64,000 nucleotides of DNA from Trichocoleus sp. Lineage in GTDB: Bacteria > Cyanobacteriota > Cyanobacteriia > Elainellales > Elainellaceae. The stretch covers positions 186,001-250,000 of the forward strand of contig DATNQD010000059.1 of assembly GCA_036702865.1 (NCBI GenBank). The letters are read 5' to 3'. A program made the translations under genes and the position numbers. Positions 1 through 64,000 of the stretch are shown here, piece after piece (positions within the stretch are counted from its first letter, which is position 1; the number at the start of each line of letters is the position of its first letter). The notes under the pieces were generated by a model, which was not told the DNA's origin, searched no databases, and worked only from the letters and a program-made list of their open reading frames with translations.

Positions 1-2
1 CA

Positions 3-419
3 GATCATCCGTTGGCTCAATTCAGTCGCGTCCCCTGGACTGAGTTATCTTACTATCCTCAAGTTGTCTTTAAGGACGGTTATGGAATGCAGCGATTGGT
101 ACAGGAGCAGTTTCAGCGACATGGGCTGACGCTACAGGCGGCGATCGAACTCAATACGCTGGATGGTTTTCGGGGCATGGTACGGCAGGGAAATTTGACG
201 GCTCTATTACCGCGATCGGCTTTGCAAGAGATCCAGCAGGATAAAACTTTGGCAATCCGCCCCACTGAAGAGCCAGTGCTGAGCCGTCAGGTTGTTCTTG
301 TTACGACCCAGGATCGGCTAGACATTCCTCCAATTCAACATTTCCGGACACTTGTGCAACAATTGATCGCCATACCCTTGAACGATCAAGCACCAATCCT
401 GACGAATGAAAAAGTTTAG
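3..419 (+). CDS. LysR-family transcriptional regulator, C-terminal part (5' end outside window)
   Basis: The reading frame is open from the first bases of the window, so only the last ~138 residues are seen. They match the second half of a LysR substrate-binding domain: the stretch around FKDGYGMQRLVQEQF is followed by an LDGFRGMVRQGN segment and then ALLPRSAL, the usual V-x-x-G-x-G-x-x-x-L-P-type core. The N-terminal winged helix-turn-helix lies upstream and is not visible. LysR proteins bind DNA as tetramers and respond to a small-molecule co-inducer, but target and ligand cannot be inferred here. No partner gene is visible because the divergent neighbour, if any, is off the window. Family call is good; specific role unknown. 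Confidence 0.75.
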   Translation, partial: DHPLAQFSRVPWTELSYYPQVVFKDGYGMQRLVQEQFQRHGLTLQAAIELNTLDGFRGMVRQGNLTALLPRSALQEIQQDKTLAIRPTEEPVLSRQVVLVTTQDRLDIPPIQHFRTLVQQLIAIPLNDQAPILTNEKV

Positions 420-561
420 CTCGGCTTGAAATTGTTGGCTCTGGACAACGCATAGTCCAGCTCTGCGATAGAAAGAACAAAGGCTTTAAATTTACTTCTC
501 TTCAAGTCTTATTTTTAATTTCCTTAAAGATATTGTCTCTGAATCTTTAACCTGAAATTCC

Positions 562-1635
562 ATGAGCGATGCGTTTCGAGAACTTCTGCGTAAGGTGGGC
601 AGTGGCTCCCATACTAGTGAAAGTCTGACTCGTGATGAAGCGGCAGCAGCAACTCGGATGATGTTGCGCCAAGAGGCAACTCCTGCCCAAATTGGTGCTT
701 TCATGATTGCCCACCGCATTAAACGTCCGACTGGTGAAGAACTAGCAGGAATGCTTGATGCCTATGAAGAACTCGGACCCAGGCTCAATTCCATTGCTGC
801 CCCTTTCCGGACTGTTGTCATGGGCATTCCCTATGATGGTCGATCGCGCACTGCGCCGATTAATCCATTAGTTGCGCTGTTGCTGGCTGCCGTTGGTTGC
901 CCAGTGGTTATGCATGGGGGGCGACGGATGCCGACGAAAGAAGGAATTCCGCTGGCTGAAATCTGGCAGGGGCTTGGGGCTGATTGGACCCATTTATCGC
1001 TAGAGCAAGTGCAGCAGGTGTTTAACCAAACGCGCCTTGGCTTTGTTTATCTACCGACCCATTTTCCCCTCGCTGAAGCGATCGTTCCGTACCGAGAACA
1101 GATTGGCAAGCGCCCACCTTTTGCGACAGTCGAGCTATTTTGGTGTCCTTTTGCTGGGGATGCGCTTGTTGTTTCTGGATTTGTGCATCCACCAACAGAG
1201 GAAATGGCAAAGACGGCTTTTAGCCTGCGAGGGACGACTCGCTTTATGACCGTCAAAGGCTTAGAAGGTAGCTGCGACTTGCCACGCGATCGAACCTGCA
1301 TTATTGGCATCAGCAATCCAGATTCAAATCCACCGTTCGATCGGCTCTTGCTCCATCCGCGTGACTATCATTTTGCAGCAGTAGATGTGCCTTTAACCAC
1401 TGATGCTGAACTGATGACTCAACTGCAAGCAGTCTTACAGGGTGAATCTGGGGAACTGCTGGAATCTGCGATTTGGAATGGCGGCTTCTACCTCTGGCAG
1501 GTTGGCTTCTGCCCGGATCTTGAGTCAGGGCTAACAAACGCGAGAGATTTCTTCACCAGCGGCAAGGTTGCTCAGCACCTAACAAAACTCCAGCAAGCAA
1601 TTGCCTCCTGTAAGCAGGTTGAGGCAGCTCGCTAA
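562..1635 (+). CDS. TrpD-like (anthranilate phosphoribosyltransferase-family) protein with altered PRPP motif
   Basis: This 357-residue protein has the fold signature of anthranilate phosphoribosyltransferases: an N-terminal helical domain (TRDEAAAATRMMLRQEATPAQIGAF, a glycosyltransferase family 3 N-domain pattern) followed by the larger catalytic-type domain. The PRPP-binding motif GTGGD of true TrpD is replaced by GIPYDG at about residues 92-97, and the KHGNR motif by MHGGRR. It is therefore more like the TrpD2/YbiB group than the tryptophan enzyme. That group is known to bind nucleic acid in some bacteria; whether this one is an enzyme is unclear. It lies 53 bp upstream of thiD on the same strand and may be co-transcribed with it. 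The ATG start is the first in frame. Confidence 0.7.
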   Translation: MSDAFRELLRKVGSGSHTSESLTRDEAAAATRMMLRQEATPAQIGAFMIAHRIKRPTGEELAGMLDAYEELGPRLNSIAAPFRTVVMGIPYDGRSRTAPINPLVALLLAAVGCPVVMHGGRRMPTKEGIPLAEIWQGLGADWTHLSLEQVQQVFNQTRLGFVYLPTHFPLAEAIVPYREQIGKRPPFATVELFWCPFAGDALVVSGFVHPPTEEMAKTAFSLRGTTRFMTVKGLEGSCDLPRDRTCIIGISNPDSNPPFDRLLLHPRDYHFAAVDVPLTTDAELMTQLQAVLQGESGELLESAIWNGGFYLWQVGFCPDLESGLTNARDFFTSGKVAQHLTKLQQAIASCKQVEAAR

Positions 1636-1688
1636 ACGATGGTGGCAGCAAAGGATAAACTAGAGTTTTGCGTTGGTTTTGTAGGTTG

Positions 1689-2501
1689 ATGGTGAATTCC
1701 ATTCCCGTTGCAATGACGATCGCAGGCTCTGACAGCGGAGGGGGAGCAGGCATTCAAGCCGACTTGCGAACGTTTTCCTTTCATCAAGTTCATGGCACCA
1801 GTGTTTTGACCTGTATCACAGCCCAAAACACTGTAGGCGTGACTCGCGTTGATGCCCTCCCGCCCGAAGCAGTTGCTGCTCAAATTACCGCAGTGGTTGA
1901 AGATATTGGAGTGCAGGCACTCAAAACAGGAATGCTGCTCAATCAGGCAATTATTGCGATCGTGGTTGAGCAAGTCTTGTCGTTTGGTTTGCCAAATTTG
2001 GTTGTCGATCCAGTTATGGTATCTCGTACAGGAGCACAGCTCATTGATGACAGTGCTGTTGCGACCCTGCGCGATCGACTCATCCCGCTGGCAACGGTGC
2101 TGACGCCAAATCGCTACGAAGCACAGATCCTGAGCGGTTTAGAGATTACAACCTTGGAAGAAATGCAAACGGCAGCCGAAAAAATTTTGCGGCTTGGTGC
2201 GAAAGCGGTCTTGGTGAAAGGGGGCGGCATGGCAGGTGCTCTGCGGGGAGTTGATGTCTGGTTTGACGGCGATCGGCTGGAAGTTTTAAGGACAGAAACT
2301 GTAGATACAACAGATACACATGGAACAGGCTGTACCCTATCCGCAGCCATTGCAGCAAACTTAGCGCAAGGCAAAGATAGCTTTTCCTCTGTCAAAGCGG
2401 CAAAAAACTATGTGACAAAAGCCCTCCGTCATGCCCTACGCATTGGGCAGGGGCAGGGGCCAGTCGGTCATTTTTTCCCATTAATTCAGGCGGACGGCTA
2501 A
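1689..2501 (+). CDS. thiD: Hydroxymethylpyrimidine/phosphomethylpyrimidine kinase ThiD
   Basis: ThiD phosphorylates 4-amino-5-hydroxymethyl-2-methylpyrimidine twice to make HMP-PP for thiamine synthesis. Ribokinase-fold motifs are clear: TIAGSDSGGGAGIQAD at the N terminus (substrate pocket), DPVMVS, the TPNRYEA segment, and the C-terminal anion-hole motif DTHGTGCTLSAAIA with the catalytic Asp/Gly-Thr-Gly-Cys region. Length of 270 residues is normal. The frame opens upstream at a TTG at 1668, but the ATG at 1689 puts the GSD motif at the usual distance from the N terminus, so it was chosen. It follows the TrpD-like gene closely. No thiamine riboswitch was recognised upstream. Confidence 0.93.
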   Translation: MVNSIPVAMTIAGSDSGGGAGIQADLRTFSFHQVHGTSVLTCITAQNTVGVTRVDALPPEAVAAQITAVVEDIGVQALKTGMLLNQAIIAIVVEQVLSFGLPNLVVDPVMVSRTGAQLIDDSAVATLRDRLIPLATVLTPNRYEAQILSGLEITTLEEMQTAAEKILRLGAKAVLVKGGGMAGALRGVDVWFDGDRLEVLRTETVDTTDTHGTGCTLSAAIAANLAQGKDSFSSVKAAKNYVTKALRHALRIGQGQGPVGHFFPLIQADG

Positions 2502-2551
2502 CTCTGAGCAGTTCCGCTATGATGCAGATTACGCAGCAGTGAGACTTGAGA

Positions 2552-3085
2552 ATGCCCAAATTCGCAAACACGCTGGCATGGCAGCAGGCTGAGCTTTTAA
2601 TGCAGCCCGTTTTTATTCGGGTTATTGATAATATTCGCAAGCAGTTGGAGCAGTCGAACTGGAAAGGAACCTATCGAGATATCCAGGTCTGGTCGGCGGA
2701 TGTGCCAGAAGAAACAAAGGCGATCGTTGTGCAGCTTCAGCAAGATTTAGCAGCGGCAACGCCGGAAGAAGCTGAAGAAATTCATACGGCACTTGATCAA
2801 CTGCCCAAGCCCTATCCCGGTTATCAGCTCTGTTTGGAACACCACAATCGGCAAATTACTGTTGATCTCTGGGAACTCTGCTATCAAATTTGTTTCCGCA
2901 ACTATAGTTCAGTCTTGAATGCGCTAGACAGCGACATGACTGTTGAAATTGATACCAGCCTAATTGATGAAACAGGAGATGTAGACTGGCATCGATTAGA
3001 CGAAAAAGCCAAGCGGATTATTGAACAAATTTTTTCGAGTTTATCGGGTGGGCAAGAGGCGATCGAATCAGAATCAGAAGGGTGA
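2552..3085 (+). CDS. Conserved cyanobacterial protein of unknown function
   Basis: A soluble protein of 177 residues, rich in Glu and Gln, with no signal peptide or membrane span. It starts MPKFANTLAWQQAELLMQP and has a hydrophobic central segment (LCLEHHNRQITVDLWELCYQICFRNY) followed by an acidic C-terminal tail. I recognise the general style of a cyanobacterial conserved protein but no named domain. The ATG at 2552 is preferred over the TTG two codons upstream. It follows thiD by 50 bp on the same strand and may be part of that transcript. No function is proposed. Confidence 0.65.
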   Translation: MPKFANTLAWQQAELLMQPVFIRVIDNIRKQLEQSNWKGTYRDIQVWSADVPEETKAIVVQLQQDLAAATPEEAEEIHTALDQLPKPYPGYQLCLEHHNRQITVDLWELCYQICFRNYSSVLNALDSDMTVEIDTSLIDETGDVDWHRLDEKAKRIIEQIFSSLSGGQEAIESESEG

Positions 3086-3134
3086 GTTGAGAATTGGCTA
3101 AACCTGGGAATGCCAAGGGAAGAAGTGCGTTTTC

Positions 3135-4034
3135 TCAGTCTCCACCAGGGACAGAAATAATTCGCCAGCTTCCACCCACTTGCCCAAAGACAACCTGATA
3201 GCTCAAAGGGCGATAGGCATACTTGTTGGAGACATAGCCGCGCTGACCGTTTGGCAGAATCACAGGTGTCCAGCCGTCCAGATTTTCCACCTGCTGAACC
3301 CGCTCCTCTGGGGCAAGCTGATTCCAGGCTTCTAGATCAAATTGCACCACTTCATTTGAAAGAACGCCGATGACTGGGCTTTCTCGCTGCGGTTGAGTCC
3401 GCACATTCACCTGATTTCCCGCCACAATCACCCGGCTGATTTCATAACTGACACCCGACTCTGAATTGGGATTGGGATATTGCTGATTAAAAGCCCGGAT
3501 CACATTTGGACAAGCCCAAACTTCAGAAGTTGGATCGATAGATGGATAATCTTTGGGCGAGAGATCAGTGCATCCGTGAGCCAGAGATTTTTCCAGAACG
3601 TTCCAGAACCAGGCGTTAGGATTCGCCAAGTCGAGTTGCTCTGGTGGTAAGGGTCTACCAAAGCCCAGGTTGAGACCACCTTGAGGGATTAATGCCTGCA
3701 CAAACGGAGCATTGCGATCGTAAATTGCCTGCTTCAATTGCCGACGGAACTGATAAAAGGCGCTATCCACGGGGACGGCATCGGTCAGGGTCAGAGGTTG
3801 GCGCGGAAACGGATTCGCTTGAGCTTGGCTGGTTGCAGCAGGTGAAACGTCTTGATAAGGAGTTGCTTGCTGGGGTGCTGCTGGGGGCTGATTTGTAGAA
3901 GATGAAGATACAGATTGCGCGATCGAACCTGGATCAGCAGCTTTTGGCTGGGAATACATCAAGCTTGCGACACTCGCGCCCGCAATTGCTGCACAAGTTA
4001 CTGTAAAAAGGACAAATAGCTGAGGGCTTTTCAT
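3135..4034 (-). CDS. Exported or membrane-anchored SH3-domain protein
   Basis: The protein of 299 residues begins with a short hydrophobic segment (FVLFTVTCAAIAGASVASLMYS) that acts as a signal peptide or anchor. A Pro/Gln/Ser/Ala-rich linker of about 60 residues follows, then a globular region and a C-terminal bacterial SH3 (SH3b) domain, seen as NVRTQPQRESPVIGVL through GWTPVILPNGQRGYVSNKY. SH3b domains usually bind peptidoglycan or peptides in the periplasm. An ATG at 4034 is preferred over one 13 codons upstream, because it places the basic-hydrophobic signal at the very N terminus. The gene is convergent with the upstream conserved gene and divergent from the YgfZ-like gene. Ligand unknown. 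Confidence 0.7.
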   Translation of the reverse strand: MKSPQLFVLFTVTCAAIAGASVASLMYSQPKAADPGSIAQSVSSSSTNQPPAAPQQATPYQDVSPAATSQAQANPFPRQPLTLTDAVPVDSAFYQFRRQLKQAIYDRNAPFVQALIPQGGLNLGFGRPLPPEQLDLANPNAWFWNVLEKSLAHGCTDLSPKDYPSIDPTSEVWACPNVIRAFNQQYPNPNSESGVSYEISRVIVAGNQVNVRTQPQRESPVIGVLSNEVVQFDLEAWNQLAPEERVQQVENLDGWTPVILPNGQRGYVSNKYAYRPLSYQVVFGQVGGSWRIISVPGGD

Positions 4035-4201
4035 AGAATTGAAGCTGAGGGATAAAGCGAAGAGATAAAACAAACTAGTTCTAATGACTACAGCAGCGCC
4101 ACTCTAGTTTCAGAGCAGTGACTCGGTATGATTGAGAAAAGAATTTTTGCCCGCTCCTGACATTGAGCTCCTTGGAATCCGCCCCATCAGCAGACAGAAA
4201 G

Positions 4202-5251
4202 ATGACAAAACAAGAATTGCAAAAAGCTTATGGTGCCGAGTTTATGACGGTGGCAGAGGTTGAAGTTCCTGCCCACTTCGGCAATGATCAAGATGCTTTG
4301 CAAACAATTGAAGCCAGTGCAACCCTCTATGACCGCTCCCACTGGGGACGCATTTTGGTTACAGGGGACGATCGCCTGCGCTTTTTGCACAATCAAACCA
4401 CCAATAACTTTCAGATCCTGGAACCGGGGCAGGGCTGCGATACTGTTTTTGTTAATCCAACGGCTCGCACGATCGATCTCGTCACTGCTTATGTTTTAGA
4501 AGATGCAGTGCTGCTGCTCACTTCTCCGGGCTACGCGCCAAAGCTCATTGCCTGGATGGATCAATACATTTTCTTTGCAGATAAAGTAGATCTCAAAGAT
4601 ATTACTTCCACCACAGCCGCATTCAGCCTCATGGGCTCGGAAAGTGATGCCTTACTGCAGGGAATTGGGGGTGGGGCGATCATGGGTGAATCCTTTGCAA
4701 CTCATCAGATGTTGTCACTGGGAGGCGTTGAGGTACGAGTTGCTGCGGGTAGTGGACTGGCAATTCCTGGCTATACCCTCATTGTTGAGGCTGAACAAGC
4801 AGCTCTGTTGTGGAAAGCGTTGGTCGAAGCAGGCGCAACCCCGATCGGAGAACAAGCCTGGAATCAACTTCGCATCCTGCAAGGTCGTCCCCTGCCAGGG
4901 CAAGAACTGACTGAAGACTATAACCCTCTAGAAGCTGGTCTCTGGTACACTATTTCCCTCAACAAGGGCTGTTACATCGGGCAAGAGACGATCGCTCGCC
5001 TCCATACGTACAAAGGCGTGAAACAGCAGCTCTGGGGAATTAAGCTGACTCAGCCTACTGCCCCCCAAAGCACAATTACTGTGGGTGAAGAGCGGGTTGG
5101 CATCTTAACCAGCTATGCCCAGACGCCAGAGGGCCACTTTGGACTTGCCTATATCCGGACGAAGGCGATCGTGCCCGATCTCAAAGTACAGGTTGGTGAA
5201 GCTCAAGGCACCCTGGTTCCGCTACCCTTCCTGAATCACGAATATTTGTAG
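4202..5251 (+). CDS. Folate-binding YgfZ / GcvT-fold protein
   Basis: This 349-residue protein belongs to the YgfZ/GcvT (aminomethyltransferase-like) superfamily. The diagnostic YgfZ motif K-G-C-Y-x-G-Q-E is present as KGCYIGQE at about residue 259, and LYDRSHWGRILVTGDDRLRFLHNQTTNNF is typical of the first barrel. YgfZ proteins bind folate and support repair or assembly of Fe-S enzymes such as MiaB; true glycine cleavage T-proteins lack the KGCYxGQE motif. The frame opens at a TTG at 4163, but the ATG at 4202 gives the N terminus usual for cyanobacterial members. Neither candidate has a strong Shine-Dalgarno, so the start is uncertain. It stands alone on its strand. Confidence 0.85.
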   Translation: MTKQELQKAYGAEFMTVAEVEVPAHFGNDQDALQTIEASATLYDRSHWGRILVTGDDRLRFLHNQTTNNFQILEPGQGCDTVFVNPTARTIDLVTAYVLEDAVLLLTSPGYAPKLIAWMDQYIFFADKVDLKDITSTTAAFSLMGSESDALLQGIGGGAIMGESFATHQMLSLGGVEVRVAAGSGLAIPGYTLIVEAEQAALLWKALVEAGATPIGEQAWNQLRILQGRPLPGQELTEDYNPLEAGLWYTISLNKGCYIGQETIARLHTYKGVKQQLWGIKLTQPTAPQSTITVGEERVGILTSYAQTPEGHFGLAYIRTKAIVPDLKVQVGEAQGTLVPLPFLNHEYL

Positions 5252-5297
5252 AAGCTGAAAATAGAAGCTGAAAATCAAGATTGAATCCCAGTGGAGG

Positions 5298-5771
5298 TCA
5301 ACCAGGCGCAATTTTTGCTAACACCGCTTTCACTTCTGGCGGTAATCGTCGCATCACTTTTCCAGTTTCTCGATTGAGCGGTATGAGGGTCACCTGTGCA
5401 GTGACGTATCGTTCTTTCCCATCGGGAGACTGAATCTCATAGTCCCAATAAAGTCGGACGCCTTGCATCTGCTGCATCCGAGTTTTAATCCTGGCTGCCA
5501 TGCCCATCCGCAGCGATTGGTGATAGCGAATTGAGAGTTCTACGACGGGCAGATCACAGCCCATTGCCACCCAATCCGCATAGTCAACCCCAAACGATCG
5601 CAGGCACTCAACTCTTGCTTCTTCCATCCAGGCAACATAAGAACCATGCCAAACAATTCCAGCGTAGTCAGTATGATGAGGCTGTACTCGAATGGGATAA
5701 ATAAACCAGTTTTCGATCGATTGGGAATCAAGATTTTGAATTGAGTCGATCGGGTCTAATTCAGATGGCAT
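5298..5771 (-). CDS. Hotdog-fold acyl-CoA thioesterase (4HBT/YbgC type)
   Basis: The 157-residue protein has a single hotdog domain of the 4-hydroxybenzoyl-CoA thioesterase type. The catalytic-loop motif is HHTDYAGIVWHGSYVAWMEEAR, in which the Asp of HTDYAG is the expected nucleophile or general base. Such enzymes hydrolyse short or aromatic acyl-CoAs; in cyanobacteria one relative cleaves DHNA-CoA for phylloquinone synthesis, but this protein cannot be assigned to that step from sequence alone. The ATG at 5771 is preferred to the TTG three codons upstream. It is convergent with the YgfZ-like gene and divergent from the universal stress protein gene. Confidence 0.8.
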   Translation of the reverse strand: MPSELDPIDSIQNLDSQSIENWFIYPIRVQPHHTDYAGIVWHGSYVAWMEEARVECLRSFGVDYADWVAMGCDLPVVELSIRYHQSLRMGMAARIKTRMQQMQGVRLYWDYEIQSPDGKERYVTAQVTLIPLNRETGKVMRRLPPEVKAVLAKIAPG

Positions 5772-6165
5772 TATCCGCAATTGCCGTTTAATACTTTTAA
5801 TTTCTGTTGCATTTCTACATTATCCTTTACATTGCGAATGTTGTGATTGCTTGATAGCAGAACTCTATTTTCAATTCTTATTAAGGTGTCTGCTGTTCTT
5901 GTAGAGAGACAGTTAAACGGATAAAGGAAAACCTTCCAGCCGAACTAATCCTAGAAAAATCAAAATCATAATATTGACAGTAATTCAAGAAGTGGTATTA
6001 GTGACAGTGCCGTCCATTAGTGCTGAAAGATCGATTTATAAAGCGAATTGAAACGATTATTTTTATACTCACAATTTTGTTTCCAAGCTGTCATAGACTG
6101 AATCATGAACGATGACATAACCACCCCCATACATTTAGCCTGAAGCCTTTGGTTAAGGAGTAATT
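5772..6165. other. Divergent intergenic region, thioesterase / universal stress protein
   Basis: About 390 AT-rich bases between two divergent genes. It must hold both promoters. A candidate sigma-70 promoter facing the stress protein is listed separately at 5974-6001, and an AAGGAG Shine-Dalgarno lies just before 6166. No additional gene was recognised. Confidence 0.6.
5974..6001 (+). promoter_or_regulatory. Candidate sigma-70 promoter of the universal stress protein gene
   Basis: A perfect -35 hexamer TTGACA (5974-5979) is followed after 16 bp by TATTAG (5996-6001), close to the TATAAT consensus. It lies 165 bp upstream of the start codon, implying a long 5' leader. Seen by eye only; no transcription start is known. 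Confidence 0.35.
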
Positions 6166-7020
6166 ATGATAGAAAAAATTTTGCTCGCAAACTCCGGTAC
6201 AGGACATACGGAGGAAATGCTGAAGGCACTGATGGAAATCCCCATAATCCAGCGTGCCAAAGTAACAGTGCTGCATGTCGTTTCCCCTCAAGTAACAGCC
6301 GATGGCATGACTGCAAAATGGGAAGAGGGAGGCAAGATTCTTGCCAGTGCAATTCAGAGCCTCAATCTCGATCCCACTCAAGTCAACGCGATGCTGCGGG
6401 AAGGTGATCCTAAAGACATTGTCTGTCGAGTCGCTGAAGAAATGGACGCTGATCTCATTATTATGGGTTCGCGAGGCTTGAAGCGGATTCAGTCGATTCT
6501 GGAAAACTCAGTCAGCCAATATGTCTTTCAGCTGGCATCCCGTCCAATGTTGCTTGTTAAAGATGATCTTTATGTCAAGAAGATCAGTCGTGTTATGGTA
6601 GCTCTGGATAAATCTGACACCTCAAAAGATGCGCTCAAGCTGGCAATCTCTCTCATTCGAGACGTCAAGAATGGACAGCTCGTTCTGGTCCACACCAATC
6701 CTGATCTCAAGCTCAAGCCAGGTGAAATTGCAGCCAACCCGAACGAAGATCCTGTCTTAATTCCAGCAATTACAGAAGCGAAGAAACTTGGCATCAACTA
6801 CCGCTGTATTGCGCCTGAAGGAAAACCGGGTGAGCGGATCTGTCAGGTTGCGGAAGAGATGAACGTTGACTTGTTAATTCTTGGTTCTCCCGATCGCCGT
6901 CCCTCGATTGCCAAGGGTCTACCGGACCTCGATCGTCTTCTGGGGCAGTCTCTTTCAGATTACGTCCGAGTCTATGCAAATTGTCCTGTATTGCTAGTAC
7001 GCCCTAAAACTGCGGCATAA
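6166..7020 (+). CDS. Tandem-domain universal stress protein (UspA family)
   Basis: The 284-residue protein contains two UspA domains, roughly residues 1-135 and 140-284. Each is an alpha/beta nucleotide-binding fold. Domain 1 has the ATP-binding loop as IIMGSRGLKRIQSILENS, close to the G-x2-G-x9-G-S/T consensus although the last Gly is replaced by Asn. Domain 2 has LILGSPDRRPS, a more divergent loop. Tandem Usp proteins bind ATP or AMP and help in stress or dormancy states. A good Shine-Dalgarno (AAGGAG) lies just upstream of the ATG. It is monocistronic: a strong bidirectional terminator follows at 7129. Confidence 0.88.
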   Translation: MIEKILLANSGTGHTEEMLKALMEIPIIQRAKVTVLHVVSPQVTADGMTAKWEEGGKILASAIQSLNLDPTQVNAMLREGDPKDIVCRVAEEMDADLIIMGSRGLKRIQSILENSVSQYVFQLASRPMLLVKDDLYVKKISRVMVALDKSDTSKDALKLAISLIRDVKNGQLVLVHTNPDLKLKPGEIAANPNEDPVLIPAITEAKKLGINYRCIAPEGKPGERICQVAEEMNVDLLILGSPDRRPSIAKGLPDLDRLLGQSLSDYVRVYANCPVLLVRPKTAA

Positions 7021-7047
7021 CCAAATTGCTTATCGGGTAAGTTGCCT

Positions 7048-7118
7048 GCCCGCCTAGTGTTGGAGTACTGATGGAGGACTGGTAATCCTCTGGATTTGAA
7101 CTAATCCGCCAAACCACA
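7048..7118 (+). pseudogene. tRNA-Thr(GGU)-like relic
   Basis: The bases from 7048 read GCCCGCC-TA like a tRNA acceptor strand and positions 8-9. Exactly 26 bases after the start, at tRNA position 27, comes a perfect 5-bp anticodon stem (GAGGA 7074-7078 with TCCTC 7086-7090). It encloses the loop CTGGTAA, whose positions 34-36 read GGT, the tRNA-Thr anticodon, with canonical U33 and A37. Downstream there is no proper variable loop: a 5-bp hairpin with a 6-base loop (7092-7107) follows at once, and there is no strand complementary to GCCCGCC. It may be a decayed tRNA gene or a chance hairpin; it is not a functional tRNA. Confidence 0.3.
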
Positions 7119-7128
7119 AAAACGATAA

Positions 7129-7166
7129 GAGTGCCAGCGGCTAAACCATTTGGCACTCAATTTTTA
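7129..7166. terminator. Bidirectional Rho-independent terminator between usp and psbM
   Basis: A perfect 8-bp inverted repeat, GAGTGCCA (7129-7136) and TGGCACTC (7151-7158), is followed on the plus strand by AATTTTTATT and on the minus strand by a short T-run (reading TTATCGTTTTTG). It sits between the converging stress-protein and psbM genes and can serve both. Confidence 0.75.
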
Positions 7167-7196
7167 TTGCAACAAGTGTAAGGGTCTGGCAAACGC

Positions 7197-7310
7197 TCAG
7201 GATTTGTTTCCTTCCCGGCTGGCGGTCTGGATATAAAGAATAATCAGGAAAACGGCGGGAACCAGAATGAACAGAATTGTTGCTACAAAACCTAAATCAT
7301 TAACTTGCAT
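7197..7310 (-). CDS. psbM: Photosystem II reaction centre protein M
   Basis: This 37-residue reading frame encodes a single-span thylakoid protein beginning [19 protein letters not shown] and ending in the polar tail TASREGNKS. Length, start and hydrophobic profile match PsbM, which sits at the PSII dimer interface. One membrane helix spans roughly residues 6-27. It is transcribed toward the shared terminator at 7129 and lies beside a ferredoxin gene and the psbB-psbT pair, so several photosynthesis genes are clustered here. The frame is too short for most gene callers but the identity is clear. Confidence 0.95.
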
Positions 7311-7392
7311 GAAATCCAGCCTCTACGCTCATTATGTTAACAATCCATAGGATTAGGATACACCTCATCCTGACCAAAAACGCATGAGCGAA

Positions 7393-7782
7393 CTACTTCT
7401 CAGGTTTTGTCACAATGCTGACAGAGCCATGAACGAGCGTTTGACAAGCCAGACGACAGTTTGCCGATCGCTTTTTCAGCTTGCGCTCCTCAACCTCAGT
7501 GCGGGGTGATAGGTTTTCCATTCCTTCCACCACTTCTACAATGCAAGTTCCACACTGACCATACCCCCCACAGTTCATCATCTTGCCCATGAAGGTGTAG
7601 AGATCAATCCCATTTTCTAGTGCCTTAAATCGCAGATTTGCTCCATCCGCTGCAATCGCTTCTTTATTCTCTTTAACAAACTTGATCGTTCCGCCAAATG
7701 AAGGCTTTGCCGGGGGAACTGCCTCAACCTCAGGAGCTTCCGAGATCTGATCCATCTGTTCTTCTGCACCAGTCTGAGTCAT
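7393..7782 (-). CDS. [2Fe-2S] ferredoxin with N-terminal extension
   Basis: A 129-residue protein with an ~35-residue acidic, Pro-rich N-terminal extension followed by a ferredoxin domain. The cluster motif is [10 protein letters not shown], a C-x5-C-x2-C spacing, and a fourth cysteine lies 28 residues on in NCRLAC. This spacing resembles adrenodoxin/Isc-type ferredoxins rather than the C-x4-C-x2-C of photosynthetic PetF, so a role other than bulk electron transfer from photosystem I is likely. The ATG at 7782 is preferred over a GTG seven codons upstream. It is divergent from psbB, with which it shares a 242-bp promoter region. Redox partner unknown. Confidence 0.85.
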
Positions 7783-7944
7783 GCTTGCATTCGCCTCTCG
7801 CACTAGTTACACTTCTTTATACACTTTCATTTTTACAAACTGATTGTCAAACTGTCCAAGATTGTTTTTACTCGATCGCCAAAGTCTTATCAGACCTGGA
7901 GTTGAGTAACAGTAGTCAATCGGTGAGATCCGGTGTCCCCTAAT

Positions 7945-7960
7945 CTGGTAGTCTTACCAG
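7945..7960. promoter_or_regulatory. Short inverted repeat upstream of psbB
   Basis: CTGGTA and TACCAG form a perfect 6-bp inverted repeat with a 4-base spacer, 65 bp upstream of the psbB start. It could be an operator for psbB or the divergent ferredoxin, or a hairpin in the psbB leader. Nothing in the sequence decides between these. Confidence 0.3.
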
Positions 7961-8024
7961 TATTAGACACCTTAATAAAAGGCTGAAGGAAGCGTTGAAA
8001 TTTATAGTAGGAGGAGCGTAGTCG

Positions 8025-9557
8025 ATGGGACTACCCTGGTATCGAGTACACACAGTCGTCCTGAATGACCCAGGTCGGCTGATTGCTGTACACCTGATGC
8101 ACACTGCTCTGGTGGCAGGTTGGGCTGGCTCGATGGCACTCTATGAGCTGGCAATCTACGACCCCAGTGATCCAGTACTCAATCCGATGTGGCGTCAAGG
8201 CATGTTCGTCATGCCCTTCATGGCACGATTAGGTGTAACTGGCTCTTGGGGCGGTTGGAGTATCACTGGCGAAACGGGCGTTGATCCTGGTTTCTGGTCG
8301 TTTGAAGGTGTGGCTGCTGCTCACATCATTCTTTCAGGTTTGCTGTTCCTGGCTGCCTGCTGGCACTGGGTTTATTGGGATCTTGAACTTTTCAGAGATC
8401 CTCGTACAGGTGAACCGGCACTCGACTTGCCCAAAATGTTTGGTATTCACCTGTTTCTCTCTGGTTTGCTTTGCTTCGGATTTGGTGCATTCCACTTAAC
8501 AGGTCTATTTGGTCCTGGAATGTGGGTGTCTGATCCTTATGGTTTGACAGGTAGTGTTCAACCCGTTGCACCTGCCTGGGGACCAGAAGGCTTCGATCCG
8601 TTTAATCCTGGCGGTATCGTTGCTCACCATATTGCGGCAGGAGTGGTTGGCATTATCGCTGGTTTGTTCCACTTGACAGTCCGACCGCCGGAGCGCCTCT
8701 ATCGGGCTCTACGGATGGGGAACATTGAAACGGTTCTGTCCAGCAGTATCGCAGCTGTGTTCTTCGCTGCTTTTGTGGTTGCTGGAACGATGTGGTACGG
8801 CAGTGCAGCGACGCCGATCGAATTGTATGGACCAACCCGTTATCAGTGGGATAGCAGCTACTTCCAGCAAGAGATCGATCGCCGCGTTCAGGCAAGTCTT
8901 TCGGAAGGAGCAAGCCCTGCTGAAGCCTGGTCTGATGTTCCTGAGAAACTGGCATTCTACGACTACATCGGTAACAACCCTGCAAAAGGTGGTCTGTTCC
9001 GTACAGGTCCAATGGATAAGGGGGATGGAATTGCGGAAGGTTGGCTGGGTCACGCAGTTTTCACAGACAGCGAAGGCCGTGAGCTAACAGTTCGTCGTAT
9101 GCCTAACTTCTTTGAAACTTTCCCTGTCATTCTGACCGATAAGGATGGCGTCATCCGCGCTGATATTCCTTTCCGTCGGGCTGAATCGAAGTACAGCTTC
9201 GAGCAAGTTGGCGTGAAGGCAAGCTTCTACGGTGGTGAACTGAACGGAGAAGTCTATGACGATCCAGCTCTAGTCAAGCGGTTTGCCCGTAAAGCTCAGC
9301 TTGGAGAACTGTTTAAGTTCGATCGGGAAACGCTCAACTCTGACGGGGTATTCCGCACGAGCCCTCGTGGTTGGTTTACCTACGGACATGCAGTCTTCGC
9401 CCTTCTGTTCTTCTTTGGGCATCTCTGGCACGGCTCTCGTACTCTGTTCCGAGATGTTTTTGCTGGGGTTGATCCTGACCTTGCAGAAGAGCAAGTTGAA
9501 TGGGGCTTCTATCAGAAGGTTGGTGACAAGTCCACCCGTCGAAAGGAAGCTGTCTAA
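8025..9557 (+). CDS. psbB: Photosystem II CP47 chlorophyll apoprotein
   Basis: CP47 is the inner antenna of photosystem II, passing excitation to the D1/D2 reaction centre. The 510-residue length is normal and the N terminus [18 protein letters not shown] is unmistakable. Six membrane helices with paired chlorophyll-binding histidines are visible (for example [13 protein letters not shown] and [17 protein letters not shown]), as is the large lumenal loop E between helices V and VI. A strong Shine-Dalgarno (AGGAGGAG) precedes the ATG. psbT follows 121 bp downstream, the conserved cyanobacterial and plastid order. No anomaly was seen. Confidence 0.99.
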
Positions 9558-9678
9558 AAGCTTCATTGCTGGCTGAGGAATGGCTGATGAGAGATGGCAA
9601 TTGTTTGTCTGATTCTGTTAGGCTATTCCCAGTCTCTTTACTGTCCAAACTGGTTAACCATTCAAGGACATTTGTATT

Positions 9679-9777
9679 ATGGAAAGCGTTGCATATATTC
9701 TCGTTTTGGCATTGGCGATCTTCGTTTTGTTCTTCGCGATCGCCTTCCGCGAACCCCCTCGCATTACTAAAGACTAA
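9679..9777 (+). CDS. psbT: Photosystem II reaction centre protein T
   Basis: A 32-residue frame starting MESVAYILVLALAIFVLFF and ending in the charged tail REPPRITKD encodes a single membrane helix. This is the PsbT pattern, a subunit at the PSII dimer interface that supports recovery of the acceptor side after photodamage. Position 121 bp after psbB is the normal psbB-psbT arrangement, so the two are probably co-transcribed. A HIP1-type GCGATCGC octamer lies inside the coding sequence. Confidence 0.96.
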   Translation: MESVAYILVLALAIFVLFFAIAFREPPRITKD

Positions 9778-9847
9778 TTCGCTTGTACCAGTTTCTGCTT
9801 TTGACTAGCGAAACCTGTTTTATTTCAATTTCGTACATCGTTGAAAT

Positions 9848-9914
9848 AGCCTGAGCAATGCTTCCTAATTTGGTTGATCGTGAGCCGAATTGAGCATTTT
9901 TAGCTCAGGCTTTA
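9848..9914 (+). terminator. Long stem-loop after psbT, with an alternative inner hairpin
   Basis: AGCCTGAGC (9848-9856) is perfectly complementary to GCTCAGGCT (9903-9911), which is followed by TTTAT. The 46-base loop contains TGAGC (9891-9895), which can pair instead with GCTCA (9903-9907) in a tighter hairpin. The element lies between psbT and nrdR and may end the psbBT transcript; the T-tract is weak. Confidence 0.4.
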
Positions 9915-10026
9915 TCGTATGAATAAATGCAGTATGATGAATATCAAGTAGCATCTTTCTTGTCAAATTAGGACGCAGTTTGTCCTGACCATTCTGAACC
10001 TGCCTAGCTTTTCGGAGGCGCTTGCC

Positions 10027-10575
10027 ATGCGATGTCCTTTTTGTCAGTTTCCAGACAATCGAGTTTTGGAATCGCGTTCAGCTGAGTCAGGTCATAGTGT
10101 TCGTCGTCGTCGAGAATGTTTGCAGTGTAGTCGTCGCTTCACGACTTACGAACGTATTGAATTTGTGCCAATTGTTGTAATTAAACGCAACGGTGATCGA
10201 GAGTCATTCGATCGCTCTAAAGTTTTGCGGGGTGTAACCCGTGCCTGTGAAAAGACGGGCACTTCGCCGGCTCAGCTTGATAATTTGGTTGATGAAATTG
10301 AAATGGAGTTGCAGCAGCGATCAGTTCGTGAAGTGAACAGCAGCGAAATTGGTGAGCTGGTTCTAATTCACCTCCGTAACTTGAACGAAGTTGCCTATAT
10401 TCGCTTTGCCTCAGTCTATAAGCAGTTTCAAGGAATTCGAGACTTTGTTGAAACACTCAATCACTTACAAAGTACTTCTCCAATTGACCACTCGCTGCAA
10501 GATTTATCAACAGACCCCATAGAGCCTTTTTTAAGCGATCGAGAGTCCGCTCCGACTTCGCTTCATTCTGTTTAA
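10027..10575 (+). CDS. nrdR: Transcriptional repressor NrdR of ribonucleotide reductase genes
   Basis: NrdR represses ribonucleotide reductase genes by sensing ATP and dATP. The 182-residue protein has the N-terminal zinc ribbon (Cys3, Cys6, Cys31, Cys34 in MRCPFC and RECLQC) followed by an ATP-cone domain from about residue 49 ([19 protein letters not shown]) to about 140. The C-terminal ~30 residues extend beyond the usual ~150-residue bacterial length. The ATG follows GGAGG closely. It is followed by rpsA on the same strand after 267 bp. Confidence 0.95.
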
Positions 10576-10703
10576 TCTATTCATAATGCTAAGCCTACTC
10601 AATCTTGTTCTTCCCTCTCATCCTTAGACTGAAGCAAACTCTAATTAGAGGGATATAATCCTTACCGAAATGAGCTATGATTGATTCTCTAGGGTCTAGC
10701 ACT

Positions 10704-10770
10704 GGAGATACGATTCTCCCTGGATAAAATTTTTCAAGCGACTGGTCTAAACCAGAACAATGTTCCTGGT
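10704..10770 (+). promoter_or_regulatory. Structured leader of rpsA with competing hairpins
   Basis: Upstream of rpsA there is a hairpin GGAGA/TCTCC (10704-10719). Then ACCAG (10751-10755) can pair either with CTGGT at 10742-10746 (4-base loop) or with CTGGT at 10766-10770 (10-base loop). The two pairings exclude each other, as in a leader that switches conformation. Ribosomal protein S1 controls its own translation in E. coli; a similar role here is only inferred. Confidence 0.3.
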
Positions 10771-10842
10771 GTAGATTTCAGAACGTATGAACTACCCAAA
10801 GACCACTATTATTACGGAGATAAGTACCAGGAAACTCATCGC

Positions 10843-11796
10843 ATGGTCAATCAGGAAGTAACGGATATCGGTTTTACCCACGAGGATTTTGCTGCTCTCC
10901 TCGATCAATACGACTATCATTTCAATCCGGGAGACATTGTCGCCGGAACAGTATTTAGCCTTGAGCCGAGGGGGGCACTGATTGACATTGGTGCTAAAAC
11001 GGCTGCTTACATTCCAATTCAGGAGATGTCGATCAATCGCATCGAAGCTCCTGAAGAGGTGTTGCAATCTAACGAAACCCGCGAGTTCTTCATCCTCACT
11101 GACGAAAATGAAGATGGACAACTGACGCTCTCGATCCGTCGCATTGAATATATGCGTGCCTGGGAACGAGTTCGCCAGCTTCAGGCTGAGGATGCAACGG
11201 TGCGTTCTGCTGTCTTCGCTACAAACCGGGGCGGCGCACTTGTGCGAATTGAAGGACTACGAGGTTTCATTCCTGGTTCTCACATCAGCACTCGTAAGCC
11301 GAAAGAAGAATTGGTGGGCGAAGAATTGCCGCTGAAGTTTCTAGAGGTTGATGAAGACCGTAATCGACTGGTTCTCAGCCATCGTCGTGCTCTTGTTGAG
11401 CGCAAGATGAACCGTCTGGAAGTGGGCGAGGTTGTCATTGGAACAGTCCGCGGCTTGAAGCCCTATGGCGCATTCATTGATATCGGTGGTGTGAGCGGTC
11501 TGCTACACATCTCTGAGATTTCTCATGATCATATTGATACGCCACACAGCGTCTTCAATGTTAATGATGAAGTTAAAGTCATGATCATTGATCTGGATGC
11601 AGAGCGAGGACGCATTTCTCTGTCTACAAAACAGCTGGAGCCTGAACCAGGTGATATGGTGAAGAATCCCCAGCTTGTTTATGACAAAGCGGAAGAAATG
11701 GCAGCAAAATATCGAGAGAAAATGATGCAGCAAGCTCAACCTGCTGCCGCAGTGGAAGAGATCATTGAAGATTTACCCCCTGCGATCGAAGAATAG
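10843..11796 (+). CDS. rpsA: 30S ribosomal protein S1 (three S1 repeats)
   Basis: S1 binds mRNA on the 30S subunit. The 317-residue cyanobacterial form has three S1/OB domains, against six in E. coli: residues ~30-95 (GDIVAGTVFSLEPRGALIDIG), ~115-180 (divergent, ATNRGGALVRIEGLRGFIPGSHIS) and ~195-265 (GEVVIGTVRGLKPYGAFIDIGG, the best match). An acidic Ala/Glu/Pro-rich tail follows. The nrdR neighbour, the repeat number and the length all fit Rps1A-type S1. The ATG is the first in frame. A stable hairpin just after the gene probably ends the transcript. Confidence 0.95.
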   Translation: MVNQEVTDIGFTHEDFAALLDQYDYHFNPGDIVAGTVFSLEPRGALIDIGAKTAAYIPIQEMSINRIEAPEEVLQSNETREFFILTDENEDGQLTLSIRRIEYMRAWERVRQLQAEDATVRSAVFATNRGGALVRIEGLRGFIPGSHISTRKPKEELVGEELPLKFLEVDEDRNRLVLSHRRALVERKMNRLEVGEVVIGTVRGLKPYGAFIDIGGVSGLLHISEISHDHIDTPHSVFNVNDEVKVMIIDLDAERGRISLSTKQLEPEPGDMVKNPQLVYDKAEEMAAKYREKMMQQAQPAAAVEEIIEDLPPAIEE

Positions 11797-11846
11797 TTTC
11801 ATTCGCTAGTTTTAGGTAGAAGTATCTGTCTAAGCTGATAGTTGTT

Positions 11847-11873
11847 GGGGAGGGATAGCCCTCCCTAATTTAT
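11847..11873 (+). terminator. Probable rpsA terminator
   Basis: GGGAGGG (11848-11854) and CCCTCCC (11859-11865) form a perfect 7-bp GC-rich stem with a 4-base ATAG loop, 50 bp after the rpsA stop. The following AATTTATT is only moderately T-rich, so it may be a pause or an mRNA 3'-end stabiliser as well. Confidence 0.55.
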
Positions 11874-11939
11874 TGAAATGAAACTATTGATTGAGACGAA
11901 ACTAGAGAGCGGTTGAACTTTAGCGTGAGGAGCAGAGAA

Positions 11940-12677
11940 GTGGCAACGCTTCAATGTAGGGGAACTCAATTTGCAGAGGTTCAGGCAGTTATTTTTGATA
12001 AAGATGGAACTCTGGCAAATGTGGAATCATTTCTGAGAAGCTTGGCGCAGCGTCGAGCTCGATTGATTGATGCTCAAGTTCCTGGCGTTCAAGAGCCACT
12101 GCTCATGGCATTTGGCATTGATAGCGATCAAATCAACCCTGCTGGATTAATGGCAGTGGGTTCACGTCAGGAAAATGAAATTGCAGCAGCGGCTTACGTG
12201 GCGGAGACGGGTCAAGATTGGGTAAAAGCACTGAACATTGTTCATAAAGCGTTTGTTGAAGCAGACAAGGGGACGCAGCGCAAGGCAGACGATACTCCTC
12301 TAGTGAATGGAGCATTCCCTTTGCTCCAGCGCTTGACTGATGCAGGTTTAACTTTAGCGCTATTGTCTTCAGATAGCGATCGCAATGTTCAAGACTTTGT
12401 TGCGAAGTATCAGCTAGAAAATTTTTTTTCAGTTCAAGTTGGCGTTGATGGTTTTTTGTCCAAAGCTGAACCGCAGTTGCTAGAGAAGGTTATGGCTCAG
12501 CTGGGTACGGTTTCTGAACGAACAGTCGTAGTTGGTGATTCAGACCTTGATCTACAGATTGCTCGTAGTTTAGGAGCTAGAGGCTATATCGGGGTTACGG
12601 GAGGTTGGTCAAAATGCCCTCACATTCATGCGGATGTTTTAGTTGAACATCTAAGTGAAATTGAGGTTGTAACATGA
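11940..12677 (+). CDS. HAD-superfamily hydrolase (phosphoglycolate phosphatase-like)
   Basis: A 245-residue haloacid dehalogenase-type phosphatase. Motif I is FDKDGT with nucleophile Asp20 and acid/base Asp22, motif II is LLSSDS, motif III uses the lysine in SKAEPQL, and motif IV is VVVGDSDLDLQIA. A helical cap lies between motifs I and II. Such enzymes dephosphorylate small metabolites and the substrate cannot be read from the sequence. A GTG start at 11940 was chosen because AGGAG lies 8 bp upstream; the frame is also open from a TTG at 11913. It is upstream of metK on the same strand, separated by a small hairpin (12710-12725). Confidence 0.8.
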   Translation: MATLQCRGTQFAEVQAVIFDKDGTLANVESFLRSLAQRRARLIDAQVPGVQEPLLMAFGIDSDQINPAGLMAVGSRQENEIAAAAYVAETGQDWVKALNIVHKAFVEADKGTQRKADDTPLVNGAFPLLQRLTDAGLTLALLSSDSDRNVQDFVAKYQLENFFSVQVGVDGFLSKAEPQLLEKVMAQLGTVSERTVVVGDSDLDLQIARSLGARGYIGVTGGWSKCPHIHADVLVEHLSEIEVVT

Positions 12678-12834
12678 ACAAGGTTCTGTAAATTTATCCG
12701 GAGTCCTTGCTTTCTTTTTAGAAAGTTCAAAGTAACGTGATTTAATTTAACTTAACCAACAATGTGACAAACTCCACTGCCAACTTGTAGTATTTTTTTG
12801 TCTTGTCCGCTTAGTACAAGGAGAGGTTGCTGCT

Positions 12835-14097
12835 TTGACTCGTCGTTACCTGTTCACATCGGAATCAGTTACGGAAGGTCACCCAGACAAAATCTGCGAC
12901 CAAATCTCGGATACAATCATTGACGCGATTCTTGCTCAAGACCCTCACAGCCGTGTTGCTGCGGAAGTTGTGGTAAACACGGGTCTTGTTCTGATTACTG
13001 GAGAAATTTCTTCTAAAGCTCAAGTAAACTTTGTTGATCTCACTCGCAAGAAAATTGCAGAGATTGGATACGTCGATGCTGACAATGGCTTTTCGGCAAA
13101 TAGCTGTGCCGTTTTAGTTGCTTTGGATGAGCAGTCTCCTGATATTGCTCAGGGCGTGGATCAAGCTCAGGAAACTCGTACCCATGCAAGCGATGAAGAA
13201 CTAGATGCGATCGGTGCAGGGGATCAGGGCTTGATGTTTGGCTTTGCCTGCAACGAAACACCTGAACTCATGCCTTTGCCAATTTGCTTGGCCCATCGGA
13301 TTTCCCGTAAGCTAGCTGCCGTTCGCAAGACAGGACAACTTCCTTACCTGCGTCCAGATGGCAAAACTCAGGTTACTGTAGCTTACGAAAATGGTAAACC
13401 CGTTGGTATTGACACCATTCTGGTTTCTACTCAGCATACAGCAACGATCGGCGAGATCACTGACCAAGCAGCAGTACAGGCGAAGATCCGTGAGGATCTC
13501 TGGTCACTGGTGGTTGTGCCTTGCTTTGATGATCTGGAACTGAAGCCAGACGACAGCACACGATATCTGGTGAACCCCACCGGGAAATTTGTGATTGGTG
13601 GTCCTCAAGGCGATGCCGGACTGACTGGACGCAAGATTATCGTGGATACCTACGGTGGCTATTCACGTCATGGCGGTGGTGCTTTCTCTGGTAAAGATCC
13701 GACAAAGGTCGATCGAAGTGCTGCTTATGTTTGCCGCTATGTAGCGAAAAATATTGTGGCAGCAGGTCTAGCTGAAAAGTGCGAAGTGCAACTTAGCTAC
13801 GCGATCGGTGTGGCTCGTCCTGTCAGTATCCTGGTTGAAACCTTCGGTACAGGCAAAATTGACGACGATCGCCTGTTGGATCTCGTAAAGCAGCATTTTG
13901 AGATGCGTCCGGCTGGTATTATCCAGTCTTTCAATTTGCAGGGCATTGTGGCAGAGCGAAGCGGACGGTTCTATCAAGACGTTGCCGCGTATGGTCACTT
14001 TGGGCGGAATGATCTAGATCTCCCCTGGGAGCAAACTGATAAAGCTGCAATATTGCGAGAAGCTGCAGACCGGATGCTTTCAGGTGCAGCAGTTTAA
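12835..14097 (+). CDS. metK: S-adenosylmethionine synthetase
   Basis: MetK makes S-adenosylmethionine from methionine and ATP. The 420-residue protein contains the family motifs [12 protein letters not shown] near the N terminus, the hexapeptide GAGDQG (residues ~127-132), and [19 protein letters not shown], the glycine-rich phosphate loop. It starts at TTG, supported by an excellent Shine-Dalgarno (AAGGAGAGG) about 9 bases upstream and by no in-frame ATG nearby. A strong Rho-independent terminator follows at 14129. No SAM riboswitch was recognised in the 157-bp leader region. Confidence 0.97.
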
Positions 14098-14128
14098 CTG
14101 CATTCGCTAGGTGATCTTCTGTAGTGTG

Positions 14129-14157
14129 AAAGGATGTGCTGCGGTACATCCTTTTTT
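14129..14157 (+). terminator. Rho-independent terminator of metK
   Basis: AAAGGATGT (14129-14137) pairs with ACATCCTTT (14146-14154) over nine bases with an 8-base loop, and the stem runs into six consecutive Ts. Because the stem starts with As, it can also terminate the convergent kinase transcript. Confidence 0.85.
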
Positions 14158-14194
14158 AGCAGCATTTTTTGATGAATAAGCCTGTCAATCAGCT

Positions 14195-16600
14195 TTAATA
14201 AGCACTCATTTGAAACGGGACGTGAAATGTTCGGTTGCCGTTAACCCCTTCCTGGATGACGAGGCTGGCTTCGGGCAAAAGGCTATCTCCACTCCGATCA
14301 AGCAAAGAGACTTGCCCTGAGAGCGTTTCACCAGGTTGGAGGCGCAATCCGACTGAACTCGTAAACAAGATTCGAGATCGCTGTAGCTGCCCGGATGCAG
14401 TCACAACCTCAGCGTAAAGCGGATTAAAGCTAAACGATCGATCGCTATAGTTGGCAATCATCAAATTAGCGACAGGAATTCCCTCTTGGTTTAGCCAGAC
14501 CCGATCGACCCACATAAACACTTCATTGGCTCGCTGGGCAGACATCGAAATCGGACTACCGGACGAGCGACGAGATACAAGAGTGGGTTGAGCAGGTTTG
14601 GGGCGCTTTGCTTCAGAGCCAGATACCCTTGGGCGCGATACGCGAGAGCTGGCTGGAGATGGTGGCTGAGGCGTTGCAGCACTTGCAGCCTGAACAGATG
14701 GCTCATTCTGATCAGCAACTGGGACGACCGGAGAATGATTTGGTTGTAGGGAGTTGGGAAAAGATAACTTCTTCGGCAAAGCAGAAACTGAAATCGGCTG
14801 AATGACAGGCTGAAGCCATTCATCAGGCATTTGTTTCGGCTGCAGAGTCGCAATTTCCACCGCAACGGAATCTAGACGCGCATTGTATTCCTGCGATCGT
14901 GCCTTTGCCTGCTTGATCACAAAAGTCTGAGCAGGAATTGCTTGAAGCGTTGAAAGGGCTTTGCTCCACTTCTGTTTAGCAATTTCAAAGTCTTTAGCTG
15001 TTTTAGCAGTCTGAGTTTGCTTTGTTGCCTGCTGTGCTTCTCGCTCTGCCCGTTGTAAAAGTTGTGCGGCTCTTGTTTCTTGCTCTAGATGACTTGTTAC
15101 TCCCTGTAAAACAGATTGATATTCATGGAGGCTCTGCTGCGCCTGGTGATAAACCTGCGGATTAGTCGTGAAAGCATGGAGTTGTAACAGGGACGCCGAA
15201 AGTCGATCGTGGGCTTTTTGCAGATCAGGCAAGTTCTGGGCTTGTTCAAACAGGGTTTTGGCAGAAACGGCTTGCTCTAGCACTTGCAAATACCGCTCCT
15301 CAGACTGGGTGCCCACGCAGTTATTGAAGGACTGGCACAATGAAGCAATGTGCGGTGATTGAACGCCAACCAATGCTCCAATGATAGGCAGAATGAGCAA
15401 AAAGACCCACATTAACAGACGGTTCACTGGCTTCTCAAAAAACTGAGGCAACTTGCGTGCTGGAACCGGAGCATTGCTAACAGTCACTTTGACGACCAAT
15501 CCGGTTGTTCCTGGTTGGTTGTCGTAGTACTTTGACAGACTAGAGCTTGTGATCGGGAATGCGTCAGACGGAAAAAGTTTGGACGTGGTTGTTCGCTGGT
15601 GTTGCGTGGAAAAGCCTGTAAGTTCAGCCTCAGTTTGTGGATCAGCGAGCGCAGTTGATGAACCAGTCGGCTGAAGCTGGGTAAATCGGACAGGTGAACT
15701 GAGTGGAGAAGTACTGATTAAGGGCAGGCGCTCCCCAATTGCAGCCTTGAGCGGATACAGGTCTTGTAGAACTGCTCTGGCAGAGGGATAACGATCTTTT
15801 GGACGTTCTGCCGTCATTTTGTTCAAGAGAGTGACAAAGCGCCGATCGAGATTTACATCCTTTTGCCACTTCCATTCCAGTGTTCTAGGGTCCATGAGCA
15901 AATTCGGCGTTTGCCCAGTTAGCAAGACGATCGCCGTGACGCCCAAAGCATAGATATCGCTGCGAGGCGAACATTGCCCCATACGAATCTGCTCGAAAGG
16001 CGCATACCCAAACTTACCAACTGCCACAGATGCCTGGATCAGCCCATTTGAGTGCGGCGAGTTTAATACCTGGGTTGCCTGCTTGACGACGCCAAAATCA
16101 ATGAGGATAGGCAGGTTTCGCTTCTGGGAAATCATCACATTGTCAGGTGAGATGTCCCGATGAACAATTTTTTGAGCGTGCAGATAGTCCAACACATGCA
16201 GTAGATCCCAGAGCCACTGAATGATCTCTGCTTCTGTAAAAGTGCTGCCCTGCTGTCGGCGTTCTTGCAAAAGTCGCCAACAGGTTTTGCCATCAATGAA
16301 CTCCTGCACAATGAACAGGCGATCGTTCAGTTCAAACCCGGCATAAAACTTAGGGATCTGCGGATGATTTAGCTTGTGTAGAATGCTGGCTTCTCGACGA
16401 AAGAGTTCTCGCAGCTTTTGGGCAACGATCGCATCTCCCTGACTAGTCGGCACAAACTCTTTAAGGACGCATAGTTCGCCAAATCGACATTCGTCTGCTG
16501 CCAGGTAGGTTTTGCCGCAACCTCCTCGCCCCAAAACTCGCCGCACCCGGTAGCGATGGTTAATTAGTGTGTCAGGAATTAACTCTACGCCTGCCGTCAC
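14195..16600 (-). CDS. Membrane-anchored Ser/Thr protein kinase with coiled-coil and C-terminal beta domain
   Basis: An ~801-residue Hanks-type kinase. The kinase domain covers about residues 15-275: glycine loop LGRGGCGKTYLA, the ATP-binding Lys in VLKEF, catalytic loop HRDISPDN (Ile-Ser where HRDLKPxN is usual), and LIDFGVVKQ. After a linker, one membrane span (LLMWVFLLILPIIGALVGV) leads to an Ala/Gln-rich coiled-coil region, a Pro/Ser-rich linker and a C-terminal ~100-residue domain that is probably outside the cytoplasm. The frame is open from a TTG at 16654, but the GTG at 16600 has AAGGAG seven bases upstream and was chosen. It lies 238 bp downstream of hetZ on the same strand. Substrate unknown. 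Confidence 0.85.
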   Translation of the reverse strand: MTAGVELIPDTLINHRYRVRRVLGRGGCGKTYLAADECRFGELCVLKEFVPTSQGDAIVAQKLRELFRREASILHKLNHPQIPKFYAGFELNDRLFIVQEFIDGKTCWRLLQERRQQGSTFTEAEIIQWLWDLLHVLDYLHAQKIVHRDISPDNVMISQKRNLPILIDFGVVKQATQVLNSPHSNGLIQASVAVGKFGYAPFEQIRMGQCSPRSDIYALGVTAIVLLTGQTPNLLMDPRTLEWKWQKDVNLDRRFVTLLNKMTAERPKDRYPSARAVLQDLYPLKAAIGERLPLISTSPLSSPVRFTQLQPTGSSTALADPQTEAELTGFSTQHQRTTTSKLFPSDAFPITSSSLSKYYDNQPGTTGLVVKVTVSNAPVPARKLPQFFEKPVNRLLMWVFLLILPIIGALVGVQSPHIASLCQSFNNCVGTQSEERYLQVLEQAVSAKTLFEQAQNLPDLQKAHDRLSASLLQLHAFTTNPQVYHQAQQSLHEYQSVLQGVTSHLEQETRAAQLLQRAEREAQQATKQTQTAKTAKDFEIAKQKWSKALSTLQAIPAQTFVIKQAKARSQEYNARLDSVAVEIATLQPKQMPDEWLQPVIQPISVSALPKKLSFPNSLQPNHSPVVPVADQNEPSVQAASAATPQPPSPASSRVSRPRVSGSEAKRPKPAQPTLVSRRSSGSPISMSAQRANEVFMWVDRVWLNQEGIPVANLMIANYSDRSFSFNPLYAEVVTASGQLQRSRILFTSSVGLRLQPGETLSGQVSLLDRSGDSLLPEASLVIQEGVNGNRTFHVPFQMSAY

Positions 16601-16838
16601 CCTTTCGCTCCTTCTTGCTAAACGCCTGCACGAGAGTCTGGATAGATTTATCAAACTCTGATTGGGATCGCAAGGGGAGCACCCCCCCTACTCATGCACA
16701 ATCGAATTATTCGATTGGGCGATTGATCCGCTCTAGCAATAGCAAATAGATTAGCAGAATGTGAAGGATCTGCCAGGTAAACTATAGTGCATTCAGAGAG
16801 ATTTAGCGGCTTTGTTTCAGTGATCAAGCCGATCGCCA

Positions 16839-18125
16839 TTAACTTTCTGGTGGCTCAGAAGCTTGATTACGGGCTTGCCATGCTGATCCAAGCAAGCGTA
16901 CCCAGCGTTTTTGTACTTGTTTAGGAGTGCAGCGTAGAGTTTTAGCGATCTCAGTGTCGCTGATTTTCTGGCCCTTCAAATGCAGTAGCTGCTGTTGATC
17001 GGGCGAAAGCTCTGTGAAAAATGCTTGCCATTGATTTTGAGGCATTCCCAGGTTCTGGTCGAGATCAGCTCCTAGCCACTGATGAACAAGTTGCCAGCAG
17101 TGAGAGCGAGCAAACTTCTCCACATGGTATTTAAATCGCTGTTGGAGGTAGTCGCGCTGGCGGGGAGAGAGTTCTAAAATTTCGTCGATTTCGGGGGCAG
17201 AGAGGTCTTGCAGTTTGAGCGTTAGATAGTTCACGCAGTCGGTTTGTCCCTGAGATTCCAGATAAGCGATTAGCTCAGTAATAACCCGATCGCGCAGGAC
17301 TGAATCAGTGGGATCAGTGACTTCCGCGACCATCTGCTCTCGCACTTGCTGAACGATGGGCGATCGGCTGTGTTGTTCGGCTTCTTCACCTTTTGCGCCT
17401 TCAATTGCCATTTCCAAATCTAGTGCAGTTTCAGGTGGCTGGCGGTGGGCAAATCCTTGAGCACGCAACACAATTAACTGCTGGCTACGTCGGCCTGGTA
17501 GGGTAATACGCCGCTTAGAGTAATGCTCAGTAAATGCCATATACTCTGCCAGCTCTAGCCTTGTCCGAGGGCAGAAGTCTTCAGATAGGTGATTTTCGCG
17601 TCGGAATGCCTTTAAAACCTCAATGTAAAAGCCCTGAAGAAAGTCTTCAATCAGGTTATAGCGTGCTCCAAACCCCATCTGTGGCTGCTTGGCGACGATA
17701 TGTCGATAGACCATTGTACTTAAATGGCTATGGAGTTCGACCCGACCTCGCCGCGATCCCAGGCGATAGTAAGTCAGACACTTTTGGAGACGGTGCCGCG
17801 CTAGAGTCAGCTTCCAGGACTGCATTTCTCCTGAATTTTGAATCCGATCGCTTTTGGCACAAATCCGCTCAACTTCAGCAAGAACGCGATCGACAATCAC
17901 CTGAACGGCTCTTGAGGCAGTCCCCAAATCTGACTGAAATTCTGTCAGCAATTGTTGTGCCAATTCTTCCTGTGCAAGGGAGTGATCAGATGAATAAGGA
18001 GAAGAAGGGCAACCTATCGGATGATCGTTACCGTGCTCCCCACGTTCCTGAGAGTGTGACCAATGTGGATCGATCGACGAGCAGAAAGTGTGACCGGAAG
18101 ACAAGGAACGCAAATGTTTATTCAT
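16839..18125 (-). CDS. hetZ: HetZ-family regulatory protein
   Basis: The 428-residue sequence matches what I recall of HetZ, a regulator required for heterocyst commitment in Anabaena and conserved in filamentous cyanobacteria. Recognisable segments are LARHRLQKCLTYYRLGSRRG, LIEDFLQGFYIEVLKAFRREN, LAEYMAFTEHYSKRRI and the C-terminal SPRQRDYLQQRFKYHVEKFA. The C-terminal helix-turn-helix-like part (ISDTEIAKTLRCTPKQVQKRW) is consistent with DNA binding. The first ~60 residues are low-complexity and His/Ser-rich. The patU genes that accompany hetZ in Anabaena are absent; the downstream gene is a Ser/Thr kinase. The presence of hetZ does not prove heterocysts. Confidence 0.75.
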   Translation of the reverse strand: MNKHLRSLSSGHTFCSSIDPHWSHSQERGEHGNDHPIGCPSSPYSSDHSLAQEELAQQLLTEFQSDLGTASRAVQVIVDRVLAEVERICAKSDRIQNSGEMQSWKLTLARHRLQKCLTYYRLGSRRGRVELHSHLSTMVYRHIVAKQPQMGFGARYNLIEDFLQGFYIEVLKAFRRENHLSEDFCPRTRLELAEYMAFTEHYSKRRITLPGRRSQQLIVLRAQGFAHRQPPETALDLEMAIEGAKGEEAEQHSRSPIVQQVREQMVAEVTDPTDSVLRDRVITELIAYLESQGQTDCVNYLTLKLQDLSAPEIDEILELSPRQRDYLQQRFKYHVEKFARSHCWQLVHQWLGADLDQNLGMPQNQWQAFFTELSPDQQQLLHLKGQKISDTEIAKTLRCTPKQVQKRWVRLLGSAWQARNQASEPPES

Positions 18126-18538
18126 GGCTAGATGATGGGGGGTGATGCACGGTGGCGGCAGGAAAGCAAACTAGGTGAATGAGAAGTCACGAATTCTCCT
18201 CTGATGCACTACTAGCTTTTTAGAACTCAAAACAAGCCAACTTGTTTCTGTCCCACTACCGTTGCCTACATCTAAACTTCGAGACAGTACGCGATTAACC
18301 GCTTTGACGTATGTCACTTTTTCAAATGGTTTCCTGATGAACCACAGCAACAAAATTGGCTGCGGCTAACGCCTTACTGTAAATTCGCTGAAACAGAGCA
18401 AGAATCGACCTTCATCTCCAGCAATGAGATACGGAACGCTGCCCCCCATTCCGCTTACCAGCAGGGGGAAGAGTGGACAGTTTTTCAGTTGGTTAAAAAG
18501 TTCTTAGCGAAAAGGTTTTGGCTTTCAGCCTCAGATTG
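18126..18538. other. Intergenic region upstream of hetZ
   Basis: About 410 bases between the hetZ start and the stop of the TsaC-like gene, both on the minus strand. It should contain the hetZ promoter. I looked for a HetR-type GGG-TCTAACCC palindrome and did not see one. A C-run and a G-run near 18440-18470 do not form a convincing hairpin. No gene was recognised. Confidence 0.55.
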
Positions 18539-19180
18539 CTACACTACGATGTCTAAATCGACAACTGCCTCCCAGCCAGCCCCTTTGCGAATGACGAGCG
18601 GTTCTTCTGCCGTCAGATCGAGAATTGTTGAGACTTGGTAGCCCATTGGTGAATCGTCATCAATAATGATATCCACGCTCTTTTCCAGTTGATCAAAGAG
18701 TTCTGCCTGAGAGAGCAAAACTTCTGCCGATTGGGCAACTGTTGGTGCAGAGGTGGAAATAATTGGATTACCAAGAGCCTGCAACAGTGCTTGGGAAATG
18801 GGATGATTGGGGACACGAATCCCGGTTGTTTTACGCTTCGGGTTTTGGACTAAGCGGGGGACGAGTTTTGTTGCAGGGAGTAAGAAGGTGTACGGTCCTG
18901 GAACCAGATGCCGAATCAGCCGATAGGCAGCATCCGTAACGATCGCATATTGAGCAATGTTAGACAGCGAAGGGCAAAGAAACGTGAGCGGTTTGTCATT
19001 AGCAAGCTGTTTTAGCCGCCGCACCCGCTCGATCGCTGACTTTGCATTGATATCGCAGCCGATCGCGTAGACTGTATCCGTTGGGTATAGCATGACAGCG
19101 CCATTTTGCAGAGCGTCTCGAATGGTTTCAACACGGCTGCCTTGAGGCGTTTCTGGGTGAAGTTTGTACACTGTAGCCAT
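18539..19180 (-). CDS. TsaC/Sua5/YrdC-family protein (threonylcarbamoyl-AMP synthase-like)
   Basis: The 213-residue protein has the YrdC fold that makes threonylcarbamoyl-AMP for the t6A37 modification of ANN-decoding tRNAs. Characteristic segments are YPTDTVYAIGCD, the KxR-type motif RVRRLKQLANDKPLTFLC, PGPYTFLL, TTGIRVPNHPISQALL and STSAPTVA. It lacks the C-terminal Sua5 domain. YciO-type paralogues share these features, so the exact reaction is not certain. An AGGAGG Shine-Dalgarno precedes the ATG. The start is only 35 bp from the divergent larC start. tsaB, for the same modification, lies elsewhere in the window at 37057. Confidence 0.82.
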   Translation of the reverse strand: MATVYKLHPETPQGSRVETIRDALQNGAVMLYPTDTVYAIGCDINAKSAIERVRRLKQLANDKPLTFLCPSLSNIAQYAIVTDAAYRLIRHLVPGPYTFLLPATKLVPRLVQNPKRKTTGIRVPNHPISQALLQALGNPIISTSAPTVAQSAEVLLSQAELFDQLEKSVDIIIDDDSPMGYQVSTILDLTAEEPLVIRKGAGWEAVVDLDIVV

Positions 19181-19215
19181 TGTGACCTCCTAAATATCCT
19201 CACACTGCCTGACCT

Positions 19216-20700
19216 ATGACGAAAATAGCGTATCTCGAATGCCCAACTGGAATTTCTGGGGATATGTGTTTAGGAGCATTCGTTCATGCGGGTGTCCCTT
19301 TAAAGTATCTAACTGAGAAGCTTGAACAGTTGGGGATTCAGCACGAATATAGCCTATGGGCAGAGCGTGTCTTGCGCCAGGGGCAACAGGCAACGAAGGT
19401 TTATGTCGAACGAACGGCAGATGTTTCACCCAAGCAGGAGAAGCTAAGCACACCTGATGCTGTCTCCCCCTCTCTGTCTGATCACTCCCATGCCCACCTC
19501 TATCCGCACCATTCACCCGCTCACCATCAGCATCTCCACGAGAAACACGAGAAAACGGCAGCACCTCCCACAAAAGAGCCTCCTACCGAAGATTCCCGAT
19601 CGCTTCATGCTCATGCTTCTCATGCTCACGGACGGGGCTTACGCGAGATAGAGCAATTGATTCAGTCTGCGAATCTGCCTGAGCAAGCAGAAGCCTGGAG
19701 TTTGGCAATCTTTCGCCGTTTAGCAGAGGCAGAAGGTGCAGTTCATGGGATCTCACCTGAACAAGTTCATTTTCATGAGGTCGGCGCAACGGATGCGATC
19801 GTTGATATTGTTGGCACTTGTCTTGCCCTGGACTGGCTCAAGATAGATGCCCTCTATTGCTCTCCGCTTCCGACTGGTGGAGGTTTGGTTCGTGCTGCTC
19901 ATGGTCTGCTCCCGGTTCCAGCACCCGCTGTTTTAAAGCTTTGGGAGATGCGTCAAGTTCCCATTTACAGCAACGGGATCGATCGAGAATTAGTCACGCC
20001 AACTGGGGCAGCCATCATCACAACGTTAGTGGCTGAATTTGGTGCACCCCCGCGAATGATCCTGGAAACGATCGGCTTGGGTGCAGGTTCACGCGAACTG
20101 TCGATCCCCAACATTCTGCGCCTCTGGATTGGAACGGGGCAGCAAAAGCAGGAGGGACATTTCCATGAAGTGCTAGGACAAGCACAGCCAACCCTGCCAG
20201 AGGCTCAATCTACAAGCAGCGAAACCATCAACGAAACGATTACAGTTCTGGAAACCCAAATCGATGACCTGAACCCTCAAGCGATCGGCTATGTGCTGGA
20301 GGAGTTGCTGGCAGCAGGAGCACTGGATGTGTTTACGCAAGCGATCGGCATGAAGAAATCTCGCCCTGGTATTTTGCTGACGGTGATTTGTCGTCCAGTG
20401 CAGGTGGAGGTCTGTGAGGCAATCCTGTTCCGCGAGACGACTACACTTGGCATCCGGCGATCTTATCAGCAGCGATCGGTGCTACACCGATCCATCCAAT
20501 CGGTTCGGACTCCCTACGGTACTGTTCAGATAAAGGTTGCTCGGTGGCGAGAAGGAGGGGTAGTAATCAACGTGCAGCCAGAATATGAAGATTGCGCCTG
20601 TTTAGCAAGGCAAACCCAAACCCCCTGGCAAGAGATTCATCGATCGGCAGTTGCAGCCTGGTATGAACATAATGACTCTGGGGCAAATCCGTTGGAATGA
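19216..20700 (+). CDS. larC: Nickel-pincer cofactor biosynthesis protein LarC-like
   Basis: LarC inserts nickel into the pyridinium bisthiocarboxylate mononucleotide to complete the pincer cofactor of lactate racemase. The 494-residue protein starts with AYLECPTGISGDMCLGAF, typical of the family, and includes HFHEVGATDAIVDIVGTCLAL and the C-terminal segment ETQIDDLNPQAIGYVLEELLAAGALDVF. A histidine-rich insert of about 50 residues (roughly 93-147) could bind nickel. LarC is often made by programmed frameshifting of larC1/larC2; here it is one uninterrupted frame. LarA, LarB and LarE are not in the window, so the client enzyme is unknown. Confidence 0.85.
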   Translation: MTKIAYLECPTGISGDMCLGAFVHAGVPLKYLTEKLEQLGIQHEYSLWAERVLRQGQQATKVYVERTADVSPKQEKLSTPDAVSPSLSDHSHAHLYPHHSPAHHQHLHEKHEKTAAPPTKEPPTEDSRSLHAHASHAHGRGLREIEQLIQSANLPEQAEAWSLAIFRRLAEAEGAVHGISPEQVHFHEVGATDAIVDIVGTCLALDWLKIDALYCSPLPTGGGLVRAAHGLLPVPAPAVLKLWEMRQVPIYSNGIDRELVTPTGAAIITTLVAEFGAPPRMILETIGLGAGSRELSIPNILRLWIGTGQQKQEGHFHEVLGQAQPTLPEAQSTSSETINETITVLETQIDDLNPQAIGYVLEELLAAGALDVFTQAIGMKKSRPGILLTVICRPVQVEVCEAILFRETTTLGIRRSYQQRSVLHRSIQSVRTPYGTVQIKVARWREGGVVINVQPEYEDCACLARQTQTPWQEIHRSAVAAWYEHNDSGANPLE

Positions 20701-20815
20701 GGTTAAATTAATCTAGCTCAGAAGATTTCCAGCAAATTAAACCTTTACAGAGACAGACTTTTTCCCTGAACGATGAGTGGGATGCCCTCATTTTGACTAA
20801 ACCTGGAGAGATTTT

Positions 20816-21268
20816 CTAAGGCATCAATGGCAGTCGATGACGGCTTCTAAACTGCTTGCACAGTCTTAGCTCTGTGCCTTCCTGGTTCCAATGAACCTGA
20901 TCAAAGATTTGGTGCAAGATAAATAGACCACGTCCACATTCATCCACCTCATTAATATCTTGCTGTGTTGTCTCAACGCTGCTACGGCAGCAAGCAGGCG
21001 CAAAGCCTAAACCTTGATCTGAAATGACCCACCAGTATTGGTCTTCTAGGATAAAAAACTCAACCAGAACCGTTTTACCAGGATCAAGGTTGTTGCCATG
21101 TTTGGCAGCATTAACAAGGGCTTCCTGTAGACCTAGGCGAACGTCCGCTTGCCATTTCACAGGGACATCTGCCAGTAGGAGATCTAAAACAGGGCATAGA
21201 TGAAGAGTGGAGGCAAAGCTTACAGTGCCCCACTTGCGACCAGTTGGACGCAGTGAGATAGCAATCAC
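20816..21268 (-). CDS. Anti-sigma-factor-like ATPase (RsbW/SpoIIAB-type HATPase)
   Basis: A 150-residue single-domain GHKL ATPase. The N-box is LQEALVNAAKHGN, the G1 box DQGLGF, and the G2 box ECGRGLFIL, as in RsbW-type serine kinases that control sigma factors by partner switching. It lacks a histidine-kinase dimerisation domain. The GTG at 21268 is the only start compatible with the family N terminus. The partner anti-anti-sigma protein is not adjacent: the gene is convergent with larC and followed by a long gene-poor stretch. Target sigma factor or STAS protein unknown. Confidence 0.75.
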   Translation of the reverse strand: MIAISLRPTGRKWGTVSFASTLHLCPVLDLLLADVPVKWQADVRLGLQEALVNAAKHGNNLDPGKTVLVEFFILEDQYWWVISDQGLGFAPACCRSSVETTQQDINEVDECGRGLFILHQIFDQVHWNQEGTELRLCKQFRSRHRLPLMP

Positions 21269-21976
21269 TCAAAAAACCTCACAGCTTTCAAGTGGATCAA
21301 CTGTACCTCTTAAGTTGGGACGAAAATGCCCTCACCCAAAAGATGATTTTTAAATTCGAGAAGTTGTAGACCTGTAGAGAAAACCTGCAAGGTTGCAACT
21401 TTGCTCTGAACCCATCTCCGCCAAATTAGACAGAAGATTTTATGCCCGATATACAAGCTTAAGTCCATCCTAGCATACCTGTTGGGGCTTCCTTCAAGCC
21501 TCCAGTGGTAGGAAGTCTGTAGAAACACGATCGAGGGTGCATATAAATATTGAGGATAGATAAAGCTACACATAAATAAATTTCGATACCCGCCGTACAG
21601 AATATCTATCTCTGGTTGTGTCAAGCTTTGTTTTACTTCGACTATGGTCTAAGAGGATGTAGGGAAACTGGGCTGACAACCTACTCCAAATACAGACAAA
21701 GCTGGGTTGAGGTGGATGTAATTTTTCGGTGAAATATCAGTGGAAGTACTGGTTTTTCAACGAGGAAGATGGCAATCTAGTACGCAGTGAGATAAACGCC
21801 GTTGCATCTCTTTCACCACTTAAGACCGTTACGGTTATTTTGGTAGGTTTTGCGAAAAGTAGGCGCTTTATTTTGATGCTCGATTTTAGATTTCTCTTCA
21901 TGTAAGAGCGAATTGAGCGTTTATCCTGATGAACTCAGGGAATACCTATAAGGATTTTGAGGAGGAAGTGCTCCCA
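21269..21976. other. Gene-poor region between anti-sigma-like gene and wecG-like gene
   Basis: About 700 bases with no convincing coding gene. A 104-residue frame exists on the minus strand (21310-21624), but its composition is unlike its neighbours and no domain is recognisable. The region must carry the divergent promoters of both flanking genes. No strong hairpin or repeat was noticed. Confidence 0.5.
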
Positions 21977-22798
21977 ATGAGTAATATCCAGCTACTAAAT
22001 GTCTCTATAAACAATTGGACGATGGCGGAGCTTTTAGAAAAGCTGAATCATGGCGTTGTGTTTACTGCCAATGTTGATCATCTTGTAAAGCTACAAACCG
22101 ATCGAGAGTTTTACGAGGCTTATGAAAATGCAGATTATCGCACTTGCGATAGCAAAATAATTTACTATGTCTCCCGTTTGTTGGGCTGTTCGGTACGGGA
22201 AAAAGTGTCTGGCTCTGATTTATTTCCAGCTTTTTATCAATACCACAAGCAAAACGAAGACATAAAAATATTTCTCTTAGGAGCAAAAGAAGGCGTAGCG
22301 GCTGAAGCGCAGCGCAAAATTAATACTAAAGTTGGTCGAGAGATTGTGATCGGTGCTCATTCTCCTTCCTTTGGCTTTGAGCGGAATGAAGCAGAGTGTG
22401 AACAAATTATCGATCTAGTGAATCAATCTGGAGCAACTGTTCTGGCAGTCGGAGTCGGTTGTCCAAAGCAAGAGAAGTTTATCTATCAGTATAGACATCG
22501 GTTCAAGCACGTCAAAATTTTCCTGGCAATTGGTGCAACGATCGATTTTGAAGCAGGCAATGTTAATCGGGCGCCGAAGTGGATCAGTGAAATGGGCTTG
22601 GAATGGCTTTATCGTCTTGTCTCTGAACCTCGTCGTTTATGGAAGCGGTATCTCGTTGAGGGCCCTGCCTTCTTCTGGTTAACTTTCTTGCAGCGGACTA
22701 ATCTCTACCGTAATCCTTTTGAAGATGGCGAAGTAGAAGCGTCTCAACCCTCTCAATCTACCTTCCCTCAATTGAGTGATTTCAAGATTAACTCTTAA
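21977..22798 (+). CDS. WecG/TagA/CpsF-family glycosyltransferase
   Basis: Members of this family transfer ManNAc-type sugars onto lipid-linked glycan intermediates. The 273-residue protein has the family landmarks: VFTANVDHLVKL near the N terminus, KVSGSDLFPAF, IFLLGAKEGVAA, the VGVGCPKQEKFI motif and a FEAGNVNRAPKWISEMGLEWLYRL segment followed by a basic, hydrophobic C terminus that likely holds it at the membrane. The ATG at 21977 was chosen because GGAGGAAG lies 8 bases upstream; the frame is also open from an ATG at 21929. It stands alone, without other exopolysaccharide genes, so acceptor and pathway are unknown. Confidence 0.88.
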   Translation: MSNIQLLNVSINNWTMAELLEKLNHGVVFTANVDHLVKLQTDREFYEAYENADYRTCDSKIIYYVSRLLGCSVREKVSGSDLFPAFYQYHKQNEDIKIFLLGAKEGVAAEAQRKINTKVGREIVIGAHSPSFGFERNEAECEQIIDLVNQSGATVLAVGVGCPKQEKFIYQYRHRFKHVKIFLAIGATIDFEAGNVNRAPKWISEMGLEWLYRLVSEPRRLWKRYLVEGPAFFWLTFLQRTNLYRNPFEDGEVEASQPSQSTFPQLSDFKINS

Positions 22799-22892
22799 GC
22801 AGCATTAAGACATGCGAAGTTGAAATCGGTTGCTTGTATAACGGTTGTTATATCAATAATGGACATTCTCAGCCGATCGGCTCGCAATTTTC

Positions 22893-23687
22893 ATGTCGAT
22901 GCAAAAGTTTTCACTTGAAGCAATTCAAAAGGTTAGGAAGTATATTCAAGAAGCTCTGGCAGTCAAAGATACAGAAGAGCAGTCTCAAGCTTGGGCAGGG
23001 CTGGAGGACGATGCAGAACCCCCAGAACCCGAATCTTTAGATGATTTAAGCGGTGTCTTTACTTTTGGTGGGCTTTCTCCTGAAGATGTTTCTACGCCGA
23101 ATTTAGAGGGTTACTGGTTTGTTAGCACGGTCAATCCTGCTGCTGCCCTGCTCAAACTACCGGGCTTACAAGTCAAACCAAACTACCGTTTAGTGAGCTA
23201 CCTGTATCGAGCCAGCCAGAACGGCATTGGACTTGTTTTTTCGCTGCCTGAAACTCTCAGCACTACTGCCCAGCTTGAAAAGGTGCTGGCTAAGAGTGGC
23301 GGTATTGCTCAACCTCCTTGTCCCGAAGGGGCACTGCCTAATTTTATGGAGGCGATCGAGGGCGATCGATCCCCAGTTTCGTTTATGGTTGCGTCAATTT
23401 TGCGGCGAGAGCTTCAAGAATTTGGTGCAGTTGGCAAAAGATGCAACTGGAACCACCATCGTTTGATTGATGCAATCCCCACAAAGCTTTCCTGGGTATG
23501 GCGCGTTGACCCACCCAAAGATTTATTGCCGAAAGTAAAAGTATTGCCCGACGGACAGGCTGCTGTTGAATTCTTCTCCTGTCGAATTGGGGAATCAATT
23601 ATGCTCTATCGGCATCTCGATCAATATCCTGCGGGGCAATATAAGGCAGCGAGCTTAGACAAAGCATTAGCAGTTGCTCAACGCTAA
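22893..23687 (+). CDS. Conserved protein of unknown function
   Basis: A soluble protein of 264 residues with no signal or membrane segment. It begins with a helical region (EAIQKVRKYIQEALAVKD), then an acidic Pro/Glu stretch and a globular domain with several Pro and Trp residues. No named domain was recognised. It follows the glycosyltransferase gene by 94 bp on the same strand and may share its transcript. The second Met, two codons in, is an equally plausible start. Confidence 0.6.
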   Translation: MSMQKFSLEAIQKVRKYIQEALAVKDTEEQSQAWAGLEDDAEPPEPESLDDLSGVFTFGGLSPEDVSTPNLEGYWFVSTVNPAAALLKLPGLQVKPNYRLVSYLYRASQNGIGLVFSLPETLSTTAQLEKVLAKSGGIAQPPCPEGALPNFMEAIEGDRSPVSFMVASILRRELQEFGAVGKRCNWNHHRLIDAIPTKLSWVWRVDPPKDLLPKVKVLPDGQAAVEFFSCRIGESIMLYRHLDQYPAGQYKAASLDKALAVAQR

Positions 23688-24320
23688 GCAAACAGCGTGA
23701 TAGTTCTGGTAATAAACAGAAACATGATGGCGTTGTCAGGATTTGCGCTTGTGCTCTCGTCAATTATTTTTACGATATTCTTTACAGAAATTAACAACTA
23801 AGTGAGAATTTTCTCTGAATGATCAAAAGTTTTAGCAAAATAGCTTGTTTTTGTGCTCTTTCTTAAACAACTGCATTCTGCCAGCGATCGGCAAATTACG
23901 TGCTGACAAGGCAATTTGACCAAAGATAGCGGGAATCTTGATATGATACGGCTATATCCAGGCTCAACTTTATTGCTTAAAAGATTGGTTTTCTGCCTAA
24001 ACTAAATAAAAGGGTTTCGCATCCAAAGTGGTATGCCTTTGGGCATAGCTTAGATAAAAAAGATAAGGTTAGGGTTAGGGATAAGATCTGCGGATTGCTA
24101 CTTGTCCGTATTAGTCATCTTTCGATTCAGGGAGCCTGCTTGTAACGTAAGTTTAGGGTGAACGAAGGCTGCTGGGAAAAGAGGCAGACCCTTCCGAGTT
24201 TGGCATCTACACATTGGCACAATTACAATCGACCTGTTGCACAAAATCGAATTTCTCATTGAGCTACTGTTCTTACTTAGGAATTCGCTGTGACGGAACT
24301 TCAACGTAGCCATTCCAATC
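23688..24320. other. Intergenic region upstream of the kinase-TPR gene
   Basis: About 630 AT-rich bases. A 25-codon hydrophobic frame (23724-23801) resembles a small membrane peptide but has no Shine-Dalgarno and matches no photosynthetic small subunit I know. Around 24065-24085 there are two tandem TTAGGG hexamers, with no known meaning in bacteria. The region must contain the promoter of the kinase gene; no site was identified with confidence. Confidence 0.45.
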
Positions 24321-26243
24321 ATGAGTCGCTCACTTTCCCCGCTCAGCCCGGATAAGCCTTTGGGCGGGCGCTATAAGCCAATCCAACAATTGGGAGTCGG
24401 TGGGTTCGGTCGAACGTTCCTGGCGGAAGATTTGCATTTGCCTGGGCATCCCCGCTGTGTGGTGAAACAACTGAAACCTCAGGTCAAAAGTGAAGATACG
24501 CTGCTGATGGCAAGGCGATGCTTTAACACAGAGGCACAGGTTCTCTATCGATTGGGTGTGCATCCGCGAATTCCTCGGTTGTTGGCTCACTTTGAGGATG
24601 GACCAGAATTTTACCTTGCTCAAGAATTCATTGAAGGTGATCCCCTGACTCAGGAGTTTGCTGAGGGTAGGCCCTGGTCTCAAGGACGGGCGGCAAGCCT
24701 GGTACGAGAAATTTTAGAAGTGCTGGCATTTGTCCATCAGCAACAGGTGATTCATCGGGATCTCAAACCGTCAAATTTGATTCGTCGTCGTGATGATCAT
24801 CAAATCGTGCTGATTGATTTTGGTGCTGTAAAACAGGTCAGCAGCCAAAACTTGGACCCTGATACAGGGCTCACAAATCTCACTATTTCGATCGGGACGC
24901 AGGGCTATATGCCCAATGAACAGCTTGCCGGAAAACCTCGCTTTAGCAGTGATGTTTATGCGGCTGGTGTCTTAGGTATTCAAGCTTTGACTGGGCTGCA
25001 CCCGAAACACTTAGACGAAGACTCCATTGGTGAGATCGCCTGGCACGAATATGCGCCGCAACTGCATCCAGAGTTGGTTCAAATTCTCGATCGCATGGTG
25101 CGGTATGACTTTCGAGAACGCTATGTCGATGCGATGGAAGCCCTCGCTGCCCTGGCACAATTGCCAGCATCCGTGTTTGAAGACATGACTGAGCCACCAG
25201 AGACGATCGTGCAGGCAGTATCTCGAATTCGGAGCCAGGCATCTGGAGCGGGAAAGGTACTGAATAACTCCCAAAATTCCCAGAACGGTCAGGTCGATTT
25301 TGATCCGCTAGCGACTGCTTTGCCGCATGCGATCGATTCGGCTTTTTCTAGTGATGATGCCTTTTCTACAGCAATTTGGACACCCACTGAACTTCCGGCT
25401 CCTCCTTCTACTGGAATGACACAGGCGATCGGCAGGCCTGCGGGAACGGCTGTCACAACTGCAAGTCGCTTCACCAAGCTAACGCTACGACGACTGACCC
25501 AACCTTCGATCGTTGTGGGAATGCTGGCAGCTTTGGGGCTGTCACTGGCGACACTGCAAGTTCTCTTTCCGCAAAGCCTGAATCAGGTGGTGGAGCGGAT
25601 TCGTCCCTTTGGTACCTCCAATAGAATTGCCCCGACGATTCCCAGTTCCCCTGTGCCCAGCCCAAAAGACCCAAAACAGCAAGCGGCTTTACTGGTTAAG
25701 CAGGCAACACAGATGCGAGATGCAAAACGCTACTCAGAGGCGCTGGAGCAATATGAGCAGGCAATTACGCTGTATCCAGATGATGCTCAGGCATATGCAG
25801 GCCGCTGTGAAACCCTGAATCTCCTGAACCGCGCAGAAGAAGCGATCGTCTCCTGTAATGATGCACTGGCATATCAACCGAATGATCCCCTAGCACTCTG
25901 GAGCAAAGGCAATGCGCTGATGTTGCAAAACCGCACTTATGAAGCATTGAAGCTCTATGAAGATGTAACTTACCTCCAACCTGATTTTGCGCTTGGATGG
26001 GTGAGACGCGGTGTTGCTCTCCAAAAGCTGGGGCGATCGGCAGAGGCGCTAGTCGCAATTGAACAAGGCATCATGATTCAGCGAAATGTGTCAGAGGCAT
26101 GGATAACAAGGGGTGCAGCCCTAATGAACCTGAGGCGCTATGAGGATGCAACTGTAGCACTCGACAAAGCCCTGCAACTCCGACCAGATGACTCTGAGGC
26201 AAAGCAACTCCGGCAGCGAGCGCGGGATTTGACGAAACGATGA
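24321..26243 (+). CDS. Ser/Thr protein kinase fused to TPR repeats
   Basis: The 640-residue protein begins with a Hanks-type kinase domain at about residues 17-280: glycine loop LGVGGFGRTFLAED, ATP Lys in CVVKQLK, catalytic loop HRDLKPSN and LIDFGAVKQ. All catalytic residues appear present, so it should be active. A linker of about 110 residues is followed by one hydrophobic span (VVGMLAALGLSLATLQVLF) and a C-terminal array of about five TPR repeats of 34 residues. The TPRs would lie on the opposite side of the membrane from the kinase and could sense partner proteins. The gene is monocistronic by spacing. Confidence 0.9.
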   Translation: MSRSLSPLSPDKPLGGRYKPIQQLGVGGFGRTFLAEDLHLPGHPRCVVKQLKPQVKSEDTLLMARRCFNTEAQVLYRLGVHPRIPRLLAHFEDGPEFYLAQEFIEGDPLTQEFAEGRPWSQGRAASLVREILEVLAFVHQQQVIHRDLKPSNLIRRRDDHQIVLIDFGAVKQVSSQNLDPDTGLTNLTISIGTQGYMPNEQLAGKPRFSSDVYAAGVLGIQALTGLHPKHLDEDSIGEIAWHEYAPQLHPELVQILDRMVRYDFRERYVDAMEALAALAQLPASVFEDMTEPPETIVQAVSRIRSQASGAGKVLNNSQNSQNGQVDFDPLATALPHAIDSAFSSDDAFSTAIWTPTELPAPPSTGMTQAIGRPAGTAVTTASRFTKLTLRRLTQPSIVVGMLAALGLSLATLQVLFPQSLNQVVERIRPFGTSNRIAPTIPSSPVPSPKDPKQQAALLVKQATQMRDAKRYSEALEQYEQAITLYPDDAQAYAGRCETLNLLNRAEEAIVSCNDALAYQPNDPLALWSKGNALMLQNRTYEALKLYEDVTYLQPDFALGWVRRGVALQKLGRSAEALVAIEQGIMIQRNVSEAWITRGAALMNLRRYEDATVALDKALQLRPDDSEAKQLRQRARDLTKR

Positions 26244-26436
26244 TTGAGGGTAGAGAAAAGAGGGTGTAAGAAGGACAGAAGGACAGACACCAAAACATCT
26301 AGGAGTCTGGTTGTCCAAAAAATAACGGGCTGACGTAGAGATTTTTGAGCCGCCCCTTGCCGAACCTGGATACCCGAATTCCTATTTATCGATCGTGCAT
26401 CTTAAACTAGAAAAGGATGACTGAAGAGGTTTCTTG

Positions 26437-27090
26437 ATGACTGAGCAAACACAAGCGCGTGATCTGTTTCGGGCGGCTTACGAAAACCGCTATACCTGGG
26501 ATAATAATTTTCCGGGCTACACAGCAGATGTTACTTATACGCGAGATGGTGTGGTGTACACGGCTAAAGTACGTGTCAACCCGAATATGAGTGCAGATGT
26601 CACTGATGTAGAAGACGAGCAGGCGAAAAAATCGATCGCGGCTCAAATGTGGGAAACGGCAATTCACCGAGTTCGACACAGTTTTGAGAAAACTCATGGA
26701 GAGAATACCTTCTCCTATGGCGAGACGGATGAGACGGGCGCAGTCGAAATTCTCATGAGCGGCAAGGCAGCAGGCGATCGATACAAGGTGCGCGATAACA
26801 TCGTGACGCTGGTTCACCGTCATATTCATGGAGTTGTCATCACGATTAACACCTTCAGCGTTCAGGAAACAGGCGAAGGATATCTATCGAGCCGCTATGA
26901 CTCGGTATATCATGACCCTAAGACAGGTGAGCAACGCGGCGGCGTTTCTATCTTTGAAGATGGATATGAAAAAGTTGGTGATTACTTTGTGCTGACGAGC
27001 CGTGTAATTGAAACAACAGACAAAGGACAGAAGCACACAGAAGATTTTAGTTTCTCTAATGTCAAGCTGCTTCAACCCGCAGTTGTCTAA
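26437..27090 (+). CDS. DUF3386-family cyanobacterial protein
   Basis: A soluble 217-residue protein recognised as the DUF3386 type found in cyanobacteria and plastids: TQARDLFRAAYENRYTWD at the N terminus, followed by beta-rich sequence ending in TEDFSFSNVKLLQPAVV. No catalytic motif is visible and no function is established that I know of. The ATG at 26437 directly follows a TTG in frame and was chosen. It lies between the kinase-TPR gene and nfu on the same strand, with gaps of nearly 200 bp on either side. Confidence 0.75.
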   Translation: MTEQTQARDLFRAAYENRYTWDNNFPGYTADVTYTRDGVVYTAKVRVNPNMSADVTDVEDEQAKKSIAAQMWETAIHRVRHSFEKTHGENTFSYGETDETGAVEILMSGKAAGDRYKVRDNIVTLVHRHIHGVVITINTFSVQETGEGYLSSRYDSVYHDPKTGEQRGGVSIFEDGYEKVGDYFVLTSRVIETTDKGQKHTEDFSFSNVKLLQPAVV

Positions 27091-27263
27091 ATTCCTTGTT
27101 AGATTTGGTATTTAGCATTGAAGTGAAGTATTGAAGTGGAGTGATGGAATCGATCGCATAAACCAATCTCCTGGTTTTCCACGCTCCAATGCTTTTAAGC
27201 ACTTCCTTATACAATTGAGATTGACAAAGACTCACAGAGATTAACGCAATTTTGGGCAGGTGA

Positions 27264-27506
27264 ATGATGCAAACAATGGAATTGACGAACGACAACGTAG
27301 AAAAGGTGCTTGATGATTTGCGCCCTTATCTCATCTCAGATGGCGGTAATGTGGAACTCGTCGAAATCGATGGTCCTGTTGTCAGGCTTCGGCTTCAAGG
27401 CGCTTGCGGTTCTTGCCCTAGCTCAACCATGACGCTGAGAATGGGGATCGAGCGGAGACTACGAGAATTTATTCCGGAAATTGTCGAAGTTGAGCAAGTT
27501 CTGTAG
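27264..27506 (+). CDS. nfu: NifU-like C-terminal domain protein (Nfu), Fe-S scaffold
   Basis: An 80-residue stand-alone Nfu domain that builds or carries [4Fe-4S]/[2Fe-2S] clusters for delivery to target proteins, in cyanobacteria notably photosystem I. The cluster-binding CxxC is in [12 protein letters not shown], and [11 protein letters not shown] is the conserved N-terminal segment. The length matches the cyanobacterial single-domain form. Two adjacent ATGs are possible starts. A strong Rho-independent terminator at 27559 ends the transcript. Confidence 0.95.
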
Positions 27507-27558
27507 GCGACTATCTCCGGTTTACTTTTTTATCCATAGCAAAACAGGTAAGTTAGAG

Positions 27559-27593
27559 CAGGGAAGACGATCGGGTTTTCCCTGTTTGTTTTT
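27559..27593 (+). terminator. Rho-independent terminator of nfu
   Basis: CAGGGAA (27559-27565) and TTCCCTG (27578-27584) form a 7-bp stem with a 12-base loop containing a CGATCG palindrome, followed by TTTGTTTTT. Confidence 0.8.
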
Positions 27594-27640
27594 AGGCAAT
27601 TCTCCCCCGAATTGTAGATTATCCGTTGCTCCCAATCCTT

Positions 27641-29875
27641 ATGGCTCATCCTCTTTACGTTGCGTTTATCTGGCATCAACATCAGCCCCTTTATAAAAGT
27701 CGATTAACTGGCGAATATCGGCTGCCCTGGGTTCGGTTGCATGGTACGAAAGACTATCTCGATCTGGTGCTGCTGCTCGAAAAATTTCCGAAGCTACGCC
27801 AAACGGTAAATCTAGTTCCTTCGCTGATGATGCAGATTGAGGACTATGCAGCCGGAACGGCGTTCGACCCTTACTTGGCATTAGCACTGAAGCCAACGGA
27901 TAATCTGGATGAGTCAGCGAAACGCTTTATCATCAATCATTTCTTTGATGCCAATCATCACACGATGATCGATCCCTACCCTCGCTATAGCGAACTCTAC
28001 GAGCAGCGACAGGATAAAGGGCAGGATTGGTGTTTCGATCGGTGGGATGAACAGGCATACAGTGATTTGCTGGCATGGCATAACCTCGTCTGGTTTGATC
28101 CCCTCTTTTGGGATGATCCAGAGATTGCTCAATGGTTGGAACAGGGAAAGAACTTCACGCTGAGCGATCGACAGCGCATTTACTCCAAGCAGCGGCAGAT
28201 TCTCGGTCGCATTATCCCCCAACATCGCCAGATGCAGGAGAGGGGGCAATTGGAAGTGATTACTACCCCTTATACGCACCCCATTTTGCCCTTGCTGGCA
28301 GACACCAATGCTGGACGGGTCGCAGTGCCGCAAATGACGCTGCCAGAGCATCGCTTTCAGTTTGCCGAAGATATTCCGCGCCATCTAATCCGAGCCAAGC
28401 AGATGTATCAGGAGCGGTTTGGCTGTGATCCTCGTGGTTTGTGGCCCTCGGAGCAGTCAGTTAGCCCAGCCATTTTGCCTGATGTGGCGGCGCAGGGATT
28501 TCAGTGGCTCTGCTCTGATGAAGCTGTTTTAGGCTGGACAATTCAGCATTTCTTCCATCGAGATGCGACAGGGAACGTGCTGGAACCTGAATATCTCTAT
28601 CGTCCTTATCGACTGGCAACGCCACAAGGAGATTTGTCGATCGTCTTCCGTGATCACCGTTTGTCTGACTTGATTGGCTTCACCTATGGCGCAATGGAAC
28701 CCAAACGGGCGGCGGCTGACTTATCAGGGCATTTAGAAGCCATTTCGCGGATGCTCAAATCTCGGCAAAAATCTGGCAGCACTGCGCTGGAGCAACCCTG
28801 GCTGGTGACGATCGCCCTGGATGGCGAAAACTGCTGGGAATACTATCAGCAGGACGGCAAGCCTTTCTTAGAGAGCCTGTATCAAATTCTCAGTGACCAT
28901 TCTGGGATCGAACTGGTAACGGTTTCTGAGTATTTGGAAAAGTTCCCGCCAACCGAGAGTCTACCAAGCGATCGACTGCACAGCGGTTCCTGGGTTGATG
29001 GCAGCTTTACGACCTGGATTGGTGATCCAGCAAAAAATCGTGCCTGGGATTACTTGACCGAAGCGCGATCGGTGCTGGCAAGCTATCCGGAAGCCACTGA
29101 GCAAAACAATCCGGAAGCCTGGGAAGCGCTCTATGCGGCAGAAGGATCTGATTGGTTCTGGTGGTTTGGTGAAGGGCATTCTTCAAATCAAGATGCCATG
29201 TTTGACCAGCTTTTCCGCGAACACTTAATTGCGCTATATCGTGCCTTAAATCATCCGTTTCCCAGCTACCTGCGGCAATATGTGGAAGACCACACGTCTA
29301 ACGGCAACCATCGTCCGCTGAGCTACATTCATCCCACGATCGATGGACAGGGCGACGAGCAAGACTGGGACAAAGCTGGCCGGATTGAAATCGGTGGGGC
29401 GAGAGGCACAATGCATCAAAGTAGCGTTGTCCAACGGCTCTGGTATGGCGTTGATCACTTAAATTTCTATCTGCGAGTTGACTTTAAAACAGGGGCAAGA
29501 CCAGGCATTGATTTTCCGCCAGAAGTGCATCTGCTGTGGTTTTATCCCGATCGCCCCATGCATAATAGCCCTGCTCCGCTTGCCGAACTGCTAGACGAGC
29601 CACCGCTGAATTACCAGTTCCATCACCATTTGGGCATCCATCTACCAACAAAATCGAGTTGGTTCCAGGAAGCAACGGATCATTCGCAGTGGCAAATTCA
29701 CCGTAGCCGTGCCCAGGTTGCCTTTGATACTTGCTTAGAGGTTGCTGTTCCCTGGGCAGATTTGCAAGAGGTTGAGCCAGATTGGTCGCTGCGACTGGTG
29801 GTAATGCTGGGTGATGAAGGACGCTATGTCGGCTATCTACCCGAAAGTGAACTGATTCCGGTCGATGTTCCCTAA
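27641..29875 (+). CDS. Glycoside hydrolase family 57 protein
   Basis: A 744-residue GH57 enzyme, a family that contains alpha-amylases, branching enzymes and 4-alpha-glucanotransferases. The N-terminal motif FIWHQHQPLY is diagnostic, and GLWPSEQSVSP, where the Glu is the expected nucleophile region, and the ALDGENCWEYY segment are further family landmarks. The C-terminal ~150 residues form a separate beta-rich domain. The ATG at 27641 starts directly at MAHPLYVAF and is preferred over the upstream TTG. The Uma2-type gene follows after only 6 bp. With malQ elsewhere in the window it points to glycogen or maltodextrin metabolism, but substrate is not certain. Confidence 0.88.
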   Translation: MAHPLYVAFIWHQHQPLYKSRLTGEYRLPWVRLHGTKDYLDLVLLLEKFPKLRQTVNLVPSLMMQIEDYAAGTAFDPYLALALKPTDNLDESAKRFIINHFFDANHHTMIDPYPRYSELYEQRQDKGQDWCFDRWDEQAYSDLLAWHNLVWFDPLFWDDPEIAQWLEQGKNFTLSDRQRIYSKQRQILGRIIPQHRQMQERGQLEVITTPYTHPILPLLADTNAGRVAVPQMTLPEHRFQFAEDIPRHLIRAKQMYQERFGCDPRGLWPSEQSVSPAILPDVAAQGFQWLCSDEAVLGWTIQHFFHRDATGNVLEPEYLYRPYRLATPQGDLSIVFRDHRLSDLIGFTYGAMEPKRAAADLSGHLEAISRMLKSRQKSGSTALEQPWLVTIALDGENCWEYYQQDGKPFLESLYQILSDHSGIELVTVSEYLEKFPPTESLPSDRLHSGSWVDGSFTTWIGDPAKNRAWDYLTEARSVLASYPEATEQNNPEAWEALYAAEGSDWFWWFGEGHSSNQDAMFDQLFREHLIALYRALNHPFPSYLRQYVEDHTSNGNHRPLSYIHPTIDGQGDEQDWDKAGRIEIGGARGTMHQSSVVQRLWYGVDHLNFYLRVDFKTGARPGIDFPPEVHLLWFYPDRPMHNSPAPLAELLDEPPLNYQFHHHLGIHLPTKSSWFQEATDHSQWQIHRSRAQVAFDTCLEVAVPWADLQEVEPDWSLRLVVMLGDEGRYVGYLPESELIPVDVP

Positions 29876-29881
29876 TCCGCT

Positions 29882-30592
29882 ATGCTGCACTACGACCCCC
29901 GCCACTGTTTGCCCTCCTCGGCTGAACTGCCCGACTCAGACGACACGCCTGTGGATAATGAACTGCAAAACCTGATTCCTAATCTGCTGGCATCAGTGCT
30001 GGCAATGGCGTGGAGCGATCGAACCGATTGGTTCTTTGGGGTTGATATGGGCATTTACTATGCGCCCAGTGAGCCGCCGATCGTACCAGATGGGTTCCTT
30101 AGTTTGGGGGTCGATCGCTTTGTTGATAGTGAGGGACGGCTCAGCTATGTGCTGTGGGAGGAAGACGGAATTGCCCCAACTCTGGCGTTAGAAGTTGTCT
30201 CGAAGACCTACGGCGGCGAATATGAGCAGAAAAAGCAAACCTACGCTCAGTTAGGCATTTTGTATTATGCCATTTATGTTCCAAGTCGCCGTTACCGTCG
30301 CAAACGGAATCCTTTAGAGGTCTACAAGCTCACGGGTGGGGAATATCTCCTGCAACCCGACGATCGCGTTTGGCTCCCGGAAGTGGGGTTGGCGATTGGG
30401 AGAGAGGAAGGCAGCTATCAGGGCAGAACCAGGGAATGGCTCTATTGGTACGATCGAGAGGGTCGGCGGTTGCTAACTCCAGAAGAAGCCGTTAGTCAGG
30501 CAGAACAGCTTGCCTTAGAGGAACGCCAAAGAGCCGATCGGTTAGCAGCAAAGCTGAGAGAGCTGGGGATTGATCCAGGATCGATTGAGTGA
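29882..30592 (+). CDS. Uma2-family (DUF820) PD-(D/E)XK nuclease-fold protein
   Basis: The 236-residue protein is of the Uma2/DUF820 type that is greatly expanded in cyanobacteria. The nuclease-fold motifs are visible as VPDGFLSLG (the PD), then ALEVVSKTYGGEYEQKK (the E-x-x-SK with catalytic Glu and Lys). A C-terminal helical tail (QAEQLALEERQRADRLAAKL) may form a coiled coil. No biological role is firmly established for these proteins. The gene starts 6 bp after the GH57 stop, so translational coupling is likely, though no functional link is obvious. Confidence 0.85.
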   Translation: MLHYDPRHCLPSSAELPDSDDTPVDNELQNLIPNLLASVLAMAWSDRTDWFFGVDMGIYYAPSEPPIVPDGFLSLGVDRFVDSEGRLSYVLWEEDGIAPTLALEVVSKTYGGEYEQKKQTYAQLGILYYAIYVPSRRYRRKRNPLEVYKLTGGEYLLQPDDRVWLPEVGLAIGREEGSYQGRTREWLYWYDREGRRLLTPEEAVSQAEQLALEERQRADRLAAKLRELGIDPGSIE

Positions 30593-30750
30593 GTCATTTA
30601 CATTTGCGCTGGACATATACTTTCTAACTACATCTGTCCCTCTAAAGAAGCTGTCTTGCGACAAGATTCCTTCCGCAAGGGGGAAGATTTTGTTTACCCT
30701 TGAAAGGATAGACGATCGCAAATGATGACCGAGAGGCAGGGGCAATCCTG

Positions 30751-33639
30751 ATGAGACAAAAGCATTCGATGTTCTTGGCATGGGCTTCGCGGAGTGGAAT
30801 GATGCTCTCCACGATGCTGCTGTGGATAGGAATGGTGCAGCAACCCGCTCAGAGCAAAACGATTCATGGCTCATCAGAGGTACTGATTGCTCAGAGCTTA
30901 TCGCCAACGGAACGGCAAGAACTCGATCGCCTGCGGCAGTTAAACCAGACAACGACTCTGTTTAACATTATGCTGGGCGTGCTGGCGGTGTTGCTGGCAT
31001 CGGCAATGGTGGGACTCTATACGCTTCGCCGATCGGTAATTCGAGAAGTGACGGCGCTCGTTAAATCACATCTCAATGAATTGAGCGATCTGGAAACGCA
31101 GATTGGGAAAGCGAAACAAGAGATTCATCGGCTCTTGAAAGACTACGAAAACTATGCGGCTGATTTGGGCGACGATGCCGAGGCGTTTCAGCAAGAAATT
31201 GAAGACAAGCGGGGCAGTTTATCAAAATTGATGGCAGATGCTTCCCAGCGTAAGCATGAGCTATTAAACGGGTTAGAACAGCAGCTCAGAACGGCACAGC
31301 AAAGGCTTGAGGAAGGCGAAACTGAGTTTGCGAATACGCTTGGTGAGCTTCAGCTAACGGTGCAGGCGCAGAAAGATAAATCGCTGCAAACCCTTTCAGC
31401 ATCAGAGGTAGAATTTGCTGCCCGGTTAACGGAGCTTCAATCCGACGCGCAAGTTCATCGAGAAGCAACGCTGCGGCAGTTGGGGCAGATGGTATCAGAG
31501 CTTTCGCCCTATCTCACCGAGTTGCGGGTCACGACTCAGAATCAGGTGGATCAAGAGAAAGCAGGGATTCTCGATCGCATACGGCAGCAGCAGTCTGATT
31601 GGGCAGGCAGTCTGTCTCAAATTGAACGAGAAACCAGCGATCGCCGCAATCAGCTATTTGAGTCGCTGGAAAAACTGCGCCTGGATGTCACACTCCAACT
31701 GACTCAACTGAGCGCAGACACGCAAGGACAACGAGAAGCGATTCGGAAAACGCTAGAACAGGTTTATGCAGAACTCTCGAATCAGCGATCGAATCTGGAA
31801 AGCGAAATTCAATCTCAGCGAGACAACATCCGGCTGAATCTGGCTCAATTGACTACCGATTTTGCTGTGCAGCGATCGGAGTGGCAAACCGAGGCAGTCA
31901 ATCAGCAGGCGCAGATGCGGCAAAACCTGGAGCGGCTGGAGTCAGAACTGACCAACCGGATTCGGGAGCTGCAAGCCGATGCCCAAACGCAGCGAGATGG
32001 CATTCAGCGCAACCTGGCTCAACTGGATGCAGTGCTTGCAACTCAGCAGCGAGAATTAGAATTTGCGGCACAGCATAAACAAGCCGATCTACAGCGCATT
32101 TTTACCGGGTTAGAGTCGGAAATTTCTCAGAAGCAAGCGGAATTGCAGGCAGCCACCGAGACAAAGAAAACCGAGCTTCAGCAAGTCTTAGAACGGATTG
32201 AGTCTGACTTTGCGGCGCAACGAGCCGATCTTCAGGTGGATGCTCAGGCGAAGAAAGAGGAACTGCGGCAAACGATCGCCCAGCTTGAATCTGAGTTTAC
32301 AGACCAGATGACTCAATTGCAGGTGAGTGGCAAGGAACGCCGCGATCAGATTATGCAAAACCTGGAGAAGGCAGAAGGCGATCTGGTCAACCAACTCTCG
32401 ACGCTCAAGGCAGATGTGCAAGGGCAGCGTGAGAAGATTCGCCAAAACCTGGAACGATTGGAGTCTCGCTTCGCCGAACAGCTTGCAGCCTTCCAAACTG
32501 ATGCTGAAGCACAGCGACAAACGGCACTGCAAAATCTTCAGGCCCTCGAATCCGAGATCGCCAATCAGCTAAGAGCTTTAGAATCAGACGCACAGGCGCA
32601 GAAAGACCAGATCCTCAAGCGACTGTCAGACCTTTCGCCTCAGTTCATTGCCGAGTCTTTTGTGGCAGATGTGCGCCAAAACCTACAAAATCTGACCGAG
32701 CAATACAACATTCTCAAGTCCACGCAGCCTGAACTGTTTTTCCGTCCCGAAGACTACATTCAGCAGGGCTTTACCCTCTTTGCCGAAGGACGCTTTGAGG
32801 AGGCGATCGGGCAATATGACAAAGCCCTGGCTTCCCGACCGGATGATGCTCAAATTTGGCTGAGTCGAGGTCGCGCCTTAGAAGAAATGAAGCGATTTGA
32901 GGGAGCATTGTCGGCATACGATCGCGTGACCAAACTCCAGCCCACCAATGCAGCCGCCTGGTATCAGCAGGGAAATGTTTTGCGCGAACTCAAACAGTAT
33001 GACGCAGCCCTGGCAGCCTTCGATCGCGCTGTTGAGCTGCAGCCCCAAGACTACAAAGCCTGGCTGAATCGGGGCATTGTCTTGAGTCGATCGAAGCAGC
33101 ATGAAGAGGCATTAACTTCTTTTGATAAAGCACTGGAAATTAAGCCAGACTATACCGAAGCCTTGGTGAATCGCGGTGTGGCGTTGGGTGTGCTGCAGCG
33201 TTCTCAGGAAGCGTTTGAATCATTCGATCGCGCCACTCAATCCGATCCGGAAGACAGCACAGCTTGGCTAAACCGAGGGCTGGCACTGCTAGAAATGGAA
33301 CGCTATCAAGATGCAGTTGCCTCTTTAGAGAAAGTGACGGATCTCAAGCCTGACCATGCCAAAGCCTGGGATAGTCGCGGCTATGCGCTGCTGCAATTGG
33401 GACGCGATAAAGAAGCGATCGCCAACTTCAACCGAGCGATTAAAGCAAAACCTGATTACGCCAGTGCCTACTACAACAAGGCAAGCTGCTATGTGCTGCA
33501 AGGCGAAACAGATCTGGCGTTAGAAAACTTGCAGAAGGCGATCGAGCTGAATCCGAAGTACCGCAGGGAAGCCAAAGCAGACTCCAGCTTTAAGGAATTG
33601 GCAGGAGACGATTGGTTTCAGGAGATGACTGAAGGATAA
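30751..33639 (+). CDS. Membrane protein with a 29-residue-repeat coiled coil and eight TPRs
   Basis: The 962-residue protein has an N-terminal hydrophobic segment (residues ~10-30), a second span at ~68-90 (LFNIMLGVLAVLLASAMVGLY), and then a long Gln/Glu/Arg-rich coiled coil. From residue 199 to 608 the coil consists of 14 consecutive units, nearly all exactly 29 residues long, with a consensus like ELQxDAQxQRxxIxQNLxxLESE. The spacing equals 7+11+11, a left/right-balanced coil. The C terminus (residues ~665-950) holds eight 34-residue TPRs. The layout suggests a long stalk that holds a TPR platform away from a membrane. Function is unknown. Confidence 0.82.
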   Translation: MRQKHSMFLAWASRSGMMLSTMLLWIGMVQQPAQSKTIHGSSEVLIAQSLSPTERQELDRLRQLNQTTTLFNIMLGVLAVLLASAMVGLYTLRRSVIREVTALVKSHLNELSDLETQIGKAKQEIHRLLKDYENYAADLGDDAEAFQQEIEDKRGSLSKLMADASQRKHELLNGLEQQLRTAQQRLEEGETEFANTLGELQLTVQAQKDKSLQTLSASEVEFAARLTELQSDAQVHREATLRQLGQMVSELSPYLTELRVTTQNQVDQEKAGILDRIRQQQSDWAGSLSQIERETSDRRNQLFESLEKLRLDVTLQLTQLSADTQGQREAIRKTLEQVYAELSNQRSNLESEIQSQRDNIRLNLAQLTTDFAVQRSEWQTEAVNQQAQMRQNLERLESELTNRIRELQADAQTQRDGIQRNLAQLDAVLATQQRELEFAAQHKQADLQRIFTGLESEISQKQAELQAATETKKTELQQVLERIESDFAAQRADLQVDAQAKKEELRQTIAQLESEFTDQMTQLQVSGKERRDQIMQNLEKAEGDLVNQLSTLKADVQGQREKIRQNLERLESRFAEQLAAFQTDAEAQRQTALQNLQALESEIANQLRALESDAQAQKDQILKRLSDLSPQFIAESFVADVRQNLQNLTEQYNILKSTQPELFFRPEDYIQQGFTLFAEGRFEEAIGQYDKALASRPDDAQIWLSRGRALEEMKRFEGALSAYDRVTKLQPTNAAAWYQQGNVLRELKQYDAALAAFDRAVELQPQDYKAWLNRGIVLSRSKQHEEALTSFDKALEIKPDYTEALVNRGVALGVLQRSQEAFESFDRATQSDPEDSTAWLNRGLALLEMERYQDAVASLEKVTDLKPDHAKAWDSRGYALLQLGRDKEAIANFNRAIKAKPDYASAYYNKASCYVLQGETDLALENLQKAIELNPKYRREAKADSSFKELAGDDWFQEMTEG

Positions 33640-33648
33640 CCCGTTCAC

Positions 33649-35421
33649 TCAGAATCGCTGCTGGATATATTGCAAAATGCCGCGAGCAATTGCTTCTGCC
33701 ATTTGGTTGCGGAAATTGGGGTTAGAGAGCAGGCGGGCATCCTCGGCTCCGGTGACAAAACCCACTTCAACCAGCGCAGCAGGCATACGAGTATTGCGTA
33801 GCACATAGAAGCGGGCGGAGCGAACCCCCCGGTCTTCCATATTGGTGGTCTGGATGATGTTGTTTTGGATGATTCGTGCCAGGTCTTGTCCGGCATCCGT
33901 GTAATAGTAGGTTTCTGCTCCGTTCACATCAGGGCGGCTGAGGCTGATGGAGTTGGCATGAATGCTAACAAACAAATTGGCTCTGGATTGATTCGCAAGC
34001 TGGACTCTAGGTTCCAGGTCAATTTCGCGTTCGTCGGTGCGAGTCAAAATTGCCTGTACGCCCTGTTGCTCCAGCAGCTCAGCAACTCGTTTGGCGATCG
34101 GCAGCACAATATCGGTTTCTCGTAGACCGCCAATCCCAACGGCTCCCGGATCGCGTCCCCCATGACCTGGGTCGATCGCCACAGAAATGCGGCTGTTGTT
34201 GACATTGGGTAGGGGTGTGCCTGCGGTGGAGTTGCGTCTGGGCGTCGGTGCGGGCGTCAGCCCACTGGATTGAGCCGGAATGCGGCGACCTTGAAAGTCT
34301 AAGGCAATGGCTTGGTCGGTCGATCGCACTGCACCCACAACAATTCCAGCAGCCGGGAGAAACTGAATTGTGACAGTATTTGTATCACTTTGGCGGGCAC
34401 GAAATCTTAAAAATGGACTGTTGGAATTTGCCTGCGGTTGAGCGGCATTGTTGGCAAGACGGGCATTCGGAATCGTGATCTGATATTCCGCACTTGATCG
34501 ATCCCATCCACTATTAACATTAGCGATCGATCGGTTAGCGCGGATCAAAAGCTGTCCACCGTTCCCTGCGAGTTCGATCGCCTGAATCGTAGCAGGCTGG
34601 TTGGGGTCAGGACGAGAATTTGTGAGCGATCGGGAATCATTCGGTCGTTGGGTTGCGGTAACGCTGTGACCGGGAATCAAAACAATGCCACCGAGATTTG
34701 TGGCGTTAATACGCCAGTCGGAATTGCTATCGCTCAAGTTCAGCGTGATGGTGGCTGTCGGAGGCGTATCGCTGGATTGAGCAAACTGAATATTTTCTAC
34801 GCCATAGCGATCGACCGTGACTTCGCGCTGCGTCAGTTGGGGTGAAAGGGCAGTATCTTCCAGTTCCAGAATCAGACGGCGGCGATCGTCTTCCCATCGC
34901 TGTTGGATTTCGGGTGTGGCTCCTTGAGTCCGGACAAACAACCCATCGGGCGTAATTCGCAGTTCTCCAATCTGAGTTGCGGCTGGTGTGGTGGGAGTTA
35001 CAGTCTGAGGAACAGCTTGAGCAGTTTGCGTCAACTGAGGCGTAGGAATCTGGACAGACCACTGCGTTGGCGTTGTGCCCCGAACTCGTACCTGCTGCGG
35101 ATCGATCGTATAGCCCGGACTCAGCTCCACGACAATGCGCGTTGTTTCAGCATCAAACTGAGCCACCCGAATCGATTGAATTGTTCCATTTCCGGGCTGA
35201 TTGACTCTGGGGCGATCGAGCCTTGTAGCGGGGAGGTCAATCACCAGGCGCGTTGGATTCAACAATAGCTGCACTCTGGGCTGTACGCCTTCATCTGTGC
35301 TGAATGTGAGGCGGTTGTTGTCAAACTGCCAGGATTGAAGCCTGCCTGCCTGGGCTGGATTGGACAACAGCATGATGCTAAACGCACCAGCCAAGCTAGA
35401 AAGGAGCCAGTGAGCTTTCAC
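33649..35421 (-). CDS. amiC: N-acetylmuramoyl-L-alanine amidase with AMIN domains (AmiC type)
   Basis: A periplasmic 590-residue peptidoglycan amidase that cleaves septal peptidoglycan. It has a signal peptide ending near QAG, an N-terminal AMIN domain (~30-125), probably a further AMIN-like region (~155-385), a Pro/Thr-rich linker and a C-terminal Amidase_3 domain (~405-590). Zinc ligands and catalytic Glu are visible: DPGHGGRDPG (His), RETDI (Glu), SIHANS (His) and VEVGFVTG (Glu). The GTG start has AGGAG about 10 bases upstream. It is convergent with the coiled-coil/TPR gene, with only 9 bp between the stops. Confidence 0.92.
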   Translation of the reverse strand: MKAHWLLSSLAGAFSIMLLSNPAQAGRLQSWQFDNNRLTFSTDEGVQPRVQLLLNPTRLVIDLPATRLDRPRVNQPGNGTIQSIRVAQFDAETTRIVVELSPGYTIDPQQVRVRGTTPTQWSVQIPTPQLTQTAQAVPQTVTPTTPAATQIGELRITPDGLFVRTQGATPEIQQRWEDDRRRLILELEDTALSPQLTQREVTVDRYGVENIQFAQSSDTPPTATITLNLSDSNSDWRINATNLGGIVLIPGHSVTATQRPNDSRSLTNSRPDPNQPATIQAIELAGNGGQLLIRANRSIANVNSGWDRSSAEYQITIPNARLANNAAQPQANSNSPFLRFRARQSDTNTVTIQFLPAAGIVVGAVRSTDQAIALDFQGRRIPAQSSGLTPAPTPRRNSTAGTPLPNVNNSRISVAIDPGHGGRDPGAVGIGGLRETDIVLPIAKRVAELLEQQGVQAILTRTDEREIDLEPRVQLANQSRANLFVSIHANSISLSRPDVNGAETYYYTDAGQDLARIIQNNIIQTTNMEDRGVRSARFYVLRNTRMPAALVEVGFVTGAEDARLLSNPNFRNQMAEAIARGILQYIQQRF

Positions 35422-35863
35422 GGATTCGAGTTCTCCTAGTGAATCTTGAGCGAAATCAATGGGTCAACGAACGATAAAAGAAACGGCGATCGGCTTGAAA
35501 AACGAATTTTAGGAACCGCAAATCATGACTTGACTTCGGTAATCGTCATTTCAAGGATCGTTATTTTTGCTGCACATCGCAGATAGTCTACCTTGTTCGG
35601 GTCGATCGCCCAACCTGCTCACACCACGCTGAAGTTAAGACTGGTTCCAGCGATCGAGGTTCCCGACTGCGAAGTTAAAGTTCAGTTAATTCGGTTCATA
35701 AAGAACCGTTTAGAGAATGCTGCTCAGCAATCCTACCAGAAAACGAAAGCCCCCCGGTATAAAACCAGGAGGCAAGAATCAGGGTGCATCTACCACTTCT
35801 TCCTTCCAGGATTTAGGGGACGCATCAGGACGATTTAGAGATAAATCTGTGATTTGCACTACA
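35422..35863. other. Intergenic region between the amidase and WG-repeat genes
   Basis: About 440 bases between two minus-strand genes. It contains the probable terminator of the WG-repeat gene (35749-35773) and should hold the amidase promoter. Short open frames on the plus strand here lack any recognisable domain or Shine-Dalgarno and were not called. Confidence 0.5.
35749..35773 (-). terminator. Probable terminator downstream of the WG-repeat gene
   Basis: On the minus strand GCCTCCTGGT pairs, with two mismatches, with ACCGGGGGGC around a 5-base loop, and is followed by TTTCGTTTTC. It lies about 90 bp after the WG-repeat stop codon. Confidence 0.6.
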
Positions 35864-36973
35864 TTAGCGTTGGAACTTCAGGAAGGAGCCATCTGGCTGG
35901 AGATATCGCCATCGATCGCCCACCTGCACCCATGCCAGCCCTTCTGAAAACCCACCCGCATCATCAAACTGAGGCGGCATCAGGAAATTCCCGGTTTTGT
36001 CGATAAAGCTAGTTTTGCCGTTTTGCTTGATGACTGCAAATCCTTCCGAAAAATCTGAGGCAAATTCAAACTGCGGCTCGATCACCATTTTTCCTTCAGG
36101 GTTGATATAGCCCCATTGCGTTCCCACCATCACTGCTGCTAACCCTTCTGAGAAATCTGAGGCAAAGTCAAACTTGGGGTCGATCGCCATCTGTCCTTGC
36201 GAATTGATATAGCCCCACTGAGTGCCCATTCTTACCCTGCCTCGACCATGAGAAAAGCTAAACGCCCCATCAAACTTGGGGTTGATCGCCAGCTTGCCCA
36301 TGCGGTCAATATAGCCCCAGTGCTCATTGAATTTGACTACTGCGAGAGATTCGGAGAACTTCCAGGCATCTGCAAACTGGGGTGGAATGACCCATGCGCC
36401 ATCAGGATTGATATAGCCATACAGGTTGGTCAACTTTGCGGCTGCCATACCGTCCGAAAACTCTGTCGCCAATGCATACTGTGGGTCGATCGCCAATTCT
36501 CCCGCCTGGTTCAAATAACCATAAGCGCGACCGGTTCGCACTGCTGCTAAGCCTTCTGAATAGGGACTGGCACTGGCATACTGCGGATCAACCACAATTT
36601 TGCCGCTGCGGTCAAGATAGCCATACAGATCACTAGCACGCACGATCGATCGATCTTCCACAAAAGGAGAGACGCCATCCAGAGCCGGATCAACATTGAT
36701 CACCACGTTGCCCTTAGCATCGATAAAGGCATAGCGTCCCTTGATGCGAACCGCCGCCAGTCCACCAGAAAAGCTTGAAGCAAAGTCATATTCCAAAATG
36801 TCCGTTTCCATAGTGCCCGTTGCTGAGAACCCTCCTTTGAGATTATTGTCTGTTTGGGGCGCAGCACTCGAGATCATGGGTTGAGAAGCATCCACCGTCG
36901 GGAAGTGCGACAAAGCCAAAGCAAACATGGCACAACCCAGACAGACCAGCAATCGGAGGCGAGACAAACGCAT
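35864..36973 (-). CDS. Exported WG-repeat protein
   Basis: A 369-residue protein with an N-terminal signal peptide (LLVCLGCAMFALALSHF) and about eight WG/KWG beta-leptospira-like repeats of 35-40 residues. Each repeat contains a segment like FSEGLAAVRxGxxWGYIxxxGxxxIxPQF. These repeats usually form extracellular or periplasmic beta-propeller-like or solenoid domains of unknown ligand. The repeats are also clear at DNA level, which makes this gene prone to expansion or contraction. A terminator follows on the minus strand. Confidence 0.85.
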   Translation of the reverse strand: MRLSRLRLLVCLGCAMFALALSHFPTVDASQPMISSAAPQTDNNLKGGFSATGTMETDILEYDFASSFSGGLAAVRIKGRYAFIDAKGNVVINVDPALDGVSPFVEDRSIVRASDLYGYLDRSGKIVVDPQYASASPYSEGLAAVRTGRAYGYLNQAGELAIDPQYALATEFSDGMAAAKLTNLYGYINPDGAWVIPPQFADAWKFSESLAVVKFNEHWGYIDRMGKLAINPKFDGAFSFSHGRGRVRMGTQWGYINSQGQMAIDPKFDFASDFSEGLAAVMVGTQWGYINPEGKMVIEPQFEFASDFSEGFAVIKQNGKTSFIDKTGNFLMPPQFDDAGGFSEGLAWVQVGDRWRYLQPDGSFLKFQR

Positions 36974-37056
36974 GATTTAAGAAAAGGCAGCAAAACTGGA
37001 TCTATGGTAAAGCTATCCTATTCTTCAGACCGTCCACCTACAACGAACGATACACT

Positions 37057-37746
37057 TTGACTTCCGATTCTGTTTCGCCCTCCCCCTATGCCTTAGCAAT
37101 TCATACTGCCAGCCCTGATTTTGGCTTAGCGATCGACAACTTTCAGGGCGATCGTCGTCAGCAAACCTGGGAACTGGGACGTGATTTGTCTACTCATTTG
37201 CATGTTTATCTGCAAGAATTCCTTCAGCCTCAAACTTGGCAGGATTTATCATTTCTTGCAGTTGCCAAAGGACCTGGCGGCTTTACTGGAACTCGTTTGG
37301 GGGTAGTCACAGCCCGGACGATCGCCCAACAGCTTAACCTGCCGCTTTTTGCCATTTCCACCCTCGCTGCAGTTGCCTGGACAAAGCGATCGACCTCCTC
37401 TTCAGAACCGCCTGATCTCGCTGTCCAAATGCCTGCCCAACGGGGCGAACTCCACACTGCCATCTATGGCATCACCGAATCTAGTCTCCCTCTGTCCTCC
37501 GGTTCTTCCCTGCCTGCATCCCCTCAACTCGAACTCCTGCCTCTCCTGCCCGATACGGTGATGTCGCCCGATCGCTGGCAGCAAATTCTAGCGAGCTGGC
37601 ATCGCCCCTATCAAGTGATTCCAGTGGAGGGTAATTTAGGCGGAACGGCAGCAGCTTTGCTGGAACTAGCGGGTTTGGATTGGCAGCAGGGAATTCGCCC
37701 CCATTGGTCGGAGGCAGTGCCGTTTTATGGTCAGAGTCCGGTTTAA
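37057..37746 (+). CDS. tsaB: tRNA threonylcarbamoyladenosine biosynthesis protein TsaB
   Basis: TsaB is the non-catalytic partner of TsaD in the t6A37 tRNA modification complex. The 229-residue actin-like fold protein has LAIHTASPDFGLAI at the N terminus and KGPGGFTGTRLGVVTARTIAQ, the conserved glycine-rich segment. The frame starts at TTG; there is no ATG or GTG in the first part of the frame, so this unusual start is accepted with limited Shine-Dalgarno support. The stop codon lies one base away from the stop of the convergent permease gene. Confidence 0.9.
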   Translation: MTSDSVSPSPYALAIHTASPDFGLAIDNFQGDRRQQTWELGRDLSTHLHVYLQEFLQPQTWQDLSFLAVAKGPGGFTGTRLGVVTARTIAQQLNLPLFAISTLAAVAWTKRSTSSSEPPDLAVQMPAQRGELHTAIYGITESSLPLSSGSSLPASPQLELLPLLPDTVMSPDRWQQILASWHRPYQVIPVEGNLGGTAAALLELAGLDWQQGIRPHWSEAVPFYGQSPV

Positions 37747-37747
37747 G

Positions 37748-38884
37748 TTATCGCTGAGTATTGCGGGGATCGAGAGCATCGCGCAGCCCATCCCCCAACA
37801 GGTTAAACGCTAGGACGGTCAGCACAATTAAAATCGCAGGCGACCAGATCAGCCAAGGTTGCAGCACGAGAACAGAGGCGTTGGTTGCCAGAGAGAGCAT
37901 ATTGCCCCAGGATGGATCAGGCTGCTGGATGCCTAACCCAATCAAGCTCAACGCGGCTTCTGCCAGGATAAAGCTGGGAATTGCCAGGGTCGCAGAGATA
38001 ATGAGATAGGTCGCAGTTTGAGGCAGAATGTGACGCAAGATAATGTAGAGCGATCGACCCCCCATCACTTTTGCTGCCTGAACATATTCTCGCTCCTTGA
38101 GGGAAAGCACCTGTCCGCGAATTACTCTTGCCAATCCTGACCAACCGATGAGAGAGGTAATCAAAACAATTAGCAAAAATCGCTGAGAACTGGTTAACCC
38201 AGGTGGCAAGACTCCCGCTAACGCGACCAGCAGATAGATTCCCGGAATTGTCATCAGCACTTCGACCAGCCGCATCAAAATTGCGTCGGTGATGCCGCCA
38301 AAGTAGCCAGAAATGCCACCAACGATCATTCCGAGCGGATAGGAAATGAGGATGCCAATCAGACCAATGCTGAGGCTAATCCTACCGCCATAAACCAGTC
38401 GGGTGAACTGATCGCGTGCCTGTTCATCAGTTCCCAGGAGGTTCAGCTTGCCTGCTCCTGTTGTGCCAAACAGATGCCAGTTGCCTTTGAAACCTGGAAG
38501 GAGTTCAATTTCCTTAAATTGGGGATCAGCCAGAGAAAACTTTGTGGGCAGGGGTAACCGCAGCTGCAAAAAGCGATATTCTTCCCCGGAAACAAAGAGC
38601 CGGATTGGGGAAGGCTGGCTATAATCCACGCTTAACTGTCGATCGCCCGTCTCCAAGCTAACTGGACCCTGGGTTGTGGGATAGACATGAGGACCGATGA
38701 ATTGTCCTGATTGCGTCTGCCAGTGAATTTGGGTTGGCGGCAGCAGTGAGCCGTCTGGCTGCGACGTGTAGGGATTATAGGGCGAAACAAACTCTGCAAA
38801 GATAACCACCAGATAGAACAAGAGCAAAATTGCGCCGCCGAATTGCGCTAGAGTATTGCGTCGAAGCTGCTGCCACCAGTTCAT
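37748..38884 (-). CDS. Dipeptide/oligopeptide-type ABC transporter permease (OppC/DppC family)
   Basis: A 378-residue inner-membrane permease. The N-terminal segment (FGGAILLLFYLVVIFAEFVSPYNPY) is the typical OppC_N region, and the C-terminal half has five membrane spans with the EAA motif region EYVQAAKVMGGRSLYIILRHILP, which contacts the ATPase. A periplasmic insert of about 100 residues lies between the first span and the permease core, as in many cyanobacterial members. No binding protein, second permease or ATPase lies next to it, so the rest of the transporter is encoded elsewhere. Substrate could be peptides or another solute. Confidence 0.9.
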   Translation of the reverse strand: MNWWQQLRRNTLAQFGGAILLLFYLVVIFAEFVSPYNPYTSQPDGSLLPPTQIHWQTQSGQFIGPHVYPTTQGPVSLETGDRQLSVDYSQPSPIRLFVSGEEYRFLQLRLPLPTKFSLADPQFKEIELLPGFKGNWHLFGTTGAGKLNLLGTDEQARDQFTRLVYGGRISLSIGLIGILISYPLGMIVGGISGYFGGITDAILMRLVEVLMTIPGIYLLVALAGVLPPGLTSSQRFLLIVLITSLIGWSGLARVIRGQVLSLKEREYVQAAKVMGGRSLYIILRHILPQTATYLIISATLAIPSFILAEAALSLIGLGIQQPDPSWGNMLSLATNASVLVLQPWLIWSPAILIVLTVLAFNLLGDGLRDALDPRNTQR

Positions 38885-38968
38885 AAGCGTTGTTGTCCAG
38901 TGATCTTGTCAGAGTCTTGTTGATGCTGATTATAACCCCCTGATTTCGGTCTCTTCTGACAGCAATCC

Positions 38969-39346
38969 CTACAACAATCCTTCTAACTTGCGGCGCATTT
39001 TCTCTAACTCCGACTCCGAGAAATCAGATGGCTCTTCTGCATCGCTCGGCTTTGCATCAACTTGCCAGTCTGTTTGTTCAACATTGGTTTCAGGCGGCAC
39101 TGCCAGCGTTCCTTCCGGCACAATCTTGCAGTCGTAGTCAGCGTCTTCGCAGAAAGCCTCAATTTCTTCTGTCTCAAATGTTTCGACACTAGAAGGCGGA
39201 AAGTCTTGGGCTTCCAGCATCATGCCAAAACGCAGTGCGTCATCTTCCGATTCAAACATCAGCACCGTGTTTCGATCGCTAATTTTTAGCGTATGAATTC
39301 CCTCATTTTCAGTCCGGGCATTGAACAACACAACAAATACACGCAT
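38969..39346 (-). CDS. DUF3110-family protein
   Basis: A small soluble protein of 125 residues starting MRVFVVLFNARTENEGIHTL, the pattern of DUF3110 proteins of cyanobacteria and plants. The DUF3110 domain fills about residues 1-80; the rest is an acidic tail. No catalytic motif is known. The ATG at 39346 was chosen over a TTG eight codons upstream. It is divergent from pgsA, 97 bp away. Confidence 0.75.
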   Translation of the reverse strand: MRVFVVLFNARTENEGIHTLKISDRNTVLMFESEDDALRFGMMLEAQDFPPSSVETFETEEIEAFCEDADYDCKIVPEGTLAVPPETNVEQTDWQVDAKPSDAEEPSDFSESELEKMRRKLEGLL

Positions 39347-39442
39347 AGTTTGCTTCAAAACTAGAGACAATAGGTTTTTGGCTTAGGACAGGATTGTTCT
39401 TCGATTCCTCCATCTTGCCCTTCCCCCATTTCTCATCTTCCT

Positions 39443-39952
39443 ATGAATCTTCCCACCTGGATTACGGTTTCTCGTCTGCTTGGTGTGCCCTTGCTGCTGG
39501 TGCTGCTATATAGCCCAACCACCCAAAATCGCTGGATAGCACTGATCATTTTTCTCATTGCTGCCGGAACGGATTGGCTCGATGGCTATTTGGCGCGTCG
39601 TCTCAATCAAGTTACAGATCTGGGCAAATTTCTCGATCCGCTAGTAGACAAGCTACTCGTTCTGGCTCCGCTGCTGTCACTGGTTGAGCTACAGCAAGTT
39701 CCGGCTTGGGGTGTATTTCTGATTCTGGCACGAGAACTAACAATCGCCGGTTGGCGCGTTAACCAAACCAAAATATCTGGGGCAAATATCTGGGGCAAAC
39801 TCAAAACCGTGTCCCAAATTGCTGCCATTGCCCTGCTGATCGCTCCCCTGCCTCCAGATTGGACGATCGTTTCTCTCACTGCTTTCTGGCTCTCTGTTGC
39901 GCTAACTTTAATCTCTGGGGCAATCTATCTCTTTCCGCCCAAAACCGAGTAA
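39443..39952 (+). CDS. pgsA: CDP-diacylglycerol-glycerol-3-phosphate 3-phosphatidyltransferase
   Basis: PgsA makes phosphatidylglycerol phosphate, the precursor of phosphatidylglycerol, which thylakoid photosystems require. The 169-residue membrane protein has the CDP-alcohol phosphotransferase signature D-G-x2-A-R-x8-G-x3-D-x3-D, visible as DGYLARRLNQ then GKFLDPLVDK. About four to five membrane helices are apparent. The ATG is the first in frame. cofH begins 100 bp downstream on the same strand, after a short tandem repeat. Confidence 0.95.
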   Translation: MNLPTWITVSRLLGVPLLLVLLYSPTTQNRWIALIIFLIAAGTDWLDGYLARRLNQVTDLGKFLDPLVDKLLVLAPLLSLVELQQVPAWGVFLILARELTIAGWRVNQTKISGANIWGKLKTVSQIAAIALLIAPLPPDWTIVSLTAFWLSVALTLISGAIYLFPPKTE

Positions 39953-39963
39953 GTGCAGCCGAT

Positions 39964-40008
39964 CAGCACAATCAGCACAGTCGGCATCATCAGCACGATT
40001 GGCACAAC
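39964..40008 (+). repeat. Five-unit imperfect 9-bp tandem repeat
   Basis: Five consecutive 9-base units of the form CAGCACAAT (CAGCACAAT, CAGCACAGT, CGGCATCAT, CAGCACGAT, TGGCACAAC) fill most of the gap between pgsA and cofH. It is a slippage-prone microsatellite-like element of no known function. Confidence 0.7.
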
Positions 40009-40052
40009 AGTTCAGAACTTAGCATCATCGAAATCGCGAAGCAATTACCCTC

Positions 40053-41195
40053 ATGCTCCTCATTTCCCCTATCAACACCATCCTCGATCGCGCCCTGGCA
40101 GGTCATGATTTGACTGAAACCGAAGGAGTTGTCCTGCTGCAACAAACCGAGCCAGAACCGATCGCTGCGATTCGCGAAACAGCCGATCGATTGCGCCAGC
40201 ATCAGGCAGGCGAGACCGTGACTTATGTGATCAACCGCAATATCAACTTCACCAATATTTGTGAGCAACACTGTAGCTTCTGCGCCTTCCGACGAGACGA
40301 AGGGGAATCAGGAGCCTACTGGCTGGATGAAGGCATCATTTTAGAGAAAGCCACTGATGCCGTGCAGCGGGGCGCGACAGAAATTTGTATGCAGGGCGGG
40401 CTGAACCTGAAAGCAAAGCGAAATGGCACTTCGATCGACTACTACACCCATATAATTCAATCGCTTCATGCAGCCTTTCCCCATCTCCATTTCCACGCCT
40501 TTTCGCCGCAAGAAGTCCAGTTTATTGCGCGAGAAGATGGAATTAGCTACGCCGAAGTGATTGCCGCTTTCCATGCAGCCGGAGTCGGGTCAATGCCCGG
40601 AACTGCTGCTGAGGTTTTAGTTGACGAAGTGCGCCGCATTCTCTGTCCTGAAAAAATTGATAGTGCAACGTGGCTGGAAATTGTCGGCACTGCCCATCGA
40701 CTTGGAATGCCTACGACCAGTACCCTGCTTTCGGGTCACATTGAAACACCAGAACAGCAGATGCGCCACCTGGGACTGCTTCGATCGCTCCAGCAAGCCG
40801 CAGTCGAACGAGGCGATCGAGGAATCACCGAATTTATCCTGCTGCCCTTTGTCGGACAGGAAGCCCCCAAACCCCTACGCCGTCGAGTCGGGCGCGACCA
40901 ACCTGTGCTATCCGATGCCCTGTTGCTGATGGCAGTCGCGCGGATCTTTCTCGGCAATTGGATCGCCAACCATCAACCCAGCTGGGTCAAATTGGGGCTG
41001 GATGGTGCAACTCAGGCACTGCAATGGGGCTGCAATGATATTGGCGGCACGCTGATGGAAGAACATATCACGACAATGGCAGGCGCAGTCGGCGGAACCT
41101 GCATGGAAGTTGCTGATCTGCAAGCGGCGATCGAGTCGATCGGGCGACCCGCAAAGCAGCGAGACACGTTATATGGGGTCGTTCGTCAGGGCTAA
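40053..41195 (+). CDS. cofH: 7,8-didemethyl-8-hydroxy-5-deazariboflavin synthase subunit CofH
   Basis: CofH, with CofG, makes F0 (8-HDF), the antenna chromophore of some cyanobacterial DNA photolyases. The 380-residue radical-SAM protein has the [4Fe-4S]-binding C-x3-C-x2-C as [10 protein letters not shown] at about residues 71-78, preceded by [12 protein letters not shown]. CofH rather than CofG or MqnE/MqnC is supported by EICMQGGLN and the C-terminal [12 protein letters not shown]-type end. CofG is not in the window. The gene is convergent with malQ, 18 bp apart. Confidence 0.9.
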
Positions 41196-41213
41196 CGTTA
41201 GGGTTAATGGCTG

Positions 41214-42725
41214 TTACCCATTCCAATGTTTGGGTAATCTTCCATATCGCTCTGTCAAAGTCCTCAATCGATCGCGCACTTCCTGATTCAGCGCCCCATA
41301 CCAGTATCGCCAGTTCCAGTTTCCTTCTTGTTGGCTAGGGGAATTCATCCGTCCATCGCTGTCGAGTCCTAACAGATCTTGGAGGGGGATGATGGCTTGA
41401 TTAGCGACGGAGGCAACGGCAAGGCGAATTAAATCCCAGTGGATGCCTTCATCACTGGTGCAGCCCAAGTATCGAATGACACGCTGCTGCTCTTCATGCG
41501 ATCGTTTGTTGAACCAGCCAACGGTTGTATCGTTGTCGTGAGTTCCGGTGTAAACGACGCAGTTGCGCTCATAGTTAAAGGGCAAATAGGGATTACCGGT
41601 ATCGGAGTCGAAGGCAAAATGCAGGATCTTCATGCCTGGAAACTCGAACTCATCGCGCAGTTCTTCTACTTCGGGGGTAATTAAACCCAGATCTTCAGCG
41701 ACGATCGGCAGACTGCCTAACTCCTGACGCAGGCGCAAAAAGAATTCTCGTCCGGGGGCTTTGACCCATTCGCCATTAATCGCAGTGGTTTCAGTTCCGG
41801 GGACTGCCCAATAAGCTTCAAAGGCTCTAAAGTGATCGATTCGGAGCAGGTCAACATATTCAAGCAGCACTTTGAACCGCTGCACCCACCAGCGAAAATC
41901 CTCCTGCTGCATTTGCTCCCAGTCATAAATTGGGTTGCCCCAGAGTTGTCCGGTCACGCTGAAATAGTCGGGTGGCACTCCGGCGATCAGCTTGGCTTGA
42001 TTGGTTTCTTCATCCAGGCAGAACAGATGGGGATTTGCCCAAACATCAGAACTGTTGAAAGCAACATAAATCGGCAGATCACCAAGGATTTGGATACTCT
42101 TTTCGTTGGCGTAATCTTTCAGCGTTTTCCACTGCCGGAAAAACTGAAACTGCATAAACTTTTGGTAGAACACTTCTGCTGCCAGCTTTTGCCGCCACTG
42201 CTCGATCGCTTCAGGTTGACGCTTGGCAATGCTCTCGTCCCAGGTATTCCAGCTTTCGCCGTTGTGCGCGTCTGAAATGGCACGAAACAGGGCATAGTCT
42301 TCCAGCCAGGCTGCTTGTTCCTGACAGAACCGCTCAAATTCTTTGTGATAATCTGGGTCTGCTTGAGCTTGAAAGGCTTCACAGGCTTTGCGAAGTAGAG
42401 GCATCTTGACCTGCATCACCCAGCCATAATCGACTCGCTGCGGAAACTCAGGAATGTCAGCCAGATCAGCATCCGTCAACAAACCGTCAGAACGGAGCCG
42501 ATCGGGACAGATCAGCAGCGGATTTCCTGCCATTGCTGAGAAGGCAAGATAGGGGGAATCGCCGTATCCAGTTGGGCCAAGTGGCAAAATCTGCCAGATG
42601 CGCTGTCCGGTTTCTGCCAAAAATTCAACAAACCGATAGGCTTCAGAGCCAAGATCACCGATGCCGTAACGACTGGGAAAAGACGTAGGGTGGAGCAGAA
42701 TACCGCTTTCTCTGGGAAATGCCAT
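41214..42725 (-). CDS. malQ: 4-alpha-glucanotransferase (amylomaltase)
   Basis: MalQ disproportionates maltodextrins during glycogen breakdown. The 503-residue GH77 protein begins MAFPRESGILLHPTSFPSRYGIGDLG and shows the catalytic landmarks LLRIDHFRAFEAYWAVP (nucleophile Asp), VAEDLGLITPEV (acid Glu) and YTGTHDNDTTVGWF. The ATG at 42725 was chosen over a TTG two codons upstream. Along with the GH57 gene it supports active alpha-glucan metabolism. The gene appears monocistronic. Confidence 0.97.
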   Translation of the reverse strand: MAFPRESGILLHPTSFPSRYGIGDLGSEAYRFVEFLAETGQRIWQILPLGPTGYGDSPYLAFSAMAGNPLLICPDRLRSDGLLTDADLADIPEFPQRVDYGWVMQVKMPLLRKACEAFQAQADPDYHKEFERFCQEQAAWLEDYALFRAISDAHNGESWNTWDESIAKRQPEAIEQWRQKLAAEVFYQKFMQFQFFRQWKTLKDYANEKSIQILGDLPIYVAFNSSDVWANPHLFCLDEETNQAKLIAGVPPDYFSVTGQLWGNPIYDWEQMQQEDFRWWVQRFKVLLEYVDLLRIDHFRAFEAYWAVPGTETTAINGEWVKAPGREFFLRLRQELGSLPIVAEDLGLITPEVEELRDEFEFPGMKILHFAFDSDTGNPYLPFNYERNCVVYTGTHDNDTTVGWFNKRSHEEQQRVIRYLGCTSDEGIHWDLIRLAVASVANQAIIPLQDLLGLDSDGRMNSPSQQEGNWNWRYWYGALNQEVRDRLRTLTERYGRLPKHWNG

Positions 42726-43003
42726 AGCCAACTATTAGGCAAGGGTGGACAAAGTGAGATGAAGCCGCCTCACCGAAACGGCTATTTTTATCTTGCCGAT
42801 CGCAAGACAACTGTGGATCTACCTACAGGTATAGCAGGGGGTAGAGGTTAGCCTGCCAGCCTTTGGATGCTGTGTTAGTTCAGTTGTAACTTAACCAACT
42901 GTCGTCCAAGGAACTGTCGTCTCGACTTTATCACGCGGCTTAGAGAATTTGCGTTAGGGAATCATTAACTTCAGAGAGCAGGCACTAAACATGGCGCTAA
43001 ACA

Positions 43004-43456
43004 TCAGATAGAGAGTTTAATTTTTCGCTTCACAAACTTCACCTGGTTGCCCAATCGATCGTCTGTTACTGTCCAGCCAAGGTGTTGATAAAAGCCATAT
43101 GCTCTAAGTTTTGGGTTATTGCCTGTCGAGAGCCAAATTTCTAACGCTCCCTGTGACCAGAGCCATGCTTCGGCTTGCTGTATCAGGGCACGACCAACTC
43201 CCCGTCCGGCAAAGGTAGGACGAACAAAGAGGGCGAAGATCATCCTCTCGATCGCATTTGCCATCGAAAATCCAGCCGCTTCTCCATCGATTTCAGCCAG
43301 CCAAGCACAGCAACGGGTTTGTAGCATTTGGGCGATCGAATCAGGAGTGACTCCCAGCTTTGCCAATTCGGCGAGAGACTGATGGTTTTCGGTGACGCTT
43401 GTTCGGATGTCAAACAGCGTTTCGATGTCTTCAAGCTGTGCCACTCTGATTTGCAT
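43004..43456 (-). CDS. GNAT-family N-acetyltransferase
   Basis: A 150-residue GCN5-related acetyltransferase. The acetyl-CoA loop is FVRPTFAGRGVGRALIQQAE (motif A, with R-x-x-G-x-G/A), and YGFYQHLGW is the C-terminal motif. Acceptor unknown. It starts 10 bp after the RND transporter gene on the same strand and so probably belongs to the end of that efflux operon, although a functional link is not obvious. Confidence 0.85.
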   Translation of the reverse strand: MQIRVAQLEDIETLFDIRTSVTENHQSLAELAKLGVTPDSIAQMLQTRCCAWLAEIDGEAAGFSMANAIERMIFALFVRPTFAGRGVGRALIQQAEAWLWSQGALEIWLSTGNNPKLRAYGFYQHLGWTVTDDRLGNQVKFVKRKIKLSI

Positions 43457-43466
43457 CGGTGCTGTT

Positions 43467-46400
43467 TCAATGTCCGTCTACGGTCTGTACTTCGGGAAGC
43501 TCTGAGCTGGTGAGCGTCGGCTTAGGGATGTCATGTTTGCGGGGCGGAATAAACCGTTCGGTTACTTGTTTGATGATGATGTAGAGAATCGGCAGGATGA
43601 ACAGGCTCAGGAACGTGGAGATGATATAGCCTCCAAACAACGCAGTTCCCAGCGACTGGCGGCTGGCAGCTCCGGCTCCTGTGGCAACTAAGAGCGGGAA
43701 GAAACCAACCAGACCTGAAAGGGAAGTCATGACAATGGGACGCAGCCGTTCCTGTGCCGCTTCGATCGCCGCTTGCACGATCGTCAACCCGTTCTCTCGC
43801 AGTTGGTTGGCATATTCCACGACCAGAATCGCGTTTTTGCTGGCAAGTCCGACCAGCAGCACTAAACCAATTTGGCAGTACACATCATTCGACAACCCGC
43901 GAAGATATTGGGCTCCCAATGCACCCAAGATTGCCAGCGGAACCGTGATCAAAATAATCACTGGGTCAACATAGCTTTCATACTGCGCCGCCAGCACCAG
44001 GAACACGAAAATAATCCCTAAGCCAAAGATTAACGGAGCCTGCCCACCCGATTCAATTTCTTCGAGAGCGGTTCCTGTCCACTCAAAGCCTAATCCGGGC
44101 GAAAGCACCTGTTGCGCGGTTTGTTCCATCGCGTTGAGCGCCTGACCTGAGCTCTTGCCTGGAGCTGCTGCTCCCTGAATCGAGATCGATCGGAACAGGT
44201 TGTAGTGAGAAATGGTTTGAGCACTGCTGGATGGCGTGACTGTGACCAGATTGCTCATCGGAATCATCCGGTTATCTTGCGATCGAACATAAAACTGCTG
44301 GATACTTTCTGGATTTGAGCGAAACTGCTCGTCTGCCTGGAGATACACCCGATAGTTGCGCTGATCGAGCGTGAAGTCGTTGACATATTGGGAACCAAGC
44401 AGGCTTTGCAGCGTATTGAAAATATCGTCAATATTGACGTTGAGCGATTTGGCGCGTTCGCGGTTCACCTCGATCGTCAACTGGGGCGTATTGGCAGCAT
44501 AAGTGGTGAAAACACCTTGCATCGCTGGGTTCTGGTTCGCTGCACCCAAAAACTTCTGCATTTCGCCAACAAAGGCATCTAGAGGTAAATTGCCGCGTCG
44601 ATCTTGTAGCTCCATCTGGAAGCCACCAAAGTTACCCAGTCCTTCGATCGATGGAGGGTTCAACGCAAAAATGCGGGCCTGCGGCAGCGAGAAATATTTC
44701 ATCTGCACTTGCTGAATCACTGACTGCACCTGCTGTTCCTTCGTCTTGCGGTCTTCCCAGGGGTGCAGCAGCGTGAACATAATGCCCTGGTTTGGCGCAA
44801 CACCCGCGAAGCTAAAGCCCGTCACCGCAAAATTTGACGCAACTTCCGGCGATTCCCTCACGAGCTTCGATGCCTGGTCCATGATGTTCTTCGTGTAGTT
44901 CAGTGATACCCCTTCTGGAGCCTGAACGATCGTAATAAAGTAGCCCTGGTCTTCTTCAGGCAAGAAAGCAGAAGGCACAAAGGTATAGAACCAGCCCGTA
45001 AACGCGACTGCCGCGACAAAGATAGCGAGCAGCAGATACTTAAACCGGGTAAAGAACTGGAGCGATCGACGGTAGCGCCGCCGGACTGAATCTTGAAAAC
45101 GCTTAAAAGCAGCAAAAAACCTACCCACAATTCCCTGGCTCTCTGGGCGTTCGCGTAGCAGCAGTGCCCCAAGCATAGGGGAAAGGGTGAGTGCGTTAAA
45201 GGTGGAAATGACGATCGAAAAGGCAATAGTCAGCGCAAACTGACGGTAGATTGCCCCGGTTGTCCCTGGGAAGAATGCCACCGGAATGAAGATCGCCATT
45301 AGCACCAGCGAAGTGGCAATGACAGCACCGCTCAGTTCCCGCATCGCCTCGATTGCCGCCTGGAAAGGGTTCATGTGCCGATCCTGCACCTTAGAAGCGA
45401 TCGCTTCCACCACAACGATCGCGTCATCCACCACAATTCCGGTTGCCAATGTCAAACCAAACAGCGTCAGGGTATTGAGCGAGAAGCCAAAGATTTTGGT
45501 GAAAATGAACGTCCCAAGCAGTGAAACTGGAATTGCGGCAGCAGGGATGAGTGTTGTCCGCCAGTCTTCCAGGAAGAGATACAGCACCAGCACCACCAGC
45601 ACCACTGACTCAATCAGCGTTCGCACCACATCCCGAAACGATTCCGAGACAAACATGGTGGTGTCAAAGGCAACGGCATACTTCAATCCAGGGGGGAAGG
45701 CTTCGCTGAGCCTCTGAAGTTCTTCCCGAATTTCCTGAGCCGTGTTGAGCGCATTACTGCCGGGACGCTGCGTAATCCCTAAACCGACTGCTTCTAAGTT
45801 GTTATAGGTGAGAAATGTGCCGTAGTTTTCAGCCCCCAGTTCCACCCGTCCTACGTCTTTGAGGCGCGTTAAGCTGCCATCACTACCTGTCTTCAGCACC
45901 AGCTCCTCAAAATCGCTGACTTCCTTGAGTCGGCTGACGGCGCGGAGGTTTAGCTGATATTCCTGTTCTGCTGGGGCAGGTTGCTGTCCAATTTGTCCGG
46001 CTCCCACCTGAATATTCTGTTCGCGAATAGAACTTGCGACATCCTGGGCAGTCAGCCCCCGGCTGGCAAGCCGATTTGGGTCAAGCCAGAGGCGCATCGC
46101 AAATTTCCGTTCCCCGAAAATCTGAATATCACCTACACCCTCCAGCCGCTTTAGTGCATCGAGCATATAGAGGTCGGCGTAGTTGCTCATGAACAGAGCG
46201 TCATACTCCTGATTGTCAGTGTAGAGCGCGACTGCCATCAAAAAGTTGCTCGACTGCTGGTTAACTGTGACCCCCGTCTGAATCACCGATTCTGGCAGCA
46301 GTGGTTCGGCTCTGGAGACACGGTTCTGGACGTTTACCGCCGCAATATCAGCATCCTCGTTTGCCGCAAACGTTACCGTGACTTGACTGGTTCCGTCGCT

Positions 46401-46652
46401 GCCGCTGGTGGAACTGATGTAGCGGATTCCCTCCACCCCGTTAATTTCTCGCTCTAGCAGGTTGGTGACGCCACTTTCGACCGTTTGCGCATCAGCTCCG
46501 GTATAGTTTGCCGTGACGACGACCTGCTTCGGACTAATGTTGGGGAACTGCGCGATCGGCAGCGTTGGCAGGGCGATCGCCCCTAAAAACACAATAATGA
46601 TCGAGCAAACGGAAGTGAAGATTGGACGCTGAATAAAAAATCTGGCAAACAT
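43467..46652 (-). CDS. RND efflux transporter, HAE1/AcrB family
   Basis: An inner-membrane pump of 1061 residues, the normal length for drug/solvent-type RND permeases. The N terminus MFARFFIQRPIFTSVCSIII is characteristic. Two halves each have a large periplasmic loop and six spans. TM4 carries the proton-relay aspartates in ATGIVVDDAIVVVEAI. It moves amphiphilic compounds out of the cell with the adaptor encoded 108 bp upstream. A TolC-type outer-membrane channel is not in the window. A regulator was not seen. The specific substrates cannot be inferred. Confidence 0.95.
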   Translation of the reverse strand: MFARFFIQRPIFTSVCSIIIVFLGAIALPTLPIAQFPNISPKQVVVTANYTGADAQTVESGVTNLLEREINGVEGIRYISSTSGSDGTSQVTVTFAANEDADIAAVNVQNRVSRAEPLLPESVIQTGVTVNQQSSNFLMAVALYTDNQEYDALFMSNYADLYMLDALKRLEGVGDIQIFGERKFAMRLWLDPNRLASRGLTAQDVASSIREQNIQVGAGQIGQQPAPAEQEYQLNLRAVSRLKEVSDFEELVLKTGSDGSLTRLKDVGRVELGAENYGTFLTYNNLEAVGLGITQRPGSNALNTAQEIREELQRLSEAFPPGLKYAVAFDTTMFVSESFRDVVRTLIESVVLVVLVLYLFLEDWRTTLIPAAAIPVSLLGTFIFTKIFGFSLNTLTLFGLTLATGIVVDDAIVVVEAIASKVQDRHMNPFQAAIEAMRELSGAVIATSLVLMAIFIPVAFFPGTTGAIYRQFALTIAFSIVISTFNALTLSPMLGALLLRERPESQGIVGRFFAAFKRFQDSVRRRYRRSLQFFTRFKYLLLAIFVAAVAFTGWFYTFVPSAFLPEEDQGYFITIVQAPEGVSLNYTKNIMDQASKLVRESPEVASNFAVTGFSFAGVAPNQGIMFTLLHPWEDRKTKEQQVQSVIQQVQMKYFSLPQARIFALNPPSIEGLGNFGGFQMELQDRRGNLPLDAFVGEMQKFLGAANQNPAMQGVFTTYAANTPQLTIEVNRERAKSLNVNIDDIFNTLQSLLGSQYVNDFTLDQRNYRVYLQADEQFRSNPESIQQFYVRSQDNRMIPMSNLVTVTPSSSAQTISHYNLFRSISIQGAAAPGKSSGQALNAMEQTAQQVLSPGLGFEWTGTALEEIESGGQAPLIFGLGIIFVFLVLAAQYESYVDPVIILITVPLAILGALGAQYLRGLSNDVYCQIGLVLLVGLASKNAILVVEYANQLRENGLTIVQAAIEAAQERLRPIVMTSLSGLVGFFPLLVATGAGAASRQSLGTALFGGYIISTFLSLFILPILYIIIKQVTERFIPPRKHDIPKPTLTSSELPEVQTVDGH

Positions 46653-46760
46653 GGTTGAGTGGGGTAGAAGTGCTGCAACAGAGGTGAGACAGAAATCTAG
46701 CGAGAAGCCGAAAAACAGATGTCCGCAGACTACCTATCGTTCATCCCTGATTGTTCCAAA

Positions 46761-48038
46761 TCACTGTGAATTGCTCGACTGCTGGCTTTGTGGTTGCCCG
46801 ATCGTAATCGGCGCACCATCTGAAAGGTTAAGAATCCCCGAAACAATAATTTGATCACCTGGGCTCAAGCCCGACTGCACCTGATAGCTGTTGCCTTGAA
46901 TTGCCCCTAGTTTCACTGGGCGCTGCCGCGCGATCTGCTGGGACTCCCCGGATGGTGCTTTACCAGTTTCCGCAACATAGATGAATGGGTTTCCAGCAAC
47001 GCGAGTTACAGCCGTTGTGGGCACGAGAATTCCTGGCTCACTCTGCCAAATCACCCTGGCTCGCACAAATTGTCCGTCCCGTAGCCTGCCGTTATTAGGG
47101 AAGCTGGCTTTTGCCATAACCGATTGCTCGGTGGTGTTGACCTGCGGTGAGACAAAGCTAATTTGTCCGGTCACTTGTGGCTGGTTCTGTTCATTCACCA
47201 GTTGAACGGGTAGCCCAATTCGCAGATCGGTCGCGCGTTCGATCGGCACAGATACGCTTAGATCCAGCATTTGGTTTTGGATGATGTTGGTGATCGTGTC
47301 ACTGGTGGTGACATAATCCCCAGCTTTGACGCTCACATTACCCACGACACCATCAATCGGCGCAACCACGCGGCTCTGTACTAAGTCAGCTCTGGCAGAA
47401 GTGCGATCGGCTTGGGCACGTGCCAACCGGGCATTTGCTTCATTCACAGCAGCTTGAGAAGCCCGAACATTTTGATTCGCAGCCTCTAATGCAGCTCTGG
47501 CAGTATCTCGCTCATTCCGAACCCGATCGAGCGATTGCTGCGACTGTGCCCCTTCTGTCACCAGACCTTGAGTTCGCTGAAACTCGGTATTTTGCAGTTG
47601 GACATTAGCAGCGGCACGTTCTCGATCGGCTTGGGCAGCTCTGAGCTGGGCTTGGGTCGTATTTCGGGCAGCCAGGGCAGCTTCAACATCAGCAGCGGCT
47701 CCACTCACCTGTGCTTCGCTTTGATCTGCTTTGAGTTGCACGATGGGTGTTCCCGCCCGTACTGTATCTCCTGAGGAAACCAGCACATTGAGAATGCGCC
47801 CATCCACTTCCGGACGCAGCTCCACTTTCCGCTTGGCTTCCAGCGCTCCCACAAACTCAGAAGCAGATTCAACGCGGCTGGAGCTAACAGATTGAACTTG
47901 TACTGGAAAGGCTGGAGGACCCTGCTGCTCTGCTGTTGGAGCACCATTACTGCAGCCTGTGGCGATCGAGGAGACTAACAGCGTAATGCTAATCAGACTA
48001 TTGGATAAGGAAACAGGAAATTTGCTCGTTTTAGCCAT
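46761..48038 (-). CDS. RND efflux periplasmic adaptor (membrane fusion) lipoprotein
   Basis: The 425-residue adaptor starts with a lipoprotein signal (SLISITLLVSSIATGCSNG, lipidated Cys near residue 29). It has the usual order: a barrel-sandwich/lipoyl domain (VELRPEVDGRILNVLVSSGD), a long alpha-helical hairpin rich in Ala, Gln and Arg, and beta-barrel and membrane-proximal domains (VRARVIWQSEPGILVPTTAV). It bridges the RND pump encoded just downstream to an outer-membrane channel. The long helical hairpin suggests TolC-like docking. Confidence 0.93.
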   Translation of the reverse strand: MAKTSKFPVSLSNSLISITLLVSSIATGCSNGAPTAEQQGPPAFPVQVQSVSSSRVESASEFVGALEAKRKVELRPEVDGRILNVLVSSGDTVRAGTPIVQLKADQSEAQVSGAAADVEAALAARNTTQAQLRAAQADRERAAANVQLQNTEFQRTQGLVTEGAQSQQSLDRVRNERDTARAALEAANQNVRASQAAVNEANARLARAQADRTSARADLVQSRVVAPIDGVVGNVSVKAGDYVTTSDTITNIIQNQMLDLSVSVPIERATDLRIGLPVQLVNEQNQPQVTGQISFVSPQVNTTEQSVMAKASFPNNGRLRDGQFVRARVIWQSEPGILVPTTAVTRVAGNPFIYVAETGKAPSGESQQIARQRPVKLGAIQGNSYQVQSGLSPGDQIIVSGILNLSDGAPITIGQPQSQQSSNSQ

Positions 48039-48993
48039 TCGTTAAGTACCGCAGAGAGGGGCGGGAGACAAGACCTGAAGTAAAGATACAAAAGGCTAGA
48101 AAAATTAACAAAAAATTTGACCCGCCAGATTGCTATTACTTTAGGGCACTAGGCTCCCTTTTTTAAAGTGTCAGGATTGACTGTAAGTAAACCGTTCAAT
48201 TTGTACTTCGGTCCTGGAATAAAACAGTTTGCCTAACAGAGGATTCGATCGGTGAAATAAAAGTTTTTTACAGAGTAAATTATTTGCTTGTGTGTTTCTT
48301 AGCCTACATGAGTGTTGAGGCAGTCAGTCTACACCCGAATGGGCGATTCCAAAAAAAATTGCTTGTGAATGAAGGACCGTTTCACCCCAAACAGGATCAA
48401 GCCATTGGTTAATGATACAAAAAGGGAATCCGTTTCTGTTCAGTTGATTCAGTTTATCTTTGATCAACGAACTGCTTGAATGACAAACAAAATCAATTCT
48501 TTAAATTAACAACAATAAATTGGTAGCGTTACACCTTCAAAGAGAGTTATTGCTCGCGATATCACTCAATCTTAATTAGTGCGCTGATGCTGTCAAAAAA
48601 TATTTAACTTTCTCCTGATAGCTGAATAAATCGAAATTTGGGGTCAGCAACTTAAATCAAAAGCCTGGCAAGTGTCTTGACAATTGCTCAAAAAATCTTG
48701 AGATAGCACCAGTTATTCCAGCTTTTTTGGGGCAGTTGAAGAAAAGTAGTCTTGGCTACCGAACTTAAAAGACGCTTTAGAGGATAAGAAATGAGGACAG
48801 ACCATATAAACACCAAGAGTAAAATGATTTGCTCGGAGAAACTTGAGCAGGTTGACCTTTGCAAAACCAATATTTGGGTTGGGAGCAGCTGCAAAGTGCA
48901 AGCTTGAGATTCTCCAATGTGCGTTAAATGTTTTTGTGTCTGATGCTACTCTCTTGCTTCATTCAGCTTCAAGATCTCGGGGGATTCTGTTAA
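48039..48993. other. Long non-coding region between the RND operon and the nitrogen-compound cluster
   Basis: About 950 AT-rich bases separate the divergent adaptor gene and BMP-family gene. No convincing gene was found; a 68-residue hydrophobic frame on the minus strand (48688-48894) has no Shine-Dalgarno and no recognisable domain. A perfect NtcA-type palindrome lies at 48746-48759. A small hairpin (CTCAA/TTGAG, 48687-48702) lies nearby. The region must hold promoters for both flanking operons. Confidence 0.55.
48746..48759 (+). promoter_or_regulatory. Candidate NtcA-binding site upstream of the BMP-transporter operon
   Basis: The sequence GTAGTCTTGGCTAC is a perfect GTA-N8-TAC, the core of the NtcA global nitrogen regulator site. 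It is followed 23 bp later by GATAAG, a weak -10-like element, an arrangement similar to NtcA-activated class II promoters (site near -41.5). It lies 235 bp before the BMP start. A GTA-N8-TAC occurs by chance about once per 4 kb, so this is suggestive only. Confidence 0.4.
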
Positions 48994-50190
48994 GTGAGCA
49001 ACAAAACGTTTCTGGGCTTCTCTCGTCGTCAGGTGATTCGAGGATTACTGGCAACCACTGCATTTGGAGTAACAGCAAAATTAGGGACGGGGTGTAGCCC
49101 TGCAAACCAGGCGAGTTCTGGAGGCAGCGCGGGTGGTACGGGCGGCGACTCACCCATGGCGATCGGGTTTATCTACGTTGGTCCAAAAGACGACTATGGA
49201 TATAACCAGGCACATGCGGAAGGGGCCGCAGCGATGGCAAAGAAATTTCCCAATGTGAAGCTGGTGGAAGAAGCCAATGTGCCTGAAACCACTGCCGTCG
49301 CTGAAACGATGCGAAGCATGATCGATATGGATGGGGTAAAGATTCTCTTCCCCACTTCCTTCGGCTACTTTGATCCGCACATTCTCAAGATGGCAAAAGA
49401 ATATCCAGACGTGCAGTTTTTCCATGCAGGCGGTTTGTATAAAGAGGGCGTTCATCCCAAAAACGTCGCCAGCTATTTTGGCTATATCGATGAGGCACAG
49501 TACCTTGCTGGAGTGGTCGCAGGTCTAACTTCAAAAACGGGCAAGCTCGGCTTTGTGGGCGCTAAACCGATTCCCCAGGTGCTACGCAACATCAATGGTT
49601 TTACGTTGGGTGCTCGCAGCGTGAATCCCAAAGTCACCACGCAGGTTGTTTTTACCGGAAACTGGGCAGAACCCATCAAAGAAGCGGAAGCGGCAAACAG
49701 CATGGCAGATCAGGGAATTGATGTAATTACCTGCCACGTAGACAGCCCGAAAGTGGTCATGGAAACGGCTGAGAAGCGGGGCATCTTCTGCTCTGGCTAT
49801 CACGCCAATCAGGCGGCACTTGCTCCTAAAGGCTACCTGACCGGGGCAGAGTGGGATTGGGTCAATATCTATTCTCAAATTGTTCAAGATACTGAAAGCG
49901 GCAAAACCCTGACGAGCAGTGGCATTCCCCACATCTTGCGCGGCGGCTTCAAGGAAGGATTCTGTAAGCTCTCGGATTACGGTCCCGCAGTAGGTACAGA
50001 AGCGAAGCAAAAAGCAGAGGAAGCCAAAGCCAAACTGATGGACGGCAGCCTCGTGATCTACAAGGGCGGCTTGAAGGACAACAAAGGCAACGTCGTCATT
50101 CCTGCTGGAGCCGGACTGAAGCAAACCGACCCCAAACTCGAAGAAATGAATTATCTGGTGGAAGGCGTCATTGGTTCGATCGGGAGCTAA
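48994..50190 (+). CDS. BMP-family ABC transporter substrate-binding lipoprotein (PnrA/Med-like)
   Basis: A 398-residue basic-membrane-protein family binding protein, a family whose characterised members bind nucleosides in spirochaetes and Bacillus. The N terminus has a twin-arginine signal (FSRRQVIRGLLAT) ending in a lipobox (LGTGC), so it is probably a Tat-exported lipoprotein. The core motifs MAIGFIYVGPKDDYGYNQAHAEG and HAGGLYKEGVHPKNVASYFG are typical. A GTG start follows directly on an in-frame TAA, so no upstream extension is possible; GGGGGA is the likely Shine-Dalgarno. It is the first gene of the operon continuing to 57330. Its exact ligand is unknown. Confidence 0.9.
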   Translation: MSNKTFLGFSRRQVIRGLLATTAFGVTAKLGTGCSPANQASSGGSAGGTGGDSPMAIGFIYVGPKDDYGYNQAHAEGAAAMAKKFPNVKLVEEANVPETTAVAETMRSMIDMDGVKILFPTSFGYFDPHILKMAKEYPDVQFFHAGGLYKEGVHPKNVASYFGYIDEAQYLAGVVAGLTSKTGKLGFVGAKPIPQVLRNINGFTLGARSVNPKVTTQVVFTGNWAEPIKEAEAANSMADQGIDVITCHVDSPKVVMETAEKRGIFCSGYHANQAALAPKGYLTGAEWDWVNIYSQIVQDTESGKTLTSSGIPHILRGGFKEGFCKLSDYGPAVGTEAKQKAEEAKAKLMDGSLVIYKGGLKDNKGNVVIPAGAGLKQTDPKLEEMNYLVEGVIGSIGS

Positions 50191-50324
50191 GGATTCAGGT
50201 CGTAGGGGGTTGGCAATAGGGAAAGGTTTCAGGCTTTAAACGGCTTGCCTATCCTTCTCTCTCGGCCCCATGTTTCTCCCTCCTCACGTCTTTCATTCCT
50301 CATCCCTCATTCCTCATCTTTTCT

Positions 50325-51425
50325 ATGCAAAGCTGGCGGAGAACTCTGGAATCAATTTGCTTACCGTTTGGCGCGATCCTGGTGGGGTTGTTGCTGTTCG
50401 GTATGTTTTGTGCGGCAGTGGGGGCAAACCCGATCGCCGTTTATGGCTCGATTTGGAAAGCGGCGTTTGGTAGCTGGCAGACGTTTCAGAATACGCTAAT
50501 TCGGGCGGCACCTCTGATGCTGTCGTCGCTTTGTACGGCGTTACCGGCGCGCTTGGGGCTGGTGATTATTGGCAACGAAGGAGCCTTGGTTGTTGGGGGA
50601 TTGGCTGCAGTGGCGATCGGGCTAACGCTCTCGACTGTGGTTCCACCGACACTGGTGCAAATTGCCATGGCTGTTGCTGGAATGTTAGCAGGGGGTATCT
50701 GGATTGGGGCAGCAGGGGCTTTGCGCTACTACCGGGCAGTTAATGAAACGATCAGCAGTCTGCTGTTGAACTACATTGCCATCGCGCTGCTGAATCATTT
50801 AGTGGGTGGGCCAATGCGCGACCCCAGCTCGCTCAACAAACCCTCGACTTATCCGCTGGCAGAAATCAATATGCTCGGCTCAATTCCAGGAACGCGGGTT
50901 CACTGGGGGCTGTTGTTTGGCATGATTGCCTGCATCATTGCCTATTTCTTGATGCAGCGGACTACCTTTGGCTTTGCTGCCCGGACTGCCGGAGGCAATA
51001 TCCGCGCTGCCCGCATTGCTGGATTGCCCGTCGGCAAACTGACTGTGATGGTCTGTTTTCTGGCTGGAGCTTGTGCCGGGTTGGCGGGGATGGTTGAGGT
51101 GGCAGCAGTGCAAGGAGCAGCGAACGAATCTCTCAATGTGGGCTATGGCTATGGCGGCATTTTGGTGGCGTTTGCGGCTCGACATAATCCGCTGGCGGCG
51201 GTGCTAATTTCCCTGCTAGTCGGCGGTATTTTGGCGAGTGGCGGCATTTTGCAAAGAGCGCACAATCTCCCCGATGCAACGGTGCTCGTCTTTCAGGGAT
51301 TGGTCTTTTTGATGGTGTTATACAGCGATTCTCTCTATGGCAAGTTCTCCTTCTTCAAAGAGCGACCTGCTGCGCCTGCTCCCCCTGCGCCGATCGCTCC
51401 TTCTTCTCCTTCAACCGCAGTCTAA
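50325..51425 (+). CDS. ABC transporter permease, BMP-associated (YufP-like)
   Basis: A 366-residue inner-membrane permease of the BPD_transp_2 family with about 8-10 spans. GLVIIGNEGALVVGGLAAVAIGL and the ETISSLLLNYIAIALLNHLV region match YufP-like permeases that work with BMP binding proteins. The C-terminal ~20 residues are Pro/Ala-rich. Together with the next permease it forms the membrane pore of the importer. It lies 134 bp after the BMP gene and 18 bp before the second permease. Confidence 0.9.
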   Translation: MQSWRRTLESICLPFGAILVGLLLFGMFCAAVGANPIAVYGSIWKAAFGSWQTFQNTLIRAAPLMLSSLCTALPARLGLVIIGNEGALVVGGLAAVAIGLTLSTVVPPTLVQIAMAVAGMLAGGIWIGAAGALRYYRAVNETISSLLLNYIAIALLNHLVGGPMRDPSSLNKPSTYPLAEINMLGSIPGTRVHWGLLFGMIACIIAYFLMQRTTFGFAARTAGGNIRAARIAGLPVGKLTVMVCFLAGACAGLAGMVEVAAVQGAANESLNVGYGYGGILVAFAARHNPLAAVLISLLVGGILASGGILQRAHNLPDATVLVFQGLVFLMVLYSDSLYGKFSFFKERPAAPAPPAPIAPSSPSTAV

Positions 51426-51443
51426 ATTTTTCGGAGTCGTTTG

Positions 51444-52379
51444 ATGACAACTGAAGTTACAGAAGCCTTAGGTTGGTGGGGTGTGCCGCTGGCGATCGCG
51501 GCTGGAACAATGCGAGGTGGAACGCCATTTCTGTTTGTCAGCCTGGGAGAATGCTTAACCGAAAAGAGCGGCAAGATTAACCTCGGTTTAGAAGGAACGT
51601 TGCTGCTTGGGGCAATGGCGGCTTATGGCACGTCTTATCTGACTGGCTCACCCTGGTTAGGGGTGCTGGTGGCAGGGTTGGCAGGTGCGTTCCTGGGCAT
51701 TATTCATGGCTGGCTATCGCAGCAGCTTCGGGTTAATGATGTGGCAGTTGGTATTGCCATGATTATTTTTGGCAGTGGGTTAGCTTTTTTCTTTGGCAAG
51801 CCCTTTATTCAGCCTTCTGCCCCTCAGCTGCCGACGATCGATCTGGGCGGCTGGAGCAGTAACCCGGCTCTACAATCTGCGCTAGAAATCAGCCCATTAT
51901 TTTTGATTGGTCTACTGATTGCCCCGATTTTGCGCTGGTTCTTTCGATCAACTCGTTGGGGGCTATTTATCCGAGCAGTGGGAGACAGTCCGGAAGCAGC
52001 CAGAGCCATGGGCGTTTCTATTTTTAAGGTGCGGCTGCTCAGCGTCATTTTTGGCAGTTTTTTGGCAGGAATTGGGGGTGCATCCCTGTCTCTCTACTAT
52101 CCTGGCGTTTGGACAGAGCGCATTTCCAGTGGACAGGGGCTGATGGCGGTTGCGCTGGTAATTTTTGCTCGCTGGAATCCCATCAACTGTCTGTGGGCAT
52201 CCCTGTTGTTTGGTGGTGCTCAAGCCCTCGGACCTGCCCTGCAGTCAGTTGGCATTAAAGAAGGCTATTACCTCTTCAATGCTGCCCCTTACATTCTGAC
52301 CCTCCTGATCATGATTTTCACTTGCTCGCCCAAACGAACGCTTTCTGGCGCACCGGGGGCTTTAGGGTCGGAAAGCTGA
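51444..52379 (+). CDS. ABC transporter permease, BMP-associated (YufQ-like)
   Basis: A 311-residue second permease with the family pattern GTPFLFVSLGECLTEKSGKINLGLEGTLL and LRVNDVAVGIAMIIFGSGLA. It pairs with the preceding permease as a heterodimer. The ATG at 51444, one codon after a TTG, was chosen; GGAG lies just upstream. The formamidase gene begins 98 bp downstream rather than the ATPase. Confidence 0.9.
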   Translation: MTTEVTEALGWWGVPLAIAAGTMRGGTPFLFVSLGECLTEKSGKINLGLEGTLLLGAMAAYGTSYLTGSPWLGVLVAGLAGAFLGIIHGWLSQQLRVNDVAVGIAMIIFGSGLAFFFGKPFIQPSAPQLPTIDLGGWSSNPALQSALEISPLFLIGLLIAPILRWFFRSTRWGLFIRAVGDSPEAARAMGVSIFKVRLLSVIFGSFLAGIGGASLSLYYPGVWTERISSGQGLMAVALVIFARWNPINCLWASLLFGGAQALGPALQSVGIKEGYYLFNAAPYILTLLIMIFTCSPKRTLSGAPGALGSES

Positions 52380-52477
52380 GAGTGACAAAAAATGGAGGGA
52401 TGAGGAAGCAGCATTTCTCTCCCTGCCGCCTGCAATCTACCACTTAACCCCTACTACCATTACCTATTACCAAATCT

Positions 52478-53518
52478 ATGAGCGGACTCGGTGGCTTAAA
52501 CAAATCTCCTAATGGCGTTGTGCTGGGACTGGTGCAATTACAGTTGCCCAACGTGGTAACACCAGATGATTTGGCGGCTCAGACACAGCGGATCTGTAAT
52601 CTGGTGGCAAAGGCAAGGCGGAATATGCCAACGATGGATCTGGTGGTGTTTCCAGAATATTCGTTGCATGGGCTGTCAATGGATACCAATCCAGCAATTA
52701 TGTGTCGGCTGGATGGGGCTGAAGTGGAGGCATTTCGGCGCGCCTGCCGCGATAACCGCATTTGGGGCTGCTTCTCGATCATGGAGTACAACTCGAATGG
52801 CAATCCTTACAACAGTGGCATCATTATTGACGATAAAGGAGAACTGAAGCTCTACTATCGCAAGCTGCATCCCTGGGTTCCAGTGGAGCCTTGGGAACCG
52901 GGAGATCTGGGCATTCCAGTTTGTGAAGGTCCAAACGGCAGCACGATCGCCCTGATCATCTGTCACGACGGTATGTTCCCTGAGATGGCGCGAGAATGTG
53001 CTTATAAGGGGGCAGAGATCATGATTCGCACCGCAGGCTACACTGCCCCAATTCGGCATAGCTGGCAGATCACCAACCAGGCAAACGCTTTTTGCAATCT
53101 GATGTATACCGCTTCGGTTTGTATGTGCGGCACAGATGGCACGTTTGACTCGATGGGCGAAGGAATGTTCGTCAACTTTGATGGCGTACCCCTAATTACG
53201 GGCGGCAATCGCCCCGATGAGATTATTACGGCTGAACTACGTCCCGATCTGGTTCGTGAAGCCCGCCAGCATTGGAGCGTAGAAAATAATATTTATCAGT
53301 TCGGCCATCGGGGCTATGTCGCTGTTAAAGGTGGCGCCCAAGATTGTCCTTATACCTACATGAAGGATCTGGTGAATGGTGACTATCGCCTGCCCTGGGA
53401 AGATGAGGTCGTTCATACCGATGGCACTTCTTGCGGTTTCCCTGCACCCGATCGCACTTATCAAGGGGAGGCACTGCCCATTAGTGTGCCACAGCAGGAA
53501 TTCCAGATTTTTGAGTAG
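52478..53518 (+). CDS. amiF: Formamidase (AmiF-type nitrilase-superfamily amidase)
   Basis: AmiF hydrolyses formamide to formate and ammonia. The 346-residue protein strongly resembles the Helicobacter AmiF family: the catalytic triad is Glu60 (VVFPEYS), Lys129 (YYRKLHPW) and Cys162 (IICHDGMFPEMARE), with the same K-C spacing of 33. PWVPVEPWEPGDLGIPVCEGP and YTYMKDLVNGDYRLPWEDEV are AmiF-like, and the latter part distinguishes it from the larger aliphatic amidases. The gene is placed between the importer permeases and the ATPase gene, which implies the imported solute or its breakdown product contains a simple amide. Exact substrate is inferred. Confidence 0.85.
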   Translation: MSGLGGLNKSPNGVVLGLVQLQLPNVVTPDDLAAQTQRICNLVAKARRNMPTMDLVVFPEYSLHGLSMDTNPAIMCRLDGAEVEAFRRACRDNRIWGCFSIMEYNSNGNPYNSGIIIDDKGELKLYYRKLHPWVPVEPWEPGDLGIPVCEGPNGSTIALIICHDGMFPEMARECAYKGAEIMIRTAGYTAPIRHSWQITNQANAFCNLMYTASVCMCGTDGTFDSMGEGMFVNFDGVPLITGGNRPDEIITAELRPDLVREARQHWSVENNIYQFGHRGYVAVKGGAQDCPYTYMKDLVNGDYRLPWEDEVVHTDGTSCGFPAPDRTYQGEALPISVPQQEFQIFE

Positions 53519-53638
53519 AACAATCACACATTTGGGATGAGCATCTTGCCCACACCTAATCCCCAATTCTTATAGGGCAGTCCTCTTGGCTGCCCAGGTT
53601 CTCCAGAAGCGATCGACATAAAGCCTCAACATCCTTTT

Positions 53639-53672
53639 GCCCCCTAAATCCCCTAATTCTGGGGGCTTTGAA
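53639..53672 (+). repeat. REP-like intergenic palindrome of the cyanobacterial CCCCCTAAATCCCC type
   Basis: GCCCCC (53639-53644) and GGGGGC (53661-53666) flank a spacer reading TAAATCCCCTAATTCT, followed by TTTGAAG. I recall near-identical elements being common in many cyanobacterial intergenic regions. It could also act as a terminator or mRNA stabiliser between the formamidase and hydrolase genes. Confidence 0.6.
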
Positions 53673-53703
53673 GAAACCTTGATATCGAATAACGAACACT
53701 GAT

Positions 53704-54390
53704 ATGGGCATTTCGATTCAGTCTGACCCCTATCCCTATCCTTACAACGGCGATCTACGTCCTGCAAATACGGCACTGATCATCATTGATATGCAGACCG
53801 ATTTTTGTGGCAAAGGAGGTTATGTCGATCAGATGGGCTACGACATTTCGCTGACTCGTGCGCCGATCGCCCCCTTGAAAACGCTGCTGGCAACCCTACG
53901 CGAAAAGAAATTTCACATCATCCATACCCGTGAGGGACATCGCCCTGATTTGTCTGACCTGCCGGAAAATAAGCAGTGGCGATCGAGGCAAACTGGTGCG
54001 GGCATTGGCGATCTGGGTCCCTGTGGTCGAATTTTGGTGCGGGGTGAACCTGGTTGGGAAATCATCCCCGAACTTGCTCCGCTAGAAGGAGAACCCATTA
54101 TTGACAAACCCGGCAAAGGCTCTTTTTATGCCACCGATCTCGATCTGCTGCTAAAGCGAAAAAATATTCAAAATCTCATTCTTACTGGCATCACCACCGA
54201 TGTTTGTGTGCATACCACCATGCGCGATGCCAACGATCGCGGCTACGAATGCCTCATCCTTTCCGATTGCACTGCCGCAACTGACTACGGCAATCACCTC
54301 GCTGCCCTGAAAATGGTGACTATGCAAGGCGGCGTTTTTGGAGCCGTCTCAGACTCGCAAGCCGTCCTCGATGCGATCGACTCCCTCTAA
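53704..54390 (+). CDS. Biuret/triuret hydrolase-like cysteine hydrolase (isochorismatase superfamily)
   Basis: A 228-residue cysteine hydrolase. Catalytic residues line up as Asp29 (IIIDMQTDF), Lys135 ([10 protein letters not shown]) and Cys168 ([12 protein letters not shown]). The sequence is close to my recollection of Rhizobium BiuH (biuret hydrolase): [45 protein letters not shown] and [14 protein letters not shown]. BiuH Asp36/Lys142/Cys175 would correspond to these three with a constant offset of seven. BiuH converts biuret to allophanate and ammonia; triuret hydrolase is a near relative. Clade assignment is from memory and needs a tree. The gene sits between formamidase and the ATPase of the importer. 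Confidence 0.75.
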
Positions 54391-54427
54391 CCCATTCCAT
54401 TACCCCTTTCTCTCATAGGAACCCACC

Positions 54428-55978
54428 ATGACCACAACTGCTTCTGCCGTCCAGTCCATCACTGAAACTGAACAGCCGCCCGAACTGGAAGTGGTAAACA
54501 TGACCAAACGATTCGGCAATCTGGTGGCGCTGGATAGCGTTTCGCTGCTGCTGAAACCCGGAACCTTTCATGCGCTGCTTGGGGAGAATGGAGCCGGAAA
54601 GAGTACGCTGGTCAAGTGCATTATGGGGTTTTATCGTGCTGATCATGGGGATGTGCTGATTCAAAAACACGCTCGATCGATCGAAAGCCCCAGAGATGCA
54701 CAGCGCTATGGAATTGGCATGGTGTATCAGCATTTCACTTCAGTTCCGGCAATGACGGTGGCAGAAAATCTCGTTCTGTCGCGGGTGGATAGCCCAAAGC
54801 TGATTAATTGGAAGCAGGAGTACGATCGCCTGCAAGCCTTTATGTCGAATGCGCCGTTTCAAGTGCCGCTGCATGTGCCGATCGCGCAACTCGCTGCCGG
54901 ACAAAAGCAAAAGCTGGAAATCTTGAAGCAGCTTTACCTCAAGAGCAAAATTTTGATTCTGGATGAGCCAACCTCAGTCCTCACGCCCGATGAAGCCGAC
55001 GAAGTGCTGGGCTTAATTCGCCAGGAAGTGACGGCAATGCGACTCAGCGTTTTGCTCATCAGCCACAAGTTCCGCGAAGTTACCACCTTTGCCGATGAAG
55101 TGACAGTGCTGCGAAAAGGCAAGTTTGCCGGACATGGGCTAACCCGCAATCTCGCGGTTTCGGATATGGCAGAGATGATGATGGGCGAACGGCGAGAGCC
55201 GAAAAAGGTGGCAAAAGTGCCGCAGGAGCAAAAAACTCCGGTACTGGAAGTGCAAGATATTCACGCCAACAAAGATAACGGCGTCGAAGCGGTGAAGGGC
55301 GTCAATCTCATTGTGCATTCGGGTGAGATTGTTGGGGTTGCTGGAGTTTCGGGCAACGGGCAAAAGGAACTGGTTGAAGTGCTGGCAGGTCAGCGTCACG
55401 CGACCGCAGGTCAGGTTCTGGTCAACGGCAAACCCTACGAGGCAAACCGATCGGCAATGTTTGAGCATGGGGTGTTTTCGCTCCCTGAAGAGCCCTTACG
55501 GAATGCTTGTGTGCCGCATATGAGCGTTGCAGAAAACATGGCACTCCGGACATTCGATCGCCCCCCGCAAGCCAAGGGGATTTTGCTCATTTTGCAAGCG
55601 ATTCGGCAGGCAGCTCAGGGCTTAATCCAGCAGTTCTCAGTTAAAACGCCTTCGCCCGAAACACCGATTAGCAACTTGTCGGGCGGCAATGTGCAACGGG
55701 CAGTTTTAGCACGCGAACTCTCGTCCGATCGCATCAATCTGTTAATCGCAGCAAACCCTTGCTTTGGGTTAGATTTCAACGCGGTTGAGTTTATTCATGG
55801 ACAAATTGTCGAAGCCCGCAACCGAGGTGTAGCCGTCTTGCTGGTTAGCGAAGATCTCGATGAACTGCTGACATTGTCCGATCGGATCCTGGTCATCAGC
55901 GAAGGCAAATTTGCTTACGAAAGCCCGATCGAGTCAGCCGATTTTGCGGCAATTAGCCACAGCATGGCAGGACATTGA
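54428..55978 (+). CDS. ABC transporter ATP-binding protein with two NBDs (YufO/RbsA-like)
   Basis: A 516-residue protein with two nucleotide-binding domains, as usual for BMP and CUT2 importers. NBD1 (residues ~18-255) has Walker A GENGAGKST, a non-standard signature LAAGQKQKLEIL and Walker B ILILDEPTS. NBD2 (~265-516) has a degenerate Walker A (GVSGNGQKE), a canonical signature (LSGGNVQRAVLARELS) and a Walker B ending in ANP in place of DEP, so it lacks the catalytic Glu. This asymmetry is normal in the family. The gene is the importer's ATPase despite standing two hydrolase genes after the permeases. Confidence 0.92.
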   Translation: MTTTASAVQSITETEQPPELEVVNMTKRFGNLVALDSVSLLLKPGTFHALLGENGAGKSTLVKCIMGFYRADHGDVLIQKHARSIESPRDAQRYGIGMVYQHFTSVPAMTVAENLVLSRVDSPKLINWKQEYDRLQAFMSNAPFQVPLHVPIAQLAAGQKQKLEILKQLYLKSKILILDEPTSVLTPDEADEVLGLIRQEVTAMRLSVLLISHKFREVTTFADEVTVLRKGKFAGHGLTRNLAVSDMAEMMMGERREPKKVAKVPQEQKTPVLEVQDIHANKDNGVEAVKGVNLIVHSGEIVGVAGVSGNGQKELVEVLAGQRHATAGQVLVNGKPYEANRSAMFEHGVFSLPEEPLRNACVPHMSVAENMALRTFDRPPQAKGILLILQAIRQAAQGLIQQFSVKTPSPETPISNLSGGNVQRAVLARELSSDRINLLIAANPCFGLDFNAVEFIHGQIVEARNRGVAVLLVSEDLDELLTLSDRILVISEGKFAYESPIESADFAAISHSMAGH

Positions 55979-55980
55979 GA

Positions 55981-56619
55981 ATGCCGATCGATCCTGCTCC
56001 CTTACTGCTGTTTTGTCTGGCAGCAATGACTCTAGCGGCAATTCCTGGACCTGCAACGCTCTACATTGTGGCAAGAGGCGTTCATCAGGGACGGATGGCT
56101 GGCATTGTTTCAACCTGGGGCATTGCGTCCGGCAATCTGGTTCATATTAGTGCTGCTGCTTTGGGAGTCTCGACGCTGCTCCTCTCGTCTGCACTCGCTT
56201 TTAGTTTGGTGAAATATCTGGGGGCAGCCTATCTAATCTCTTTGGGCATCCGGCAACTGATTCATTCTTTGGCTGCGCCAACTGCTCCCCAACTCAAGCC
56301 ACAAAGCCTCAAACAAATTTTTGCTCAGGGGTTTGTTGTCAATGCGCTGAACCCTAAAGCAGCTCTATTTTTTGTGGCATTCCTGCCTCAGTTTATTGAT
56401 CCATCAAAAGGGTCTGTGCTTGTTCAGGTGCTTTTTCTGGGAGCCGTTTTTACGATCGTTGCCAATGTGGTTGATAGCCTCTATGCCTTGATTTCCGGCA
56501 CGATCGGCGGTTGGCTCAATGGGCGGAGCCGCTTTCGCAAACTACAGAAATATTTTGCAGGCGGCACTTATATTGGCTTAGGCATGGCGACTGCATTCAC
56601 AGGTTCTCATAGCAAGTAA
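55981..56619 (+). CDS. LysE/RhtB-family transporter
   Basis: A 212-residue membrane protein with six predicted spans, similar to amino-acid exporters of the LysE/RhtB type. The N-terminal hallmark is MTLAAIPGPATLYIVARGVHQGR, and a second conserved part is FVVNALNPKAALFFVAFLPQF. The ATG lies 2 bp after the ATPase stop codon, indicating tight coupling. It could export an amino-acid-like by-product of the degradation pathway; this is inference. Confidence 0.88.
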   Translation: MPIDPAPLLLFCLAAMTLAAIPGPATLYIVARGVHQGRMAGIVSTWGIASGNLVHISAAALGVSTLLLSSALAFSLVKYLGAAYLISLGIRQLIHSLAAPTAPQLKPQSLKQIFAQGFVVNALNPKAALFFVAFLPQFIDPSKGSVLVQVLFLGAVFTIVANVVDSLYALISGTIGGWLNGRSRFRKLQKYFAGGTYIGLGMATAFTGSHSK

Positions 56620-56640
56620 ACATTATCTTGAATAGCAACT

Positions 56641-57330
56641 ATGGCATTGATTGATGCGATTCCTTACGGATACGAACTGCCTGCGGATCTCAAGCGATCG
56701 GCACTGGTGATTATTGACATGCAGCGCGACTTTCTAGAACCGGGTGGATTTGGCGATGCATTGGGCAATGATGTCTCTCGGCTGCAAGCGATCGTCCCCA
56801 CGCTGCAACAGTTGCTTAAAACCTTTCGCCGCTATCAACTCCCCGTTGTTCACACGTTGGAATGCCATCAGTCCGACTTATCCGACTGTCCACCTGCCAA
56901 GCGCGATCGGGGCAAAGGCTCGCTCAAAATTGGCGAGATGGGACCCATGGGGCGGATTCTTGTGATGGGTGAGCCGGGGAATGGCATTATTCCTGAGCTT
57001 CAGCCACTTCCTGGGGAAATTGTCATCAACAAGCCCGGAAAAGGGGCATTCTACGCCACACCTTTGCAAGACATTTTGCAAGAAAAGGGCATTACCCATT
57101 TGTTCTTTACAGGCGTGACCACTGAAGTCTGTGTGCAAACAACCATGCGCGAAGCTAACGATCGCGGCTATGAATGTCTCATGGTAGAAGACTGCACTGA
57201 AAGCTATTTCCCTGAATTCAAGCAAGCAACGCTAGAGATGGTACGGGCTCAGGGCGGCATTGTTGGCTGGACAGCGACGGCAGCGGCAGTGATGGCAAGC
57301 TTGGAGGCAGCGCAGCGAGTGGGAGTGTAA
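56641..57330 (+). CDS. Second isochorismatase-superfamily cysteine hydrolase
   Basis: A 229-residue cysteine hydrolase paralogous to the one at 53704. Catalytic residues are Asp26 (VIIDMQRDF), Lys131 ([10 protein letters not shown]) and Cys164 ([12 protein letters not shown]). It shares the KPGKG and [14 protein letters not shown] blocks with its paralogue but differs in the substrate region ([15 protein letters not shown] against [14 protein letters not shown]), so a different carbamoyl or ureido substrate is likely. It ends the operon, 21 bp after the LysE-type gene. A 17-bp tandem duplication spans its stop codon. Confidence 0.8.
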
Positions 57331-57347
57331 AGCGAGTGGGAGTGTAA
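57314..57347 (+). repeat. 17-bp perfect tandem duplication spanning a stop codon
   Basis: AGCGAGTGGGAGTGTAA occurs twice in direct succession (57314-57330 and 57331-57347). The first copy contains the stop codon of the cysteine hydrolase; the second lies after it. It looks like a recent replication-slippage event with no effect on the protein. Confidence 0.85.
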
Positions 57348-57465
57348 AAAATGATGGGCGACAGGTAATTAATTATCGGTTCAAAGCTGAAAGTTTCCTG
57401 CCGCCTGAGTCCTTCAAACCTGGGGAACTGTAATTTTGGGTTGGCTTTCCAATCTGGGACGAAGA

Positions 57466-58761
57466 CTAGATCGAATGCTGTATCGGTTGGGGCAGCAACT
57501 TGATAAAGGCGGCATACAGAATCACAGCCGCGATCACGCCATTGATGGGAGCGATGCCAAAGCTGGCTTGAGAAGAAACATAAGCGATCGTCGAAGCAAT
57601 GACATAGGCAATTACGCCAGCCCAGTTAAAAGCAGGTAAAGGGGTGTTGAGATCGGGAAATTGACCGCGATGGCGTAACCAAAAGTCTGCCATGATGATG
57701 CCACCAACAGGAGGAATCACGGTTCCCAGGAAAATTAGATAAGGAATCAGCAAATTATACAGACCGACCAGTGCCAGCGCGAGTGCTAGAGTTGCACCCC
57801 CTAATACAAAAGCAGTTCGTTTGCGAGTGCGGAAGAAGTTTGCGCCAGCAACCGAGAAAGCATAGATCGTGTTGTCTTGGGTTGTCCAAACATTGAGAAT
57901 GAGCAAAACTAAGCCACCGAGCAAAATTCCTTGCTTTGCCATTGCCTGAATCAGGTCTTGTGTTCCATAGACCAGAGTACAGAAAGCCCCAGCAAAAACC
58001 AGAAGCCCGTTGATGAACAGAAAAGCAGCCAGCGTACTCCAAACGGCATTTTTGCCAGAATCAGCAAAGCGGCTCCAGTTGGTTGCCTGTGTTCCGCCCG
58101 AGATAAATGTGCCAATCACTAGGGCTAAAGCGGCTCCTATGCTAATCGGTTCTTTCGGGGCAATTGCCTGAAGCTGTGCCAAGCTGCCTGCATCTCGAAA
58201 ACCGATCGCTAGACTGATCACAATCAAAATCAGCATCGCTGGGACTGCCAACCGACTGAGCCAATCCATTGCCGTATAACCAATGTAAGCCGTGACGCAA
58301 AAGGCATAAGTAAAGAAAACCACTGCCACCCACTTCAGCGACTCAGGAAAGCCAATTAATTGACTCAGCGCATCTGCAACAAAGGCGTTGGTGACGGCAT
58401 ACCAGCCGATTTGTGTAAATCCTAAAATAAAATCAACCCAGCGAGAGCCAACGTTGCCAAAGCTAAAGCGAGCCATGAGTACAGTGCTCAAGCCGCTTTT
58501 GTAGGCAATATATCCCATTGCTGCACAGTAAATGCCCAACAGCGTGTTTCCAATCAGCACAATCCACAGCATCTCGGAGAAGCGAAAGCCAGTGCCGATC
58601 GTTCCGCCTGCAAACAGCGTGGTTGAAGTGAGCGCAAAGCCCATCAGCAAAGGAGCCAGCGACCAAATCGGTTTCCGGTCATCCAAGGGGACAGCAGAGA
58701 GAGGATAATCTTCTCCTGCCTGCGATCGATCTGCAACATCTGGTTTCAAACTAATGCTCAT
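57466..58761 (-). CDS. NCS1-family cytosine/purine-type permease
   Basis: A 431-residue symporter of the nucleobase:cation NCS1 family (CodB-like) with about 12 membrane spans. Family segments include GFALTSTTLFAGGTIGTGFRF, GFTQIGWYAVTNAFVADAL and GTFISGGTQATNWSRFADSGKNAV, and LILNVWTTQDNTIYAF. Substrates in the family are cytosine, purines, allantoin and related ring compounds. The ATG at 58761 has AAGGAG about 9 bases upstream and is preferred over a start 20 codons earlier. It is convergent with the importer operon and divergent from the hybrid kinase. Confidence 0.88.
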   Translation of the reverse strand: MSISLKPDVADRSQAGEDYPLSAVPLDDRKPIWSLAPLLMGFALTSTTLFAGGTIGTGFRFSEMLWIVLIGNTLLGIYCAAMGYIAYKSGLSTVLMARFSFGNVGSRWVDFILGFTQIGWYAVTNAFVADALSQLIGFPESLKWVAVVFFTYAFCVTAYIGYTAMDWLSRLAVPAMLILIVISLAIGFRDAGSLAQLQAIAPKEPISIGAALALVIGTFISGGTQATNWSRFADSGKNAVWSTLAAFLFINGLLVFAGAFCTLVYGTQDLIQAMAKQGILLGGLVLLILNVWTTQDNTIYAFSVAGANFFRTRKRTAFVLGGATLALALALVGLYNLLIPYLIFLGTVIPPVGGIIMADFWLRHRGQFPDLNTPLPAFNWAGVIAYVIASTIAYVSSQASFGIAPINGVIAAVILYAAFIKLLPQPIQHSI

Positions 58762-58952
58762 GCAGCGATACTCCTTAACGTAGTTTTGCAAGAAGACGTA
58801 AAAACGTATTCTCCGCTGCACTGGAAAACGAAATCGTATTCCACATCACCCGCCGCTCGCTTGGCTTCTCCTGCTTAATTTATGGGAACGCTAGGATTTG
58901 GTCGTCAGGATGAGGCTTCTCTGCTCCAATCAATTGAATCCTGGGTGAACGA

Positions 58953-61900
58953 ATGATCTCGCGCAAGCTATCGCTCCGCCACTTGCTGGTTGTTCCTTTT
59001 GTGCTGCAGTTGGCCGGGACGATCGGGTTGGTTGGCTATCTCTCTTTTCGCAACGGACATCAGGCAGTCAATGAACTGGCAACGCAGCTCCGCAGCGAGA
59101 TTTCAGCGCGGGTAAAGCAGCAGTTGCAAAACTATATGGAAACGCCTTTTCTGATCAACCGGATGAATGCAACTTCTCTGGCAAATCAGGATATTGACCT
59201 GAAGAAACCGGAAGAGGGCAATCGCTTTTGGCAACAGGCGACTTCAATTCCCGCAACTAACCTGATTTACTGTGGTTCAGAAACGGATGGCTCTTTTCTA
59301 GGAGTGGGGCAGGCGAATGACCTTCAAGGACGACTGTTGCAGGTGCAATATAGCAACCCTTCAACGAGTTACCTCTTTCACTACAAAACCCTGAATCAGT
59401 CTGGCGAAATTGTCGCAACGCGTAAAATCGGCAACCGCCCCTATAATCCCCGCCATCGTCCCTGGTATATTGACGCCAAACAAAAAGGGCGTGAAACCTG
59501 GAGCGAGATCTATCTAGATTTTGATGATTTTGTACCAGTGATTACTGCCAGCTTGCCCGTTTATGCTCCCCATTCCAGACAGTTGATTGGTGTTTGTGCT
59601 ACCGATTTTTTGTTGGCTGTTGAGTTGGATTCTTTTCTGAACCAGCTGGAAATTGGTCAGTCAGGGCAGGTCTTCATTATGGAGCGATCGGGCGTATTGG
59701 TGTCTAGCTCCACGGCAGATGAAGAAGCGCTCACGCTCGGTCAGGGCGACAGGATACAGCGACTCCTGGCAACGGAGAGCAAAAATCCTCTGGTGCGTGC
59801 GACTGCCAGCCAACTAAAAACGCAATTCCATGACTTCCAGCAAATTCAGTCTGAGCAGCAATTGAGTTTTGATCTGCGCGGCAAGCAGCTCGTTCAAGTC
59901 ACTCCGTTTCGAGACGATCGCGGTTTAGATTGGCTGATCGTGGTCGTTGTACCAGAATCCGACTTCATGAGGCACATTGACGCCAATACGAAAATGACCG
60001 TGTGGCTGTGGGTTGGTTCGCTGCTGATTGCAGTTGAGGTCAGCATCTTTCTGGCAGGTTGGGTAACAGATCCCTTGTTAAAGCTGAATGCTGCTGCAAA
60101 ACAAGTTGCCCAAGGTGACTGGGAGCAGCCCTTTAAAGATGTTCAACCCGAGGTCATGGGGATTCAGCGCCATGATGAAGTTGGAGAACTTGCGCAATCG
60201 CTTCAGGAAATGACGAGGCAATTGCAGGCAACTTTTGCCCAGAAAGAAGAACTGCATCAGGAATTAGCTGCCAGCAATGATCAACTGAGCCAAATCCTGC
60301 AAGCCCTGCCCATTGGCATCGTTGTTCTGCATCCTTCCGGAGATGGCTACTTGAACCAGATCGGGCAGCAGCTATTGGACATGGAGTCGAATTCGGAACT
60401 GTCCTTCACTCAAGCCTCTAGCACCTATCAGCTTTATCGAGCAGGGACAGATGAGCTTTACCCCCCTGATGAGTTGCCAATGTTCCAGGCACTTCAGGGA
60501 CGAACGATGCGAGTGGATGATTTGGAAATCCGTCGAGGCGGAAAAGCGATTGCGCTAGAAGCCCGATCGATTCCGGTTTTTGATGCTCAGGGAAGGGTTG
60601 TTTATGCACTCTCCACATTTCAAGACATCACCGAGCGAAAATGGACGGCGCGGCTACTGGAGGCATATAACCAGGTTCTAGAACGACAGGTGCAAGAGCG
60701 AACGATCGCCCTGGAGCAGGAAATTGCAGAACGAAAGCAAATTGAATTGGACTTGAAGCAACGCAAGCAGCAGTTTCGGACTCTGGTTGATCATGCCCCT
60801 GACATCATCATGCGGCTCAACTCCGAAGGTCGCTATCTCTACATCAATCCCACGGTTGAAGGGCAGACAGGTATCCCAGCATCCGAATTTATTGGTAAAA
60901 CGCTCGATCAATTCGGGATGTCCGCTGCTCTAGTGGAACAATGGCGATGCGTGATTCAGCAGGTTTTCGAATCTGGAAAGCCTCAAATGTTGGAGTATGA
61001 GGTTCCAACTGCCACAGGGCTAAAGTTTTATGCCTCTAGAGTTGTGCCTGAATTTGCCAGTGATGGAAGCGTGCAATCTGTCTTAGCCATTGCCCGCGAT
61101 ATTAGTGAACTGAAGCAAACAGAAGCAACGCTGCGCCAGAGTGAAGCGCAGAATCAGGCAATCTTATCTGCCATCCCTGATCTCATGTATTCCGTTAGCG
61201 CCGATGGTATTTTTCTAGGCTATTCCCGCACAACCCAGTTTGCTGACTTAGTTGCCTCAGAAATTAATCCGATCGGGCATCCGCTCATGGATCTCCTGCC
61301 GACTCATATTGCTCAACGGCATCTCTCCTACATTCAGCAAGCTTTGACAACAGGGAAAGCCCAGACCTATGAACAAGAAATTTACGTGGACAATAAGCTG
61401 CAATATGAGGAGGTGCGGGTTACACCGAGTGGAGAAGCGAAAGCGCTAATGATTATTCGGGATATCAGCGATCGAAAACGGATGGAGGTTGAACTTCAAA
61501 ATCAGCAGATTTTTTTACGAAGCGTCATTGATGTCTGCCCGTACCCTATTTTTGTCAAAGACAAGACCGGATGCTTTGTCACCCTCAATCAAGCTGCCGC
61601 CGCGATCTATGGCAGAACGGTTGAAGAGTTGGTCGGTAAGCGCGATATTGACTTTAACGCCAACGGACATCAGGTGAGGCAGTTCCTCCAGAGCAATGAA
61701 GATGTTATGGCGGACAGAAAAACTAAAATCTTTCCTGACCAATCGATCGTCAATGCTCAGGGAGAAACGCGCTGGTATCAAACGGTCATTGCTCCCTTCA
61801 TTCAAGATGGCGAAGAGATTAAAGGTGTAATTGGAGCATCCAGCGATATCACTGAGCGCAAACAGGTTGAAGTTGCTCTAAAACAAGCAAAAGAAGCGGC

Positions 61901-63374
61901 TGAAGCAGCAAATCACGCCAAAAGCACGTTTCTATCGAGCATGAGTCATGAGCTTCGCACTCCCCTCAACGCGATTCTGGGATTTGCTCAAATTATGGCT
62001 CGTGATCCTGCCTGTACCTCGGAGCAGCGATATAACCTGCAAATTATCAACCGCAGTGGCGAACATCTCCTAGGGCTGATTAACAGCGTTCTGGATCTAT
62101 CAAAAATTGAAGCCGGACGCATGGAACTGATCGAAACGAGCTTTAATCTGCATCATCTCGTCGATATGGTTGCAACCATGCTCTACGAACGAGCCATTTC
62201 AAAAGGCTTGCAGCTGCAAATTAAGATTGCTCCGAACGTTCCTCAACAAATCGCCGCTGACCCCAGCAAACTGCGTCAGATTTTAATCAACTTAGTCGGC
62301 AACGCTATCAAATTTACCGATCGCGGCAAGATTACAATCCATGTTCAATCAAACTACGACATCTCAAGTCAGAGCCATCTTGCTGCCAAAAGTTCTCTGC
62401 TTTTTCCCACCCCGATCGTTCTCCGCTTTGAGGTGGAAGATACGGGAGTAGGCATTCCGACCGCAGATTTGGACAAAATTTTTGACGCGTTTGAACAAGC
62501 TGGTTCAGGCAAAACGCTGACGGAAGGAACAGGACTAGGGTTAACCCTAACGCGCCGATTTGTTGAACTGATGGGTGGCGAAATCTCAGTACAAAGTATG
62601 GTTGGCCAAGGTAGCCGCTTCACCGTTGAAATTCCAGTCCGTTTTGCCAACTTTAACCCTACAGAAAATGTCCAATCCCCAGATGCGATCATCAGCCTTC
62701 TCCCCAATCAGCCGATCTATCGCATTCTGATTGTGGACGACCAACGCGACAATCGTGAACTGGTGGTCAAACTGCTAGAGCCGATGGGCTTTATTGTCGA
62801 TCGGGCAGCGAGTGGGCAAGAGGCAATCGAGCAATGGCAGCAGCATCGTCCGCACCTGATCCTGATGGACATCCAAATGGCTGCTCTAAGTGGGCTAGAA
62901 ACCACCCAGAAAATCCGAGCACAGGAACAAACATTAACTGCCCATTCCCCAACTCGAATCATTGCGCTCTCTGCCAGCATTCGACAGGACGATCGCACCC
63001 AAGCGGCAGCCGTCGGCTGTGATGATTTCCTACAAAAGCCTTTTTGCACGATCGATCTCTTTGACAAGCTGTCTCACCATCTACATCTCAGCTACACCTT
63101 CACCGAACCCGATCGCAATTTTGCTGGACCAATTTGCCATCCTGCACCAGCCAGATTGCTCCATCCTGAACTGCTGGAAACAATTTCTCCTGATTGGATT
63201 GAGCAGCTCCGTGAGGCGAGTTTGGTCGGAGATGATGCCGAAGTTTTCTCACTTCTTGAGCAGCTTACCCCAGAGCATGAGTGTCTCACTGCGGGGCTGC
63301 GTGACCTCGCTTGCCAGTTTCAGTTCGATCGCATTCTCTCCCTGCTTGAAACTCCTCTGACCCCCGATCCCTAA
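58953..63374 (+). CDS. dCache/HAMP/multi-PAS hybrid sensor histidine kinase
   Basis: A 1473-residue membrane sensor. Order: TM1 (~12-32), a periplasmic dCache domain (~35-340; HRPWYIDAKQKGRETWSEIY is typical of small-ligand sensing), TM2 (~350-372), HAMP, four PAS-type domains (~445-970), HisKA with His999 in MSHELRTP, HATPase (LINLVGNAIKF, EDTGVGIP, GTGLGLTLTRRF) and a C-terminal REC domain with phosphoacceptor Asp1306 in LILMDIQM. A ~100-residue helical tail follows. No DNA-binding output is present, so it needs a partner. The divergent promoter with the NCS1 permease suggests it senses an extracellular nitrogen compound; its stop overlaps the EVE gene's stop by three bases. Confidence 0.93.
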   Translation: MISRKLSLRHLLVVPFVLQLAGTIGLVGYLSFRNGHQAVNELATQLRSEISARVKQQLQNYMETPFLINRMNATSLANQDIDLKKPEEGNRFWQQATSIPATNLIYCGSETDGSFLGVGQANDLQGRLLQVQYSNPSTSYLFHYKTLNQSGEIVATRKIGNRPYNPRHRPWYIDAKQKGRETWSEIYLDFDDFVPVITASLPVYAPHSRQLIGVCATDFLLAVELDSFLNQLEIGQSGQVFIMERSGVLVSSSTADEEALTLGQGDRIQRLLATESKNPLVRATASQLKTQFHDFQQIQSEQQLSFDLRGKQLVQVTPFRDDRGLDWLIVVVVPESDFMRHIDANTKMTVWLWVGSLLIAVEVSIFLAGWVTDPLLKLNAAAKQVAQGDWEQPFKDVQPEVMGIQRHDEVGELAQSLQEMTRQLQATFAQKEELHQELAASNDQLSQILQALPIGIVVLHPSGDGYLNQIGQQLLDMESNSELSFTQASSTYQLYRAGTDELYPPDELPMFQALQGRTMRVDDLEIRRGGKAIALEARSIPVFDAQGRVVYALSTFQDITERKWTARLLEAYNQVLERQVQERTIALEQEIAERKQIELDLKQRKQQFRTLVDHAPDIIMRLNSEGRYLYINPTVEGQTGIPASEFIGKTLDQFGMSAALVEQWRCVIQQVFESGKPQMLEYEVPTATGLKFYASRVVPEFASDGSVQSVLAIARDISELKQTEATLRQSEAQNQAILSAIPDLMYSVSADGIFLGYSRTTQFADLVASEINPIGHPLMDLLPTHIAQRHLSYIQQALTTGKAQTYEQEIYVDNKLQYEEVRVTPSGEAKALMIIRDISDRKRMEVELQNQQIFLRSVIDVCPYPIFVKDKTGCFVTLNQAAAAIYGRTVEELVGKRDIDFNANGHQVRQFLQSNEDVMADRKTKIFPDQSIVNAQGETRWYQTVIAPFIQDGEEIKGVIGASSDITERKQVEVALKQAKEAAEAANHAKSTFLSSMSHELRTPLNAILGFAQIMARDPACTSEQRYNLQIINRSGEHLLGLINSVLDLSKIEAGRMELIETSFNLHHLVDMVATMLYERAISKGLQLQIKIAPNVPQQIAADPSKLRQILINLVGNAIKFTDRGKITIHVQSNYDISSQSHLAAKSSLLFPTPIVLRFEVEDTGVGIPTADLDKIFDAFEQAGSGKTLTEGTGLGLTLTRRFVELMGGEISVQSMVGQGSRFTVEIPVRFANFNPTENVQSPDAIISLLPNQPIYRILIVDDQRDNRELVVKLLEPMGFIVDRAASGQEAIEQWQQHRPHLILMDIQMAALSGLETTQKIRAQEQTLTAHSPTRIIALSASIRQDDRTQAAAVGCDDFLQKPFCTIDLFDKLSHHLHLSYTFTEPDRNFAGPICHPAPARLLHPELLETISPDWIEQLREASLVGDDAEVFSLLEQLTPEHECLTAGLRDLACQFQFDRILSLLETPLTPDP

Positions 63375-63832
63375 CCTCTGCTGCCTACAGCCTGCAAAAG
63401 TCGCTCTGCAACTGCTTCCGGTACTGGCATGACTGAAAGGCGATTGCCCTGACGCACCACCCATAGCTCTTCTGGTGAGAAAGTTTGTCGCAACCAATCC
63501 AGCGAGATGAGCTGCGGAAATTGCTCAACAAATGCCACTTTTACAGTCTGCCAGCGGGGAGCATCCGGTTGAGATTTAGCATCAAAATATTCGCTCTGTG
63601 GGTCAAATTGGCTGGGGTCAACCACACCTGTTTGGACGACTTGCATCAGCCCGACAATGCCCGGTGGTGTTGTGTTGGAGTGATAGAAAAACGATCGATC
63701 ACCCACCTGCATCGATTGCAAAAAGTTTCTCGCCTGGTAGTTTCGCACTCCATCCCAGAGGGTTTCCTTGTCTTGTTCCAGGTCTGCAATGCCATACACT
63801 GCAGGTTCCGATTTCATCAGCCAGTAATTCAT
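63371..63832 (-). CDS. EVE-domain protein (PUA-like)
   Basis: A 153-residue EVE protein beginning MNYWLMKSEPAVYGIADLEQ and including the conserved WDGVRNYQARNFLQSMQVGD and FFYHSNTTPPGIVGL segments. EVE domains are PUA-like and bind modified bases in DNA or RNA. The frame is open a further 50 codons upstream, but homologues start at MNYWLMKSEP. It is convergent with the hybrid kinase and their stop codons share three bases. The tRNA- or defence-linked roles reported for some EVE proteins cannot be assigned here. Confidence 0.88.
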   Translation of the reverse strand: MNYWLMKSEPAVYGIADLEQDKETLWDGVRNYQARNFLQSMQVGDRSFFYHSNTTPPGIVGLMQVVQTGVVDPSQFDPQSEYFDAKSQPDAPRWQTVKVAFVEQFPQLISLDWLRQTFSPEELWVVRQGNRLSVMPVPEAVAERLLQAVGSRG

Positions 63833-63875
63833 TTGCAGTTTTGAATGGAGCGTGAACGCTAAACTTGAGCCGACC

Positions 63876-64000
63876 CTAGCGAATCCGGTGTTCCTGCGAC
63901 TGAGAGGGATCAGTATCATTGAGCAAATCGTCGTTGGTTTGAGGCGTATCCCAGACATCGCCGCCAGGCTCAGCTGCTTCAAAATCAGCAGTCTCTTCTA
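63876..64000 (-). CDS. C-terminal end of an acidic protein of unknown function (5' end outside window)
   Basis: On the minus strand an open frame enters from the window edge and ends at TAG (63876-63878). The visible ~40 residues are strongly acidic and polar (EETADFEAAEPGG... NDDLLNDTDPSQSQ) and look like a disordered C-terminal tail. The EVE gene follows 44 bp downstream on the same strand and may share its transcript. No family can be assigned. Confidence 0.55.
   Translation of the reverse strand, partial: EETADFEAAEPGGDVWDTPQTNDDLLNDTDPSQSQEHRIR

Follow-up and report, generated by a model that had tools for sequence, protein, structure and literature searches.

Eight open reading frames (ORFs) on the plus strand of the analysed window (the whole 64,000-nucleotide stretch of Trichocoleus sp. 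DNA) occupy positions 48994-57330, as listed in the ORF list of the window (Table 1). Their coordinates and family assignments confirm the arrangement described in the initial annotation, i.e., eight genes on one strand separated by short gaps. The intergenic gaps from the bmp gene to the ATPase gene amount, in order, to 134, 15, 98, 185 and 37 bases; the ATPase and LysE genes overlap by 4 bases, and 21 bases lie between the latter and trtA. The Bmp domain, the two permeases and the double ATPase (Pfam) constitute a complete set of importer parts of the BMP/PnrA type. The placement of the hydrolases between permease and ATPase genes, as initially described, holds for the formamidase-like enzyme and BiuH, but not for the second cysteine hydrolase, which is encoded downstream of the ATPase and LysE genes. 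Six terminator-like matches were found in 48038-57600, all of them intragenic and fewer than in shuffled sequences, and no RNA family reached its gathering score in 47500-59000.

Table 1. Genes and sequence features of the predicted triuret/biuret operon and its flanks (positions in the window)
Feature	Position	Strand	Evidence
NtcA-like palindrome GTAN8TAC, weak, upstream of operon	48746..48759	+	motif scan
BMP-family substrate-binding lipoprotein, AtzT-like	48994..50190	+	Pfam PF02608, 157 bits; twin-arginine-type leader SRRQVIRGLL
ABC permease 1	50325..51425	+	PF02653 (BPD_transp_2)
ABC permease 2	51441..52379	+	PF02653 (BPD_transp_2)
Formamidase-like amidase, AmiF-like, BiuH-associated subfamily	52478..53518	+	NCBIfam PRK13287, 580 bits (cut-off 406)
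Biuret hydrolase BiuH (predicted activity)	53704..54390	+	NCBIfam NF050097, 417 bits (cut-off 370)
Importer ATPase, two ABC domains	54428..55978	+	PF00005, two stretches
LysE-type exporter, accessory	55975..56619	+	PF01810 (LysE), 105 bits
Triuret hydrolase TrtA (predicted activity)	56641..57330	+	63 % identity to crystallised TrtA 6xix; discriminating residues and triad
NCS1 (cytosine-permease-family) gene, opposite-strand neighbour, membership in operon not shown	57466..58821	-	PRK11017, 461 bits (cut-off 326)

Predicted biuret and triuret hydrolases

The first cysteine hydrolase is a predicted biuret hydrolase (BiuH). Its earlier designation as BiuH-like is borne out by a score above the NF050097 cut-off (Table 1), 76 % identity to BiuH 6azo, and the presence of the catalytic Asp, Lys and Cys as well as all six BiuH-type residues (Y, Y, S, D, T and V) of PMC7948467. 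The second hydrolase remains below the same cut-off of 370 (score 258) and has its best match in TrtA. It retains the Asp-Lys-Cys triad, carries six of six TrtA-type discriminating residues (F35, N41, A134, E160, Y187 and I205) and is encoded in one operon with biuH; it is, accordingly annotated by sequence, a predicted triuret hydrolase (TrtA). Slight activity with formylurea has been described for TrtA (PMC7948467).

Binding protein and importer

Both the best sequence match in the PDB (E 7e-65) and the best fold match of the modelled binding protein (mean pLDDT 73.8, a model of middling quality that served for fold only) are AtzT (6pi5). The protein shares with AtzT of the AtzSTUVW importer (PMC6834077) its fold, a twin-arginine-type leader, the aromatic sandwich and the pocket residues Ser-Phe, and differs from it by the replacement of Glu165, Asn218 and Asn220 by Gln, His and Asp, respectively (pocket signature YSFQQNWHD). 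According to the same source, AtzT binds guanine and 2-hydroxyatrazine, and the earlier statement that characterised BMP systems import nucleosides is therefore not fully right. Glu165, a guanine contact of AtzT, does not occur in any of the 53 BMPs encoded at the anchored loci, which have Gln, Thr, Pro or Ser instead; this count sets aside one BMP that is encoded in a separate cluster of locus L156 and possesses the guanine-contacting Glu. This residue is kept in 11 of 16 fetched BMP paralogues from the same proteobacteria.

Formamidase-like subfamily

The AmiF-like enzyme shares 46-48 % identity with true AmiF (2dyu and 5g3o, which we take to be the formamidases of Helicobacter pylori and Bacillus cereus), while these two are 77 % identical to each other. 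The presumed catalytic residues Glu, Lys and Cys are common to both types and kept in all 81 rows of the alignment, but 35 type-specific columns set the AmiF-like proteins apart, and the "formamidase" of the operon is, judged from the alignment, a separate subfamily. BiuH or TrtA is also present in 74 of the 77 genomes examined that harbour this tight subfamily. Conversely, 9 of the 15 cyanobacteria with TrtA have no AmiF-like enzyme, and none could be located at 16 of the 31 BiuH loci in Burkholderiales; the enzyme is therefore optional.

Conservation of the gene neighbourhood

Comparison of gene neighbourhoods, named in the initial annotation as the check that could overturn its reading, revealed that the hydrolases do travel with the importer: in a sample of 300 Burkholderiales genomes, a bmp gene lies within about 8 kb of biuH in 28 of the 31 genomes with BiuH. 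This supports the earlier proposal of a single importer-plus-hydrolase system for ureide nitrogen. The order BMP-P1-P2-(AmiF)-BiuH-ATP-TrtA (P1 and P2, permeases) recurs in cyanobacteria, alpha- and betaproteobacteria and is thus not due to chance. In 6 of the 15 cyanobacterial genomes with TrtA, no single locus holding the complete cluster was found. In Nodosilinea nodulosa PCC 7104, the genes for BiuH and a second hydrolase are located away from that of the AmiF-like enzyme. In several relatives, a gene for a ChrR-like cupin (PF12973) separates the ATPase gene from trtA; in Rhizobium it is located downstream of trtA. A tblastn search of the window revealed no such gene (best E 0.1).

Relatives of the LysE-type exporter occur in only 2 of 80 AmiF-anchored loci. 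The adjoining NCS1 permease is not conserved beside this system: no relative with at least 30 % identity was found in the 80 loci, and weak relatives (24-27 %) were restricted to L136, L153 and L162.

The palindrome GTAN8TAC is present in 9 of 23 cyanobacterial operon upstream regions as compared to 10 of 124 control upstream regions. A similar number of matches (7 of 23) was obtained with GATN8ATC, one of five motifs used as controls, and no -10 box was found for the palindrome of the present operon at the distance scanned. Control by NtcA is at most suggested by this weak signal.

Probable fate of allophanate

AtzF-type allophanate hydrolase had no match over cut-off in the genome from which the window derives. 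Among 386 cyanobacterial genomes surveyed, 15 of which possess TrtA, AtzF exceeded the cut-off in eight, including a single TrtA genome, leaving 14 of 15 TrtA genomes devoid of such a match. A close stand-alone homologue of the allophanate hydrolase C-terminal domain (AH_C) is encoded in 13 of the 386 genomes, 12 of them belonging to the 15 with TrtA (the other, G233, has AH_C without TrtA), and the urease alpha subunit is encoded in all 15. This distribution suggests that AtzF-poor TrtA cyanobacteria convert allophanate via urea to ammonia. In the genome studied here, the AH_C gene (contig C42, 30182-30538) and the urease genes are located on other contigs than the operon, the former with no adjoining pathway gene. 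In locus L121 an AtzE-family gene adjoins that of AH_C; such genes are present in 9 of 15 TrtA genomes and in 8 of 21 others, so an AtzE-type amidase is not tied to AH_C and was rejected as its partner.

The fate of allophanate in organisms carrying biuH without adjacent atzF was left open in PMC5806882. The present findings bear on this question, since the plasmid of Rhizobium leguminosarum ATCC 14479 has a distant atzF and the cyanobacteria have AH_C and urease instead.

Proposed pathway and alternative readings

The operon very probably represents a scavenging system for triuret and biuret, in which an importer is combined with hydrolases that free ammonia. This assignment is based on (i) BiuH passing a curated cut-off and both hydrolases displaying the full residue set of the respective published type, (ii) the recurrent gene order and the absence of the guanine-contacting Glu from the BMPs of the anchored loci, and (iii) the occurrence of urease in all and of close AH_C in most cyanobacterial TrtA genomes. 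Less favourable to it are the location of the AH_C and urease genes on other contigs, the presence of AH_C without TrtA in G233, the optional nature of the AmiF-like enzyme, the lack of a complete cluster at one locus in 6 of 15 cyanobacterial TrtA genomes, and the weak NtcA signal. The initially proposed nitrogen-rich compound with amide and ureido groups is narrowed to triuret and biuret.

In the proposed pathway, the binding protein and the ABC importer would take up linear ureides. TrtA would convert triuret to carboxybiuret and one ammonia, with carboxybiuret yielding biuret and CO2, and BiuH would hydrolyse biuret to allophanate and ammonia, both reactions having been assayed for homologues. 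Allophanate would then be converted to urea, probably via decarboxylation by the stand-alone AH_C encoded elsewhere or spontaneously, and urease would complete urea breakdown. As the weakest step, the AmiF-like enzyme may most likely handle a formyl-capped side product or co-substrate, e.g., formamide arising from the action of a ureide hydrolase on N-formylurea.

A broader substrate range is conceivable, albeit tentatively: the system may scavenge linear ureides terminating in carbamoyl or formyl groups, possibly originating from oxidised nucleobases or urate, the "formamidase" subfamily serving the formyl-ended ones (N-formylurea, N-formylbiuret or the formamide left) and AH_C acting as decarboxylase of allophanate (or carboxybiuret) that passes urea to urease, such that ammonia is released without allophanate hydrolase. 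No connection between oxidised nucleobases and N-formylurea emerged from the literature matches listed, none of which contains the word formylurea.

An importer for purines or nucleosides with only loosely associated hydrolases is very unlikely. Solved BMP relatives are titled as nucleoside-bound or bind guanine and a cytosine-permease-family gene adjoins the operon, but the proximity of bmp to biuH in 28 of 31 Burkholderiales genomes and the absence of the AtzT guanine contact from all 53 BMPs of the anchored loci (not counting the one in the separate L156 cluster) argue against it. Uptake of cyanuric acid or s-triazines, with BiuH acting downstream of the ring-opening AtzD, would agree with AtzT as nearest solved binding protein, with AtzD being encoded within the same operon on the R. 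leguminosarum plasmid and with PMC5806882, in which R. leguminosarum BiuH is assigned to the catabolism of cyanuric acid. However, AtzD is absent from the ORFs of the present operon, TrtA is present, and biuret metabolism is apparently mostly independent of cyanuric acid (PMC7948467), rendering this reading very unlikely.

Most improbable is that the AmiF-like enzyme acts on allophanate and thereby stands in for allophanate hydrolase. Its departure from true AmiF at 35 columns and the lack of co-occurrence with AtzF over cut-off within the 386 cyanobacteria (0 of 6) would fit such a role. This candidate was nevertheless rejected, because an AtzF score above the cut-off was obtained for 29 of the 32 Pseudomonadota genomes that encode the AmiF-like enzyme, and AtzF is also encoded on one plasmid. 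Moreover, 8 of the 9 cyanobacterial TrtA genomes without the AmiF-like enzyme also have no AtzF over cut-off, and 7 of these 8 keep AH_C; in these genomes the gap is not filled by the AmiF-like enzyme.

Relation to known systems and implications

The proposed triuret/biuret system resembles the TrtA-(TrtB)-BiuH-AtzF pathway of Herbaspirillum (PMC7948467) with respect to both hydrolases and their published discriminating residues, and differs from it by the lack of AtzF over cut-off in the genome, by stand-alone AH_C and urease, and by the additional AmiF-like gene. The plasmid of R. leguminosarum ATCC 14479 carries genes for BMP, two permeases, formamidase, BiuH, ATPase and TrtA in the same order, but AtzD is encoded between BiuH and the ATPase, trtA is followed by a cupin gene, and AtzF is encoded about 240 kb away. 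Clusters of bmpA-nupABC with biuH, and in bacteria putative trtA, have been reported for ammonia oxidisers (PMC12625717, 2025), with codB on some archaeal contigs and collocated atzF in the bacterial clusters. The combination of BMP with these enzymes, initially regarded as unfamiliar in cyanobacteria, is by this account already published for nitrifying bacteria and archaea, so the operon core is of a known kind. The main text of PMC12625717 contains no occurrence of either formamidase or cyanobacteria, and passages of PMC4051656 on gene context held nothing relevant. New here are the cyanobacterial branch, the AmiF-like subfamily associated with BiuH/TrtA genomes, and the occurrence of AH_C and urease without AtzF over cut-off.

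Triuret and biuret are impurities of urea fertiliser and products of urate oxidation (PMC7948467). No report of their use as cyanobacterial nitrogen source was present among the literature matches listed, two of which (PMC11135946 and PMC13188910) contain allophanate, biuret and cyanobacteria together, and no assay of the AmiF-like subfamily or of stand-alone AH_C was found in the literature searched. From their distribution, a role of both in ureide breakdown is predicted, and triuret and biuret become probable nitrogen sources for a group of cyanobacteria.

Operon structure and surroundings

The eight genes that the initial annotation had assigned to one operon, combining a BMP-type importer with a formamidase and two cysteine hydrolases, were all confirmed in position and strand, with gaps of at most 185 bases. 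Directly upstream, a large efflux-pump-like ORF and a gene for an HlyD-type membrane fusion protein are transcribed away from the operon. The window also harbours a gene of the nickel insertion protein family; nickel is also required by urease.

Features of the window and of related loci (L, fetched loci; G000, the window's genome; C42, a contig of it)
Feature	Position	Strand	Family search or remark
BMP gene		+	Bmp
Permease genes (two)		+	BPD_transp_2, both
Formamidase-like gene		+	580 bits, cut-off 406
Biuret hydrolase BiuH gene		+	417 bits, cut-off 370
ATPase gene		+	double ABC ATPase
Exporter gene		+	LysE-type
Second hydrolase gene		+	isochorismatase fold
Cytosine-permease-family gene	57466-58821	-	opposite strand, 3' of operon
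Efflux-pump-like ORF and HlyD-type gene	43467-48038	-	
Nickel insertion protein family gene	19216-20700		PF01969
Stand-alone AH_C gene	G000:C42:30182-30538 (L248:8156-8548)		
ChrR-like cupin beside TrtA	L042:8506-8856		
ChrR-like cupin beside TrtA	L045:1520-1870		
ChrR-like cupin beside TrtA	L165:9662-10015		
Paenibacillus abyssi locus	L151:4135-12580		

The NtcA core motif GTAN8TAC is present upstream of 9 of 23 cyanobacterial operons and of 10 of 124 controls (p 4e-4), but the control motif GATN8ATC is found in 7 of the 23, so the NtcA signal is weak.

Hydrolases and importer

The first cysteine hydrolase shares 76 % identity with crystallised BiuH (6azo), the second 63 % with crystallised TrtA (6xix), and the two share 48 % with each other. 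At the six positions reported to discriminate TrtA from BiuH (PMC7948467), the first carries BiuH letters and the second TrtA letters throughout (6/6 each), and the Asp, Lys, Cys triad is present in both. On the basis of these identities, letters and triads, biuret and triuret are predicted with good confidence as their substrates.

The binding protein is nearest in sequence to AtzT, the solved guanine-binding BMP protein, which is also the nearest fold to its predicted model (mean pLDDT 73.8; Foldseek E 1e-28). In AtzT, guanine is described as sandwiched by the pair Tyr45/Trp194 and contacted by the side chains of Ser97, Glu165, Asn218 and Asn220 (PMC6834077). The aromatic pair and the pocket serine are kept in the window protein, whereas Gln, His and Asp replace Glu165, Asn218 and Asn220. 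Position 165 was compared in 54 BMP proteins, the window's own among them, from cyanobacterial TrtA loci and loci anchored on the formamidase-like (AmiF-like) gene: 43 have Gln, 7 Thr, 2 Pro, 1 Ser and 1 Glu. The sole Glu belongs to a separate, divergent BMP cluster in L156. Of the remaining 53, three (L123, L130, L135) come from fetched stretches with the AmiF-like gene but neither BiuH nor TrtA, and the one at a contig end of L125 differs at other pocket positions. In 14 system-carrying proteobacteria, Glu is found in none of the best BMP copies (0/14) and in 11 of 16 fetched paralogues (24 further matches left out), the remaining five having Leu (3, one incomplete), Gln (1) or Val (1). This pattern of pocket residues fits an importer that has lost guanine recognition.

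Co-occurrence of importer and hydrolases

TrtA at 70 % identity or more is encoded in 15 of 386 cyanobacterial genomes, two more having matches of 39-41 % only. BiuH accompanies it in 14 of the 15 (in G215 as two pieces), none being seen in G177. BMP, both permeases, BiuH, ATPase and TrtA form a single cluster in nine of the 15, the window's genome among them; in the other six, parts are dispersed, lie at contig ends or were not found in the vicinity.

A 300-genome Burkholderiales sample contains 31 genomes with BiuH. In the stretch of about 8 kb around BiuH, 28 of the 31 carry a BMP gene, 22 TrtA, 13 allophanate hydrolase (AtzF) and 15 the AmiF-like gene, BMP being present in all 15 (AmiF-like in 14/30 without G387, the genome picked for this gene on which the sample is centred); some contigs end within the examined stretch. 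The outcome that would have refuted the initial interpretation, hydrolases separate from the importer in other genomes, was therefore not observed.

The AmiF-like subfamily

The AmiF-like protein is 46-48 % identical to AmiF of 2dyu and 5g3o, which share 77 % with each other, and 35 columns set 81 AmiF-like rows (at least 97 % alike) apart from both. The best 80 of at least 586 relatives derive from Cyanobacteriota (40), Pseudomonadota (32), Bacillota (4), Myxococcota (3) and Actinomycetota (1). In 50 of these best 80, the fetched flank contains BiuH (49) or TrtA alone (1), with full gene order at 25 loci. From the remaining 30 genomes of this set, 27 were searched: a BiuH relative is encoded elsewhere in 24, including 17/17 cyanobacteria (79-82 % identical), matches in an Ectothiorhodospiraceae member and a deltaproteobacterial bin being fragmentary or weak, and none was found in a Fredinandcohnia, a Thiomicrorhabdus and a Mesorhizobium. 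Overall, of the 77 genomes examined from the best 80, 74 have AmiF-like alongside BiuH or TrtA.

Close AmiF-like proteins (at least 85 %) are present in 6 of the 386 cyanobacteria, all within the 15 TrtA genomes (Fisher p 1e-9, kinship ignored); five more distant relatives (34-46 %) are spread over a single TrtA genome and four further genomes. BiuH/TrtA-linked rows cluster in a quick tree without forming one clade (12 changes vs 24.6 shuffled). AmiF-like is a subfamily tied to the triuret/biuret pathway, yet dispensable to it. A chemical link might be formylurea, on which TrtA is reported to be slightly active (0.29 % of the triuret rate; PMC7948467): loss of the amide group at its end would give an unstable carbamate, and from it formamide. 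In Paenibacillus abyssi, several BiuH-family genes surround a divergent BMP importer and an AmiF-like gene.

Fate of allophanate

AtzF exceeds the family cut-off in 8 of the 386 cyanobacteria, only one of them a TrtA genome (G060). A stand-alone protein, AH_C, scores 140 bits (cut-off 27) against PF21986, the C-terminal domain of AtzF. Hits with E of 1e-30 or below come from 13 of the 386, namely 12 of the 15 TrtA genomes (Fisher p 3e-19, without correction) and G233, which has no TrtA. The remaining TrtA genomes have AH_C in two pieces (G215), AtzF instead (G060), or neither AH_C at this threshold nor BiuH (G177). The query was taken from a TrtA genome, and most of the 15 also encode relatives of lower identity (29-37 %), so the link to TrtA is valid for the close form only. 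AH_C lies in or near the cluster in 8 of the 13 TrtA genomes carrying it (G215 counted); the copy in the genome of the window lies on a different contig, with no adjoining amidase. The C-terminal domain of allophanate hydrolase is a decarboxylase, a role on which our search turned up no paper, and urease alpha subunits exceed the cut-off in 15/15 cyanobacterial TrtA genomes. In the simplest reading, allophanate would there be converted to urea and then to ammonia. AmiF-like as the allophanate enzyme is very unlikely, given its coexistence with AtzF in 29 of the 32 Pseudomonadota among the best 80 of at least 586 relatives.

Relation to known systems

Ammonia oxidisers possess bmpA-nupABC with biuH, to which bacterial representatives add putative trtA and atzF, codB being present on some archaeal contigs (PMC12625717); the main text of that study mentions neither formamidase nor cyanobacteria. 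Formamidase is likewise unmentioned where the use of urea by 308 cyanobacteria is reviewed (PMC6737895), and our search, covering few subscription journals and judging hits by title, found no earlier report of biuret with formamidase or of triuret/biuret in cyanobacteria.

For Rhizobium leguminosarum 3841, atzF was reported absent near atzD and biuH, the fate of allophanate requiring study (PMC5806882), at odds with the statement that R. leguminosarum operons contain AtzF (PMC7948467). On a plasmid of strain ATCC 14479 (L165, NZ_CP030763.1), the order is BMP, permeases, formamidase, BiuH, AtzD (cyanuric acid hydrolase), ATPase, TrtA and cupin, with atzF about 240 kb from the operon. With formamidase, both of these hydrolases and TrtA on one strand, this locus unites the routes for cyanuric acid and triuret. 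Several cyanobacterial and rhizobial relatives have a ChrR-like cupin (about 116 residues) adjoining TrtA; in the window no such gene was found.

The initial interpretation, an importer coupled to ammonia release from a nitrogen-rich compound, was right in outline and is now sharper. The operon core belongs to an already known kind of system; new is its cyanobacterial form, in which the AmiF-like subfamily is added and a stand-alone AH_C takes the place of allophanate hydrolase.
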